Part shown: positions 1 to 64,000 of the stretch, in pieces
How the letters are laid out: each line of letters begins with the position of its first letter
How positions within the stretch are numbered: the first letter of the stretch is position 1
Assembly: GCA_963662155.1 (NCBI GenBank)
Contig: OY759270.1
Span: 14,477,008-14,541,007 of the forward strand
Reading direction: 5' to 3'
Length of the DNA stretch: 64,000 nucleotides
Source: Lamellibrachia columna
Lineage: Eukaryota; Annelida; Polychaeta; Sabellida; Siboglinidae
Notes under the pieces: generated by a model
Seen by the model: the letters and a program-made list of their open reading frames with translations, nothing else
Told to the model about the DNA's origin: nothing
Database searches by the model: none
Translations under genes and position numbers: made by a program

Positions 1-31
1 TGAAGCTCGGGAGCCAGTCTTCATTTTGTGC
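1..31 (-). repeat. 31-bp copy of part of the integrase exon at 6085-6115
   Basis: Bases 1-31 are identical to 6085-6115, inside the integrase exon of the Ginger-like pseudogene. The match stops abruptly at base 31. The rest of this second copy, if any, lies outside the window to the left, so the element family probably has another nearby member. This is a nucleotide match only; no coding claim is made here. Confidence 0.8.
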
Positions 32-496
32 AATTTTCACCGACTGCACTATTTCTCATTTGCATTATTTAAATTGACCCAGTAATTTTCAAAGAATACT
101 GTTAGAATAATACCTCTATTATAAGTGTGTTGCTTTGTGAATTTGTTACTTGAAGTTAGCAATGTGTCAGACATGCAGATTTTTTAATCCGTTCGTGGAC
201 CTTCATTATTCTGAATATGAAATTCAAATAGGCTATTCACATAGTAGATAGTTTGAAGTAAAATAATGTCCAGATTTGACGAGCTATTATATTGAGAAGC
301 AATTTTAAAAGACTGCAGTGGTGTTACGTCTAGTGAGCATATATCGTTAGATTATTCCTACTTACACCTTAAAAGCTTCATAATCCAGGTGTTCGTAACA
401 CATGATGTACAGAGTTAAAAAAAGAAGTGTGCCATATATTGTACATAAATGTATTCACGTATAATTAGATAAATTACCCTTATTTTTGTAACTTAC

Positions 497-2290
497 AGAG
501 ATGACAATTTCCTCAAATTGTCTGGCACCAGATACAGGGTTTCGTTGGAGTACAACCCTGTTATGATTGTTGTCTCACATGCCCTCTTTGCCTGTATGAG
601 CAGTGTTTCCACAACCTAAAACGTGAAATGCGTCAGCAATAAATTATTTAATAAATACCATCTATAAGCAATGCATCATAACCGAAAGGTTATTAAAAAG
701 AAAGGACGGTATAGATAGAACAAATAAAGCACAATGATTTGCATTGTAACAAAACTTATAATGTGTTCAAAACCTAACTTCAAAATAGCGTTTTCCATTA
801 AAGTTAGAAGGAAACTGAAATAAAACTTTAGAATTTGACCATTTGTCAACCTCACTTTTGTTCTGACCCTTCAACATGCATGATGTCCAAGGCAAGCCCA
901 TAGACACTGATAGATTGGATAAGGTATCGAATGCATACACAACCTGCTATTTACTTTAGTGATGCTTTCACGACTTTAATTTGTTAATTTATTTATAATA
1001 AACAGAAAAAATATGAGCACAAGAAATAGCTGTGAGGTGGCAATTTTGGCAAATACTGGACGAGGTGGGTACCAAAGACAGCGAGGTGGCCCACCTGCAC
1101 AAGTGAAAATCTACCATATATTTCAAGAGCAAATGTTTCACTACAACATATCTCAATAGCATTGTTTGGTATCTTACCCCAGGACATGCCGAGGCAAGGG
1201 CAGCATAGTCGGTCAATAGTCTAAGGCGTTGTCCCCTCAGTGCTGCACAATGTCGTGCATACTTCGCTGAAATGCGGCCTGCTCTAAAAATAGATCAAAT
1301 ATCATTTGTAGAGATACATAGCACTTAGTTTGATGTATAAATATAAATGTGACTGCAATTCCTACAATGTATATGTAAAAGCAATTTGACAACACTACTT
1401 TTGTTTTAAAGAATGATCATTATTTTTGTGTAAGATCTTGAGGCTCCTGTCTGCACTCCTTATAATTATAGGAGTTATAGTGTACATTTAGTAAAAATTG
1501 TCTTGCCTCTCAAGCCGTGAATTATAGTCAGGCTAACGAAAATGTTACCATGGATTGCTCCCACTAAGAGCGATGAAAATCAGGCATGACTTTAAGTAAC
1601 AGTTACAACAAAAACACTTGATGGAAAATATCCCCCTATGCATACAATAAGAAAATATAACTTAATTCTTTAGAATAAAAATTTGTTTTCTCGGACCTCC
1701 AAAAATCCATTTCTACACTTTTTTGGACATTGGTCCTATAGATGCTACATGGTGATGGCTTGTTTTGAAATTTAAAGCCTGAAGATTCTAATTATAATAT
1801 ATATTATAATAGCTAACTTACTTGGGTTCTTGGAATGTGAACATGTCATGAAGGTCGCTGAGCACAATGTCCCTCACCTGTAAACACATATAAAATTTAA
1901 CATCTTATAATTTCAAACCCTGCAAAATTCCATTAATATGTGATTGCTGTATTATAGAGTGACATTTGCAGACATGTATTTTAATAGTCACATTTCTACA
2001 TGAAAATGAGGGATATGCAAATGAATTAGGGATGATAGAATACATAATTTGCATGATAGATGTCCATACTAATATTGATGGAAAGTTAATCAAAATCCAT
2101 AAAATATTAGCTAAGTTACGAAGTGTTTGATTTTGCCATTTTACGGTTACCATTATTGTCTTAAGTATTGCTACCTTATCAGCAAACTGTCTCTTTGTGC
2201 ATGTTGTAATGAGAGCGTAGGCCTCTTGTACATGTGGGGCAACTTTGTCAGGATTCCACTCCACCAAGTCATCATCCAGTGAAAGAAAAT
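497..2290 (-). CDS. Four consecutive exons of an unrecognised gene (partial)
   Basis: Four minus-strand open segments are bounded by good splice sites: 2290-2175, 1877-1822, 1283-1178 and 615-497. Donors are GTAGCA, GTAAGT, GTAAGA and GTAAGT, and every acceptor is AG. Phases agree at each junction (0, then 2, then 0), so the exons join into one open frame of about 132 codons. Legible pieces are DFLSLDDDLVEWNPDKVAP, VRDIVLSDLHDMFTFQEP, AGRISAKYARHCAALRGQ and ETLLIQAKRACETTIITG. I do not recognise the family. The first exon needs one base from an upstream exon and the last donor leads to a further exon, so both ends are missing. It lies on the same strand as the Ginger-like pseudogene at 4339-6503 and could be host gene or transposon cargo. 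No stop or frameshift is seen. Confidence 0.55.
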
Positions 2291-2512
2291 CTGAAACAAA
2301 ATCATGGGATTTGTACATGTAAAAGAACAGGTGACAATATTGAAAACAAATAGCTTTAAAAAATCATTTGCACACTGTATTAGATAATTCACTACAAACG
2401 CTGGGCTCTAAATTAATGATACCAGTTGTCAGAAAATGTCTTTTTTATTATAACTGCCTGCGGACAAGTAGATTATTTGATGTATTTCTAGCCCTTGACA
2501 AGTGTAGACTTA

Positions 2513-2687
2513 CAGTAAACCTCTCATAAGTCGGAATCAAAGGGACCAAGCGATTTAATCCGAGTTAGGTGAAGATCCGACTTAGACATAGATTTCGTAT
2601 GGGAAATAAATACATTCCAAGTCGGAATTGTGTCCAAGCTGAGCAAAGATACGACTTAGGAGAATCTGACGTATGCAAGGTTGACTG
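2513..2687. mobile_element. Short MITE of pogo/Tigger type with TA flanks
   Basis: The 175-bp segment starts CAGTAAACCTCTCATAAGTC and ends in a near-complementary copy (GACGTATGCAAGGTTGACTG). It is flanked by TA on both sides (2511-2512 and 2688-2689). CAGT termini with a TA target duplication are typical of Tc1/mariner-superfamily pogo/Tigger MITEs. Internal GTCGGA/TCCGAC motifs add further inverted symmetry. It has no coding capacity. Confidence 0.7.
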
Positions 2688-2694
2688 TATTTAT

Positions 2695-3940
2695 AGTTAT
2701 AAAGAAGAATGTTGGATAGTACTTACCTATCTGTCAAAAATATACTATAAAAATATGTGGTCTTAAACTAAACATGCAACAGAATGAACGTTAAAGTGAC
2801 CCGTCATAACAAAAGGTTAGATGAACATAAACTTAAGTCTAATTTGCAACAACAAAGCAACAATTTGTCTGCAAAAAAAACTATAGGTGCTGCATCAACT
2901 CGTCATCAGGTTTACTGGTGCAAAAAAGATCACTTTCAGCAAAGTGTGTTATCGCGGCATGTCAAAAGCCCGATATTTATTCCTGTTGTTGAATTGGACA
3001 AAAATGTACCAAAACAAAAAACAAATTGATTAAGCACCTTTAATTAGGATACGTACCTAAGCACATGTGATCTGTTTGTTTGGAAATCGCCTGCATAATG
3101 ATGCACAAAGACATTTTAGTCATAATGACAAGAAAAATAATTTCTCACTATTGTGTTATGAAAAAAATAATTTCTCACTATTGTGTTATGAAAAAAATAA
3201 AACTTCAAACTACAAAACAGACATTTACCTTAACATAGCACTTTTTCTGTGAGAAGTCAGTCATCCTTTTCACAATCGTGACTCAGATGTGCACACGTGT
3301 CTGCAGACCTATCCAAACAAAGTGAAAAATTTGCTGAGCATGTATAACATCAGAGAATGTGGTTTTTATTATATTTTGGTGAAAATATTACAGCCTATCC
3401 CACCAAAAGAATCAGCATAAATTGTCAACAATTTCCTACATGAAAACATTTAAACTATACCAGTATCTTTCAATATATTTCAACCACATTGAATATATAC
3501 GTACACATGTATAATTATCATATGCATATATTTTACATCTACTGTTTATGCCAAGGGAAATTAAAGATCCCACTCGCGTTATATAAATGCGTATTCTTCA
3601 ATATCATGGCAATTATTAAGTTACACATTAAGTCTAACCTCATGCTGCTTGGGAAATGTGTCTCAAGTCTCAAGTGGTTTTACTCCAAACAGCCCAAACT
3701 TGGGCTAACGCAGGAGTTTGTGGTGGACTGTGCGCATGCGCTGTGGGTGGTACGTTCGATTAAAAGACTAGTATCATTAATGTTGCTGAAATGGTTTTTA
3801 TCTGAGTTTTATTTATTTTATGTATAGGATGTTTAACGAAAGTTTTTTTTAATAGGTTGGTTGTGTGTATGGATACTGTCGCTGCCTTGCCACATGCACA
3901 CATAGACAGTCTCCATACCCACACCATGGATAAGTTTACG
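2695..3940. other. Non-coding stretch with a short direct repeat
   Basis: No supportable gene is seen. A 30-bp unit containing TTTCTCACTATTGTGTTATG occurs twice in tandem at about 3132-3195. Around 3555 the minus strand reads GTGGGATCTTTAATTTCCC, which resembles the tail of SINE central domains. I could not define a SINE body around it. Confidence 0.4.
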
Positions 3941-3949
3941 CTGAGCACT

Positions 3950-4333
3950 GTGTTTTAAAGGCAGTTTAGGTGAGGAGGTGTGGTGAAAGGGAGTTCCATA
4001 ATAGCTTCTTGAAATGATTTTGGGTTTTTTATGTTGGTAATTTTTGATGGAATCATATTCCATATGCGAATGGCTCTGGGATAAAATGAAAAGACCATTG
4101 CATTTATACGACACTTGGGGGCTATGTATTGTCCACGGGTTCGAGAGCGAGTTAGTAGGCCCGGAGGGGGGGTGATCTCAATAATGTTGTTTAGAATTTT
4201 GTAGAAGGTAGTGGCTTGTTTGATAATGCGCCTTCGTTCGAGGGTTGGCCATCCAAGGGCAGTAATTAGATCTGCTGGATTTGTGTTCCGTCTGTAATCA
4301 TTTTTAACAACAACACACCCGATTCTTGAGTGT
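3950..4333 (-). mobile_element. 5'-truncated LINE, C-terminal tail of reverse transcriptase ORF
   Basis: The minus strand reads a continuous peptide typical of the tail that follows the polymerase domain of non-LTR retrotransposons. Key pieces are KNDYRRNTNPADLITALGW, ERRRIIKQATTFYKILNNI and RAIRIWNMIP. It ends at a stop near 3955 and AT-rich sequence follows. The 5' end falls at about 4333, where it abuts the Ulp1-like reading frame of the neighbouring element. This looks like a typical 5'-truncated LINE insertion into an older transposon. The clade is not assigned. Confidence 0.75.
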
Positions 4334-4338
4334 GTTGT

Positions 4339-6503
4339 TCACAGCAGTGATGCAATCTGCATTTTGCAGTGCATGTTGACACTTCTGTTGAGCGAGTCAT
4401 AAACGATGACATCTGCATCCACGTGGGGTGGTGGAGTGGCGACAGTTACCCTGTGCAGTTCTCCATCATGCAGTACATGCACAAACGGTCCACTCGCAAC
4501 AGCGAACTGCAGAACGGCACCGTGAACTGGGTTTTGCAAGCCGGCCATTCCAGGAAATTGCTTCTTCAGCAATTGTAGTTCTACCCATACGTGGTCGTCT
4601 GTCAGCAAACTGAACTCATCTAAAACGAAGTCCACACGCTGCTGTTTTGACGAACACACAACCTTAGCGTTCTTGATGTGTGGCCGCTTGGTTGGCACTG
4701 GCAGCAGTGAGGCAGTCATCGCTGGGCAGGCGGTAGTCGAAAGGAGTGCAACAGCTGGGCGGGCGGTAGTCGTCACGATTGCAGCAGCTGGACGGGTGGT
4801 AGTTGAAACGAGTGCAGCAGCTGGGCGGGTGGTAGTCGTCACGATTGCAGCAGGTGGGCGGTAGTCGTCACGATTGCCGTAGCTGGGCGGGTGGTAGTCG
4901 TCACGATTGCCGTAGCTGGGCGGGTGGTAGTCGTCACGATTGCAGCAGCTGGGCGGGTGGTAGTCGTCACGACTGCAGCAGCTGGGCGGGTGCTAGTCGA
5001 AACGAGTGCAGCAGCTGGGCAGGCAGTACTCATTAATTATTAAGTTAATGATTAGGTGAAGTTAATCACCTCATGCCTGTTATTTGATACAATGGGAAGA
5101 AATATGCAGCACCCAACCAAGAGAAAAACAATAAAAAACATTACTAAAAATACATATAAAAAACAGATAAGTTTACTATACCTTCATGAAACGTGCGATC
5201 TAAATATGGCTTGAGCTGGCCAAAGTTCACTTTGTGCTTCAACAGCACCCCGTCCTTCTCTAAGACCGCCTGATGGTTCGGTCCGACGGTCTTAACCGTG
5301 TATGGACCGGGCCAGTTGGCCTCCAGCTTACCACCTGCATCAGACAAGCATAATGTGATATAGTTCATTAAAATGAGACAACTGACATGCATCCTAACAT
5401 CACCAAAATATGCATATTATTATTTTAATGCTAATAGTAATATATAAAATAATAATAAGCAGCCAAGTGAGAAGTATATTTGTGCCATACCTCATTTATA
5501 AATTCACGACCTTGGTCACTCAGGACGCATTGCGGTGGCCCGTAGGAATAGAAGAGGTCAATGATGGCAGCACTGACATCCCCTGCAGCTTTGCTCTGTC
5601 ACTGTCAATCAAAATTCATCATTGAACATTATTGTACATTTGCACTTCATACATTTGCCATGATAGATACATATACTGTAATCCACATATAAAGCATACG
5701 TCCAAGAGAAGCAAGGAAGCTAGATAATATTGCCCAAAACAGCATCAATGTTAACACTGTCAAATGCAATAGTATTTGAAGAAAGTCAGTTCAATTGGTT
5801 ACAGTGAGGGCTGATAACAAAGTTAGCCTATAGAGTCATTTACCATGTCCATAAATGGATGTGTGAAGGTCGGTAATAAACTGTGCATATAGGAGTGGAC
5901 ACACAATATGATTGAAAGCCAAACAGAACTGTGCAGTGCTATTAGTACCTTAATTGGCCTTGCGAAGACAAACTTAGAAAACAAATCAGTCGTAGTGAAA
6001 ATGTATTTACCCCGTTCTGTTTCGAAGTAAGGCCCCATCAGGTCGATACCTACTACATCCCAGGTACCATCTGTTTTGATGGGCTGAAGCTCGGGAGCCA
6101 GTCTTCATTTTGTGCTGGCATGCGGGCACGCTTTCACCTACAATGTGAAATAGAAAAGAATCAGAAGACATTTTGTTAAATTCACTATAAATATTATGCA
6201 ACACAGAATGCAAGTTTAATCACTGAAAGCCTGAAAGAAATAATCACAATGCTAAATTGTTGACGTCATTACCCGATGATGTAATAGTTTCACCAGCATT
6301 ACATTTATAAAGATAGTATGTTTAACTTACCCAATATATCACATCTTTTGCCAACTTAGTCCAGTTTTTTCAAAGTAACCGTCACGCCCCGATGACCCCC
6401 ACTGCCCGGATCATCGTGGCACTCTCTAAGTGCTGCCTCGATCTCAGTACGGCTGCGCAGTACCAACTGCAGGCCTCCTTTTGCCACAAAACACAACTTT
6501 CCC
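4339..6503 (-). pseudogene. Ginger/gypsy-type integrase with Thr/Pro repeat linker and Ulp1-like peptidase, multi-exon, broken
   Basis: Exons on the minus strand in order are as follows. 6503-6331 is the HHCC zinc-finger half (CHDDPGSGGHRG). 6137-5949 is the integrase start (WDVVGIDLMGP, TTTDLFSKFVFARPIK). 5595-5491 holds the second Asp (VLSDQGREFINE). 5334-5182 is a GPY/F module (NWPGPYTVKTVGPNHQ). 5035-4339 is a Thr/Pro repeat followed by a Ulp1-like domain with the His and Asp motifs (HRVTV, VIVYDSL). All introns have GT-AG ends and phases agree. This architecture is known from Ginger DNA transposons, which can carry Ulp1 or OTU peptidases. Damage is clear. There is a frameshift in an A-run near 6375 and a TGA in 6137-5949. 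The segment that should carry the third catalytic residue (Glu) is missing between 5491 and 5334. The peptidase Gln/Cys end is replaced by a LINE. A domesticated gypsy integrase gene is the alternative. Confidence 0.7.
4735..5035 (-). repeat. 33-bp minisatellite inside the Ginger-like coding region
   Basis: About nine to ten copies of a 33-bp unit (plus-strand core GCTGGGCGGGTGGTAGTCGT) are arranged head to tail. One copy near 4845-4860 is shortened. The unit length is a multiple of three, so long frames stay open on both strands. On the coding minus strand it gives an 11-residue repeat of the type TTTRPAAAIVT. That would form a Thr/Pro/Ala-rich linker between the integrase tail and the Ulp1-like domain. 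Confidence 0.85.
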
Positions 6504-6947
6504 CTGCAACACACACTATCCATTAATTAGTGAATATTATATATTATATAAATATTCAAAATATATTTTTAACTATTGGAGACAAATAACATGAAGAATG
6601 CTTGTCCCAACACTTGTGTGCAAATTATGTGCATAAATTGATAAACTCTACATGCAGATGAACGTTCTACAAATAATTGCTAATATTTCGTAGATCAGTG
6701 TGGTACGTGATAATGATAATATAGTGAACTTAATGCGCCTGTGTCCCCAGGAATCTGAGCTCATAGAAGTATGTGCAGAAGTGGAAATAGAAATAAAGAC
6801 AAAACATTTGGTTGCTGACATTTTTTTACTTAGGAAATAATCATTGTATAATTGCTATACTGGATGAAATATACAGATTCATCGTACGATGGTGCTTGTT
6901 TTGTTTGTTTATTTTCTAACCTGGAAATTTGCATGTGACTCAATATG

Positions 6948-7325
6948 ACCCGTGCTGCCATGCAGAGAAAGCACATTTGTCAATGTCAATATTAGTTTTG
7001 GGGACAAAAAGTTGTTGTGGCACAGATGATCTTAGATTCCTAGGGATATCTGTAAAATGCAAGAAACTAACCAAGTAGGGTGGTTGTTGTGTAGAAAGGG
7101 CCCAATACATAATGGTAGCTAATTTGGTTCGATACACAACCAGAAGGCAGTGGAGCTGTTTAAGTGGAGGAAATGATGTTGAGAAATGAGGGGCTTTGAT
7201 TACAACACATGCCAAACAATTATGTACTCCTTCGAGCTTAGCCAAGTCCTTTTTAGCAACATTGTTTAGCAGTGACTTGCAATAGTCAAGGCGACTACAA
7301 ATTATAGGGGACTTGTGTACTTCGA
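6948..7325 (-). mobile_element. LINE remnant, C-terminal part of reverse transcriptase
   Basis: The minus strand encodes SRLDYCKSLLNNVAKKDLAK, then VHNCLACVVIKAPHFS, LKQLHCLLVVYR and LFVPKTNIDIDKCAFS. This order is the conserved thumb and tail of CR1/L2-like LINE polymerases. The polymerase core is missing upstream and the final segment is decayed, so this is a short relic. A fragment of the same tail type occurs at 15455-15640. Confidence 0.75.
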
Positions 7326-7368
7326 TTTTGCCATTATAACTATAGTTTTGCCTAAATTTGATACCTCA

Positions 7369-7486
7369 GTGCTTTAGTTCCATGGCACATACCAGGGTGC
7401 TATTTGGCCCTCAAAATGCGCTAAGATAGAACATTTTTGTAACATAAATATGCCTGGGATCATATTGAATTATGGAACTAAAGCAC
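7369..7486. repeat. 15-bp perfect inverted repeat, possible MITE
   Basis: GTGCTTTAGTTCCAT at 7369-7383 is the exact reverse complement of 7472-7486, with 88 bp between the arms. No convincing target duplication is seen outside the arms, and the complementarity stops there. A small foldback element or a chance palindrome are both possible. Confidence 0.4.
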
Positions 7487-7859
7487 GGACTCCTGTGACT
7501 GAGCACAGCTCAACTCTATTTCAGATCCTCCACTATGAAAACAATCTGCGTAAGTCAGCTAAATCAAATATCAATGACTGCACATACCTCTCAAACGAAA
7601 CTTCTTTGCAGATCGCTGCACACTGGCTCTAAATGTATTGCTAACGGACGTGTGGCAGAACCCAATTGCAAGGAAATAAAACATGTGATCGAAGCGTGGT
7701 GAATCCGCAGTCAGACCCACACTGGCCACAGCCACAGGCATCGTTTAAAACTGAAAAATTACTTAACATTGTAGGTATATAATATAAATCACACACGCAC
7801 GTGCACGTGCACACAGACACACACAAAACTGGTACACACTCTCAGAGAATACTAATAGC

Positions 7860-10330
7860 CCAGACACTAAATTTAAAGAAGGATTAAGAGATAATTTCCT
7901 CTTCCAACATGTCACACTCCCAACAAGGGGGCGATTAGGAAATAAATCGAACATTCTTGATTTAGTTTTTCACCAATGAAAAAGGTATGATAGATGATAT
8001 AGTGTATGAAAGCCCACTTGGTAAGAGTGATCACTCTGTCCTCATCACTACATTTAGGTGCTATGCAGAAATAGCAAGCCATACACGACTTAAATAATAT
8101 TAAGACCAAGGGGATTATAATAGTATGAAGACGAAACTAGACCACACAGACTGGCGAGATACTTGGCACGAGCACTATAAACCATCAATGGTTAGGTTTT
8201 AAAGAATATATTAAAAAGATAGAGGATGAATTCATCCCTCATCGACTTGTGAGAAATATTAACAGACATAAAGGAAAAGTACCCCTAAACAAGGAATCAG
8301 TAAAGAAAATTAAGAAAAAACACATTTTATGGAAACGTTATATGGAGACAAAAGAAGGAAAATACTATACTGAATATTGTAGGGCTAGAAATCAAGTCCG
8401 TAAATTAACGAGGAGGATACAGAAGGAATTTGAGATGAAGCTAGCAACAGAATCTAAGACAAACCCAAAAGCAGTATGGAAATATATGAACTCCAAAACC
8501 AAGAATCGGGAAGGTGTTTCAGATCTGAACACAGACCCATAAGATCCTAAATCTAGACTCACAGATTCTGATAGGGAAAAGGCAGATGTCCTAGGAAATT
8601 TGTTGTCAAGTGTTTTTACTATAGAGCCAGATGGTGATATCCCTCATATTCCACCAGTGAAGTTAAGGCACAACATGGAAGAATTGACTATTGATGAGGA
8701 AATGATTAAAAAAAGACTTGATAACCTTAATGTGTGTAAATCGGTAGGGCCAGATGGTGTTCATCCTAGGTTGTTGAAAGAGCTATCTAATCATCTATGT
8801 AAACCACTAGCTAGGCTATTTAATAATTCACTGGCTGTGGGTGAACTACCAAAGGAATGGAAACAGGGAAGGATCTCAGCCATATTTAAGAAGGGTAATC
8901 GAAAAAACGTAGGAAATTATAGACCAGTCAGCTTAACAAGTATAATATGTAAATGTATGGAACAATGTGTCAAAGATCATATTGTCAATCATATGATTAG
9001 GAATAAATAATTTAGTATGCAACAATTTGGTTTTATTAAAGGTCGATCTACGGTACTCCAATTATTAAATGTTATTGACTCATGGACCAAAGCTTTAGAT
9101 AGAGGGGAATTTGTAGACGTTGTATATTTGGACTTCATGAAAGCATTTGACACAGTCCCTCACAAAAGATTGATAGGCAAACTTAAATCGTATGGTATAG
9201 AGTATTACACACTAAGATGGATCCAGGCGTTCTTGTCTGACCGGGTACAGCAGGTCAATGTAAATGGTACAAATTCTGAGTGGGCAAATATAACAAGTGG
9301 TATTCCACAGGGCAGTGTCTTAGGACCGATCCTATTTGTTTTATACATAAATGATCTTCCTGAGAATATAGTTTCAAATGTATATATGTTTGCGGATGAT
9401 ACAAAGATTTTCTAAACGATTACTAGTCCACATGACCAGCGTACACTACAGAACGACTTAGATTATTTAACATTTTGGCCAAGTAAATGGTTATTAAGGT
9501 TCCACCCAGATAAATGTAATTTAATGCACGTAGGGAAAACAATACAGCAAGAGTATGCATACAACCTGAAGATAGATAATACTGCCCATGAATTAGGAGG
9601 AATAGAAGAACAAAAAGACATTGGGGTTATAATTGATTAAAACCTAGAATTTGATAAACACATCAACCAAAAAATAAACAAAGCAAATAGTATCATGGCA
9701 GTTATTAGAAGGTCCTTTACAATCCTAAATCAACATAATTTGATGCCATTATATAAAGCTTTAGTTAGGAGTCATCTAGATTATGCAATATCAATATGGT
9801 CCCCTTATAAACAGAAATACAAAGATGCCGTCGAAAATGTGCAAAGACGCGCAACAAAACAGCTTCCTGGTATGAAGAATATTTCTTACGAAGAAAGACT
9901 TCAGAGATTGAAACTTCCTACACTTGCATATAGACAAACTCGTGGTGATATGATTGAGGTATATAAACTGCTCCATGGGAAATATGACAGTGATGTATCT
10001 AACATTGTCAAGCTGCACAAAGACAGTGATACAAAGGAAGGAACAAGGGGTCATAGTTTGAAATTGTTTATAGAACATGCTTGTACAAATGTTAGAAAAG
10101 AAAGCTTCTCACTTAGAGTTACCAGATTATGGAATGATCTACCGGAAGTAGTTGTAACTGCCCCAAGTGTCAACTCATTTAAAAACCGCCTAGATAGACA
10201 TTGGAGTACTGAGGAGTTTCTCTACAACTACAAAGCTGCCTTGCCAGGGAGTCGTAGAAAATTCCAAGGGATAATTGAAGATCTGACCACCGAGGCCACC
10301 GCCTATGGTCAGGAAGAACCTAAGTAAACC
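7860..10330 (+). mobile_element. CR1/jockey-group LINE, ORF2 from endonuclease end to C-terminus, with in-frame stops
   Basis: 7880-8060 encodes the end of an APE-type endonuclease (NILDLVFTNEKG, SPLGKSDHSV). From 8249 to 10327 one frame runs through the linker, the reverse transcriptase and the C-terminal tail. Visible motifs are KSVGPDGVHPRLLKEL, GNYRPVSLTS, YLDFMKAFDTVPH, SGIPQGSVLGPILF and the catalytic box FADDTKIF. The tail includes LVRSHLDYAISIWSP and VTRLWNDLPEVV. The frame is interrupted by about four TAA codons (near 8540, 9008, 9413 and 9638), but I see no frameshift in this part. The endonuclease N-terminus is missing, so the copy is 5'-truncated and dead. The 3' end is marked by short CCTAAGTAAA repeats at about 10318-10340. 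An (AC)n tract lies just upstream at about 7790-7826. Confidence 0.85.
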
Positions 10331-10489
10331 TAAGTAAGTAAATATCGGAGTAAAAATCCAGACTTATGGACAATGCTGATCAACCACGTAGAATTAGAAG
10401 TGCCTCGGGCACTAGTTGGTTACCACGTGTTCACTAGGCGCGCGTTTTTTATATTTGAGTTGGTCAAAGTATATCAACTAGAACCACGT

Positions 10490-10720
10490 TATAATATATA
10501 ATAATAATACTAATGTTTTATTTCAGGCAAGAGCCCATAATATTATAAATACATACAGGTAAAAAAAAAACATACATATACACACATGATGAACAATAGA
10601 GGTACATGTAGTGTGAAAAATATACATATATAAATATATATACATGATGTGTAGTAAAATATATATATAAGATAAGGATAAAAAATATATTTGTATAAAA
10701 GTACAAACATCATGAATTAA
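10490..10720. repeat. AT-rich low-complexity tract
   Basis: The sequence is dominated by TATATA, ATAAT and A-runs. It lies between two LINE copies in opposite orientation. Apparent reading frames here are composed only of Ile, Tyr, Phe and Leu codons and are not genes. Confidence 0.7.
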
Positions 10721-10940
10721 AAGCATACAATTGATCAATCCAATGTTTAATCAATGGACTTTGATAATAAATAAATGAAGATAATTCACAAAAAGTATAT
10801 TGTCAGATTTTTCCAACCGGCATAAAAGGCTAAAAATTTATGAGCGAATACGTTCATTAAAGGATTTAACATAATTAGTAGCGAACATATGGCTTGCAGT
10901 ACAGCGGGGTGACAGGTTGTGTATAATTCTAAAACTGTTG

Positions 10941-12260
10941 TTATAAGCGACAGTAATACCTTTCAGACTCTGTTTTTTTTAAATGACACCAAAGACTTGA
11001 GGTGTACATTGAACCACAGTATGAATTAAATAAAGTTGTTTTAATGGAATTGTTGCATAAGTAAAATTTTCGGGCTAAAGCATTTGCCTGAGCATAGATA
11101 CATCTTTTCTGCCTGGCAATATCGTCATCATCAATAAGGTTATTGTTTACAATATGGCCAAGGTATTTACATTTCTCAGTGTAAGGTAGTGTATGGTTAT
11201 TGATAACAACAGGATGAATATTTTTCTTGTCCCTAGGTTTGTTATCAATAACCATACAGACAGATTTTTTGGCATTGTACGTTATATCAAACATATTGCC
11301 ATACTTGGCACAACAATCGGTGAGTTTTCTCAACCCCGCAACACTAGGTGAAAAACACAAAGGTCATCGGCATACATCATATGATTCATTATGGTTCCTG
11401 CATAAAGACAACCAATTTGTAATTTATTCAAATTTACACTTAAGTCATCCATGTAAACGTTAAAAAGATGTGGAGAAAGGATTCCACCCTGCTTAACACC
11501 GTTTGAAATGGTAAAACAGTCTGAGAAGCTACAACACCATCTGACAGTGAATTTCTGGGTTCTGTACCAGTAATAAAGAATGCGAACAATAAAAGAAGGA
11601 CATCCCCGGTCAATTAGTTTGGTGAATAGCTTACTATGATTGACTTTGTCAAAGGCCTTAGAGGCATCCAGCATGGTAACATACATAGATGAGCCATTCG
11701 CTATGTAGTGTCGAAAGAGTTCTTTTAATAAAAATATGAGCATTTAAGTTGAGTGATGCTTTTTAAATCCAAATTGGTTTACACATGTAGATAAAAAAGT
11801 AGAAACCCTGGATAATATCAAGGATTCAAATAATTTACTAGCAATTGTGGCTAGAGCAATGGGTCGGTAGTTATGTTATCAGACAGGTCACCCGCCTTAT
11901 TTTTTATTATGGGGGCTATGATTATAATCATCATAGCATCCGGTAAAAAACCATGAATTAACATGCTACTATATAAAAGTGACATGAGAACATGAAGTTT
12001 TTCATTCGCATATTTAAAATGTTCGTTACTTACACTATCATAACCCAGGGCTTTGTCTACAGGCATTGCATGTATTATATCTTGAATTTCCTTAACATTA
12101 ACAATCATTTGAACATTAAGCTGTACATTGCTACAGTATTCATTAATCTTCTTGATGTTGACTGGAGAGCCAGGTAGAGTTAAGTAGGGATTGGTAATGA
12201 TGAAGCCACATATTCTTTACATTTTCGACACCTGAAGCACCACCAACATTGCTAGGATTG
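10941..12260 (-). mobile_element. Jockey-like LINE, reverse transcriptase region, frameshifted
   Basis: From 12260 down, the minus strand reads MWLHHYQSLLN in the linker, then DKALGYDSVSNEHFKYA, FLPDAMMIIIIAPIIKNK, then TMLDASKAFDKVNHSKLFTK. It continues with FTISNGVKQGGILSPHLFN and the catalytic box MYADDLCVF. The downstream part includes NAKKSVCMVI, KYLGHIVNNN and SLWCHLKK. This is a complete fingers-palm-thumb order for a non-LTR reverse transcriptase of the jockey-like type. Frame changes near 11360, 11750 and 11860 show it is inactive. The endonuclease is not present. The 3' side dissolves into AT-rich DNA near 10930. Confidence 0.8.
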
Positions 12261-12639
12261 TGATTCACGACAGAAACCACGAGGAGGTGACAATGTGAAC
12301 CTTCTGTCTATGTATGTGAGTATGCGAGGATGTTTGTATGAGTGTACGTTTGAGTACATCATCATAAATAGTATGTATATATTATGCTATACGTATATAT
12401 TATATGCTGACCTTCTATACTTATATAAATATTTACATTTATGCTATACATCGTACATTATATATATGCTATATCCATGTCACTATTAATAAACAATCAA
12501 CCTACGTAAATAAATATTATATATTAAGCTATATATTGTACATATATATATATAAGATAAATAGCATTTGCCCTAACGTTTAGTTATAATTTATTTACTC
12601 TGTCACATGCTGTTTGAACCAGGATCGCTCTGGTACAGA

Positions 12640-12644
12640 CAGAG

Positions 12645-12683
<39 letters not shown>

Positions 12684-12716
12684 CATGTATATGTATATAC
12701 ATATACATATTAGAAC
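12640..12716. repeat. (TA)n microsatellite with palindromic edge
   Basis: About 18 TA dinucleotides are followed by alternating TATACATATACATG sequence that is nearly self-complementary. It marks the 3' limit of the recognisable Mutator-like coding sequence and has probably replaced or displaced the rest. Confidence 0.85.
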
Positions 12717-12717
12717 T

Positions 12718-13267
12718 GACACAGCTTGATGCTGAAGTGGCTGACCTTCCATCCATGAACTTCCATCCGTAATGAACTCATGAATCTTGTCCTTCGTTTT
12801 GTTCCACATAGTACAGGACACAGGTGGAGGCATGTTCATCTCTCCGAGGAGACACACAGCTTGTTGTCGGTTGCGGCCAATGCTAAACATGGCCATCTCA
12901 AATCTGGTGTTGACACTTTCACCATCAGGCTGAGAGTTCAGTTTGTAAGTGTGGCCACAGTCATGATTCATGCACTCAAATGACAGAGAACTTCGGAGTC
13001 CAGCAATGTCCTCTGTGACAGTATACCCATGACCACCGCAGTTAGGACAAGTGAAAGCACTGACAAAGTTCACCAGATTTCGCACATCTATCAGTCTGTA
13101 GCCATCAAGTTCAGTGACAACACTTCTCTTCTTGGTGTACTGTAGTTTCTCTTCAGAAGCACACGGCTTGACAGTTTCTTTCAATGGCCGTGTATACTTG
13201 TTGCCATAAAATTCCCGCTTCTTTGTGGGCTTTGCCCGTGGCATGATGACACTCGAGTAGTGACGAA
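12718..13267 (-). CDS. Mutator-like transposase N-terminal domain (truncated)
   Basis: The minus strand from 13267 opens after a TTTCCAG acceptor and contains MPRAKPTKKREFYGN. A cysteine pair (FTCPNCGGHGYTV) and a second pair (ECMNHDCGHTY) follow. Next come VNTRFEMAMFSIGRNRQQAV and GEMNMPPPVSCTMWNK. The order of two CxxC-like knuckles, then RF..AM..IG, then MNMPPP, is the signature I associate with the metazoan Mutator-like transposase domain. The frame is open but stops making sense at the (TA)n tract at 12716. The catalytic DDE part is therefore absent. An upstream exon is probable at 14422-14316. Confidence 0.7.
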
Positions 13268-14315
13268 CCTGGAAAGTAAACAGTGTGATAAATTATTCAG
13301 TTATGCCAAAAGTAATCAAAAGGTAGTGAAATTAGCTTGTATTTATTACATACTAACATCTAAAATAATAAAGTTGAGCAAATGAAGTTGATTGGTCGTG
13401 GGTGATACTGTTATTGTAAGTAAACAGAATGAAAATACTAAAATACTGCAGTTGGCTTGGTCCGTGGCCTCAGCTAAATTATCTGAATAATAACACTACT
13501 TTGACAACATTTTGCAGTAAAATCACCATCAATTAAATGTATTGGAACTATTACAACATGGTCACAGGCCTAGACCCCCTAGACAGCCCCAGTCAGGATA
13601 CTAGTTAGTCACTTGTCTGACTTAGTGACCTGCCCCGTCTAGGCTAGTTAGACTGGCAGTAGGCAAAAATTTTCGCCCCGCTCTTCTTCTCTGGGGCGAA
13701 AGGCCTGACGTGCATTTGCTAAAGCCCCATTTTGGCTATGGAACTAATAACTTAAGTTTTAAAACCGATACGCACTAACCGTTTCACATGTGTATTCTGT
13801 AACATACCACCGACAATTGGGCGTCAAGAAACTGAAGAAATGTGCTCCAAATAATTACTTATGAGTACTTTTATCGGTGACATAGAAAACATTTCACAAT
13901 TAGCCGCCATACTGTGCACGTGATGTTGCCTTTTGGTCACATGATCAAACGCGATTTCGTGTAGAATGAGGCCAGAAGCACAGACATAAATAAAACACCC
14001 GTTAGTAAGTTAGTAGTTTATAGAGGCATTATTAATGATGTAACTCTATGGCCAGCAGACGGCAATTCTTAGTGTGACCTTATATAGATCTATGGAAATC
14101 CCGCGTGCTATTCTCGCTCACAACAACATCCGGTTATATACAAACCTTGACAAGCACATGCGTTCTGACAAAAAGGTAATAATTTCACACTTTTACATGG
14201 TTATTGTCAGGTAACTTTAGTGATATACATATAAGAATGCATACAGACACGAAAGACGTGTTTATTGCTCTGTTTATGGCGTTTTTGTAAGGTTTCACGT
14301 TTCATGAAAATACTT

Positions 14316-14422
14316 ACGTTTCGGCCGAGCGAGATCTTCGCCGTACTAGTAGCAACAGCCAGATAGAAAAACATTGTAGGGCGATTGACTTTGCCTAGAC
14401 TGGCAGTGCCATGCCGTGACAT
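14316..14422 (-). CDS. Probable first exon of the Mutator-like gene
   Basis: A minus-strand ATG opens about 35 codons (MSRHGTASLGKVNRPTMF) and ends at the strong donor GTAAGTATTT after the codons LGRN. The next acceptor on this strand that leads into a long open frame is at 13267, where reading continues as VRHYSSVIMPRAKP. The exon itself has no recognised domain. An ETS-like motif (CACTTCCTG on the minus strand, near 14606) lies upstream. The join to the transposase exon is an inference. Confidence 0.4.
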
Positions 14423-14429
14423 TTTTCGT

Positions 14430-15445
14430 TGCTAATTGAACAAAATATTCATATTTATAATAATTACATCACTCTATACATACCTGAGTCCTGGTGGTTC
14501 TTGGTGAAGTGTGGTTGAATGTTCACAACATGTAAATATAGGCAAAAACGAACTTATATCACAACAATTTCTCCAGTAGATGCTCACACGCGGTTTCTGA
14601 ACAGGAAGTGAGATCCAGCCAAAGTGCAGTTCTAAGCTTCTCTGTGATTGGCTAATCCAGGAGCGCTGCCTATGTTGCTGTACAACTAACAACCAATAAA
14701 AACCAAGCTTTCACAACATCTTGCCAACTTTATTAAGGATGCTCTAGGGTCGGTTCTGTACAGTTTGGTAAAAATCAGGTGTAAATTGGTGGAGTAGATC
14801 GCAAAAATCTTAATTTTTAAATTATGCATATTTAATTAGGTAAATATTACACAACAGGCTATGGATAAAATGCTACTTTTCTAGTATTTATTTACTTTAT
14901 TCAAGTTTGATACTCTGTGGGTGCTTAGAATGATAATGTCAGGTAAAATAAATGAATTAAAAAAAAAATGTATTTTATTCAATTTTTGGGGTTTAGCCTG
15001 GCCTTAATTAATTTGTCTGTGATGTTACACCCAGCATTTATATAAATGTTTAGTTGCTCAAAATAGCATCAAATAAAAAAAAAAATTCAGTAATCACATC
15101 TTTTCTTATGTTGCCAAACCTACTTGTTTTTCCTTTAGTGTGCTGTTATGTGTTATCCTCTTTGTTATTTTATATATGTCTTGTACATATGTAAAAAAAA
15201 TTACTGAATAAAATAAAAAATCAATCATTGTGCATAATCACAATGTATTAAATGATGCAATTTTTTCCATTTCCACATTTATTCATGGACTGTGATATAT
15301 GTGTACATCATAAAATAACACAGCAATGGTTTAATGGTAACACTTAAATAGAGATTGACAAGGTTTGAGGATAATAATGATAAACTTAATTCTATAGCCC
15401 CTAAATCATCAGTAACCCGAACTCAGAAGCACTACAAACCAGAAA
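14430..15445. other. Intergenic, no gene seen
   Basis: AT-rich sequence with A-runs at 14959, 15077 and 15193. I see no motif-bearing frame, RNA gene or clear repeat boundary here. Confidence 0.5.
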
Positions 15446-15454
15446 CATGAAGAA

Positions 15455-15640
15455 TTATATCATGAACGGGTACGCACAGAAGTCATCATCAGAACGAGGG
15501 ATCGACGAGGATTTACGGTGTAAATGCGATTTAAAAAAGGTGTTTTCTGTTTTGAGTTTGTTCCAGATTTTGGGTGTAGTAGAAAAAACACACTTGCCCA
15601 GCTTAGGCTTTGTTTTAGGAACAAAACTTGTTATGAGATA
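15455..15640 (-). mobile_element. Short LINE tail fragment next to the U-box exon
   Basis: The minus strand reads SFVPKTKPKLGKCVFSTTPK then IWNKLKTENTFFKSHLH. This is the conserved C-terminal tail of CR1/L2-like LINE proteins, where the family reads roughly KRAFS..AP..WN.LP...FK..L. Only about 60 residues remain. It ends within about 35 bp of the acceptor of the U-box exon, so it appears to be an intronic insertion. Confidence 0.65.
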
Positions 15641-15674
15641 GATAATGACATACAGTGATGATGGTTTGTCACAG

Positions 15675-16397
15675 ACACTGTCCGTGCAGCAACAGTCGGA
15701 GGATGATCTCATGGCAGATGCACCGGAGGAGTTCCTCGGTGCAATCATGGGCACACTGATGAGAGACCCGGTCACACTGCCCAGCTCTGGACAAACGGTT
15801 GACCGCAGCACTATAGCCAGACACATTCTCAGGTAGGACCACTTCCCTAGCTGTGTCACAGATATACACGTGTTGAGGGTTCATACTTTGTGGTATTAAC
15901 GACCAATAAAAACCAGAGGGTGACAAACAGTACACTAAACTATCGAATCTGAGCAGCTACAAAGTGAATAAAATAAAATCGAATAGACATGAAACTTGAT
16001 AAGCACAAATATCAAGCCCAACTTTTTGTATTTTTTTGTGTTCCTAAATTTGATGTATGCAATTATTTTTTTGTTGGTGTTGCTGTTTATATACAAAATG
16101 TAGGCATGTTTTATGTGGAATATCCATTGTTTGCATACACTCTGACACTAACAAAATTATAGCATTTTATCAGTCTTCTTAAGTACAAGTAAAAAGTGTA
16201 AGTTAAAACACATAACTGTGTTCAACTCATCTCAGAAAAAACATTTCCACGTTACTACTGTACTTTTCAGTGAGCAGACTGATCCATTCAACCCCCAGCA
16301 TCTAACACTGGACATGGTAATCCCAGCTACTGACCTCCGTCTATGCATGGAACAGTGGCTGCAGGAGAAGAAGCAACAGAAGCAGCAGCAGCACTAA
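15675..16397 (+). CDS. UBE4A: Last two exons of a UBE4A-like U-box ubiquitin ligase (partial)
   Basis: Exon 15675-15832 and exon 16271-16397 are joined across a 438-bp GT-AG intron in matching phase (two bases, then one). Together they encode a U-box. [20 protein letters not shown] is followed by [11 protein letters not shown], then across the splice [28 protein letters not shown] and a Lys/Gln-rich end with a stop. VDRSTIARH and QTDPFN point to the UBE4A branch of E4/E3 ubiquitin ligases. These proteins use the U-box to recruit ubiquitin-loaded E2 and extend chains. Only the C-terminal roughly 95 residues are here, against about a thousand in full-length relatives. Upstream exons are not found in the 14.4-15.6 kb stretch, so this is either the end of a gene with far exons or a duplicated fragment. 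A polyadenylation hexamer AATAAA lies at 17432. Confidence 0.8.
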
Positions 16398-17450
16398 CAA
16401 CTACTGACCACTAGACTGACCAATGCTGCCACCAAGCACTGATTGACCAGCCGTGCGGTATCGTGTTGCAAGAACCGGTCATGTAAACACCCCTACAATA
16501 CCAGTTAGTTTGGCCAATTTGTCACTATGATTGTGTCGTTCGAATTACGGTTGAGTCCACTTTGACTGACCTATGCTGTGGCCAATCAGCGAACGCCACG
16601 GCCGACAGCTGGTGTAACCGTCATGACCTTTCATCAAAGTTTAATTCGGGATTGGCGCTAGTCAGTGGGTCGCACACGCAGTGTCACCCGACCGATTGGA
16701 GCACAAATCGATCATGTAAGCCAGCCTTTACTTCAGACACTGATCTACCATTCGCACACACAAGGAACTAACAATATTCAGTTATTGCTATTTCCCTTGT
16801 TGATTTAACGTCATATCACACATTCGCACAATATTGATAATTTAACAGACATGGACTATGTCATTGATACATAAATTAGTCTGGAGGAAGTTCATTGTTT
16901 GAACACAGCATGAGTCATGCTCTGTATTCAGTGGTCACTTTCATCTTTTAGGTTCACTTTGTACATGTATATATGTATGTATGTATGTATGCATTTAGTT
17001 GATTTTGCACATGTGATAGGTGTGAAAAAATCTTTGTGGGTTTTATTTCTGTGTACTGTTATTAGCCCAGAGAGGATTTGACATTGTTCAAAGGTTAAAT
17101 GGTTGCCTGTAATTACTACCAAGGTGACACTGACCTCCAGGGATGTCCTCTGTAAATGCTGTTATCATGAAGATGTTTGTATATACCAGCATATTTATGA
17201 GGGATACCATTTTAATTGTTCTACGTGAACAATGTGGTATATCAAATGAGCAATTTTGGTTTGTTATTATCACAAAGCAAATTTTATACTCGAGAATGTT
17301 TGTTAATGGGATACATGTAAAAATCTGCATGTGCATTCATTTCTTAGAAGTCGAGCAGGATATAAACAATTGGTTCAAAACCAGAAACCTATTAGTGGAA
17401 AACGTTGATGTATGGTGTTACCAATGTTGTAAATAAAGCATTGGTATGAT
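16398..17450 (+). other. Probable 3' untranslated region of the UBE4A-like gene
   Basis: No coding features are visible. The stretch contains a (GTAT)n micro-repeat near 16968-16990. It ends with AATAAA at 17432-17437 in the same orientation as the U-box exons. The extent of the 3' UTR is inferred from that signal only. Confidence 0.4.
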
Positions 17451-17619
17451 CAATGTTCTTCAGTAATGCATAAAATTGCTATTATTTCAAGGCCGTCCTC
17501 ACAGGATTCATGACATTTTCAGCTGGTAAACCCCCTGTATGGGAACGTCTGAAAAACTTGGGTTAAATGCATGACTGATTTGATGAGGTTTTGTGGCTGA
17601 TAGTTTCGAAACAGCAGTA

Positions 17620-17697
17620 AGAGGATTCGAACCTGGGTTCTCGATTTCTCAATCGAGAGAGAGCCCAACATTCTAACCACTATGCTACCGTGCCCCA
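17620..17697 (-). repeat. tRNA-like SINE head or tRNA relic
   Basis: On the minus strand the sequence GGTAGCATAGTGGTTAGAAT matches an RNA polymerase III A box. GGTTCGAATCC matches a B box, at tRNA-like spacing. The acceptor arms do not pair, so a working tRNA is unlikely. Between the boxes lies TCTCGATTGAGAAATCGAGA, an 8-bp perfect stem closed by GAGA. A tRNA-derived SINE head is the best reading. I could not define the SINE body. Confidence 0.6.
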
Positions 17698-17699
17698 CG

Positions 17700-18410
17700 T
17701 TTCATTAATCACACTATGAGGCAACTAGGAGGCTGCATTATTCTCTAGAGACCAGTTCATTAACCACATGGGGCTGTTAGGTTCAGCACATAATCTTCGT
17801 TGTTGCTAGGATTGTAAATTTTATGATGACTTAGAAACTAATAAAGAGTATATCTGACAGAGTTTCCTTACAGTGGTCCATGCTTAATTTGGCCATAAGC
17901 TTACCGCTTACAAACTCTTGAGTGCCGAACAAGCGTCCATATACGCGTATTAATTTTATGAAAAATACCACCCTATACGTACATTATTTGGCACTATACT
18001 ATTATTAAATTTAAACATTCTCCAAGAATTGTGGCAAATTATGCAGGGTATAATGTAAACAGTATATATGTAAACAGACCCAAATATCACCTTTGAGTGT
18101 GGATTACTGAAAAGCCAGACACGTCAACTTGTCGAATTGCATAACATTACATAACCTACTTAGTGGAGTCCTCAAAAACAACTCACCTTCCATGTGAAAC
18201 AGTTACATCAGCTCACTAGGCCATATCAGATAACAGCTGGGCCTGTCCAGGATTTTCTCAACTCCCAATGGATGTGTGCTCTTCACATGGACTTGAGTAA
18301 AGGTGACTAATTAACTGAAATAAACAAAAGTTGACTGCTAAATAATTATATTATAATGTGACTTGTTCTGCTTTGATGTAACTTATCAGAGGGAGGCTGC
18401 ACTAGTTTAA
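17700..18410. other. Intergenic; carries a 28-bp sequence also found at the window end
   Basis: No gene is seen. Bases 18067-18094 are identical to 63973-64000, the last bases of the window. This indicates a dispersed repeat that begins or continues here. The region precedes the transposase ORF and may include its promoter. Confidence 0.5.
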
Positions 18411-18412
18411 AG

Positions 18413-20735
18413 ATGTCCCCACCCCCCCTAATATACTGGTCTCCTGTCACTGTCATCTGGGTTCTCAGGCGGATTAGACGTCTTTGCATTCAGATAACGG
18501 TTTTGTCACTTTCATTAGTAATTTTACTTGGATTTACGTGGGATTTTACAATGGAGGAGACCACACATGATAGTAGTAGTAGTAGTAGTAGTAGTAGAAA
18601 GAGTGAGGAGAAATGTCCACCTGCTGGTGGAATTAAGATGAAAATTGGTGGCTTCAAGACCGACCACTGTTACCACAAACCATCAGATGCAGCAATCCAA
18701 CAGGAACCCAGTGGGGTTAACAGTGGGGTTTGGTTGCCACGGCTAAGCCAGGATGACTTTGACAGAGTGGTGCAAACCACTCCTTCAGGATTGCTGGCAG
18801 TTTCAGACGCAGAGGGTCGGCCAGGCACGAGCAAAATTCTACGGCCACAGCTTGATCAATGCCCTGACCTAACAGACATCTATCTTCAAGCTGACGAACA
18901 GGCAGATACTCATGCAGTTTCTAAAATGCGTCTACTTAGTGTAGACAAAAGTGCAGCAATGTGGAATGATTGCTTTAAAGAGCATGCTAGCAGAAAGGAC
19001 ACATGTATTCTTCCACACTTCGAAGTACATGAGAAAAAATTTGGTTTGTGTTGGCAACAGTCATTGTCCTGTACAGCCTGTCACTACAAGTCACGTATGT
19101 ACAAACTGTATTCCGAAGTAAACACTGGCAGTCGTGGTCAGAAACCGTGTGCTCCAAATGTAGCCATCCATGTAGGACTACAAGATACAACGATGGGAAA
19201 CACAAAGTTGCGACACATTCTGACAACAACAAACACACCTCCCCCAAGTCGAAGCGGGATGCAAAGGAAATCCAACCGGGTTGCCACAATTACCTCTCAG
19301 TCCACGACTGATGACCTACAGCAGAAGACGGAAAAAACCAGAGAGATAAATGTTCTGCGTGGTCTTCCAGCAAATGTACCAATCAATATAAGCATGGATG
19401 TGAGGTACAACTCAACATCCCTGAAAAAGCTACGGTTGTGGACAGAGTGCAAGTCAAGCAGTGGGAACCACGATTGAATGGCAGACGGACAAGCATGAGA
19501 TTCTAGGTTTTCACATGGAGAACAAGCTATGCAGACTAGGCTCATCACTTCACAATTAAGGTCAAAATGTGTCGTGCCCAGGACATCAAGGATGTACAGC
19601 CACGATTTGTGTGGTCGATCCAATATCAGAATATGAAATAGGCCGTCAAATCGGAGTGAGCTTTGCCCAGCAACAAGTCGTACTAAAATTCGTTGCAACA
19701 TATGGTGATGTGAAAGCATTTCATGGGTTACAGGATGCCATGCCAACAATCGAGGCAGAACGGCAGGCTGACACAACACATCTCGGTCAGACACAGTTCC
19801 GACATATCATGAGAGCATTTTTTTCATCCAGAATGTTCCTGGGAGAGAATGCCATGGTGAGAGCTGAAAACAAGAAAATGTTTGCAAAGGATGTAAGAAC
19901 ACGATGCCAGAAAATCTACACGGATATGCACACACTTTATGCTGGTGATATTATAATGATAACTACTAAGATGCCAAAGATAATCCAAGCAATACTGGAC
20001 TGTTATTCTGGCTCATGTCAGAACTGTCAGTGACATGGAATTGTCTGTCGTGGAGGTAAACGAAACAACTGGTGGAAAAGGTCACAGCATTTGAAGGCAT
20101 GTGGCCTGACTCGACTCAATATGACAGATGAAGACCGAGCAACACTTGAAGGATTAATAGAAATGCGACTTGGAAATTCAGCACTCCAGATGACACGACA
20201 CAGACTTACAACTGACAAGAATGAATCCATTAACCGATCATTCAGTGCTTCATTGCCAAAGAATGTTAAATTCAGTAGAAATGCACATGGACGAGTGAGT
20301 TCAGTGATCGATCGCATAAATTATGGAGCGGGGAATTCAATGCTGTGCAAGTTGGAGAATGTATATTGTCCTATTACGAGAGGTGAACAGGTCGCTAGAG
20401 CTGTCAAGCAAATCCAGCATGAGGTGGAATACCAGAGACAATACAAACGTCGATCATCAGTGCGTCTGCATATCCATCATACCAAGTTAAAGCGCATGCA
20501 GAACTACTTCGATTCAAACAGAAACCGCGGTCCAGAAGATCGATACCTGAAGTGTCAGCTTGAACCAAAACCATCTACTCGTAAAGGGAAGAAAAGGCCA
20601 GCAGCAGTAGTTAAGCCAGTGGTCACAAGGAGTCGCCGCAGAAAGACAACACTGCCAACTGCAAACAGGGAAGATCATCCTTATTCATTGCAATCACGAA
20701 AGTCTGCTGATCACAGTTATGCCAGCAGAAAGTAG
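18413..20735 (+). pseudogene. DDE-type transposase-like gene of an invertebrate DNA transposon, near-intact
   Basis: A long frame runs from 18413 (likely start at the ATG at 18551) to about 19477, continues at 19569-20033 and again at 20091-20735. The N-terminal half has a Ser run from (AGT)n and a Cys-containing block (SLSCTACHYKSRMYKLY). It also has NTPPPSRSGMQRKSNRVA and INISMDVRYN, a plausible first catalytic Asp. The middle reads ENKLCRLGSSL, CPGHQGCTATI and VATYGDVKAF. QADTTHLGQTQFR is a second Asp motif, followed by ILDCYSGSCQNC. The last part has NWWKRSQHLKACGLTRLNM and TTDKNESINRSFSASLPKNV, a plausible catalytic Glu. The tail is basic. I know this arrangement from widespread, poorly named invertebrate transposon proteins. 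A frameshift near 19480-19560 and a stop near 20034 break it. TIRs were not located. A deleted relative sits in the tandem units at 25.7-31.9 kb. Confidence 0.65.
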
Positions 20736-20739
20736 AGGG

Positions 20740-21170
20740 TAGATTTTTAAACAAACAGAAAACAGAACACTTCTAACAAATGTGAACTTTCTACTTTCTC
20801 CCAGTTTCATCACTCATAGACCTGCAACCACAATACAAGAAACCACCAACAGACAATGGACCATGACTGGCACATGGTGCCACCTTGTGAGCTATACATC
20901 AATCGACATTCGAAGACCTCACTCAGCATGGGCTGACAGACACAACTGCATAAGATTGACTACAGCAGACGACACTTTGAAAAAACTGAAGGATTCAACA
21001 CATCTCGAAAAATGTAAGTTTTACTATTGCATGGAAATACCTTGAATTGCAACATGCACTTTGGTATGGTGCATGACCAAAGCATACATTTTGACTAACA
21101 CAATATTGCCTGTTGTCATTTATTGAATGTGGTGGAGTTTGTGTTAGCTGCTTGGGCTCGACAATTTGTA
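20740..21170 (+). other. Region 3' of the transposase, no further domain seen
   Basis: A short open stretch at 20782-21045 has no recognisable motif and may be 3' non-coding sequence of the transposon. The element's right terminus could not be placed by eye. Confidence 0.35.
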
Positions 21171-21176
21171 TTGTTT

Positions 21177-21184
21177 ACTTCCGG
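21177..21184 (+). promoter_or_regulatory. ETS-type motif upstream of the small four-exon gene
   Basis: ACTTCCGG lies 14 bp before the ATG at 21199. This is a core-promoter motif frequent in TATA-less animal housekeeping promoters. The combination with a downstream ATG and a GTAAGT donor supports a true 5' end here. Confidence 0.5.
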
Positions 21185-21198
21185 TCTCACTTCGCAAC

Positions 21199-22651
21199 AT
21201 GGAGTTTGACATCGGTGCGATTCTTGCGGTAAGTTAAATGTTGATTTTGTTGTACAGTTTACATTTTAAGTGAAAGCACCTCTAGGCATGGACTATATCT
21301 TTCTTTCAAGAAAATAATGTGCGAATTTATTAAATGATATGCCTTCGAGGTGGCTGGATTTTTAGCAGGGGACATCTCAGGCTCAGCCTCAGCCAGCGTT
21401 TGAGTATATGCTAATATGCTATAGTAGCTTAGGAAATGAATGACTCATTCCTTAATATATGACAATTTAGCTTCTGTGTGTGTGCAGGAACATTTTTCTC
21501 AAATGAATGATCAACTTGATGTGAAGGTCTTAAGAGCAAAGGAAATAAACAAACCCTATGTGTCCAAGGTGAGTGTAAATACAATACTGAATAATAACAG
21601 TAGAATTAATAATCGTGTTTTTTTTACCAATGGCAATGGCATTTTAGCCACACCTGTGTGTGAAATGATCACGCATGTTTTAATGCAATATTATTAATAG
21701 CTATAGCTGTTCGAACTTGCTCTAATCTCTTAGAACATATTGAAGAATTAAGGTGGATGTGTATCCCAAGAATTGGATTGCATGTTCTGTATTAACGGTT
21801 GTTTGTGTCAGGACAGCAGGGAGTAGAGAGACAGTAGTTATGGCAACATTTTTCTCCGCCTCTGTGTAATATGATTTTATCTGCTTCTGGGTAATCTGAA
21901 CATGCATGTCTACCTTTTGTAAGATAACTGATTGATTCTGTCCATAGGCCACATCAAGTGCAGCTATAAATCTGATGGCCGAGCATAGCAATAGGCTATC
22001 GTACCGTAAAAGACGTTCCTTCAAGCCAGATGTCATCCCAACAACATTTTCTGCGTCGAATGTTCGACGTACACCCAAGACCAAGTCCAAGAAGCGACAA
22101 ACAACAGTCATCTCCAAGACAAAGAGAGCAGGTAGGCCTAACTATCTGACTGATTGATAACAAGGGGAAACGTATATGGCTTATTTCAGTGAAAGTTTAG
22201 CAAAACACTGCCGGTCTTTGGCCATCACAAAAAATTGCTACCCTTAGGCGAACGACTTTTTAAAAACCACCAACCCTATTCTCATGCCTGATGGATACTA
22301 CTACTTTTAATATTTGCATGTGTGCGTACGAATGTTCTAACAACCATCATCACATGGTACATAATCTCTTCATTAATAAAGTAATGTAAGATTTAACTCA
22401 AAATATATAATTAAGATTTAACTCAAAATATATAATTATGTAATGTTTTATTACAAAGCGTATTATATATTTTATTTTATTGCACAAATACTGTTGAGTA
22501 ATGTTGAACATTGAATACTTAATTCCTGATGTTGAATACCTTATTTGTTTAAGCTTCCATAGCTGCAGTCACACTCGAGAAGCTGGTGAGGGACAAGACC
22601 CTGTGCAGACATCAGGAAGCCGTCCATCCAGTACCAGACCTCCAGCATTGA
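21199..22651 (+). CDS. Small four-exon gene for a basic protein, family not recognised
   Basis: The exons are 21199-21228, 21488-21568, 21948-22131 and 22563-22651. Donors are GTAAGT, GTGAGT and GTAGGC, acceptors are AG, and phases are 0, 0 and 1. All join in frame to a TGA, giving about 127 residues. The start reads MEFDIGAILAEHFSQMNDQL, followed by VKVLRAKEINKPYVSK. The third exon is strikingly basic (RLSYRKRRSFKPDV, RRTPKTKSKKR), which suggests nuclear localisation or nucleic-acid or chromatin binding. The last exon could alternatively splice onward at a GTGAGG at about 22587. An ETS motif directly upstream supports the start. I do not recognise the family, and host or transposon origin is open. 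No disabling change is seen. Confidence 0.55.
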
Positions 22652-22893
22652 GCCTTCGACGGCTTCCATAGCTTTGTTATCCACTTTGCTTCAAAGGTGT
22701 ATGCCTTTTTGCATTATGGCATGCGTGCATGGTAATAATGCAAATTCTAGACCACAATTTGTGTGTGGGGGGTCACTAATGAGTGTTTTGTTTGTATACC
22801 CATGTGTGAGCATGATACAGGAACTGTATCATGACAAATCACAACTTCAAATACATATTGCTAAATAACAGTTGTGGTTAAAAATAAACCGTT

Positions 22894-23945
22894 TTATGTA
22901 ATTGCCAGGTAGAGGTTTCTTGATGCAACACGTGTTTTTATCACTGCGAGAAACGTGTCATAGAAGACTTCTTTCATTTGATGTCCTGTCACACTATGAA
23001 GTGGGTCATTTGATTTGATGGTGTCATGTTGAAGGCTTTTCTGTTCTTGTCTTTGGTACCGAGCATTGTGAGTCTTTTTTACATGCGAACAATTGCTGCA
23101 CATATTGTGACTGTCCTGAGTGGTGGGGAGCAGAAGTTGCCATGAGTTTGACATAATGCAGGACATATGGAAAAACATGACATTGGCTGGTAGGTTTATA
23201 ATGTATCGAAAATACTGTTTTGAACCAGTACCATCTGGCAGACTGGCAAAATTCTGCAGAACATCTGCAGTTATTCCAGTACACACTGATTTTTCACGCA
23301 AGTCAAGAAAGGTATTTACCCTTATGTGTTCAAGGTCAGTGGAAAGGTGTGGAGCAGGTACCCCAAACACATGGGCTGAAGCTGCCATACCAGTGCCACT
23401 TTCAAGAATAACTTGCGGCTTGACAACACTATCCAAAACAACTGCAAGTTTAATAGTTTTTGCAGAGTTTCTGTGATGCACCATGGAAGCCGAACTTTGC
23501 CAATGTCTTCAAAGTTGAACTATGCAACATGATCAAACTCTGGCGGTGGCTCTCTGTATGACTGAAACATAAAAACGACAAAACTACTGTCTTAGGATTG
23601 GTTTATGAAAAAAATACCTTCCTTAGGAATTAATTAATAGACTAGGTAGTGTGGTTGTCCTCAGAGGAATTGCCTGATTTTCCCAAAGGAAAATCACAGA
23701 TTAGACAATCAAATATACCAAATTCAAAAAAAGGACAAGAAAAGATAAATAGTCAAAGCAGAAAGAAGTAAAAGAAAACACATTTGATTAAGACAGGATA
23801 CCTTCAATATGCAAACAGTAATTGAGCAACACTTACAGGCTCCTGTCGGGTTGTTTCTGGTGTTTCTACAGACTTTGAAGGCATCCATAGGGTTGGCAAA
23901 CTTCCAAGTATCAATGTTCTTCGAGTTCCACTTGGACCTGTACAA
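22894..23945 (-). pseudogene. THAP/P-element-like transposon protein relic
   Basis: Two or three exon-like pieces lie on the minus strand. 23940-23830 reads LGSLPTLWMPSKSVETPE between an AG acceptor and a GTAAGT donor. A short piece near 23570 is open until a TAG. The long piece 23484-22894 carries ADVLQNFASLPDGTGSKQYF, SNSWQLLLPTTQDSHNMCSN and CSHVKKTHNARYQRQEQKS. The pattern of a CxxC-type pair followed by KKT.NARYQRQ resembles the conserved block found in invertebrate proteins related to THAP9 and P-element transposases. An in-frame stop and a frame change near 23490 show it is decayed. No DNA-binding THAP domain is visible. Confidence 0.45.
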
Positions 23946-23949
23946 AAAA

Positions 23950-24560
23950 AATATATAGTTATTTTTTGTGTTATGTAAATATATATATAATACACTTATT
24001 ACTATTCTTACTGCTATTGTTTCATTGTTGCCATTGTCATTTTGTATTATTTTTGGTATTTAATATTTCAGTTTCTTCAGCACTGTGTATTATTAACAGC
24101 TGAGCTACTACCCCCCCACCCCACCCCCGAAACTGTGCCTGTGAAGAATCGTGATTGTGAAAATAATTTCATATAGTTATCTGCAGCTAGAGTAAGCGAA
24201 GACAGACACTTTTTTATATTATTATACCTATAAAACAGACATACATGTTGGGCCTACTTAGCTTAGCCTTTAGTCTTTACAGAACTTTACACACAGTGAC
24301 ACAGTTACTCACTGATTCAGGCTCTTTAACCGGTATATATGTAAATCTGCAACATCACTGAGCAGTTATTAACCATTTAATTACAATACCAAGAAACTTA
24401 CCATGTTTGAAACAATCATCTGTGAAATGCCTGGAGCAGATCTTGGCATTGTCAGCATCGAAGCTGCTGTCCACTCTTATTGATGCCAATCACGGGCAAC
24501 TGAATCAGCTTGAGCCCTTGTAACTCATCGTCATCATGCTGTCAGTCGCTATGCGACAAA
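23950..24560. other. Intergenic, C-rich patch only
   Basis: No gene is supported. A C-rich tract occurs at 24112-24129. The sequence leads into the 3' end of the RTE-like LINE on the minus strand. Confidence 0.45.
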
Positions 24561-24568
24561 GACTGCTT

Positions 24569-25707
24569 TCATTTCTTGACCGCCGCACTCCATTTAGTTC
24601 TCTGCTGTGAGAGTGATGTCCATGAGTCGGTCTTTATGTCTCTCAGCTTGAGGTTTCTCTTGATGGTATCCTTGAACTGGAGATGAGGGCGTCCTCTCTG
24701 TCTGTGACCAGAAGACAATTGAGAATAGAGGATCTGCTTTGGTAGCCTGTCTGATGACATCCTCATGAGGTGTCCAGTCCACAGGAGATTCTTTTTGATC
24801 AGAAGATCTTCCATAGAGGGCAGCCCTATCCGACCGAGTATTTCCTTGTTTGTCACTTTGTTCTTCCAGGTTAGCCTCATGATCGAACACAGATGTCGCA
24901 TCATGAAGGCATGCAGCTTTTTCACCTGTCGTCTGTACACTGTCCAGGCCTCGGCTCCGTATAGTAAGGTGGATAGCACAACTGCGCGGTAGATCTTGCC
25001 TTTGACCCGCGTGGACACATGGTGGTTGTTCCAGAGTCTCTGGCGTAATCGGCCGAAAGATGCACTAGCCTTAGCCATCCTCCTCTGTATTTCAGCATCA
25101 ATGCGTCCATCACTTGATATAGCGCTTCCGAGGTAGGTGAATTCCGGAACAGAGTTCAGCTTGTTTCCATCAACCATGATATCCTCCTCTCGGGTTCTTG
25201 TATAGTTGGGTTGGTACAGCACTTCCGTCTTCTTGATGTTAATCTTCAGGCCGAACTTTTTTGATGCATCGGAGAAAGCATCCACTATTCTCTGGATCTC
25301 TTCAGCAGAGTGGGCAACCAGTGCACTGTTATCTGCGTATAGCAGCTCTCTCATAAGTATCTGGGTAGTCTTGGTCTTCGCTCTGAAGTGTGCGACGTTG
25401 AATAGGTCAGCGCTCTGTCTAGACTGTATATAGACGCCATTTCCCATGCCTCGGAAAGCCTCGACGAGCATTGCTGATAGGAAGATGGAGAAGAGCGTGG
25501 GGGCCAGTACACAGCCTTGCTTGACACCATTGGTAACACCGAACGTTTCCGAGACTTCCCCTCCAACACTCACATTCGCCATCATTCCCGTATGTAGACC
25601 CTCGATCATGGTTGTGAATTTCTCTGGGCATCCATATTTCCTCAGTAGCTGCCATAGCGCAGCCCTTCCGACTGTATCAAACGCCTTCGTGAAGTCGACA
25701 AATACCA
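24569..25707 (-). mobile_element. RTE-like LINE reverse transcriptase, 3' part, split by a transposon
   Basis: The minus strand encodes one uninterrupted frame: MVFVDFTKAFDTVGRAALW, then GVTNGVKQGCVLAPTLFS. The catalytic box reads LLYADNSALVAHS, then FTYLGSAISSDGRID, LLYGAEAWTVYRRQVKKL, NLLWTGHLMRM and HRQRGRPHLQFKD. The last motifs are typical of RTE/BovB-type tails. The second Asp of the YADD box is Asn here, which should abolish polymerase activity. The frame breaks exactly at the 6.26-kb element. The upstream codons reappear on the far side at 31979-32045 (RQLQEKCIEQDRPLY). Confidence 0.8.
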
Positions 25708-25711
25708 TGTA

Positions 25712-28207
25712 GGGCACGGACCACAGTCACTTTTCCCATAGACGACCATTATAACATTCTTGCGCCTACATTGAAAATTTATCCTACAATTTTTTTTTTA
25801 AATTCACAGAAAATGACAGACCCACTAAGACACCTGGTGTGCGAAATTCGTGAAAATGACATACCTCCTTTTCGTACAAATTGCTTCAAAGCATGAGGCC
25901 CGTGCATTTCTGCCATGAAATTCCCCGGTTTCTCAAATATGAGTACATCCTGCCTAACAGCCACTGTGTCATTACGCAACTGGTATACCTACTGACAAAT
26001 GGCATCATTTCAAAGCTTAGATGCTACTGTGCACAAAAACATCACTTCTACTCACTCATACACACAATTTCTGCTCTCACAAATAAACCCTATCTGCACA
26101 ATGAATTTTTTCCTTGGGACTCTTTATGTATGTAATGGCGGATGGATTCTGACTGTGGTCCGTACCCTAATTAATTTCCGACATATCACAAACCGTCACG
26201 AAGGTTATACCAAATCGAAGAAAAACCTTTATCTCGATAAACCACAGAAGGAAATCCACATCGCAATGCAACACATTAATTGATATGTCACCGAGACATG
26301 CCCCCGTATGTGATGGTAAGAATTTCAAGTGGGCTGAGTTGCACATATGCACTTTCGTCATAAAGCCCACAATGCTTGCTGTGCCAGAGATATAGAAAAT
26401 CTTACAAGTGTTTCACAAAATATGGGGTATTTTCATCAATACAACACTAAAATTGTCAACTAATTTTTTATTAAAATATTTTTTTTATTTTTTTTTAATA
26501 TGCACTGTTTTTGGGCAAAAAGCAGGCATTTCTGTGTATTTCACAACATTGATAGGTAATATTGAGTGTTCAAACTACAACGAATTATGGTATGTGTGAA
26601 AACAAGCTATATATCTGACAAGTTTTCATGTGAACATTTGGCATTTCTGACACGGATGACCCAATTTCAAGTCACTGAAGGTGCCAACTGCCTGTCAACG
26701 AGACAGAATGGAATGCTGCCTGTTTGGGGCTTTTGGGTGTCTCCTGTTGCAACTACAGTGACGACAAGCCTACTTTTTGCTCAGATTTCAACTACAGGGG
26801 GTTGTAAATTCTATTCAGAATCTACATTGGGGTATTTTCTCAGCCAATAGCTGTGCAGCATGACAGACAAGTGGTCTACCCCACTAAAATTATGGCCATT
26901 GCTTAAATGTCAGTTGGACAGATTGCTCCCAGATCAGTCAGATAGGAAAAGTTTTTGACTCTGATACAGATATCGGCATGGAGAAGAAAAGTGAAGGTGT
27001 GGCGAAGTTCCAAATAGTCAAAAATGAGAGGAGATGTGGCTTTCAGAAGGGGCACACTGTGCCAGGATATTGTGGTTCTACACATACAGAATAAATTGTG
27101 CTCCTTGGGAGCTTCACTTTGAAGGAGAGGATTTTATGTCACCTGTCCAAGGCATGATAACTGCACAGCAACATTGACATTGGATTGCTATGGAGGTGAC
27201 TGCAAGATATGCAGGTACTCCTCTATAGCCTGCTCAGGTGGGAAAGGAAACTGGTGGAAAAAATCAATGTACCTGCAGACAGGTACTCTCCACTATCTCA
27301 ACATGACCAGTAGAGACAGGATTACACTGAGAAAGATTCTGCAACTAAGATAAGGGGGGAACGCACAAGCGTTAACAAAACTGTGGCTTAACACAAACCG
27401 AAATGATGGCCTGAACAGAGGGTTGAGTGCTTCTCTACCAAAAAATGTGAACTTCAGTCGCAATGTCAAGGGATGTGCCTGTGCAGCCATTGACAGGCTG
27501 AATTATGGAGAGGAGGACTCTCTATTGTGGAAATTGGAGACAAGCAAAGGTTCTATTAGTAAAGGTGGAAGTGTGCCACACACTCCCCCCACATGTATGT
27601 GAGGGGAGTTCAAGAGAGGATTACCTCATAGCCCTGCGAGCACAACGAAGCATGGACACACAGACAGACAGGCAAGCAGCTGAGCATGCAAAAACACACA
27701 AACTGGTGAGTAATGATAAGACTGGCTTAATTCATTCTTTGATTTGTCTCTCACCTGTTCAACTGCACAATTTCTAAATACACTGAGGGTAATGACCATG
27801 ACCAAAACAATGCTGCTCTCTCACACACTGTCTTCTATTGTTGTTTACATGCAGTGGCTCCAGTATCATATGCTGTGGATTAACACACAAGCTGACATTG
27901 CAAATATGGCTACAACTTAGATGTCTAGGAATCTTTGATAAATTATGGTGTAGCATATACATTAATCTATGTACAAGAACTGTCTTCCATTTCCCAGCTG
28001 GAAATTTCACACATATGACACCATACTGGGCTAGCTAGCCTATACAATATGCTTTAAAACACCCAGTCCATAACATGCAACTGTCATTTCTTGACAAGAC
28101 AGTGTTAAACTTGATTCTCCACCTATATTTTCTCACAAAAAATGTCATCCATGCTTGTTTTACCACGATGCGTTGCCTTGGTAACAAGCCAGTCAAAATT
28201 TCATACT
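25712..28207. repeat. Tandem unit 1 (2,496 bp)
   Basis: This is the first full copy. Fixed offsets of 2,496 bp between matching landmarks define the unit. It starts with an intact left TIR and contains a right-TIR-like sequence 456 bp in, at 26150-26167. Small ORFs of 60-105 codons on both strands recur in every copy. They have no motif and are probably not genes. Confidence 0.9.
27080..27600 (+). pseudogene. Internally deleted transposase relic in unit 1
   Basis: The plus strand reads NKLCSLGASL, then RRGFYVTCP and NCTATLTL. It then jumps directly to DCYGGDCKICRYSSIACSGG and NWWKKSMYLQTGTLHYLNMT. Further on come NTNRNDGLNRGLSASLPKNV and RLNYGEEDSLLWKLETSKG. Each block aligns in order with the 18.4-20.7 kb transposase (ENKLCRLGSSL, NCTATI-like, DCYSGSCQNC, NWWKRSQHL, KNESINRSFSASLPKNV, RINYGAGNSMLCKLE). 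The stretch between the CTAT block and the DCY block, which holds the second catalytic Asp, is deleted. A TAA and frame changes are also present. The Glu of KNESINR is Asp-like here (NDGLNR). Confidence 0.7.
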
Positions 28208-30703
28208 GGGCAAGGACCACAGTCACTTTTCCCATAGACGACCATTATAACATTCTTGCGCCTACATTGAAAATTTATCCTACAATTTTTTTTTTAAATT
28301 CACAGAAAATGACAGACCCACTAAGACACCTGGTGTGCGAAATTCGTGAAAATGACATACCTCCTTTTCGCACAAATTGCTTCAAAGCATGAGGCCCGTG
28401 CATTTCTGCCATGAAATTCCCCGGTTTCTCAAATATGAGTACATCCTGCCTAACAGCCACTGTGTCATTATGCAACTGGTATACCTACTGACAAATGGCA
28501 TCATTTCAAAGCTTAGATGCTACTGTGCACAAAAACATCACTTCTACTCACTCATACACACAATTTCTGCTCTCACAAATAAACCCTATCTGCACAATGA
28601 ATTTTTTCCTTGGGACTCTTTATGTATGTAATGGCGGATGGATTCTGACTGTGGTCCGTGCCCTAATTAATTTCCGACATATCACAAACCGTCACGAAGG
28701 TTATACCAAATCGAAGAAAAACCTTTATCTCGATAAACCACAGAAGGAAATCCACATCGCAATGCAACACATTAATTGATATGTCACCGAGGCATGCCCC
28801 CGTATGTGATGGTAAGAATTTCAAGTGGGCTGAGTTGCACATATGCACTTTCGTCATAAAGCCCACAATGCTTGCTGTGCCAGAGATATAGAAAATCTTA
28901 CAAGTGTTTCACAAAATATGGGGTATTTTCATCAATACAACACTAAAATTGTCAACTAATTTTTTATTAAAATATTTTTTTATTTTTTTTTTAATATGCA
29001 CTGTTTTTGGGCAAAAAGCAGGCATTTCTGTGTATTTCACAACATTGATAGGTAATATTGAGTGTTCAAACTACAACGAATTATGGTATGTGTGAAAACA
29101 AGCTATATATCTGACAAGTTTTCATGTGAACATTTGGCATTTCTGACACGGATGACCCAATTTCAAGTCACTGAAGGTGCCAACTGCCTGTCAACGAGAC
29201 AGAATGGAATGCTGCCTGTTTGGGGCTTTTGGGTGTCTCCTGTTGCAACTACAGTGACGACAAGCCTACTTTTTGCTCAGATTTCAACTACAGGGGGTTG
29301 TAAATTCTATTCAGAATCTACATTGGGGTATTTTCTCAGCCAATAGCTGTGCAGCATGACAGACAAGTGGTCTACCCCACTAAAATTATGGCCATTGCTT
29401 AAATGTCAGTTGGACAGATTGCTCCCAGATCAGTCAGATAGGAAAAGTTTTTGACTCTGATACAGATATCGGCATGGAGAAGAAAAGTGAAGGTGTGGCG
29501 AAGTTCCAAATAGTCAAAAATGAGAGGAGATGTGGCTTTCAGAAGGGGCACACTGTGCCAGGATATTGTGGTTCTACACATACAGAATAAATTGTGCTCC
29601 TTGGGAGCTTCACTTTGAAGGAGAGGATTTTATGTCACCTGTCCAAGGCATGATAACTGCACAGCAACATTGACATTGGATTGCTATGGAGGTGACTGCA
29701 AGATATGCAGGTACTCCTCTATAGCCTGCTCAGGTGGGAAAGGAAACTGGTGGAAAAAATCAATGTACCTGCAGACAGGTACTCTCCACTATCTCAACAT
29801 GACCAGTAGAGACAGGATTACACTGAGAAAGATTCTGCAACTAAGATAAGGGGGGAACGCACAAGCGTTAACAAAACTGTGGCTTAACACAAACCGAAAT
29901 GATGGCCTGAACAGAGGGTTGAGTGCTTCTCTACCAAAAAATGTGAACTTCAGTCGCAATGTCAAGGGATGTGCCTGTGCAGCCATTGACAGGCTGAATT
30001 ATGGAGAGGAGGACTCTCTACTGTGGAAATTGGAGACAAGCAAAGGTTCTATTAGTAAAGGTGGAAGTGTGCCACACACTCCCCCCACATGTATGTGAGG
30101 GGAGTTCAAGAGAGGATTACCTCATAGCCCTGCGAGCACAACGAAGCATGGACACACAGACAGACAGGCAAGCAGCTGAGCATGCAAAAACACACAAACT
30201 GGTGAGTAATGATAAGACTGGCTTATTTAATTCTTTGATTTGTCTCTCACCTGTTCAACTGCACAATTTCTAAATACACTGAGGGTAATGACCATGACCA
30301 AAACAATGCTGCTCTCTCACACACTGTCTTCTATTGTTGTTTACATGCAGTGGCTCCAGTATCATATGCTGTGGATTAACACACAAGCTGACATTGCAAA
30401 TATGGCTACAACTTAGATGTCTAGGAATCTTTGATAAATTATGGTGTAGCATATACATTAATCTATGTACAAGAACTGTCTTCCATTTCCCAGCTGGAAA
30501 TTTCACACATATGACACCATACTGGGCTAGCTAGCCTATACAATATGCTTTAAAACACCCAGTCCATAACATGCAACTGTCATTTCTTGACAAGACAGTG
30601 TTAAACTTGATTCTCCACCTATATTTTCTCACAAAAAATGTCATCCATGCTTGTTTTACCACGATGCGTTGCCTTGGTAACAAGCCAGTCAAAATTTCAT
30701 ACT
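28208..30703. repeat. Tandem unit 2 (2,496 bp)
   Basis: The second full copy is nearly identical to unit 1. Its left TIR is altered by one base (GGGCAAGG instead of GGGCACGG), and the same alteration is in unit 3. Its internal right-TIR-like sequence at 28646-28663 is the intact form, whereas unit 1 has GTACCC. Confidence 0.9.
29576..30096 (+). pseudogene. Internally deleted transposase relic in unit 2
   Basis: This is the same relic as at 27080-27600, 2,496 bp downstream and nearly identical. It has the same internal deletion and stops, so the deletion pre-dates the tandem amplification. Confidence 0.7.
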
Positions 30704-31943
30704 GGGCAAGGACCACAGTCACTTTTCCCATAGACGACCATTATAACATTCTTGCGCCTACATTGAAAATTTATCCTACAATTTTTTTTTTAAATTCACA
30801 GAAAATGACAGACCCACTAAGACACCTGGTGTGCGAAATTCGTGAAAATGACATACCTCCTTTTCGCACAAATTGCTTCAAAGCATGAGGCCCGTGCATT
30901 TCTGCCATGAAATTCCCCGGTTTCTCAAATATGAGTACATCCTGCCTAACAGCCACTGTGTCATTATGCAACTGGTATACCTACTGACAAATGGCATCAT
31001 TTCAAAGCTTAGATGCTACTGTGCACAAAAACATCACTTCTACTCACTCATACACACAATTTCTGCTCTCACAAATAAACCCTATCTGCACAATGAATTT
31101 TTTCCTTGGGACTCTTTATGTATGTAATGGCGGATGGATTCTGACTGTGGTCCGTGCCCTAATTAATTTCCGACATATCACAAACCGTCACGAAGGTTAT
31201 ACCAAATCGAAGAAAAACCTTTATCTCGATAAACCACAGAAGGAAATCCACATCGCAATGCAACACATTAATTGATATGTCACCGAGGCATGCCCCCGTA
31301 TGTGATGGTAAGAATTTCAAGTGGGCTGAGTTGCACATATGCACTTTCGTCATAAAGCCCACAATGCTTGCTGTGCCAGAGATATAGAAAATCTTACAAG
31401 TGTTTCACAAAATATGGGGTATTTTCATCAATACAACACTAAAATTGTCAACTAATTTTTTATTAAAATATTTTTTTTTTTTTTTTTTAATATGCACTGT
31501 TTTTGGGCAAAAAGCAGGCATTTCTGTGTATTTCACAACATTGATAGGTAATATTGAGTGTTCAAACTACAACGAATTATGGTATGTGTGAAAACAAGCT
31601 ATATATCTGACAAGTTTTCATGTGAACATTTGGCATTTCTGACACGGATGACCCAATTTCAAGTCACTGAAGGTGCCAACTGCCTGTCAACGAGACAGAA
31701 TGGAATGCTGCCTGTTTGGGGCTTTTGGGTGTCTCCTGTTGCAACTACAGTGACGACAAGCCTACTTTTTGCTCAGATTTCAACTACAGGGGGTTGTAAA
31801 TTCTATTCAGAATCTACATTGGGGTATTTTCTCAGCCAATAGCTGTGCAGCATGACAGACAAGTGGTCTACCCCACTAAAATTATGGCCATTGCTTAAAT
31901 GTCAGTTGGACAGATTGCTCCCAGATCAGTCAGATAGGAAAAT
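30704..31943. repeat. Tandem unit 3, truncated (1,240 bp)
   Basis: The third copy follows the unit up to GATAGGAAAA and then jumps to the true right end of the element. It lacks the transposase relic, which begins about 1,360 bp into the unit. A T-run at about 31471-31489 differs in length from units 1 and 2. Confidence 0.9.
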
Positions 31944-31978
31944 TTTGGATGGATTCTGACTGTGGTCCGTGCCCTGTA

Positions 31979-32045
31979 TAGTGGTCGGTCCTGCTCAATG
32001 CACTTTTCTTGTAGTTGTCGGAGACAAAATATCAAATCCACTGTA
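31979..32045 (-). mobile_element. RTE-like LINE, 5' continuation beyond the inserted element
   Basis: On the minus strand FCLRQLQEKCIEQDRPLY leads straight into the target site. After removal of the insert and one copy of TGTA, the frame continues as MVFVDFTKAFDT at 25707. Upstream of about 32045 the homology ends in a TATATA tract, so the LINE copy itself is 5'-truncated there. Confidence 0.8.
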
Positions 32046-32049
32046 TATA

Positions 32050-33333
32050 TCATATCCACTATATATATAAAAGGGTATGCAACTAGGAATGACCCCACTC
32101 ACCTTTCAACATCCGTATCTCGGCGTTGCGATGCGTAATCCGAATACTATGATCGACCTTACACAAATGTCCCAATGAATAAACTTTCACTATACCTACT
32201 TGTCATTAAAAACATATATGGATTTCTTATAAAAAAAGGTACGTTAACGACTGTACGCACAGAAAACCCATCAAACCGCATTCGGTAACGTGACAATGTT
32301 ACCGGAAGTGAGGTGCGACATCCCTTGTTAGCCAAATAGTCTACCCAACAAAAGGAGCCAATGATCAGTCTGACACATTCTACAGCATAGTGTTATTCGG
32401 CACTATACTATTTGGCTATTTATTTGACCTATACGTTTATTTATATATATTAAGAACACACCTGTGCTTCCTTGTCCTGCCCGACTGGAAGTCTTTGTGC
32501 GCGCTCTTTGTCATGCACAGAATTTACCTTGACTGGGGTTTCCAGAAATGTGATCCTACAAAACAGCACTAAATTGGTACGGAGGCACAGCATCAAACAT
32601 TGCTGCTTCATGGACTTTCCAAGAAGTTATTCAACGTTACCAGTAATTTTTAGATTATGGTTATTATTACAACATGTTATACTACATATAAGAATGACAA
32701 GGGTCACAATAATTAGTCGATGTCTTTAATGATGAAGTGTTATGGTCGATAACAGTAATTTGGTTATTTGAAACTATACTAACAATATTTCTTAACATAT
32801 TTCTAATTCACTATCAAAATGTAATGAATACTGTAGCTATTTGAAGCCAGTTTCATAACCCAATTTTGTGGGGTTACTAATAATCTTTTGAGCACTTATT
32901 ACTATAAACTTCATTGATATATTCAACGGAACAAGTACAATTGAAGTGCGCATCCATGTAAACAGTTCGCACAGATCTGCATATAACAAATACATATTTG
33001 TATGATATATTGTAATAATAATAATACATTTGATTTCATATAGCGCCAGATCCAATGTTATATTGTTTGTGGCGCTTTACAACATGTACAGATTTTTACA
33101 ACCAGTATACAGCTAGTTTAAATGAATAAAATATATGTGTATGCTATGTAATTAACACATAAGAATATTAGGCGTATATAAATATATAAGTTTTTTTTTG
33201 GAATGCATAATACTAAAACGTAATAAAAATAAATAAATATAGAAAAAGTAGAAAAATAAATACAGTAATTAAATAACTATTCTAAAATATACATTTTTGT
33301 TACAGCTCACTAGGATTGAGACAGAAAATGTAA

Positions 33334-33335
<2 letters not shown>
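32050..33335. other. Intergenic, no gene seen
   Basis: AT-rich sequence without a supportable ORF. ACCGGAAGTG, an ETS-type motif, occurs at about 32293-32302 but no convincing first exon follows. An A/T-run-rich tract at 33180-33330 leads into a (TA)n tract at 33337-33370. Confidence 0.45.
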
Positions 33336-33616
<281 letters not shown>

Positions 33617-35345
33617 TACCATATAGAAGAGAATTGCAGTAATCAAGCCGTGACGTAATAATGGCATTGAAGACACGTTCCTTTGTTGTCATTGGAAGAT
33701 AACGGCTCATCCGGTTAGTGTGGCGGAGATGGAACGAACACACACTGACGATGCTTGACACTTGCTTCTTAAGATCAAGGTGTCGAACCATGACGACACC
33801 AAGGTTACGAACAGATCGTGACGCAATAATTGTGACATCCCCTACACGTATTACACTGCTGTCAACGAGCGCAGCTGCAGTCCTGGGTACCACAGGGAGA
33901 TATTCCGTTTAATTTTCATTCATGCACAGGCAGTTTGATGTTATCCACTGTTTCACAACATCCAAACAGTCTTCCATACGTCGCAGCGCAGTAGCCAAAG
34001 CTGTCGCGGTTAGGTCAAAGTGACAGTACAATTGCAGATCATCCGTGTAATGATTAAACGAAAGTCCATGCGCTCTGATTATATCGCCGATGGGTTGGAT
34101 GTACAGCGAGAATAGCAATGGTCCAAGCACCGAACCCTGCGGGACACCCGATGTCACACATGTGTTCGATGATTCATCACGTATGACTACTCGCTGAGTC
34201 CGATTCTGCAGATAAAATTGCAACCAGCCAAGCGCCTTGCCCACAATACTATAGCGCAAGCGTAGCCGCTGAATCATTATCTTGTGGTTGATTGTATCAA
34301 AGGCGGCACTAAAGTCGATGAGCACAAGTGCTGTACCTTGTCTGTTATCCATCGCGACTTTCATGGCATTTGTAACACATAACAATGCGGTTTCATTTTA
34401 CTGATTTTTCCGGTATGCTGATTGGAAACAATCCTACATTCGCTGATCGGAAATATGACAAATGATCCTTCGGGCAATAACTTTCTCGATGACTTTGGAT
34501 ATATGACTTAGATTGCTAACTGGACGGTAGTTGTTCAGTGTGTCCTTATCGAGTGATGGTTTCTTTAGCAATGGCCGAACAATTGCTTGCTAAAGCAGCG
34601 CAGGCATAACTGCATTCACCAGAGAGGCATTTGTAATGCATGTGACGATAGGCGCAATAGAGTCTATGTTATCCTTCAGTTGTTTAGTGGGATTGGGATT
34701 TAGGGGATCAAGCGCGTACGTCTTATCTGTGTTGGCGAGAATAGACGCTATCTCGGCTGTATTAGTAGGCTCGAACACTTCGAGAGAGTCACTAAAACAA
34801 GGCGTCTCGTCCACTGAATGATATACGGCAGTGTGGCAATGCAAACTAGTAAGCAGCTTCTCAATCTTCTCTTGGAAGTAACGTGAAAATGCATCACAAT
34901 TTTCCTTCGTTGAATTGAATTCGGGAAGTTGCATTTGATGGACTTCAAGCGATCGCAGAATGCGAAACATACTTTTGTTGTCAGCGATTTCTAAACGTTC
35001 TTGGAAATATCCCATTTTTCGTTGAATTATCAAGGCATAACACTCATCACGTGAATTAACATACAACTGACGATGTACCTCTAGCTTGGTCCTCCTCCAC
35101 AGATGGTCTATTTTGCGTCTTCTTTCGCGGGCATCTGCTATATCCGCATCGTACCACGGGTGGGGAATGTTGTTTCGAGTGCATACACTGCGCCACGGAG
35201 CGTGTTTATCGAGACACATCGTTAAGTTGTTGTTATACGTCGCCACCAGTTCTTCCACCTGCTGATCTTTACCACACGTTGTCATATCTACACAAACAGA
35301 CTCTATTTCACTTCTGAGTGCAACGTTGTCAGTGTTCCAAAATTG
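33617..35345 (-). mobile_element. CR1/L2-like LINE, linker and reverse transcriptase
   Basis: The minus strand reads in order [51 protein letters not shown] and LVLIDFSAAFDTINHKIM. SGVPQGSVLGPLLFSLYIQP, the catalytic box YTDDLQLY (both Asp kept), [14 protein letters not shown] and [16 protein letters not shown] follow. This is the usual order for CR1/L2-type ORF2 after the endonuclease. Single stops or frame changes occur near 33905, 34400-34420 and 34590, so it is inactive. The endonuclease is missing upstream of 35345. The 3' part is lost into the fold-back. Confidence 0.8.
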
Positions 35346-36120
35346 CAGTCAAAATTGCGAGCGTAATTCACAGCAACATGACATCAACACACATGAAGAC
35401 CTCCAGTTGACACATTATTTTATTACATTGTATGTTATTTCCTTACAGCTTATCACATCTATGATCAGAGCTGCCATGTTGTGTCGACGAACATGCGAAA
35501 GATATTGGCAGGATCCAAACACTGAAAAACGTGATCGCGTATAAGTCTCGCCGCTCACACATTTGGGTGCTGCCGATGTATATCCTATCTTTTGGGGAAG
35601 GGATGCAAAGTTGAAGGCCTTCATATTAGCAGATATTTATAACAAACGCGATCACATCTATGGTAAGGTGGAGTTTTATTCGACATAACTGCCAACTTCA
35701 ATAACTGCCATCGTTGGAGGTTCTTTCGGCGTCGTCGTCATCTTCTTCTTTATCCGACGTCAACGGTTTGTCCGATTCATTAACGCTGCATTGCTGCGTT
35801 TCTTGTATCGTTCCGTTCTTAATCCAATGTTTAAGACTGGTGCTATTTTCCTCCCTGTGGCCGCTGATGTTGTTAATGCGTCGTAATCTAGATCTTACTC
35901 TAGGTCTGTCAATTTCAAAGTAATCACATTAGAACAGGTCTGGCACTTATTCTCTCTGACACACGGTCCCGTATATTGCGATCCACGTGATCAGTGACGT
36001 CATGTCCACAGGTCCACCACAAATTACACATTCCGTCAATTCATTTGTACCTGAATACTAGATCCAAACACTGAAAAAGGGTGTTATGTTACTTTAATTT
36101 ATGGTTATGACGCCTTCAGG
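35346..36120. other. No certain gene; an acidic minus-strand frame noted
   Basis: A minus-strand frame near 35935-35700 reads RVRSRLRRINNISGHREE and then an acidic run (SDKEEDDDDAE), with a CVICGG motif in another frame near 36025. No splice sites or family could be confirmed, so this is not called as a gene. Confidence 0.3.
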
Positions 36121-36123
36121 TGG

Positions 36124-37750
36124 CATGGGTAATTTCTGAGATCACTCCTTCGGGTGTGATGGGCCTAGTAGCTTTAATCGTGATTATTAAACCATACAGT
36201 GGCGTTGAGGTCAAGATTTTGGTTCCTATAGTACATAGGGCAGATGTTTTTCACTTTACTACTCTCCTGTGCACCATACGGTGTAAATGGTCGGATTGTT
36301 ATAATGGTCCCTATGGTGTAAAGGGCATGTTTATTTTCATTTGTTCTATTCCGCCATACGGTGTAAATGGTCGGATTGTTATATTGGTCCCTATGGTGTA
36401 AAGGGCTTGTTCATTTTCATTTGTTCTATTCCGCCATACGGTGTAAATGGTCGGATTGTTATATTGGTCCCTATGGTGTAAAGGGCATGTTCATTTTCAT
36501 TTGTTCTATTCCGCCATACGGTGTAAATGGTCGGATTGTTATATTGGTCCCTATGGTGTAAAGGGCATGTTCATTTTCATTTGTTCTATTCCGCCATACG
36601 GTGTAAATGGTCGGATTGTTATATTGGTCCCTATGGTGTAAAGGGCATGTTCATTTTCATTTGTTCTATTCCGCCATACGGTGTAAATGGTCGGATTGTT
36701 ATATTGGTCCCTATGGTGTAAAGGGCATGTTCATTTTCATTTGTTCTATTCCGCCATACGGTGTAAATGGTCGGATTGTTATATTGGTCCCTATGGTTTA
36801 AAGGGCATGTTCATTTTCATTTGTTCTATTCCGCCATACGGTGTAAATGGTCGGATTATTATATTGGTCCCCACGGTGTACAGGGCATGTTCACCATACG
36901 GTGAAAATAGTTGGACTATGAACGTGGTCCCTACATTTTACAGGGCACGTTAATTTTAATTTTCTTATTCCGCCATACGGTGTAAATGAGCGGACTAGGG
37001 GTTTGGCCCTATGGTGTACAGGTCATTTTTAATTTTATTCCGCCATACGGTGTAAATGGTCGGTGTATGATTTTTGGCCCTATGGTGTACAGGACATTTT
37101 TTATTTTTGTATTCCGCCATACGGTGTTAATGGTCGGACTAGAGGAATGGCCCTATGGTGTACAGGGCATTTTTTATTTTATTCCGCCATACGGTGTAAA
37201 TGGTCGGTGTATAATCTTTGGCCCTATGGTGTACAGGGCATTTGTATTTGTCTTATTCCGCCATACGATGTAAATGGTCGGTTTATGATCTTTGGCCCTA
37301 TGGTGTACAGGGCATTTTTATTTTTATTATTCCGCCATACGGTGTAAATTGTCGGTTTATGTTCTTTGGCCCTATGGTGTACAGGGCAGGTTACTTAAAT
37401 TTTTTCTGGTTCCGCCATACGGTGGGTATGGTGGCTGTGATGGTTTTTCCCACAGTGTACAGGGCATGTTAATCATTAATTGTCTTATTCCGCCATACAG
37501 TGTGAATGGTCGGTTTATGCTATCGTTCGAACGCTAGGTAGCGCATGTTAATTTTAATTTCTTGTCCCACCATACATTGTAACTTGTCTGACGATAATAT
37601 GGGTCCCGTGATGTTCATGGCATGGTAATTTTATTATTCCGCCATTTGGGGTAAATGACCGGTTTACACTATTCATCCCTACGGTGTACAGGGCATTGTA
37701 ATTTTCATTTGTCTGATTCCACCATACAGTTGGATTACCGGAGCGGGTAA
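36124..37750. repeat. Hairpin-module array 1
   Basis: About 1.6 kb of modules spaced roughly 37-43 bp apart. Two types alternate: CCAT-ACGGTGTAA-ATGG and CCCT-ATGGTGTAM-AGGG. The central part, 36271-36890, is eight nearly identical 80-bp units, each with one module of each type. The right part, 36890-37750, is older and diverged, yet many second-type modules there have improved stems (GCCCT-ATGGTGTAC-AGGGC). Short ORFs reading YGVNGR..YRA are by-products of the repeat. Confidence 0.9.
36271..36890. repeat. 80-bp homogeneous minisatellite core of array 1
   Basis: Unit starts fall at 36271, 36351, 36431, 36511, 36591, 36671, 36751 and 36831, exactly 80 bp apart. Units differ by single bases, for example CTTG for CATG in one and GTTTAA for GTGTAA in another. 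Such uniformity implies recent amplification or conversion inside the older array. Confidence 0.95.
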
Positions 37751-38164
37751 CGTTGTAGTTTGTGAGTGGATAATGTTGGTCAAGGGTTAACCGTGGTCCC
37801 TAGTTTGTAATGACACAGCGTACATAAGGTTCACATTACTACGATTGGGTGCAGTGTTCAACTTGAACAGTAAATGTTACAGCAACGGAGCAACTTCATC
37901 TTCTCTTAAGGGCGCGTGCATTCGTTGAGAATACTCACAGTTGTGTAGTAATTGGCATTGTCGCTTGCCAGATCGTCTAGCTGCTTACTGATAATACCGC
38001 AGACGATCAGATCGGTATAATAAGCCGTGAACGCATCTTCCAGGTTCGCAAGATTTTATTAACGCAGAACTGTTGATTGTACAACATAGACTGGTTCTCT
38101 ACCGTTGTTCTTGTGTCTCCCATTTAACATTTAAAAGTCTTCAATAAATTTTGTTTTCTAATGG

Positions 38165-38506
38165 TAAGGTAGGTATGGGCCGGCGTGGCCCATCCTTGCC
38201 GATAATTTTGAGTCCAAATTGAACGAGGTGCGTGGTAATTTAGATCGCGCGCACCCGTTGTTTTATGAGTCTATTTCTGGCCTATTTATACCAGAGCTTT
38301 CAGAAGAACCCCGCCTCAGTGGAGGCGCGGTTAACCATTTTAGGAAATCGAGAAAGCCGTTATTGGCCGATGTCCAAATACAATCGTCATCCCCGTACAT
38401 GCTGGAAATGACCGTCGTATGCAAGGTATCGGGTCACCTTCTGAACCCCCCAGGACTGGGAGACCTTCTTGTGTCCTTGGGGACGGTCAGTTGCCAACTA
38501 AACTAG
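38165..38506 (+). CDS. Possible ORF between the two hairpin arrays, no family recognised
   Basis: The frame opens after a TAA at about 38162 and reads RYGPAWPILADNFESKLNEV, then HPLFYESISGLFIPELSEEP and GGAVNHFRKSRKPLLADVQ before a stop at 38504. The first ATG is at 38219. Base composition is less AT-rich than the neighbourhood. It is followed at 38943-39160 by a Pro/Ser/Ala-rich frame (VAPTAPAPVPSTSGQAE). Such a pair could be part of a structural (gag-like) or other element protein, but I see no zinc knuckle or protease motif. Chance cannot be excluded. Confidence 0.3.
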
Positions 38507-39159
38507 TTTCTTATGGCCTGCATTCTAAATCGGGTAAACATTTCTCCCGTTTGACAGTCCAGTTATTATTACAGTCGGGGCGACTCTACCCCTCCCTACT
38601 GTGTATACTAAACAATAAGCAAAGCTGCAAACTGGCCAAAAACTAGCTTGCCTTACATAAGTTGTATCAACCTGGGTTTTCTTTATGCTAACGTTAAATC
38701 ATTGATTAAACATGTCTGCAATGACCGCTATCTCTGTTCTTACAATTTTAGGCTGACCAAACCTTAAAATGAGATGCGCGTGATGCGGGAGTTGTCACGT
38801 GTAGCGCTGCAACTGGTAAGTCCTAAGGGTGGTCACGACGCGGTTGCGTCAGCCTATGTTGATCGCCAGGTGGCGGCATCATCCGTAGTGACCCCCATCG
38901 AGTCATCCGGTCGTCCGGCCAGCTTCTGCCGTTGGTCGCCAGGTGGTGGCACCTACTGCTCCAGCGCCTGTGCCCTCGACGAGTGGACAAGCCGAAATTC
39001 ACTCTGCCTCCAGTGCTCGTCAAGCGGCGACTTCCGTGGCTCCTGAGCCAGTGCCCTTATCGAATCATCAGGATACTGGCATGGTGGATCCTCCTTGGCC
39101 GACAACCGACCGCTTGATGGAGACATCCACTGACCTTCCTGTCCCAGTTTTTTCTATTT

Positions 39160-40470
39160 CATGCGGTGTAAACGAGGAAACTGGATTAAGCCATGCAGTA
39201 AGAATATTGAAAATGTAACTAATCTATGCGGGGGAAGTGGAGCAGTTTTGTCAACCCATGCGGTGAGTAAGCGGATCTAAATTTAGTTAATCCATGCAGT
39301 GATAGGGAGAAGTTTTTGTTGTTTCCATGCGGTGTCACGGGTGTAAATAAAAAGATAACGTTTGCTAAGCCATGTGGTGTAAATGGCACAATTGTATTCC
39401 ATACGTTGAAAATGGAGGGGTTTCTGTATTCCGTGCGGTGAAAACGGAAAGTGACATAAAGAAGTTTTGTTATTTCCATACGGTGTAAATGGAAATTAAC
39501 TCTTGTTAAGCCATGCGTTGTAAATGGCACAATTGTATTACGTGCGGTGTAAACGGAGCAATGTCGGTAGTACGTGCGGTGAAAACGGAAAGTGATATGG
39601 AGACTTTGTTATTTCCATGCGGTGTAAATGGAAATTAACGTTTGGTAAGCCATGCGGTGTAAATGGCACAATTGTATTCCGTGCGGTGGAAACGGAGCAA
39701 TTTCTGTAGTGCAGTGAAAACGGAAAGTGATATGGAAAAGTTCTGTTATTGCCATGCGGTATAAATTGAAATTAACTTTTGGTAAGCCATGCTGTGTAAA
39801 TAACACATTTATATTCCGTACGGTGTAAACGGAGCAGTTTCGATAGTCCGTGCGGTGTACACGGAGATGGTGGGTTAACCCATGCAATAGGAAATTTATT
39901 GAAAATTTCACTAATCCGTGCATTGCAGGCGGAACAGTTTTGTTAACCCAGGCAGCGAGTAAGCGGATGTACATTTGGGTAATACATGCAGTGATATAGA
40001 GACGTTTTGTTATTTCCATGCGGTGTATATGAACGCTAACTTTTGTTAAGCCATGCAACTAAATGACACCAGTGTATTCTGTGCGGTGTAAGCGGAGAAT
40101 TGGTACGGAGAAGGTTTATTTCCATGCGGTGTAAATGGCACAATTGTAGTCCGTGCGGTGAAACGGAGGAGTTTCTATATTCCATGCTGTGTATATGGAA
40201 AATTGGGTGAATCCATGAAGTGGACAAATTACTGAAATTTTACTAATCCATGCAGACGAGGCGGAACAATTTTGTTACCCCTTGCAGGGAGAAAACAGAT
40301 GTAAATATGTTTGTTTTGTTAGGTCCATGCATTGTAATTGGAGTATAAGTTTTATTAAGGCATGCAGTGCAAATGGCACAATTGTAGAACCCTTTATATT
40401 CCGTGCGGCAAATGGAGAAGTTTTTGCATTCCATGTACTATTTAAGCCATATAGTGTAAATGGCACAATT
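39160..40470. repeat. Hairpin-module array 2
   Basis: About 35 modules are spaced about 35-40 bp apart. The core is GCGGTGTAA and the complementary arms change from module to module. Examples are TTTCCAT with ATGGAAA, GCCAT with ATGGC, TCCGT with ACGGA, and TCCGTG with CACGGA. The three arm types recur in a loose order (TTCCAT, GCCAT, TTCCGT), suggesting an older higher-order unit of about 110-120 bp. Modules toward both ends are degraded. The array is related to array 1, which has ACGGTGTAA as its core. Confidence 0.9.
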
Positions 40471-40474
40471 TTCA

Positions 40475-43400
40475 TGATAATATAGGTGACCGTACGTTAA
40501 CGTTTATGGTTTAATGGTAGTTCGTGATATGTAATGACACAGCTGGTCCTGGGTACCACAATTAATAATTATAGATGCTGCCACAAGTGGCAATCAAGCA
40601 GCGACACCGATGGCGCGTTGAGTCAGCAGGGGCTGCAGCAGCTGCATCGACACCACACCTTCAACAATTGGTCAAAAGGCTGGCTAGGTTGCTCCCCATG
40701 GATGGCCTGCTGGAAGCGGCCATAAATCTACACGTATCAGTACTGTCGCTTATATGTTGTAGGTGCATAGTGTGACATTGTCGCCGATACTCTGGAGAGT
40801 GGCATAAATTATAGTTTAATAATTGTAATTGTTGCTGGTACAATCAGTCGACAGCTTAAACTGGTGTCAGTATGTAGTGGTATTATGGTGGTTGCAATTA
40901 AGCACAGTAGTAAGCTGGGTCCGCAATCATTACAAGTAAATGACCAGCGTGTTGTAGGCACACCCATGGCTGGGGGATCGAGTACCCCAGCCTTTCTGTT
41001 TGTACATGTATGTGTATGGTTAATTCACGGCGGAGTGACCCTCACCGATACCATGTGAATTGTATATAAGTCAGTAGTGGTACAGATAGTACTGGTAGTG
41101 GGTAGCTGATAGGCATGATTTACTAATTATGTGTAAACACCTTTTGGGGGCCGGCATGCTTGCTGAGATTATTGGATGTATCTTATTTTGATGGTGTATG
41201 CTTGCCTAATTTCCTGCTCCTTAATTAATAAATCTAAATGTCATTCTTTGGCCTATTTCAATCTACGCTGGACTTGTGTTGTTATTTTGCATAAAAGGTG
41301 TTATGTTTCCAAAAAAACTAGGGCACCAGATGAGCGCAATTCGAGTCATTAAAATTTCTATCCGGGACAGCTCTTTATAATACACTGGAAAGAATTGACA
41401 AATGAATAAATCTTTCATTATGTATGCCGTTGCGGTTTATTTAAACACGGGACGAAATATGTTCAATTGTTCTGAAACAGTTAAGGTAACAGCATATTGA
41501 TATCTGATAATTCCCAATGTCTCATACGTATCAGTCTTCTGGGATCCCATACATATTACACATAAACAAGATAAGACGATTACAAAAGAACGCAGCAAGT
41601 TTGATTGAAAGCAACTATGAAGGCATACTCGGAACCGTAATTAATCTCATATAAGAACACAACTAGTCATCACGTTGAATTATCACACTGTCTTTATTAA
41701 CTTCGAATTTAAAAATGACATGGAAAAACATCTAGCATTTTAATCCAACCTGCACACGCCTGGCTTAAATGCTTCAAGTTTGCTACTACTAGGATGTGTC
41801 TGGTTGTGTGTTGATAATGCAACTGGAGTGGAAACGATCTCTAAGGAAGTGTAGAAAAGATATGGTGGAAACCACAAAACATGTTTTGTGGAATAACTAG
41901 TTTCTTGTCATAACAAGATAGGTAACCAGATTCTTGATTATAACAAGAACAATTATCTGCTGAACATTGAAAAAATATTAGGCAGATTTTATATCGCCAT
42001 CTTATAACCCTATCATCAGCTCATCCTATTATATACATCATTACACGTTGCCTTTCAGTATAAATTATATTCATAGATTATTCAATTGGCTGAATATCTT
42101 TAGCTATCCAGTTATGTCCCTACCTCCCCATGGGGTATGTAAAAATGACGTTGTCTCAAGCCATAAGTTTCTGCATGCTAGCACTAACAAATGCATAGAG
42201 TACAACCATTCGCGAAAGGTCAGGATATTTAATATGCATGCATACATTGGACAAACACGTGGTGCAGTTCATGCAGAAATTACAAAGAAACACGTTAGAA
42301 GGTCCGAATCAACTTTGAACATTTGAAACTGCCGGGTCTATGGGAGCGTAAAAAACACAACTGCACACTTGGAATTCAAAACGCACAATGAAGACCCAAC
42401 TGCCCGTTTTCACTACATAATATAACGGGGACGCTCCACATAATGACCATAACGACGTGTCCACCTTCCCACGCTGTTAACGGTCAAGCAATTCGAAGTG
42501 ATCATTGCGCTACTAGGACCGCCCATCCTCGCGGGGTGTTTGTAATAATTAAACTGAGCTAGCTCAGATGTGGAAGCAGAGAAGCAAGGAATATAATAAT
42601 TTTCATTGCTACAAAAGCAGTTAGCAAGGATTGTCAGAAATGTATACTATTGCCATTATACAAAATGGATTATAATGTGAATTGCATATATTAAAGCTAT
42701 CTGATTTTGTAAAACTAAAAACTCCCAATATAATGTGTGAAACAAACAAAAAGTTGTTACCAAATAATATGCTGTGGTTATTCAACAGTTTATGACACAA
42801 CACGTGAAAACTTAAGACAGTTATTTGCAAGAATGACTCTAAAAGCCAAATGTATATCTGTACAAGGTATACAATTATGAAATAAGCAAATTTGGACATA
42901 TGCAATATAAAATGCGAGGACATGTACTGTCCATGTGAATACATTTATTCAAGTAGTGGTCCCATGATGGTGCGACAGCTACTATGTTATGTAATGTAAT
43001 ATTCTACATTCTTATGGGTTTGATGGGTTTAACATACAAAACTACTATCCCACTGGAGAAAAAATTAGATAACAATGAGAGGAAGCGTGTAACTTGTTAT
43101 GTTCATTACCTTGTTGCACTAACCAACATTGTCTAGGCTGTCAAAGAAGTACCTTTTGAAATACCAGAGACAGCAAAGGAGGCTCAGTTGTAGACCATTC
43201 CGAAGACATGACAATGTTCCTGCTGCACATCATTGTTCACAACAGCAAATATGGGTCGGACTGCAAACGTCAATAATGCAACCGAGCCAAATATGTGTTT
43301 CCGTCATAACAATCAGGCTGCATATCACCATCATTTAAGACGTCAAGCTGAATGATGTGGCAGTCTAATATTTAGTTGGTATCAACCACATTTCCCTTTT

Positions 43401-43960
43401 GACACAAAACCGTGTACCTACCATCTCGAGTCAGCAACCGATGACTTCACTGACCACCAAGCCACTATAAAACAAACACAATATCCACAGTTGACAAAAT
43501 AGTGTCAGTATGCGCTGTTCTTAGTTCACACGACAGCAGTTTGCTGTCGTGATCCACAGTAGGAACCACGAGAAGGTGACACGCGCTTTTCCCACCACAA
43601 GTATTGTGTGCATGCAGTATAAGTGTGAAAAGTTGTGCCTGAAACTGAACCATCTCCATCATTAGCTAGGATACCGCTACCAGTGATCATTGGGGCCCAT
43701 CTCTGTATCCTTTCAGAATATGGTCGAAGATGTTAGCAACATATCCTATAGAAAGATACATTTCATAATAATATTTTCGTTTACTTTAACATGTTCTCAA
43801 GAAAATTGTACTTCTAAAACAAATGGAATTTTTTTTTTGTCGAATATAAATTAATTAAATATAATTTTGGAAGAGCATAACATGTCACCATATATAGGCT
43901 TTGTCAAAGCTGGTGTGTTTGGTCGCAAAATTATTGACAAGACTGCAAAAAACCTAACCC
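40475..43960. other. Gene-poor stretch
   Basis: I find no supportable gene. A GC-richer frame at 40575-40775 (Ala/Gln-rich) and a minus-strand frame at 43662-43465 (CHLLVVPTVDHDSKLLSCEL) are open but unassigned. A short hairpin with CTGGGG/CCCCAG arms lies at about 40969-40992. Confidence 0.4.
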
Positions 43961-43966
43961 TAACCC

Positions 43967-46900
43967 TGGTCTGGTGAGTTTCCTGACATCTTGCAGCACA
44001 TTCTTGAGTAACAGTTCCTCCTGCAATATTACTGCAGCCTTAGAACCTGAAAATAAAATACTACAAATATTACATATTGCAATATTTTGAGGATTTATTA
44101 GGAGTATGGAGATATGAATATTATAAGATTTGTCCAGTTAATTTCAAAATGGGTTATTCTGTATGAGAAAATTTTCTGTATATTCTAAGCTAAAACTTGA
44201 AGAAAAAAAACTGTACATGTCTCTGTTAATTTGTATTCAGTAGTGGCTTCATTACCTGGAACAAGCCACTCTGGTTTGGTTTGTACCAAAAATAATTTAA
44301 TTGTTAATTGAATTAAAGTTAATTGTTAATTTAATTGGACAATTTGGGAGGTTAATTTATTTGGAACATTTCTGATTTAATCGTAATTTAATTAATTAAC
44401 TTTTCAAGTTAATTGCCCCATGCAAGGTAGTTTATGCAACACTATCAGTAACTTTAATAAATGCATTTGTTATATGTAAATGCATCATTACAGTTGTAGA
44501 TTTTAGTGATAATTACTATCGTAGGTAGTCCTTGAATATATGGTATTAAACTACGCTGAGTAAATATTATTGACCCCTAATGGCTTTTGCTGGTTGGTGA
44601 ATAAATTATATTTGCATGGGATCTTTTACTTCGCCTGGCATAGACACCAGATAGAAGGGACCAATGACTTTTACTGTCTCTTCCGAAAGACACAGGCAAA
44701 GTGGGGTAAACGAAATTGCCCAAGCTATGAAACGGCGGAGGGGGTATCAAACCCCGGTCCCTTCGACCAAAAGTTCGGCACTCTATCACACGACTACCGT
44801 GCCACACTAATGTTGTATTGAAAATCTCAGAGGAATGGAAAACCAAAAATGTACACAATAATACTAACTCTTCATCAATGGACTCCTCATCATTGGTCTC
44901 TTCTGCAGCATCCAGAATAGAGAGGTCAGATGGTTTCTAGTCACTGGATGACTGTACTGGTGACGACAATATGAAGGGAGAGGGCGATGGTGGCTCAGCT
45001 AATGGGACATCATCACCTGGAGTCTTCTTGGGTTTAGACATTAGACAGGGTGGCTCAAGTTGAATGTCGACAGAGGTATCATCCAAGCTGTATTGTGACC
45101 CTGTGTCACATGTCACCACCATGTCTGTCTGAATCTCTGGAATGTAGAATAATCATTTATGCAAAAAGAAAGTTCATAATAATTATGTATATTTGCTGAC
45201 ATACAGACTACACGCCAAAGATATAGTGGTAATAATGCTGAGAGAAATACAATTGTGATCTATTTTCTTGTATGGTATATAAAAGTACTAATACTTATGT
45301 TGGTAAAGACAGACATTCATGACACAATTCTTTACAAATATTAATGATGTTTTCATTCACATTTCCACTGTCTTTTGGCTTCATATATCAGGCACTGTCT
45401 TATTTTTAATAGACTTGTCTGGTTTTTGGTCTGCAGGTGGTATAAATCTACCACAGTTGCTACAGGGCTTTCACAAAACCATAAAATTATGATATACTGA
45501 TGGTCTCACCAGGCTCGAGCTCCCTCCCTAAAATTGCATGCCATAAGTTGTGAACATTTTTAACAGTTAGCTTGAAAATTGTAGATTTTGGGTCATCTTG
45601 CCCATGTTAATTTCCCTGCCCTTTCCGCCTGCAACTATAGATAAAATATTATGTGTCATTTTTGTAATAGTGGGTAGCAAAAATTCGCAATTGAATTGTT
45701 GCACAATTATTCTGATATTTGACACATGGCTGGAAATACCACACACATACATATAACTGGAAACACCACACACAGACAGATGGCTGGAGATGCCACGCAC
45801 AGACAGATGGCTGGAGACACCACACACAGACAGATGGCTGGAGACACCACACACAGACAGATGGCTGGAGACACCACGCACAGACAGATGGCTGGAGACC
45901 CCACGCACAGACAGATGGCTGGATACACCACGCACAGACAGATGGCTGGAGATACCACACACAGACACATGGTTGGAGGCACAACACACAGACACATATC
46001 AGGCTGGAGATATATGGCTGGAGGCAATTCACACAGACTGATGGCTGGAGACACCACACATTAAAACATGGTTGGAGACACCACACACAGACACATGGCT
46101 GGAGACACCACACACAGACACATAACTGGAAACCCCACACATTAACACATGGCTGGAGACACCACACACTAACACATGGTTGGAGACACCACACACTAAC
46201 ACATGGCTGGAGACACCACACAAAGATACATGGCTGGAGACACCACACACAGACACTTGGCTGGATACACCACACACAGACACATGGCTGGAGACACTAC
46301 ACGCAGATATATGGCTGTAACCAGTTAGTCGTACTACATAAAACATAAAACACGATGGCATAAACCGTAACCAGTTAGTCGGACCACATAAAGTCCAGTA
46401 TTGATGATTGGTCAACATTACATTAATGCAAGTAACGATACCTTTTGACAAGTTTGTACAATTTTGAAGAATTCATATAACATCTCAAGATGTGCCTTAC
46501 CTTAATGACATCTTCACCAAAGTAACCTTCAAACGGCCTGTATTTGAACATTGTGACAACCCAGGCTAGCTTGCATGTTGCAAAATCCGTACCACATGTG
46601 TTTGGCAGTGACACCTCCAGTATAGTGACCGAATCAGAAATTAGTTTGGTGAGTTTATTCCACAGAGGGTGCCTTATATCGCAGGGCTGTGAGCAGTCTT
46701 GTTCAATGAGGTTGATGATCTTTACTTGGCGGTACAGCGTCAGATTACCATGTTGAGGTGGATCAAACTTCAGTGATACATCATCAGTGTTGTCAGGATT
46801 ATAAGCAGGAAGGATGTAAGCCATATCTGGGGAAGATGAATACTTCCCACTGTTTTCTTGCATTGTTACCATGGTGACAGATGATGGGGAAAGACACCAC

Positions 46901-47060
46901 ATCCTCTCTCAAACATCTGAAGAGTAGGAGAATCTGATGTATTCCTTATGATGACTAACAACTTGCCTTCAACAAAGAGTGCTGGCTCCTCATCAGTCCT
47001 GTGTTCCCACACAGAGAAGTAGCAGTTTCCCTGTAGCAGTTGGCACACGGAGTATAAGTC
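43967..47060 (-). CDS. Exons of an unrecognised minus-strand gene (downstream part)
   Basis: Three exon-like segments are seen. 47060-46501 contains LLQGNCYFSVWEHRTDEEP, LFVEGKLLVIIRN and NPDNTDDVSLKFDPPQHGN. It continues with HPLWNKLTKLISDSVTILEV and FKYRPFEGYFGEDVIK, then a GTAAGG donor. 45136-44873 reads GSQYSLDDTSVDIQLEPPC then Pro/Ser and acidic residues (AAEETNDEESIDEE), with a TAG at about 44938. 44046-43967 reads LQEELLLKNVLQDVRKLTRP. A frame change near 46900 and the TAG suggest decay or unseen splicing, and phases do not join perfectly between all exons. The 27-bp minisatellite lies in the intron between the first two. No family is recognised. Confidence 0.4.
44565..44808 (-). mobile_element. 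tRNA-derived SINE with conserved central domain
   Basis: On the minus strand the 5' end reads GTGGCACGGTAGTCGTGTGA, followed by a B-box-like GGTTTGATACC, giving a tRNA-like head. Downstream are CTTTCGGAAGAGACAGTAAA, a GGTCCC and then GTAAAAGATCCC. This spacing resembles the central domain shared by several invertebrate SINE families of the Nin-DC type. The 3' tail is not sharply defined. Confidence 0.6.
45722..46320. repeat. 27-bp minisatellite
   Basis: About 22 head-to-tail copies of a 27-bp unit whose core is ATGGCTGGAGACACCACACA. Because 27 is a multiple of three, several frames stay open on both strands (for example MAGDTTHRQ repeats on plus). These frames are not considered genes. Left copies carry CAGACAG and right copies carry CAGACAC or CTAACAC, so subfamilies are spatially clustered. 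The array ends in a short duplicated CCAGTTAGTCG sequence at 46320-46380. Confidence 0.9.
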
Positions 47061-47389
47061 AACACGCCATCAAGAGCCAGGCTCAGTTGAGAAACATCTG
47101 TCACACAAACACAAACACTTCAGCTGTAACCCACATGTCACACAAACACATCAATAAAACTGTTATGTTGGAACTTAACCATGTTGGAACTTAACCATTG
47201 ATATATTAAATCAATGGTAACCTGACTGACGAATTGGTCAAGAAATTTAAGGGATGAGAAACTCTAATAGTTTAATAATCCAACATTACAATAATCAATA
47301 TATTCATCAATGAGTTGTTCAAAAAAGTTATCCATCAACGTATTAAAACAACCAATCAGCTAGCCAACACATGAAATTACCCATTCTGT

Positions 47390-49345
47390 TGGTGAATGAA
47401 TGTATCAGAACCTCTGTTATTGGATAACTATAACTGTTCAATATACCAGTGCTTCTCATTTCAAAGTCTCCTTTACACAAGTTGTGCAACTTTATTTTAA
47501 CATCTGTCTAAAAATGTGCTGTATTATGGGGGATATCTCTTTAGCAGTTTTCTTTAGTATTTTTGCAGGAATGTCGGATGGCCCTGGCGCTTTGTTGGAG
47601 TTTAGAGCTACAAGCTGTTTTATGATGCCGCTCCGATTTCTAGGGTTTGAATTGAGGGAGATGGTGATGGGCCTTTTGTTGGGATAGGAAGTTGTTCATT
47701 TGTAAAAAACTGATTTGAAGAGGTCATCGAGAGCATTTGCTTTGTCATGGTCGGCTGTTTTCAAGTCGTTATTTACTTTTAGTACTGGAATGCCAAGATT
47801 TTTTGTTTTATTTTCTTTTGTCGGATGAAAGACCAAAATTGTTTTGGATTTGTCGTCAAACTTTTTCCCATGTTGTTAATGTAACTGTTATAGGATTTGG
47901 TCACTTCTTTGGTTGATAATTTTCTTAAATTTTCCCAATGTTTTTTTTGGCTTTAGCATGAGTTTTGTCCCTTTTTCTCTGTAGGCTAATAATGCTTCTT
48001 GTGGTTCAGTGTAGGTGTTGTTTAGATTTTGTCATGGGGCTAGCGATGGATTCTCCTATCAGGTTAGTGTAGTGTTTATGAAAGAAGTCCCAATTTGAGT
48101 TTACATCTTGTTTATCTGGTTTTCGAGTAAAGTACTGCTGAGCAAGCTGGGTGCATTTCGCTTCAAGGGATTCCCAGTTTGCAGATCTGTAGTTGTATAC
48201 TTTGTGTGGTGGTTTGTTTTTTCTGAGAATGGCTTCATGATCACTCATGCCAGCCACTGTGTTTATGGTGGAGATAAGGAATGGGTTTGATGTAAGTACT
48301 AGGTCTAATATATTTCCGGAATCTAATCGGTTGGGTTCATTTACTATATTAACTAGTCCAAATTCCACAACTATTTCAATTAGTTTGTTATGTTTCACAG
48401 TTGTTTGTTGGTTTGTTGCACACACATTCTCTCAGTCAATGTCAGGAAGGTTTAGATCTCCAGCTAGAATGACAGATGGGGTATCTTGTAGCTACGGTAT
48501 AGGATGGAGAGAGTTTCATGTAAGGCTTCTAGAGATGTGTAGTCATTTGGAGGTCTGTAGTAGGATGCCAGATAGATATATAGCTTTTTTATGCACAGAG
48601 TGTATTTTTGATCAAATAATTTCACAGGTTGTGTTTAGTTTGTCTTGGGGGCTGCTATAATGTCATTTCGGAGTGCTATAAAAACACCTCCACCGTGGAT
48701 GTTACGATATTTTTGGATTGCTTAAGAATTTGTGGGGAGCACATAGTATGTGGGGATACTTGAGTTGAGTTTGGTTTTAACTAGAAAGATTATGTCAGGG
48801 TTTGTTGAGTTTATTGTTGCCTGCCATAGGGATACTTTGTTAGTGCCCTTGCTGCTGAATGCAGTTTATCAGCAGTTTAGGTTTACTTGTTATCTTTGCT
48901 CGGTCAGGAGTAGACGTATTAGCTGGATTTGGTGCAAATGTAGGGTTCGTATCATCAGAGATATTTGTGTAGTCACTGCTGTCTGGAAGTGACTCAAGGA
49001 CTGAGTTAGGGTTTGGAGTATTAATGTTGCTGGTGAATAGATACACAGAATAGTTTGGCAATCCACAGCAAGAACAGAACCAAAGCACACTACGATATTT
49101 TAATTGTTCTTATGTGGTGTCATTAATTTGGACACATGCAGTATGGTACGAACTGTCACATTGATCACACTGTATGGCATGGTGGTGATCATGTACCTCA
49201 TGGCTGCAGGTGCCACATGGATATTTTGGAGAGGGATCTGGGGTGGGACCAGGGTTTGTGTGAATGTACCCTGCTTGTATTATAAGGCCACACATATATA
49301 ATAGAGATAGGGTATATGGCTTAGTTGGCATCATTTTGTTTTTTC
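47390..49345 (-). mobile_element. CR1-like LINE, 5' half (copy A)
   Basis: The minus strand begins near 49340 with a hydrophobic stretch and HTNPGPTPDPSPKYPCGTC. A PHD-like finger follows (CGTCSHEVHDHHHAIQCDQC, then SSYHTACVQI). Next come the endonuclease start (INSTNPDIIFLVKTKLNS, NIHGGGVFIALRND) and the endonuclease end (PNRLDSGNILDLVLTSNP, GMSDHEAIL). The linker (LGIPVLKVNNDLKTADHDK) leads to the first RT block (SNKAPGPSDIPAKILKK) near 47590. The rest of the polymerase is missing. Stops and frame changes are present in the endonuclease. The order PHD, endonuclease, RT is usual for CR1-like ORFs in invertebrates. Confidence 0.75.
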
Positions 49346-50059
49346 TTTGTGGTTGAGAACGTTGGGAATGGTGGCAGGTTTCTTGTCAGCATGGCTGAGA
49401 ATGTTGTTGTGGAATCCTCATTGTTGGTGGCAATTTGATACAGGTACAGAGGCGAGAGTGGTGTAAAATAAAGTGGTTTTGAATTTTCTTGTGAAAGTAT
49501 GTATTAGTAGATGTTTGCTATAACTTGCCTTTAGAGGGCTAAAGTCACATTAGATCAAATATGTACTAAACTGTTTAAAAGTGCATGTGCACGGTTTGGG
49601 CTAGTGCGAACATAGACAGATAGTCAGTAGGAAATCTAGATGTGTGTTATGTCTGTGGTCCTCGGCTGACTCAGGAACACTGGGTATATGAAAATACAGG
49701 GGTGGCAATAAAGCACCCGAAGAAGGGCCTGTTTCTTAGTACAATATGTGATAAAAACAGGGTAGGATTAGAAATTCTAAGCTAAGTGTATCTAGTTTAT
49801 ATTTATAACTAATACACAGTATATTGAAATTTAAATGCATGCACTATTTTTAGTTGTGTTGGGGATGATTTGGGTTTCGCGAGTTTTAACGACTACAGTT
49901 TACATCCGTCATCTTGATTTGTTCAATGTTAAGCAAGGTAAACGCAGCTGATTGAGTAAATTTGGTTTAGGAACGTGTGATCTCTAACGTTATAACACGA
50001 TTATATTCTGATTTTGACACTGTTGCATATCTGTAAGATTGGGGTGTAAAGAGCCTTTA

Positions 50060-50465
50060 GAAATGTCACGAACCTGTCACTATGAGACAGGATATGAAAA
50101 GACAGACACTAATCTGTCATTATGAGACAGGAGTTGACCAGACAGACACTAATATGTCACTATGAGACAGTAGATGACAAGACAAACACGAACCTGTCAC
50201 TATGAGAAAGGAGATGACATAACAGACATAAACATGTCACTATGAGACAGGAGATGACAAGACAGACATAAATATGTCACCATGAGTCAGAAGATGATAA
50301 TAACACTGTTCCTAAGATGCAATAACTAAAGTAATTTCCTTAAAAAAAAAAATTAATTAGTCACCATGAGACAGGAGATTACAAAATAAACACTACCATG
50401 TCACTATGAGACAGGAGATGACAAGACAGACATTCACCTGTCACTATGAAACAGTAGATGAGAGT
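50060..50465. repeat. About 42-bp minisatellite with hairpin core (copy A)
   Basis: Units of about 42 bp share CTGTCACTATGAGACAGGAG, in which CTGTC and GACAG can pair around ACTATGA. About six units run to 50290. Two or three more follow a 60-bp interruption that holds an A-run. Confidence 0.85.
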
Positions 50466-52855
50466 CATGGGTTAATTTCAATTGTTAATTTAAATAACTC
50501 AATTAATTAAATTTAATTAATTGATTAACAAGAAAAGGTAAAGGCTAAATTAACTTCACAAAACAGGGGTAATTTTATTTTATTTAATTGACAAATTCCA
50601 AATTAACTCTCAATTAAGTGCTTATTTAACAGTAGGTATTACTGTATAGTTCAAACCCACGTTACTCAGGCATTTCCAAAAGGCAGTCACCATTCCAGTG
50701 ATTAGTCTGACAGAGATAAGGTTAAGGTATGTATGAATGGGAGGGAGAATATCTCTCGACATTAATACTGTCTGTACCAACTGGAGTTACCTGGTCATTC
50801 AGGCACATGTGAATTGGAGGGAAGGCCTAGACAATAGAATTTCCTCTTTTAGTGTGGTAAGTTAATGACAAATGGTGGCTTCTGCAAATCTACAAAATAT
50901 TTATCTGGTAACCTGCAGCCAAATGGACCTATGCATTATACTATGTATCTATATATTTTCGGTATGTCCGCAAGCATACATATAACATGCAGAGAAAAGT
51001 AAAATAGCTTCAGTTTGGGTCTTTTTACAGCGCCAATTGGTATCAAAAGCAAGCCAATTCAAGTGATACATGAGAAAATTTAAATACTAGTGTATAAAGG
51101 GGAAACCTAATGAGTTAGCATTAACACATTGCATAAATAACACTTTGATGCATAGAAATTATGTATGTAGTTACCCGGTTTTGTTAATTTGGTGGTGGAA
51201 TACTGGAGGAAACTCCACACTCTGCAAATCCTCAGCCACAAATTTACATTCCTTTCAGAAAAGAACATTAATTTTAACAAGCATCTACAACTTTTAAAAT
51301 GTGATCCAATACCAATTTTTTCTCTGACCCTTCTCCTTCTCTCCCATCGAATGGGGCGTGATAACGTTCCAGATAGAACGTCTGGCTCGCAGTTGTGAAA
51401 ACCCTAGCTTGAACCGTCTTGCTGCCGTTTTGAAGCTTTGGCAATTTGTTTCACCGAACGTTGCCACAGCTCATTCGTTTGTATGAATGAGTATCTGGCT
51501 ATATGCAGTGGTGATTATACGTACGAATGGTCTTCGAGCAGTAACTGCAGCATGACTGAGTGCTTCCCAGAGAAGTCGAGATGGAGTTGGAATGAACAGG
51601 TGTGCTAGGGGTGAAGTGTAAAACACGTTGAACACTGAACGTACACTAACTGATGCGTAGTATTATTTTTTGGTGTAACCATGTTGAGAAAATTGCTGTA
51701 AACAGAACGATTACGTATCCTCAATAGAACAACACGCATGTGTCGATACAATTAGGATACCAGAATAATTGCGACATAGAAATTGCGCTTCTAAGTGAGG
51801 ATTACAACGTCATTCAGGGCGTTGACAGGTGTCAAGGCGTGGTGTGCAATAGATTATGTTATGTAAACAGGACAACGCCGTCCGAGCGCATGGACAATGC
51901 GTGTCGTAGTTCGTTGATTACTTCCGCCAGCACAGATAACAGACCACAATGGTTCATTCCTGTTTACCAGCCAGCATGCGGGGAGTTCTTGCATTTAGCG
52001 TGTCTTATATAGCAATCCATGCGAAGTTGGTGATTCTTCTTCCAAAAATTGGTATACGGTGTACGGCCTACCATGACCGAAGAATGATCAATTGGAGAAA
52101 TATGGAGGAGTGTGCAAGATAGCATTTCGTGAGCTACATCCGTGTTGGAGTGCATGTTATCTGCTTCAACATACGTTGTATATCAATAGCACACGCTGCG
52201 TGCTTCCTGTGGTGTTCTCTGTAAAAGCTGATCTCATCTAGATAGGTAGAAATGCATTGCGTTGACAGCCAGTCGGACGAAATTGGTGAAGAAAGAGATG
52301 ATTCGAGACAGCTACTAACAAAAGGAGCATTATAAACAGGGACTTTGTGACCTACCAGAATGCGGAAGGTTTGTGTATAAACATTATTTGGCTTTGTAGA
52401 TAAATAATATCTATACTACGGAGTACACATATTTGATATGGTTTTAATTCTGATACATATTTTATTCATTCTACAAACGATTGATCATTTCATATGGAGT
52501 TTTGGTTAATGTATTGGGACAGATTACTTATTAGTGACAACTATGTTTTTCTGCTTCTGATGCCACTCATGACTGTGTATTAGTCGCACGAAAATGTTGC
52601 TAGACTGTTGCTGGCAAGGAGACGAGACACTTTCTATGCGTTTTGGCTTATTGTTGGCTAACGTAACAGTTAACAAAGTAACGGCGGTGGGAATTGCTAG
52701 ATGCATAGATAATAAACAGACATACCAGTTATCACAACTGTTCGATGATACTATTGCCAATATAATAAACCTTTTCCACTTGGAGTGTGTTGTATTCCTA
52801 AGACAGGGTTTTGTAGGGTTGTTGATATCAATTACACGGCCAACGTTCTAGTAGA

Positions 52856-52890
52856 CGCCATCTTAGAGTGATAACTTCCGGCGCATGCGC
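52856..52890 (-). promoter_or_regulatory. Housekeeping-type promoter cluster: NRF-1, ETS and YY1/start motifs (copy A)
   Basis: On the minus strand GCGCATGCGC (52881-52890, NRF-1 type) overlaps CCGGAAGT (52874-52881, ETS type). AAGATGGCG (52857-52865) follows, which is both a YY1-type motif and a good-context ATG. The ATG opens only MASTRTLAV before a stop, or it may splice at GTGTAA after codon 8. The tight spacing matches TATA-less animal promoters with a translation-start YY1 element. The downstream gene was not identified. Confidence 0.5.
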
Positions 52891-53834
52891 ATAATTTCAC
52901 CACTAGATCTGCATAATTCAATATCAATAACATAGACTAGTAATATTATTTATGCATGTTATACACTTTGCAGCATTACAACATGAACTATGCCATATAA
53001 GAAACATTCTAATTAACTAAATTGTTTAATTCGTAGTTGTTATATCAGTTAAATGTAAAGTTAACCTGTTTCAAGAGTTCACACCACAAATTCAGCTAAA
53101 TAGGTTTACCTACTATATAAACGGGTTGTCGTGTTGTCATAGGAGGTTACAAGTTCAACATATAGGGATTGTCAGTAGTTTGGCTGGAGAACTACAGGAA
53201 GGTCTGGGGGCCGACAAATCTCTCCCCTGAGAGCTGCTCGATATGTAACCATAAGAGACCCGGTGACTGTGGATTGGTCTCTCCAGCGACCGATAGGAGG
53301 TGCAACCAAATAGCAGATAATGCTAAGTGTCACTCACGTCATTGGACTCTTATTTTTTAAACAAAAGTACATCGATCATTACATATTCAGATTCAGGTTA
53401 TTATTCTCGATTCGCATTAGTTGGTCAAACGGCATCAGTTTTATTGTCATCGTAGCAAACGTCTGTCAATCCGTAATCAATTACATGTAAATTATTACGT
53501 TGATGTCCTTCCTTGCATTTTAGTAACTCAATGCTTTCATTATATCACTCTACGTCACTCCCTAAACAAAAAGGCTATATAATATTAGTGTTTTATGGCA
53601 CTCCAGCAAACATGCAAATTTGTTCTCATCGAAGAACAGCCAGGCGACACTGTTAAGCTAATGCTTTCCACACGTTTTGATTTTACTGTGCTTCTCTACA
53701 TGCAATCTAAAGTCTGACACATAAGGAAACGTCTTGCAACATATTGTGCGCACCTAATCGATTCAAATAGACATGCAAAATTTACCCCACCAATAATAAC
53801 TAACTCGGATTTACTTGCATTTAACTTTAATGTG

Positions 53835-54215
53835 GTCTCTGTCATCCAATGGAAGATTTTGTGGAGACAATCCCTGAGCTAGTTTTGGAAGTGATTTGTA
53901 TCTCATGTAGCCAAAATAGCATAGGTCTGTGATTTATTAGCATACACTTGGTGATCCAAGTTGTGACGTTGGATAACTGAGCCAAGTAGAGTAGCGTAGA
54001 GAGTGAAACACCCTGAGGAACATTACGTGAAGTAGGGAGCGTAGCTGAGAAACAATTCGCTATCTTCATTCTTTTGCATCTATCAGTTAAATATTATGAG
54101 AACCAGCTCTGTTCCAGATATGCCACACCACATTGACACACTTTTAATAAGTTGTCCTGTGACCAATGGTATCAAATGCGGCAGATAGCTTCAGCAAGAA
54201 AATGGTCTCCTTCCA
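53835..54215 (-). mobile_element. Decayed LINE reverse transcriptase fragment
   Basis: The minus strand shows LLKLSAAFDTIGHRTTY near 54200, then NCFSATLPTSRNVPQGVSLS near 54010. These match the palm motif and the PQG motif of CR1/L2-type polymerases. A degraded sequence in place of the YADD box follows in another frame near 53940. Frame changes are frequent, so this is an old relic. It begins immediately after the end of the large duplication copy A. Confidence 0.6.
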
Positions 54216-54627
54216 TACACTTCCTGGACCCACTACCCAGTGTGTAGATCCGCTCAAGTCTGGTCAATAACAGATTTAACACCTACACATGGTTCACTGA
54301 ATGGTATTAATTCAGTCAACACTTGATCATTTGCTGTGTCGCCAGAACAGTCTGCATTGATTGTCCTTAAACACTTCCAGGAGAAACCATATGGCAATAT
54401 CTTCATTATGTTGGACCGTCGACTGCAACGGTATTTTTTTTAATAATACAATAAGTTATAACATTTATATAAATTAAATTTAACAAAGGTAATAATAAAT
54501 ACATTTGTATGTGGGCGTTTTCACGTACAGGGTACACTTTTGCCAAAATGAACTTTCCCGCATAGTATTGAAATAATTAATGGTGTAATATTAATTCAGT
54601 CTAAATATATATTCCTTGCTCACTTAC

Positions 54628-54874
54628 CATATGCTTCTGGGAAAATCTCAGCTGATTGATGCACAACAACCAACTCACTTCTTCGTGGTGACGTACTACT
54701 CACGAGAGATGGAGTAAAGAGCTGACCCATTGTGTCTGCAATGATATTAACATATGTCGTCATTTCATCATCCCAAAAGCCACTAAATGAATGGATCAAA
54801 TTTTCTACAGTTTCTTTTAATGCAGGCCATGTGAATATGTTACACATTTTTTTTACAAATATCTTGTTACACAT
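54628..54874 (-). CDS. Exon of an unrecognised minus-strand gene
   Basis: The frame reads LKETVENLIHSFSGFWDDEM, then YVNIIADTMGQLFTPSLVSS and ELVVVHQSAEIFPEAYG. It ends at a strong donor GTAAGTGAG in phase 1. The acceptor is ambiguous: several AG sites allow the same frame. It is on the same strand as the exons at 43967-47060 and 55660-55832 and may belong with them, with the large duplication inserted in an intron. No family is recognised. Confidence 0.4.
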
Positions 54875-55189
54875 AGGTGTAAGAAAACCTGTCTACTTAA
54901 ATGCTTCCTTTTCTGTCTGAATCAACCAATGGTTCCATTCCAAAAATATATATAATTCGACCAAACATTACATCTATATTACACATCTGTTGAATACTAG
55001 TGGAATGATAGGATGAACATTTGAAGCAGTGTGCCGACGACCATAAAAGGATCAACATTTGCAGCAGTAAAAATACCCCAAAAAGCCATCTTGGTGCCCC
55101 CTGGGGCAAGACAGCTACCCATATACCCGGGGCAGTTCGGTCTACAACTCCTTCCCGCGTGTTTTTAATGCAAGAGCAAGAGAGCTCTT

Positions 55190-55645
55190 TACACTTCTAG
55201 TAAGCTGTAACGTCCATGAAAGACTAACCGGGTTGCGAGTGCAAAAATCATTTTACACTACAAGTCAGCTGTTATATCTGTATAGAGACTCGCTGGTATG
55301 TGAGTGCAATAATTATTTGACACTTTGAGTCAGTTGTATGGCCTATATAAAGACTCACTGGTATGTGAGTGGAAGAATCATTTTTCAATTCGAGTCAGCT
55401 GTAATGTCGGAATAAAGACTGACTTGGCTGTGAGTACAATAATCACTTTACACTTCAAGTAAGCTGTAATATCTGTGTAAAGACTGACTGGGCTGTGAGT
55501 ACAACAATCACTTTACACTTCAAGTAAGCTGTAATATCTGTGTAAAGACTGACTGGGCTGTGAGTACAACAATCACTTTACACTTCAAGTAAGCTGTAAT
55601 GTCTGCGTAAAGACTGACTTGGCTGTGAGTGCAATAATCAGCATG
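55190..55645. repeat. About 65-bp minisatellite
   Basis: About seven units of roughly 65 bp contain CACTTCAAGTAAGCTGTAAT followed by AAAGACTGACTGGGCTGTGA. The three units nearest 55640 are almost identical, while those toward 55190 are diverged. It lies directly against the donor side of the exon at 55660-55832, inside the presumed intron. Confidence 0.85.
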
Positions 55646-55659
55646 AGCCAAGAACTTAC

Positions 55660-55832
55660 GCTGTCGATGTTCTCATCCTTGTGTGGTTTGTCCCAGGTGA
55701 CACCGACGCCGTCCTGTCGTGACGTCTTTACTGCTGGTACGTCAATTGTTGTGTAATCGAATGGCTCTGTGTCGTCCACTGATGTAGTCATGTTGTGTAC
55801 TGACTTTTGTGACTGAGGTTTGATGGTGGCAC
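55660..55832 (-). CDS. Exon of an unrecognised minus-strand gene
   Basis: The exon is bounded by an AG acceptor (CATTCCAG) and a GTAAGT donor. It reads GATIKPQSQKSVHNMTTSVD, then FDYTTIDVPAVKTSRQ and VGVTWDKPHKDENIDS. It enters in phase 1 and leaves in phase 0. The content is polar and looks like a linker rather than a folded domain. No family is recognised. Confidence 0.45.
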
Positions 55833-55869
55833 CTGGAATGATGACATCAAGTCTATACAGGCAATACAT

Positions 55870-56588
55870 ATCAGTCAGTGTTGTAATTTGATCATTATAA
55901 TATTTTACAGAAATTACAAAATAACTTAATTTATAATTTTTTTTTTAACTGACAGAAAGCTGCTTGACCATTTAAAACAATCTATTTTCCAGAACAAAGA
56001 ACGATGCTTTGGCAGTTCATTTAGAAGCATTTCCTTGTAATAAACGACCATTTGTCTAAAAGAATTGAGAATGGTTGTACTAGTAAGTTAATATTGAAGA
56101 ATTTCCCTCACAGGCAAACAGATTTGAGAGAACGGAGAAAGGATGCACTGGCTGTTAAATGTAGTAAAATGCATATTGCGTCTCTCTCGCTGTCAGCTGT
56201 GGTTGCGACTATGACTGCTCACCTAGTTCGCAATAAGTCCTCTCCAGATTGTTCTTTCATCGGAAACTAAGTACAACTGTTTGGCGTCTATATTTTTTTT
56301 TCTGCAAGTTTCCCTTTACTATGTCTTTACTATGACTAAGTTTTTGGCGACCGCTGTTTCTAGTACCTTCTGACAGTTGTGAGTGCTGTAAAAAGCTACT
56401 AAGCAACTAAGTACAACTGATCGGATCCACAAAAAAGGGGGTGTCCAGTTTTCCAATAAAAAAAGTTATTACGTATCTTAATATATAATCTAATTTACTG
56501 AAATATATAATTCTTGTAATTCTAGATCCTGTCAAATTCTAGATCGTGACTTACCAAAGTTGTAACTGTGGATATACTGAAGGTGTGG
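55870..56588. other. Unique spacer before duplication copy B
   Basis: No supportable gene is seen. AT-rich sequence with T-runs, including a 72-codon frame at 56052-56270 that has no motif. Confidence 0.4.
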
Positions 56589-58296
56589 TTCTAGGGTTTG
56601 AATTGAGGGAGATGGTGATGGGCCTTTTGTTGGGATAGGAAGTTGTTCATTTGTAAAAAACTGATTTGAAGAGGTCATTGAGAGCATTTGCTTTGTCATG
56701 GTCGGCTGTTTTCAAGTCGTTATTTACTTTTAGTACTGGAATGCCAAGATTTTTTGTTTTATTTTGTTTTGTCTGATGAAAGACCAAAATTGTTTTGGAT
56801 TTGTCGTCAAACTTTTTCCCATGTTGTTAATGTAACTGTTATAGGATTTGGTCACTTCTTTGGTTGATAATTTTCTTAAATTTTCCCAATGTTTTTTTTG
56901 GCTTTAGCATGAGTTTTGTCCCTTTTTCTCTGTAGGCTAATAATGCTTCTTGTGGTTCAGTGTAGGTGTTGTTTAGATTTTGTCATGGGGCTAGCGATGG
57001 ATTCTCCTATCAGGTTAGTGTAGTGTTTATGAAAGAAGTCCCAATTTGAGTTTACATCTTGTTTATCTGGTTTTCGAGTAAAGTACTGCTGAGCAAGCTG
57101 GGTGCATTTCGCTTCAAGGGATTCCCAGTTTGCAGATCTGTAGTTGTATACTTTGTGTGGTGGTTTGTTTTTTCTGAGAATGGCTTCATGATCACTCATG
57201 CCAGCCACTGTGTTTATGGTGGAGATAAGGAATGGGTTTGATGTAAGTACTAGGTCTAATATATTTCCGGAATCTAATCGGTTGGGTTCATTTACTATAT
57301 TAACTAGTCCAAATTCCACAACTATTTCAATTAGTTTGTTATGTTTCACAGTTGTTTGTTGGTTTGTTGCACACACGTTCTCTCAGTCAATGTCAGGAAG
57401 GTTTAGATCTCCAGCTAGAATGACAGATGGGGTATCTTGTAACTACGGTATAGGATGGAGAGAGATTCATGTAAGGCTTCTAGAGATGTGTAGTCATTTG
57501 GAGGTCTGTAGTAGGATGCCAGATAGATATATAGCTTTTTTATGCACAGAGTGTATTTTTTATCAAATAATTTCACAGGTTGTGTTTAGTTTGTCTTGGG
57601 GGCTGCTATAATGTCATTTCGGAGTGCTATAAAAACACCTCCACCGTGGATGTTACGATATTTTTGGATTGCTTAAGAATTTGTGGGGAGCACATAGTAT
57701 GTGGGGATACTTGAGTTGAGTTTGGTTTTAACTAGAAAGATTATGTCAGGGTTTGTTGAGTTTGTTGTTGCCTGCCATAGGGATACTTTGTTAGTGCTCT
57801 TGCTGCTGAATGCAGTTTATCAGCAGTTTAGGTTTACTTGTTATCTTTGCTCGGTCAGGAGTAGACGTATTAGCTGGATTTGGTGCAAATGTAGGGTTCG
57901 TATCATCAGAGATATTTGTGTAGTCACTGCTGTCTGGAAGTGACTCAAGGACTGAGTTAGGGTTTGGAGTATTAATGTTGCTGGTGAATAGATACACAGA
58001 ATAGTTTGGCAATCCACAGCAAGAACAGAACCAAAGCACACTACGATATTTTAATTGTTCTTATGTGGTGTCATTAATTTGGACACATGCAGTATGGTAC
58101 GAACTGTCACATTGATCACACTGTATGGCATGGTGGTGATCATGTACCTCATGGCTGCAGGTGCCACATGGATATTTTGGAGAGGGATCTGGGGTGGGAC
58201 CAGGGTTTGTGTGAATGTACCCTGCTTGTATTATAAGGCCACACATATATAATAGAGATAGGGTATATGGCTTAGTTGGCATCATTTTGTTTTTTC
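56589..58296 (-). mobile_element. CR1-like LINE, 5' half (copy B)
   Basis: This is the duplicate of copy A at an offset of 8,951 bp and is nearly identical. It ends at 56589 within the linker before the RT, where the large duplication begins. Stops shared with copy A show that the LINE was already dead when duplicated. Confidence 0.75.
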
Positions 58297-59009
58297 TTTG
58301 TGGTTGAGAACGTTGGGAATGGTGGCAGGTTTCTTGTCAGCATGGCTGAGAATGTTGTTGTGGAATCCTCATTGTTGGTGGCAATTTGATACAGGTACAG
58401 AGGCGAGAGTGGTGTAAAATAAAGTGGTTTTGAATTTTCTTGTGAAAGTATGTATTAGTAGATGTTTGCTATAACTTGCCTTTAGAGGGCTAAAGTCACA
58501 TTAGATCAAATATGTACTAAACTGTTTAAAAGTGCATGTGCACGGTTTGGGCTAGTGCGAACATAGACAGATAGTCAGTAGGAAATCTAGATGTGTGTTA
58601 TGTCTGTGGTCCTCGGCTGACTCAGGAACTCTGGGTATATGAAAATACAGGGGTGGCAATAAAGCACCCGAAGAAGGGCCTGTTTCTTAGTACAATATGT
58701 GATAAAAACAGGGTAGGATTATAAATTCTAAGCTAAATGTATCTAGTTTATATTTATAACTAATGCACAGTATATTGAAATTTAAATACATGCACTATTT
58801 TTAGTTGTGTTGGGGATGATTTGGGTTTCGCGAGTTTTAACGACTACAGTTTACATCCGTCATCTTGATTTGTTCAATGTTAAGCAAGGTAAACGCAGCT
58901 GATTGAGTAAATTTGGTTTAGGAACGTGTGATCTCTAACGTTATAACACGATTATATTCTGATTTTGACACTGTTGCATATCTGTAAGATTGGGGTGTAA
59001 AGAGTCTTT

Positions 59010-59375
59010 AGAAATGTCACGAACCTGTCACTATGAGACAGGATATGAAAAGACAGACACTAATCTGTCATTATGAGACAGGAGTTGACCAGACAGACAC
59101 TAATATGTCACTATGAGACAGTAGATGACAAGACAAACACGAACCTGTCACTATGAGACAGGAGATGACATAACAGATATAAACATGTCACTATGAGACA
59201 GGAGATGACAAGACATACATAAATATGTCACCATGAGTCAGGAGATGATAATAACACTGTTCCTAAGATGCAATAACTAAAGTAATTTCCTTAAAAAAAA
59301 AATTAATTTGTCACCATGAGACAGGAGATGACAAGACAGACATTAACCTGTCACTATGAAACAGGACATGACAGT
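59010..59375. repeat. About 42-bp minisatellite with hairpin core (copy B)
   Basis: This is the duplicate of 50060-50465 with the same interruption at about 59247-59310. A second partial version recurs at 60413-60505 in B2. The CTGTC/GACAG arms are kept in most units, with ATGTC variants that lose one pair. Confidence 0.85.
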
Positions 59376-62300
59376 CATGGGTTAATTTCAATTGTTAATT
59401 TAATTAACTCAATTAATTTAATTTAATTAATTGATTTACAAGAAAGGGTAAAGGCTAAATTAGCTTCACCAAAAGGGGGTAATTTTATTCTATTTAATTG
59501 ACAAATTCCAAATTAACTCTCAATTAAGTGCTCATTTAACAGTAGGTATTACTGTATAGTTCACACCCATGTTACTCAGGCATTTCCAAAAGGCAGTCAC
59601 CATTCCAGTGATTAGTCTGACAGAGATAAGGTTAAGGTATGTATGAATGGGAGGGAGAATATCTCTCGACATTAATACTGTCTGTACCAACTGGAGTTAC
59701 TGGTCATTCAGGCACATGTGAATTGGAGGGAAGGCCTAGACAATAGAATGTCCTCTTTTAGTGTGGTAAGTTGATGACAAATGGTGGCTACTGCAAATCT
59801 GCAAAATACTTGGCTGGTAACCTGCAGCCAAATGGACCTATACATTAGACTATGTATCTATATATTTTCGGTATGTCCGCAAGCATACATATATCATGCA
59901 TAGAAAAATAAAATAGCTTCAGTTTGGGATCTTTTTACAGCGCCAACTGGTATCAAAAGCAAGCCAATTCAAGTGATACATAAAAAAATTGTGTAGAAAT
60001 ATTTAAATACTAGTGTATAAAGGGGAAACCTAATGAGTTAGCATTAACACATTGCATAAATAACACTTTGATGCATAGAAATTATGTATGTAGTTACCCG
60101 GTTTTGTTAATTTGGTGGTGGAATACTGGAGGAAACTCCACACCCTGCAAATCCTCAGCCACAAATTTACATTCCTTTCAGAAAAGAACATTAATTTTAA
60201 CAAGCATCTACAACTTTTAAAATGTGATCAAATACCCCATAAACGAATGTCTTGGTATATAAATATTGTATAAGCACATCTTTTTCCAACAAAGTTACAA
60301 AACATATTTCTTTTATAAGTCAACGCAATGTTCACATTTGTTTGATGATAATAACACTGTTCCTAAGATGCAATAACTAAAGTAATTTCCTTAAAAAAAA
60401 AAATTAATTAGTCACCATGAGACAGGAGATTACAAAATAAACACTACCATGTCACTATGAGACAGGAGATGACAAGACAGACATTCACCTGTCACTATGA
60501 AACAGTAGATGAGAGTCATGGGTTAATTTCAATTGTTAATTTAAATAACTCAATTAATTAAATTTAATTAATTGATTAACAAGAAAAGGTAAAGGCTAAA
60601 TTAACTTCACAAAACAGGGGTAATTTTATTTTATTTAATTGACAAATTCCAAATTAACTCTCAATTAAGTGCTTATTTAACAGTAGGTATTACTGTATAG
60701 TTCTAACCCACGTTACTCAGGCATTTCCAAAAGGCAGTCACCATTCCAGTGATTAGTCTGACAGAGATAAGGTTAAGGTATGTATGAATGGGAGGGAGAA
60801 TATCTCTCGACATTAATACTGTCTGTACCAACTGGAGTTACCTGGTCATTCAGGCACATGTGAATTGGAGGGAAGGCCTAGACAATAGAATTTCCTCTTT
60901 TAGTGTGGTAAGTTAATGACAAATGGTGGCTTCTGCAAATCTACAAAATATTTATCTGGTAACCTGCAGCCAAATGGACCTATGCATTAGACTATGTATC
61001 TATATATTTTCGGTATGTCCGCAAGCATACATATAACATGCAGAGAAAAGTAAAATAGCTTCAGTTTGGGTCTTTTTACAGCGCCAATTGGTATCAAAAG
61101 CAAGCCAATTCAAGCGATACATGAGAAAATTTAAATACTAGTGTATAAAGGGGAAACCTAATGAGTTAGCATTAACACATTGCATAAATAACACTTTGAT
61201 GCATAGAAATTATGTATGTAGTTACCCGGTTTTGTTAATTTGGTGGTGGAATACTGGAGGAAACTCCACACTCTGCAAATCCTCAGCCACAAATTTACAT
61301 TCCTTTCAGAAAAGAACATTAATTTCAACAATCATCTACAACTTTTAAAATGTGATCCAATACCAAATTTTTCTCTGACCCTTCTCCTTCTCTCCCATCG
61401 AATGGGGCGTGATAACGTTCCAGATAGAACGTCAGGCTCGCAGTTGTGAAAACCCTAGCTTGAACCGTCTTGCTGCCGTTTTGAAGCTTTGGCAATTTGT
61501 TTCACCGAACGTTGCCACAGCTCATTCGTTTGTACGAATGAGTATCTGGCTATATGCAGTGGTGATTATACGTACGAATGGTCTTCGAGCAGTAACTGCA
61601 GCATGACTGAGTGCTTCCCAGAGAAGTCGAGATGGAGTTGGAATGAACAGGTGTGCTAGGGGTGAAGTGTAAAACACGTTGAACACTGAACGTACACTAA
61701 CTGATGCGTAGTATTATTTTTTGGTGTAACCATGTTGAGAAAATTGCTGTAAACAGAACGATTACGTATCCTCAATAGAACAACACGCATGTGTCGATAC
61801 AATTAGGATACCAGAATAATTGCGACATAGAAATTGCGCTTCTAAGTGAGGATTACAACGTCATTCAGGGCGTTGACAGGTGTCAAGGCGTGGTGCTGCA
61901 ATAGATTATGTTATGTAAACAGGACAACGCCGTCCGAGCGCATGGACAATGCGTGTCGTAGTTCGTTGATTACTTCCGCCAGCACAGACAACAGACCACA
62001 ATGGTTCATTCCTGTTTACCAGCCAGCATGCGGGGAGTTCTTGCATTTAGCGTGTCTTATATAGCAATCCATGCGAAGTTGGTGATTCTTCTTCCAAAAA
62101 TTGGTATACGGTGTACGGCCTGCCATGACCGAAGAATGATCAATTGGAGAAATATGGAGGAGTGTGCAAGATAGCATTTCGTGAGCTACATCCGTGTTGG
62201 AGTGCATGTTATCTGCTTCAACACACGTTGTATATCAATAGCACACGCTGCGTGCTTCCTGTGGTGTTCTCTGTAAAAGCTGATCTCATCTAGATAGGTA

Positions 62301-62907
62301 GAAATGCATTGCGTTGACAGCCAGTCGGACGAAATTGGTGAAGAAAGAGATGATTCGAGACAGCTACTAACAAAAGGCGCATTATAAACAGGGACTTTGT
62401 GACCTACCAGAATGCGGAAGGTTTGTGTATAAACATTATTTGGCTTTGTAGATAAATAATATCTATACTACGGAGTACACATATTTGATATGGTTTTAAT
62501 TCTGATACATATTTTATTCATTCTACAAACGATTGATCATTTCATATGGAGTTTTGGTTAATGTATTGGGACAGATTACTTATTAGTGACAACTATGTTT
62601 TTCTGCTTCTGATGCCACTCATGACTGTGTATTAGTCGCACGAAAATGTTGCTAGACTGTTGCTGGCAAGGAGACGAGACACTTTCTATGCGTTTTGGCT
62701 TATTGTTGGCTAACGTAACAGTTAACAAAGTAACGGCGGTGGGAATTGCTAGATGCATAGATAATAAACAGACATACCAGTTATCACAACTGTTCGATGA
62801 TACTATTGCCAATATAATAAACCTTTTCCACTTGGAGTGTGTTGTATTCCTAAGACAGGGTTTTGTAGGGTTGTTGATATCAATTACACGGCCAACGTTC
62901 TAGTAGA

Positions 62908-62942
62908 CGCCATCTTAGAGTGATAACTTCCGGCGCATGCGC
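62908..62942 (-). promoter_or_regulatory. Housekeeping-type promoter cluster (copy B)
   Basis: This is an unchanged duplicate of 52856-52890, offset by 10,052 bp. All three motifs and the ATG are conserved. Confidence 0.5.
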
Positions 62943-63850
62943 ATAATTTCACCACTAGATCTGCATAATTCAATATCAATAACATAGACTAGTAATATTA
63001 TTTATGCATGTTATACACTTTGCAGCATTACAACATGAACTATGCCATATAAGAAACATTCTAATTAACTAAATTGTTTAATTCGTAGTTGTTATATCAG
63101 TTAAATGTAAAGTTAACCTGTTTCAAGAGTTCACACCACAAATTCAGCTAAATAGGTTTACCTACTATATAAACGGGTTGTCGTGTTGTCATAGGAGGTT
63201 ACAAGTTCAACATATAGGGATTGTCAGTAGTTTGGCTGGAGAACTACAGGAAGGTCTGGGGGCCGACAAATCTCTCCCCTGAGAGCTGCTCGATATGTAA
63301 CCATAAGAGACCCGGTGACTGTGGATTGGTCTCTCCAGCGACCGATAGGAGGTGCAACCAAATAGCAGATAATGCTAAGTGTCACTCACGTCATTGGACT
63401 CTTATTTTTTAAACAAAAGTACATCGATCATTACATATTCAGATTCAGGTTATTATTCTCGATTCGCATTAGTTGGTCAATCGGCATCAGTTTTATTGTT
63501 ATCGTAGCAAACGTCTGTCAATCCGTAATCAATTACATGTAAATTATTACGTTGATGTCCTTCCTTGCATTTTAGTAAATCAATGCTTTCATTATATCAC
63601 TCTACGTCACTCCCTAAACAAAAAGGCTATATAATATTAGTGTTTTATGGCACTCCAGCAAACATGCAAATTTGTTCTCATCGAAGAACAGCCAGGCGAC
63701 ACTGTTAAGCTAATGCTTTCCACACGTTTTGATTTTACTGTGCTTCTCTACATGCAATCTAAAGTCTGACACATAAGGAAACGTCTTGCAACATATTGTG
63801 CGCACCTAATCGATTCAAATAGACATGCAAAATTTACCCCACCAATAATA

Positions 63851-64000
63851 ATAATAATATATAATATTTGTTGGAATATTCCAGCATGTGTTCTGTAATC
63901 AAATTCTATATAGACATTTGTTATTCTATACTGAAAGTTATAATAATTTTTTACCTGGTGCCACAATACACCTATGTAAACAGACCCAAATATCACCTTT
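63851..64000. other. End of window, AT-rich; final 28 bp repeat 18067-18094
   Basis: An AAT/TAATA run follows the end of the large duplication. The last 28 bases repeat the sequence at 18067-18094, so another copy of a dispersed repeat starts here and runs off the window. Confidence 0.6.

Follow-up and report, generated by a model that had tools for sequence, protein, structure and literature searches.

The hairpin arrays in the window, by which we mean the whole 64,000-nucleotide stretch of Lamellibrachia columna DNA analysed here, are almost certainly non-coding parts of Ngaro-like retrotransposons, which are of the tyrosine-recombinase type, and the copy that carries them belongs to a young non-coding derivative. 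The sequence-only reading had placed the modules in arrays at 36124..40470 and had taken them for an undescribed nuclear family, unlike an ordinary minisatellite. They are indeed unlike one. A stand-alone minisatellite or new nuclear repeat was rejected because the modules sit inside a dispersed element with defined ends, and what looked like a family of its own belongs to a Ngaro-like retrotransposon and to the non-coding element derived from it. The arrays are present but are two in number, and the stretch between them is not modular. The window copy is laid out as follows (F1, F2 and F3 are element families; numbers with L are loci).

36080..36090, no strand: flanking repeat, left copy, the 11-bp GGTGTTATGTT, an exact 11-mer common to both flanks
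36092..41296, plus strand: whole non-coding Ngaro-like element copy, 5'-truncated and ending GCATAAA(A); likeness to L082 begins at 36092, and the 3' end is common to L074, L078, L080 and L082
36274..37690, plus strand: array 1 (F1 type), with a pair of hairpins in every 70-80 bp
37691..37900, plus strand: leader 3' of array 1, 90-98% identical in other copies and, to about 37882, common with coding copy L125
37901..38768, no strand: 868-bp insertion foreign to the element; 37900 and 38769 are adjacent in the six loci matched (L074, L078, L081, L082, L084, L085)
38895..39146, plus strand: Gag-like frame remnant, matching residues 124-207 of L125 Gag at 70 of 84 places
39160..40465, plus strand: array 2 (F3 type), hairpin spacing about 30-45 bp; the F3 leader of L133 matches 39650-40057 at 68% identity
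40504..40967, plus strand: element 3' non-coding region, 89-94% identical in L074, L078, L080 and L082
41029..41296, plus strand: repeat block B, assigned to B2 by its neighbour at 40967-41028; B1-A2 deleted
41297..41307, no strand: flanking repeat, right copy, the same exact 11-mer

Units 1-8 of array 1 are nearly identical 80-bp copies, and its hairpins are TCCGCCAT-ACGGTGTAA-ATGGTCGGA and GCCCT-ATGGTGTAC-AGGGC; in array 2 the arms TTTCCAT/ATGGAAA, GCCAT/ATGGC and TCCGT/ACGGA stand around GCGGTGTAA. A frame at 38168-38506 was rejected as part of the element, as it falls within the 868-bp insertion. Shared flanks occur at two 5'-truncated copies (11 bp at the window copy and 16 bp at L082), and none is seen by eye at L078; we know of no target-site duplication made by tyrosine-recombinase (YR) elements.

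The number of modules depends on the rule used to recognize the core. Between 36124 and 40470, 36 cores match RYGGTGTAM exactly, 51 when one mismatch is allowed and 86 when two are, while 64 sites have at least 11 of 15 core letters (36001-40600) and 65 modules are found by likeness to six module types (36001-41400); the earlier figure of about seventy was thus fair, if generous. All 36 exact cores lie on the plus strand, with 0 on the minus strand across the whole window, and in the 880-Mb genome of the window one exact module form has 2271 matches against 0 for its reversed control. The repertoire consists of about six types and their decayed copies, and a chimeric module at 40126 has its left arm from slot-1 and its right arm from slot-2. 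The arms pair well above chance. In modules selected by the core only, the 5-nt arms form 150 of 180 pairs, whereas 5000 re-dealings of the right arms average 124.8 and never exceed 137. Once the modules are reduced to their 16 distinct arm pairs, the pairing count is 64 of 80, set against 50.0 and at most 61 in the re-dealings. The description of constant-loop, variable-stem modules is borne out.

The further claim that the arms change together holds between module types and fails within them. Among 38 modules (36 distinct) drawn from the 51, repeats of the same module being excluded, the covariation score is 0.344, versus 0.150 (sd 0.025) in shuffled sets, none of 500 of which scored as high; slid controls gave at most 0.131. 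Most of this comes from the second pair (A-U 17, C-G 9, G-C 7) and the fifth (U-A 10, G-C 8, G-U 4, others). In the same 38 modules, neither the two-sided-change pairs (4; 210 of 500 shuffles as high) nor the further pair types (12; 446 of 500) exceed the shuffles. Within types, 502 modules from the window and seven other loci contain 2177 unchanged cells, 204 with a one-sided change that breaks the pair and 79 with a one-sided change to G-U, and two-sided changes kept pairing in 9 cases and broke it in 3. Compensation is absent inside module types and copies in these 502 modules, where changes decay the stems; it is from one ancestral module type to another, among a few such types, that the arms covary.

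The assignment to Ngaro-like elements rests on coding copies. In L125 (F1) a hairpin array separates an SGNH-like frame from a Gag-like one, and reverse transcriptase (RT) and tyrosine-recombinase frames are present too. Its 610-aa frame matches RVT_1 (2.7e-13) and its 346-aa frame Phage_integrase (1.3e-6, 28.7 bits, cut-off 27.1), and neither frame has a counterpart in the window copy; its 445-aa Gag-like frame matches no Pfam family. The SGNH-like frame, which in these elements lies 5' of Gag, reaches 24.7 bits with Lipase_GDSL_2 in L124, under the cut-off of 32.9. A Pfam search at E<=0.1, of limited sensitivity, detected no DIRS methyltransferase family either in this L124 frame or in the three from L125. 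Passages of PMC9210276, PMC8547959 and PMC4157794 give split direct repeats, RT and tyrosine recombinase as defining features of Ngaro-like elements (DIRS order). Going by those passages, the elements studied here are alike in having RT, a tyrosine recombinase, a candidate SGNH-like frame and split direct repeats in the order A1-[ORFs]-B1A2B2, and in the absence of a detected methyltransferase; they are unlike in that the SGNH-like frame is 5' of Gag, whereas the amphibian elements of PMC9210276 place SGNH after YR, and in having the hairpin array between SGNH and Gag. The words "hairpin" and "tandem repeat" have 0 occurrences in PMC9210276, and full-text literature searches found no description of such an array. 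The B-A junction, GCATAAA-TGAA-TTTATG, is probably where the recombinase acts, and it is unlike the modules.

The derivative keeps the A and B repeats and array 1 and has lost the coding frames, and its second, F3-type array lies where the remainder of Gag, RT/RNase H and the greater part of YR would be expected. Because array 2 of the window resembles the F3 array, the derivative looks chimeric between families. All 40 scored copies (from 431 first-look candidates) are 99-100% identical, and in a complete non-coding copy (C1:24997846-25005361) A1 equals A2 at 295 of 295 nt and B1 equals B2 at 267 of 267 nt. A lies directly 3' of B in 9 of 11 compared loci, the exceptions being L116 (the L078 copy) and L075; head-to-tail tandem copies and a LINE-type insertion were dropped as explanations of these junctions, in favour of split direct repeats, after the locus comparison and the complete copy. 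At the gathering score, Rfam gives four tRNA matches (in L078, L081, L082 and L084), all upstream of array 1, and no match in the window or within the arrays of these four loci; ARAGORN, run with bacterial settings, reported no tRNA in six loci, although Rfam did find tRNA matches.

Hairpin arrays recur at the same place in diverged families. In L124, also of F1, SGNH and the array are present, and the copy is interrupted after them. L126, L127, L129 and L130 form one family, F2, whose array between SGNH and Gag has a 42-bp period and the hairpin CATGC-AAAATTGCGGAG-GCATG, and in F3 (L133) a hairpin array is likewise found between SGNH and Gag; the stretch 981-1280 of L126 covers the F2 Gag start. 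SGNH identity over about 50 residues is 54-63% for F2 and 43% for F3, and the arrays of both carry other arms or loops, so that the sequence-only reading, which a lack of covariation past the window arrays would have refuted, is not refuted on that ground. Eight divergent loci were examined: five have the array (L126, L127, L129, L130, L133), L132 has about one module, and L128 and L131 have no array and no recognisable Gag start. At E<=1e-3, blastn aligns the F1 and F3 leaders nowhere except at the Gag start, yet both contain GTGTA hairpins with different arms; at the same pair position, eight clear F3 modules have G-C once, G.U four times and A-U three times. Likeness between units is 0.73-1.0 for arms versus 0.56-0.69 for spacers in F1, and 0.95-1.0 for core arms versus 0.77 for spacers in F2, with only 0.78 for the outer CC-arm, the conservation of the left arm being inflated because it anchored the unit cutting.

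We tentatively propose that the arrays serve as a multi-site RNA signal for the element's RNP assembly, packaging or dimerisation, a putative function that we regard as possible rather than probable. Of the partners suggested earlier (a nuclease, a recombinase or an RNA-binding protein), we favour a putative RNA-binding protein, and nothing in this analysis points to nuclease or recombinase action at the modules. In full-length RNA every module would fold into a short stem with its G-rich loop exposed, and the array would give the element's own RNP protein dozens of equivalent places to bind. The simplest candidate would be the Gag-like protein with two cysteine motifs (C-X7-C-X4-C-X3-H and C-X2-C-X3-H-X4-C, seen by eye in F1 and F2, in F2 in another frame of the copy), and the bound array would mark genomic RNA for assembly, packaging or dimerisation. 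Arms could drift together, with the loop kept within a family, because the stem need only pair, and a gene-less derivative would gain from keeping or adding sites because it would compete for the proteins of coding copies. That the derivative lost its coding frames and retained its arrays is suggestive of such a mechanism, as are the recurrence of arrays at one place in three families and the greater likeness of arms than of spacers; in HIV-1, the zinc knuckles of NC contact G bases in a Psi-hairpin loop (PMC7599994).

Several observations weigh the other way. In HIV-1 the GGAG loop can be replaced with no significant change in packaging (PMC7599994). Four stretches of the arrays fold with energies no lower than those of shuffles (z 0.44, 0.03, -0.82 and -0.63), and the modules are able to pair among themselves. 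Counted as distinct events, stem G.U shows no clear excess over A.C in the window (12 vs 9) or in other non-coding copies (24 vs 16), and stands at 3 vs 3 and 5 vs 4 in coding copies of F1 and F3; nothing here singles out RNA, since G.U is not clearly above A.C. The loop word also differs between families, against an RNA signal. A GGNG loop is common in the derivative and F2, but the idea that it is constant in all families was rejected: GGTG occurs in only 4 of the 11 F3 core matches listed, and the first hairpin of coding F1 has GTTG, hence not GGNG, in 5 of 7 units. In a broader version, which we hold to be doubtful, an array of many RNA recognition sites 5' of Gag would have its arms and loop word renewed between families, and gene-less derivatives would parasitise coding elements through arrays of two families in one RNA, accepted by the protein of more than one partner.

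Neutral minisatellite growth is a somewhat unlikely alternative in which a quasi-palindromic spacer unit expands by slippage, template switching copies arm changes so that covariation arises without function, and the derivative has its arrays by descent and recombination. The near-identical units that open array 1, the chimeric module, which implies recombination at the core, the missing compensation within module types and the abundance of other tandem arrays in the genome all suit it. It sits less easily with three families that have differing arrays yet paired modules at the same place, with arms more conserved than spacers, and with a loop word common to F1 and F3 whose spacers are unalignable. 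Control of Gag translation or splicing, with the array shaping the leader for internal entry, for re-initiation or as an intron, would fit the position of the array immediately 5' of Gag in each of F1, F2 and F3, and TT(A/T)CAG-A-ATG, which by eye resembles a splice acceptor, stands at the Gag start of all three; we nevertheless consider it improbable, as the derivative has two arrays and no intact Gag to express. It is just as improbable that each module is a palindromic DNA site for a host or element protein (for transcription, insulation or a recombinase), for although the modules, all on one strand, form short imperfect palindromes at regular spacing and DNA pairing fits the arms as well as RNA because G.U is in no clear excess, such sites usually keep their arms and leave the middle free, whereas in these arrays it is the arms that vary and the middle that stays constant within a family, and the likely recombinase site is unlike the modules.

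If the arrays do act as an RNA signal, they resemble retroviral Psi in having G-bearing hairpin loops beside gag in an RNA that is the genome (PMC7599994); they differ in their dozens of tandem copies, where Psi has a few hairpins, and in a loop word that varies by family. A positionally conserved array beside Gag, in coding families and a derivative within one genome, points to a concrete RNA and protein, and a constant-loop, variable-stem pattern picked out by eye in raw sequence can reveal the cis-acting part of a mobile element. Rice Dasheng/RIRE2 is reportedly a non-autonomous retrotransposon with its coding partner. Pairs of this type are similar in that the coding region is gone, the repeats are retained and young copies are many; the present derivative is unlike them in being of tyrosine-recombinase type and in having two arrays of different family types and an added tRNA-like segment. 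Literature searches found no description of RNA marking by tyrosine-recombinase retrotransposons or of its exploitation by gene-less copies, and nothing related to the motif letters; no relatives of the RT were found among viral contigs. Relatives in other species comprise 1479 proteins, of which 120 are listed. Finally, pattern scans gave one match per stretch in viral contigs (17 stretches) and genome contigs (46 stretches), which we take as chance because plain letter odds predict about 120 for 257 billion bases.

The proposal that the window carries hairpin modules whose arms pair is borne out. With only the 9-nt core used to pick modules, the range 36124-40470 yields 36 exact cores, whose 5-nt arms form 150 of 180 possible pairs; 5000 re-dealings of the right arms averaged 124.8 and never exceeded 137. 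Complementarity stays above the control after collapsing to 16 distinct arm pairs (64 of 80, against 50.0, maximum 61). Scored on 38 module rows, 36 of them distinct, covariation reaches 0.344, compared with 0.150 (sd 0.025) for shuffled rows and at most 0.131 for slid partners; on the same rows neither the number of two-sided pairs nor that of pair types exceeds shuffles. The second stem pair is A-U, C-G or G-C and the fifth mainly U-A or G-C, and the signal rests on few module types. Across the window plus seven other loci, 502 modules were sorted into six types; within a type, one-sided changes broke a pair 204 times and gave G-U 79 times, while two-sided changes kept pairing in 9 cases and broke it in 3. 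Most changes within a type disrupt pairing, and the covariation is therefore old and lies between types, with copies decaying. Compensatory change, as claimed in the sequence-only reading, thus holds between module types but not within them.

Both arrays lie in one copy of a gene-less element. Block A (5') of its copies begins near TGAATTTATGTGACAGC, block B (3') ends GCATAAA, and B is directly joined to A in 9 of 11 compared loci. In the complete copy C1:24997846-25005361, A1 equals A2 over 295 nt and B1 equals B2 over 267 nt. PMC9210276, PMC8547959 and PMC4157794 give this split direct repeat, A1...B1-A2-B2, as the defining layout of Ngaro-like elements, and the complete copy shares it. B1-A2 is deleted from the window copy; its features, with the flanks of one other copy, are as follows.

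36092 to ~41296: element copy, ending in the final block B2
37901-38768: foreign insertion, 868 bp
38892-39218: frame that retains part of Gag; over 84 residues, 70 agree with Gag of coding copy L125
36080-36090 and 41297-41307: 11-bp repeat GGTGTTATGTT common to both flanks
L082 (another non-coding copy, 5'-truncated) ~1425-1440 and 7611-7626: 16-bp repeat common to its flanks

Both 5'-truncated copies (window and L082) stop exactly at the B end; this stop and the common flanks resemble products of target-primed reverse transcription, which would be unexpected for a YR element. By eye, a long hairpin is visible in the insertion at ~38160-38202; the insertion's 112-aa open frame, at 38168-38506, has no Pfam match.

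With the SGNH-like fragment of the non-coding element as query, 124 matches were obtained among 150 scored of 221 candidates, and four of them have a 210-residue open frame in common. One is an F1 coding copy.

L125, C7:31154600-31162500, minus strand: F1 coding copy
Its frames: SGNH-like 210 aa; Gag-like 445 aa; RT 610 aa; YR 346 aa

Its order is SGNH-like frame, hairpin array 1, Gag-like frame, RT frame, YR frame, and B and A blocks. The RT frame matches RVT_1 (2.7e-13) and the YR frame Phage_integrase (1.3e-6), and the L125 Gag frame has no Pfam match. A second F1 locus, L124, begins alike, array included, but is interrupted thereafter; its SGNH-like frame scores 24.7 bits against Lipase_GDSL_2, under the curated cut-off of 32.9 bits. 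In the non-coding copy L078, the array-2 stretch occupies the place of L125's remaining Gag, RT and most of YR. Two RT relatives among the proteins listed (P0028 and P0046) carry the name of an endosymbiotic bacterium living in the tubeworm Escarpia laminata; they are probably host DNA in an endosymbiont bin.

Eight divergent loci were inspected for an array downstream of the SGNH match. Four form one family, F2 (L126, L127, L129 and L130; SGNH identity 58, 63, 54 and 56%, respectively), in which a 42-bp unit with hairpin CATGC-AAAATTGCGGAG-GCATG is repeated 8.8 to 11.8 times ahead of a Gag frame beginning MPPIRRSQRQ. F3 (L133, SGNH 43%) has modules including TTCCGT-GCAGTGTAA-ATGGAC and TTCCGT-GTGGTGTAA-ACGGAG ahead of a Gag frame beginning MPPIRQSARQ. 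L132 retains about one module, and L128 and L131 show neither array nor recognisable Gag start downstream of the SGNH match. F3 is alignable to F1 (L125) and F2 (L126) around the Gag start only. It aligns with window array 2 at 68% identity over 421 columns (E 7e-25); array 2 is therefore of F3 type, and the non-coding derivative appears to combine parts of F1 and F3 by recombination. Ahead of the Gag start all three families have a splice-acceptor-like TT(A/T)CAG-A-ATG (by eye), and the Gag message might carry the SGNH frame together with the array as an intron.

L125 2316-2330, reverse: TT(A/T)CAG-A-ATG
L126 973-987: TT(A/T)CAG-A-ATG
L133 ~692-706, reverse: TT(A/T)CAG-A-ATG

Three families have an array upstream of Gag, and two arrays persist in an untranslatable derivative. 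This points to a cis-acting role in element RNA or DNA, rather than translation. Our preferred reading, held tentatively, is that the array would be a multi-site RNA signal with the Gag-like protein as its putative binder. Cysteine motifs of the Gag-like protein are readable by eye in F1 and F2, and the review PMC7599994 describes HIV-1 nucleocapsid zinc knuckles contacting G bases in the Psi-hairpin loop, a loop substitutable there without significant effect on packaging. We hold this mechanism with more doubt than belief because several results speak against it: folding energies of the arrays are comparable to shuffles, the stems show no clear excess of G.U over A.C, the loop word GGNG is not constant between families, and the Gag frame has no Pfam match. 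The main rival, neutral growth with arm-to-arm template switching, we consider only slightly less likely. The element is already a known kind and the hairpin array is its new part; our literature search, which covered mainly openly available papers, listed none that describes such arrays for Ngaro-like elements.

A tRNA-like gene sits just upstream of array 1, inside the broken SGNH frame, in non-coding copies (Rfam tRNA, 39.6-45.9 bits, gathering 29).

L078 2117-2228: tRNA-like gene
L082 1621-1732: tRNA-like gene
L081 4114-4225, minus strand: tRNA-like gene
L084 1651-1762: tRNA-like gene

It has a 39-nt intron-like insert and, by eye, anticodon TAT (Ile), and may act as a Pol III promoter; truncation has removed this part from the window copy. 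The 3' region of L078 (~7080-7260) has a second hairpin-like set, CTCTGACAGCGGCGGAG, CCCTGACAGCGGCGGGG and CTCTGCCAGTAGCGGAG, with a common middle found in block A too.

Exact CCATRYGGTGTAAATGG occurs 1159 times forward and 1112 times reverse in the 880-Mb assembly that contains the window, and the reversed pattern 0 times. Among the matches listed, an ACGG array is followed 1.1-1.7 kb on by a GCGG array, on either strand. The 629-nt middle segment gave 431 first-look candidates (40 of 40 scored were 99-100% identical) and the 3' segment 1285, with 40 scored. Array elements also occur in an inverted duplication on C1 of this genome (G000), ~15.624-15.642 and 18.656-18.674 Mb, 3 Mb apart and 99.6-99.8% identical over compared stretches. 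The window itself holds large near-identical duplications (25712-31946; 47638-53799 and 56589-63851), 99.7% over 3.7 kb and, for the second pair, 96.9-99.5% over 3.5-3.7 kb with 40-bp minisatellites, and two transposase domains.

12645-13292, minus strand: Mutator-like transposase domain PF20700
18377-20033, plus strand: Mutator-like transposase domain PF20700
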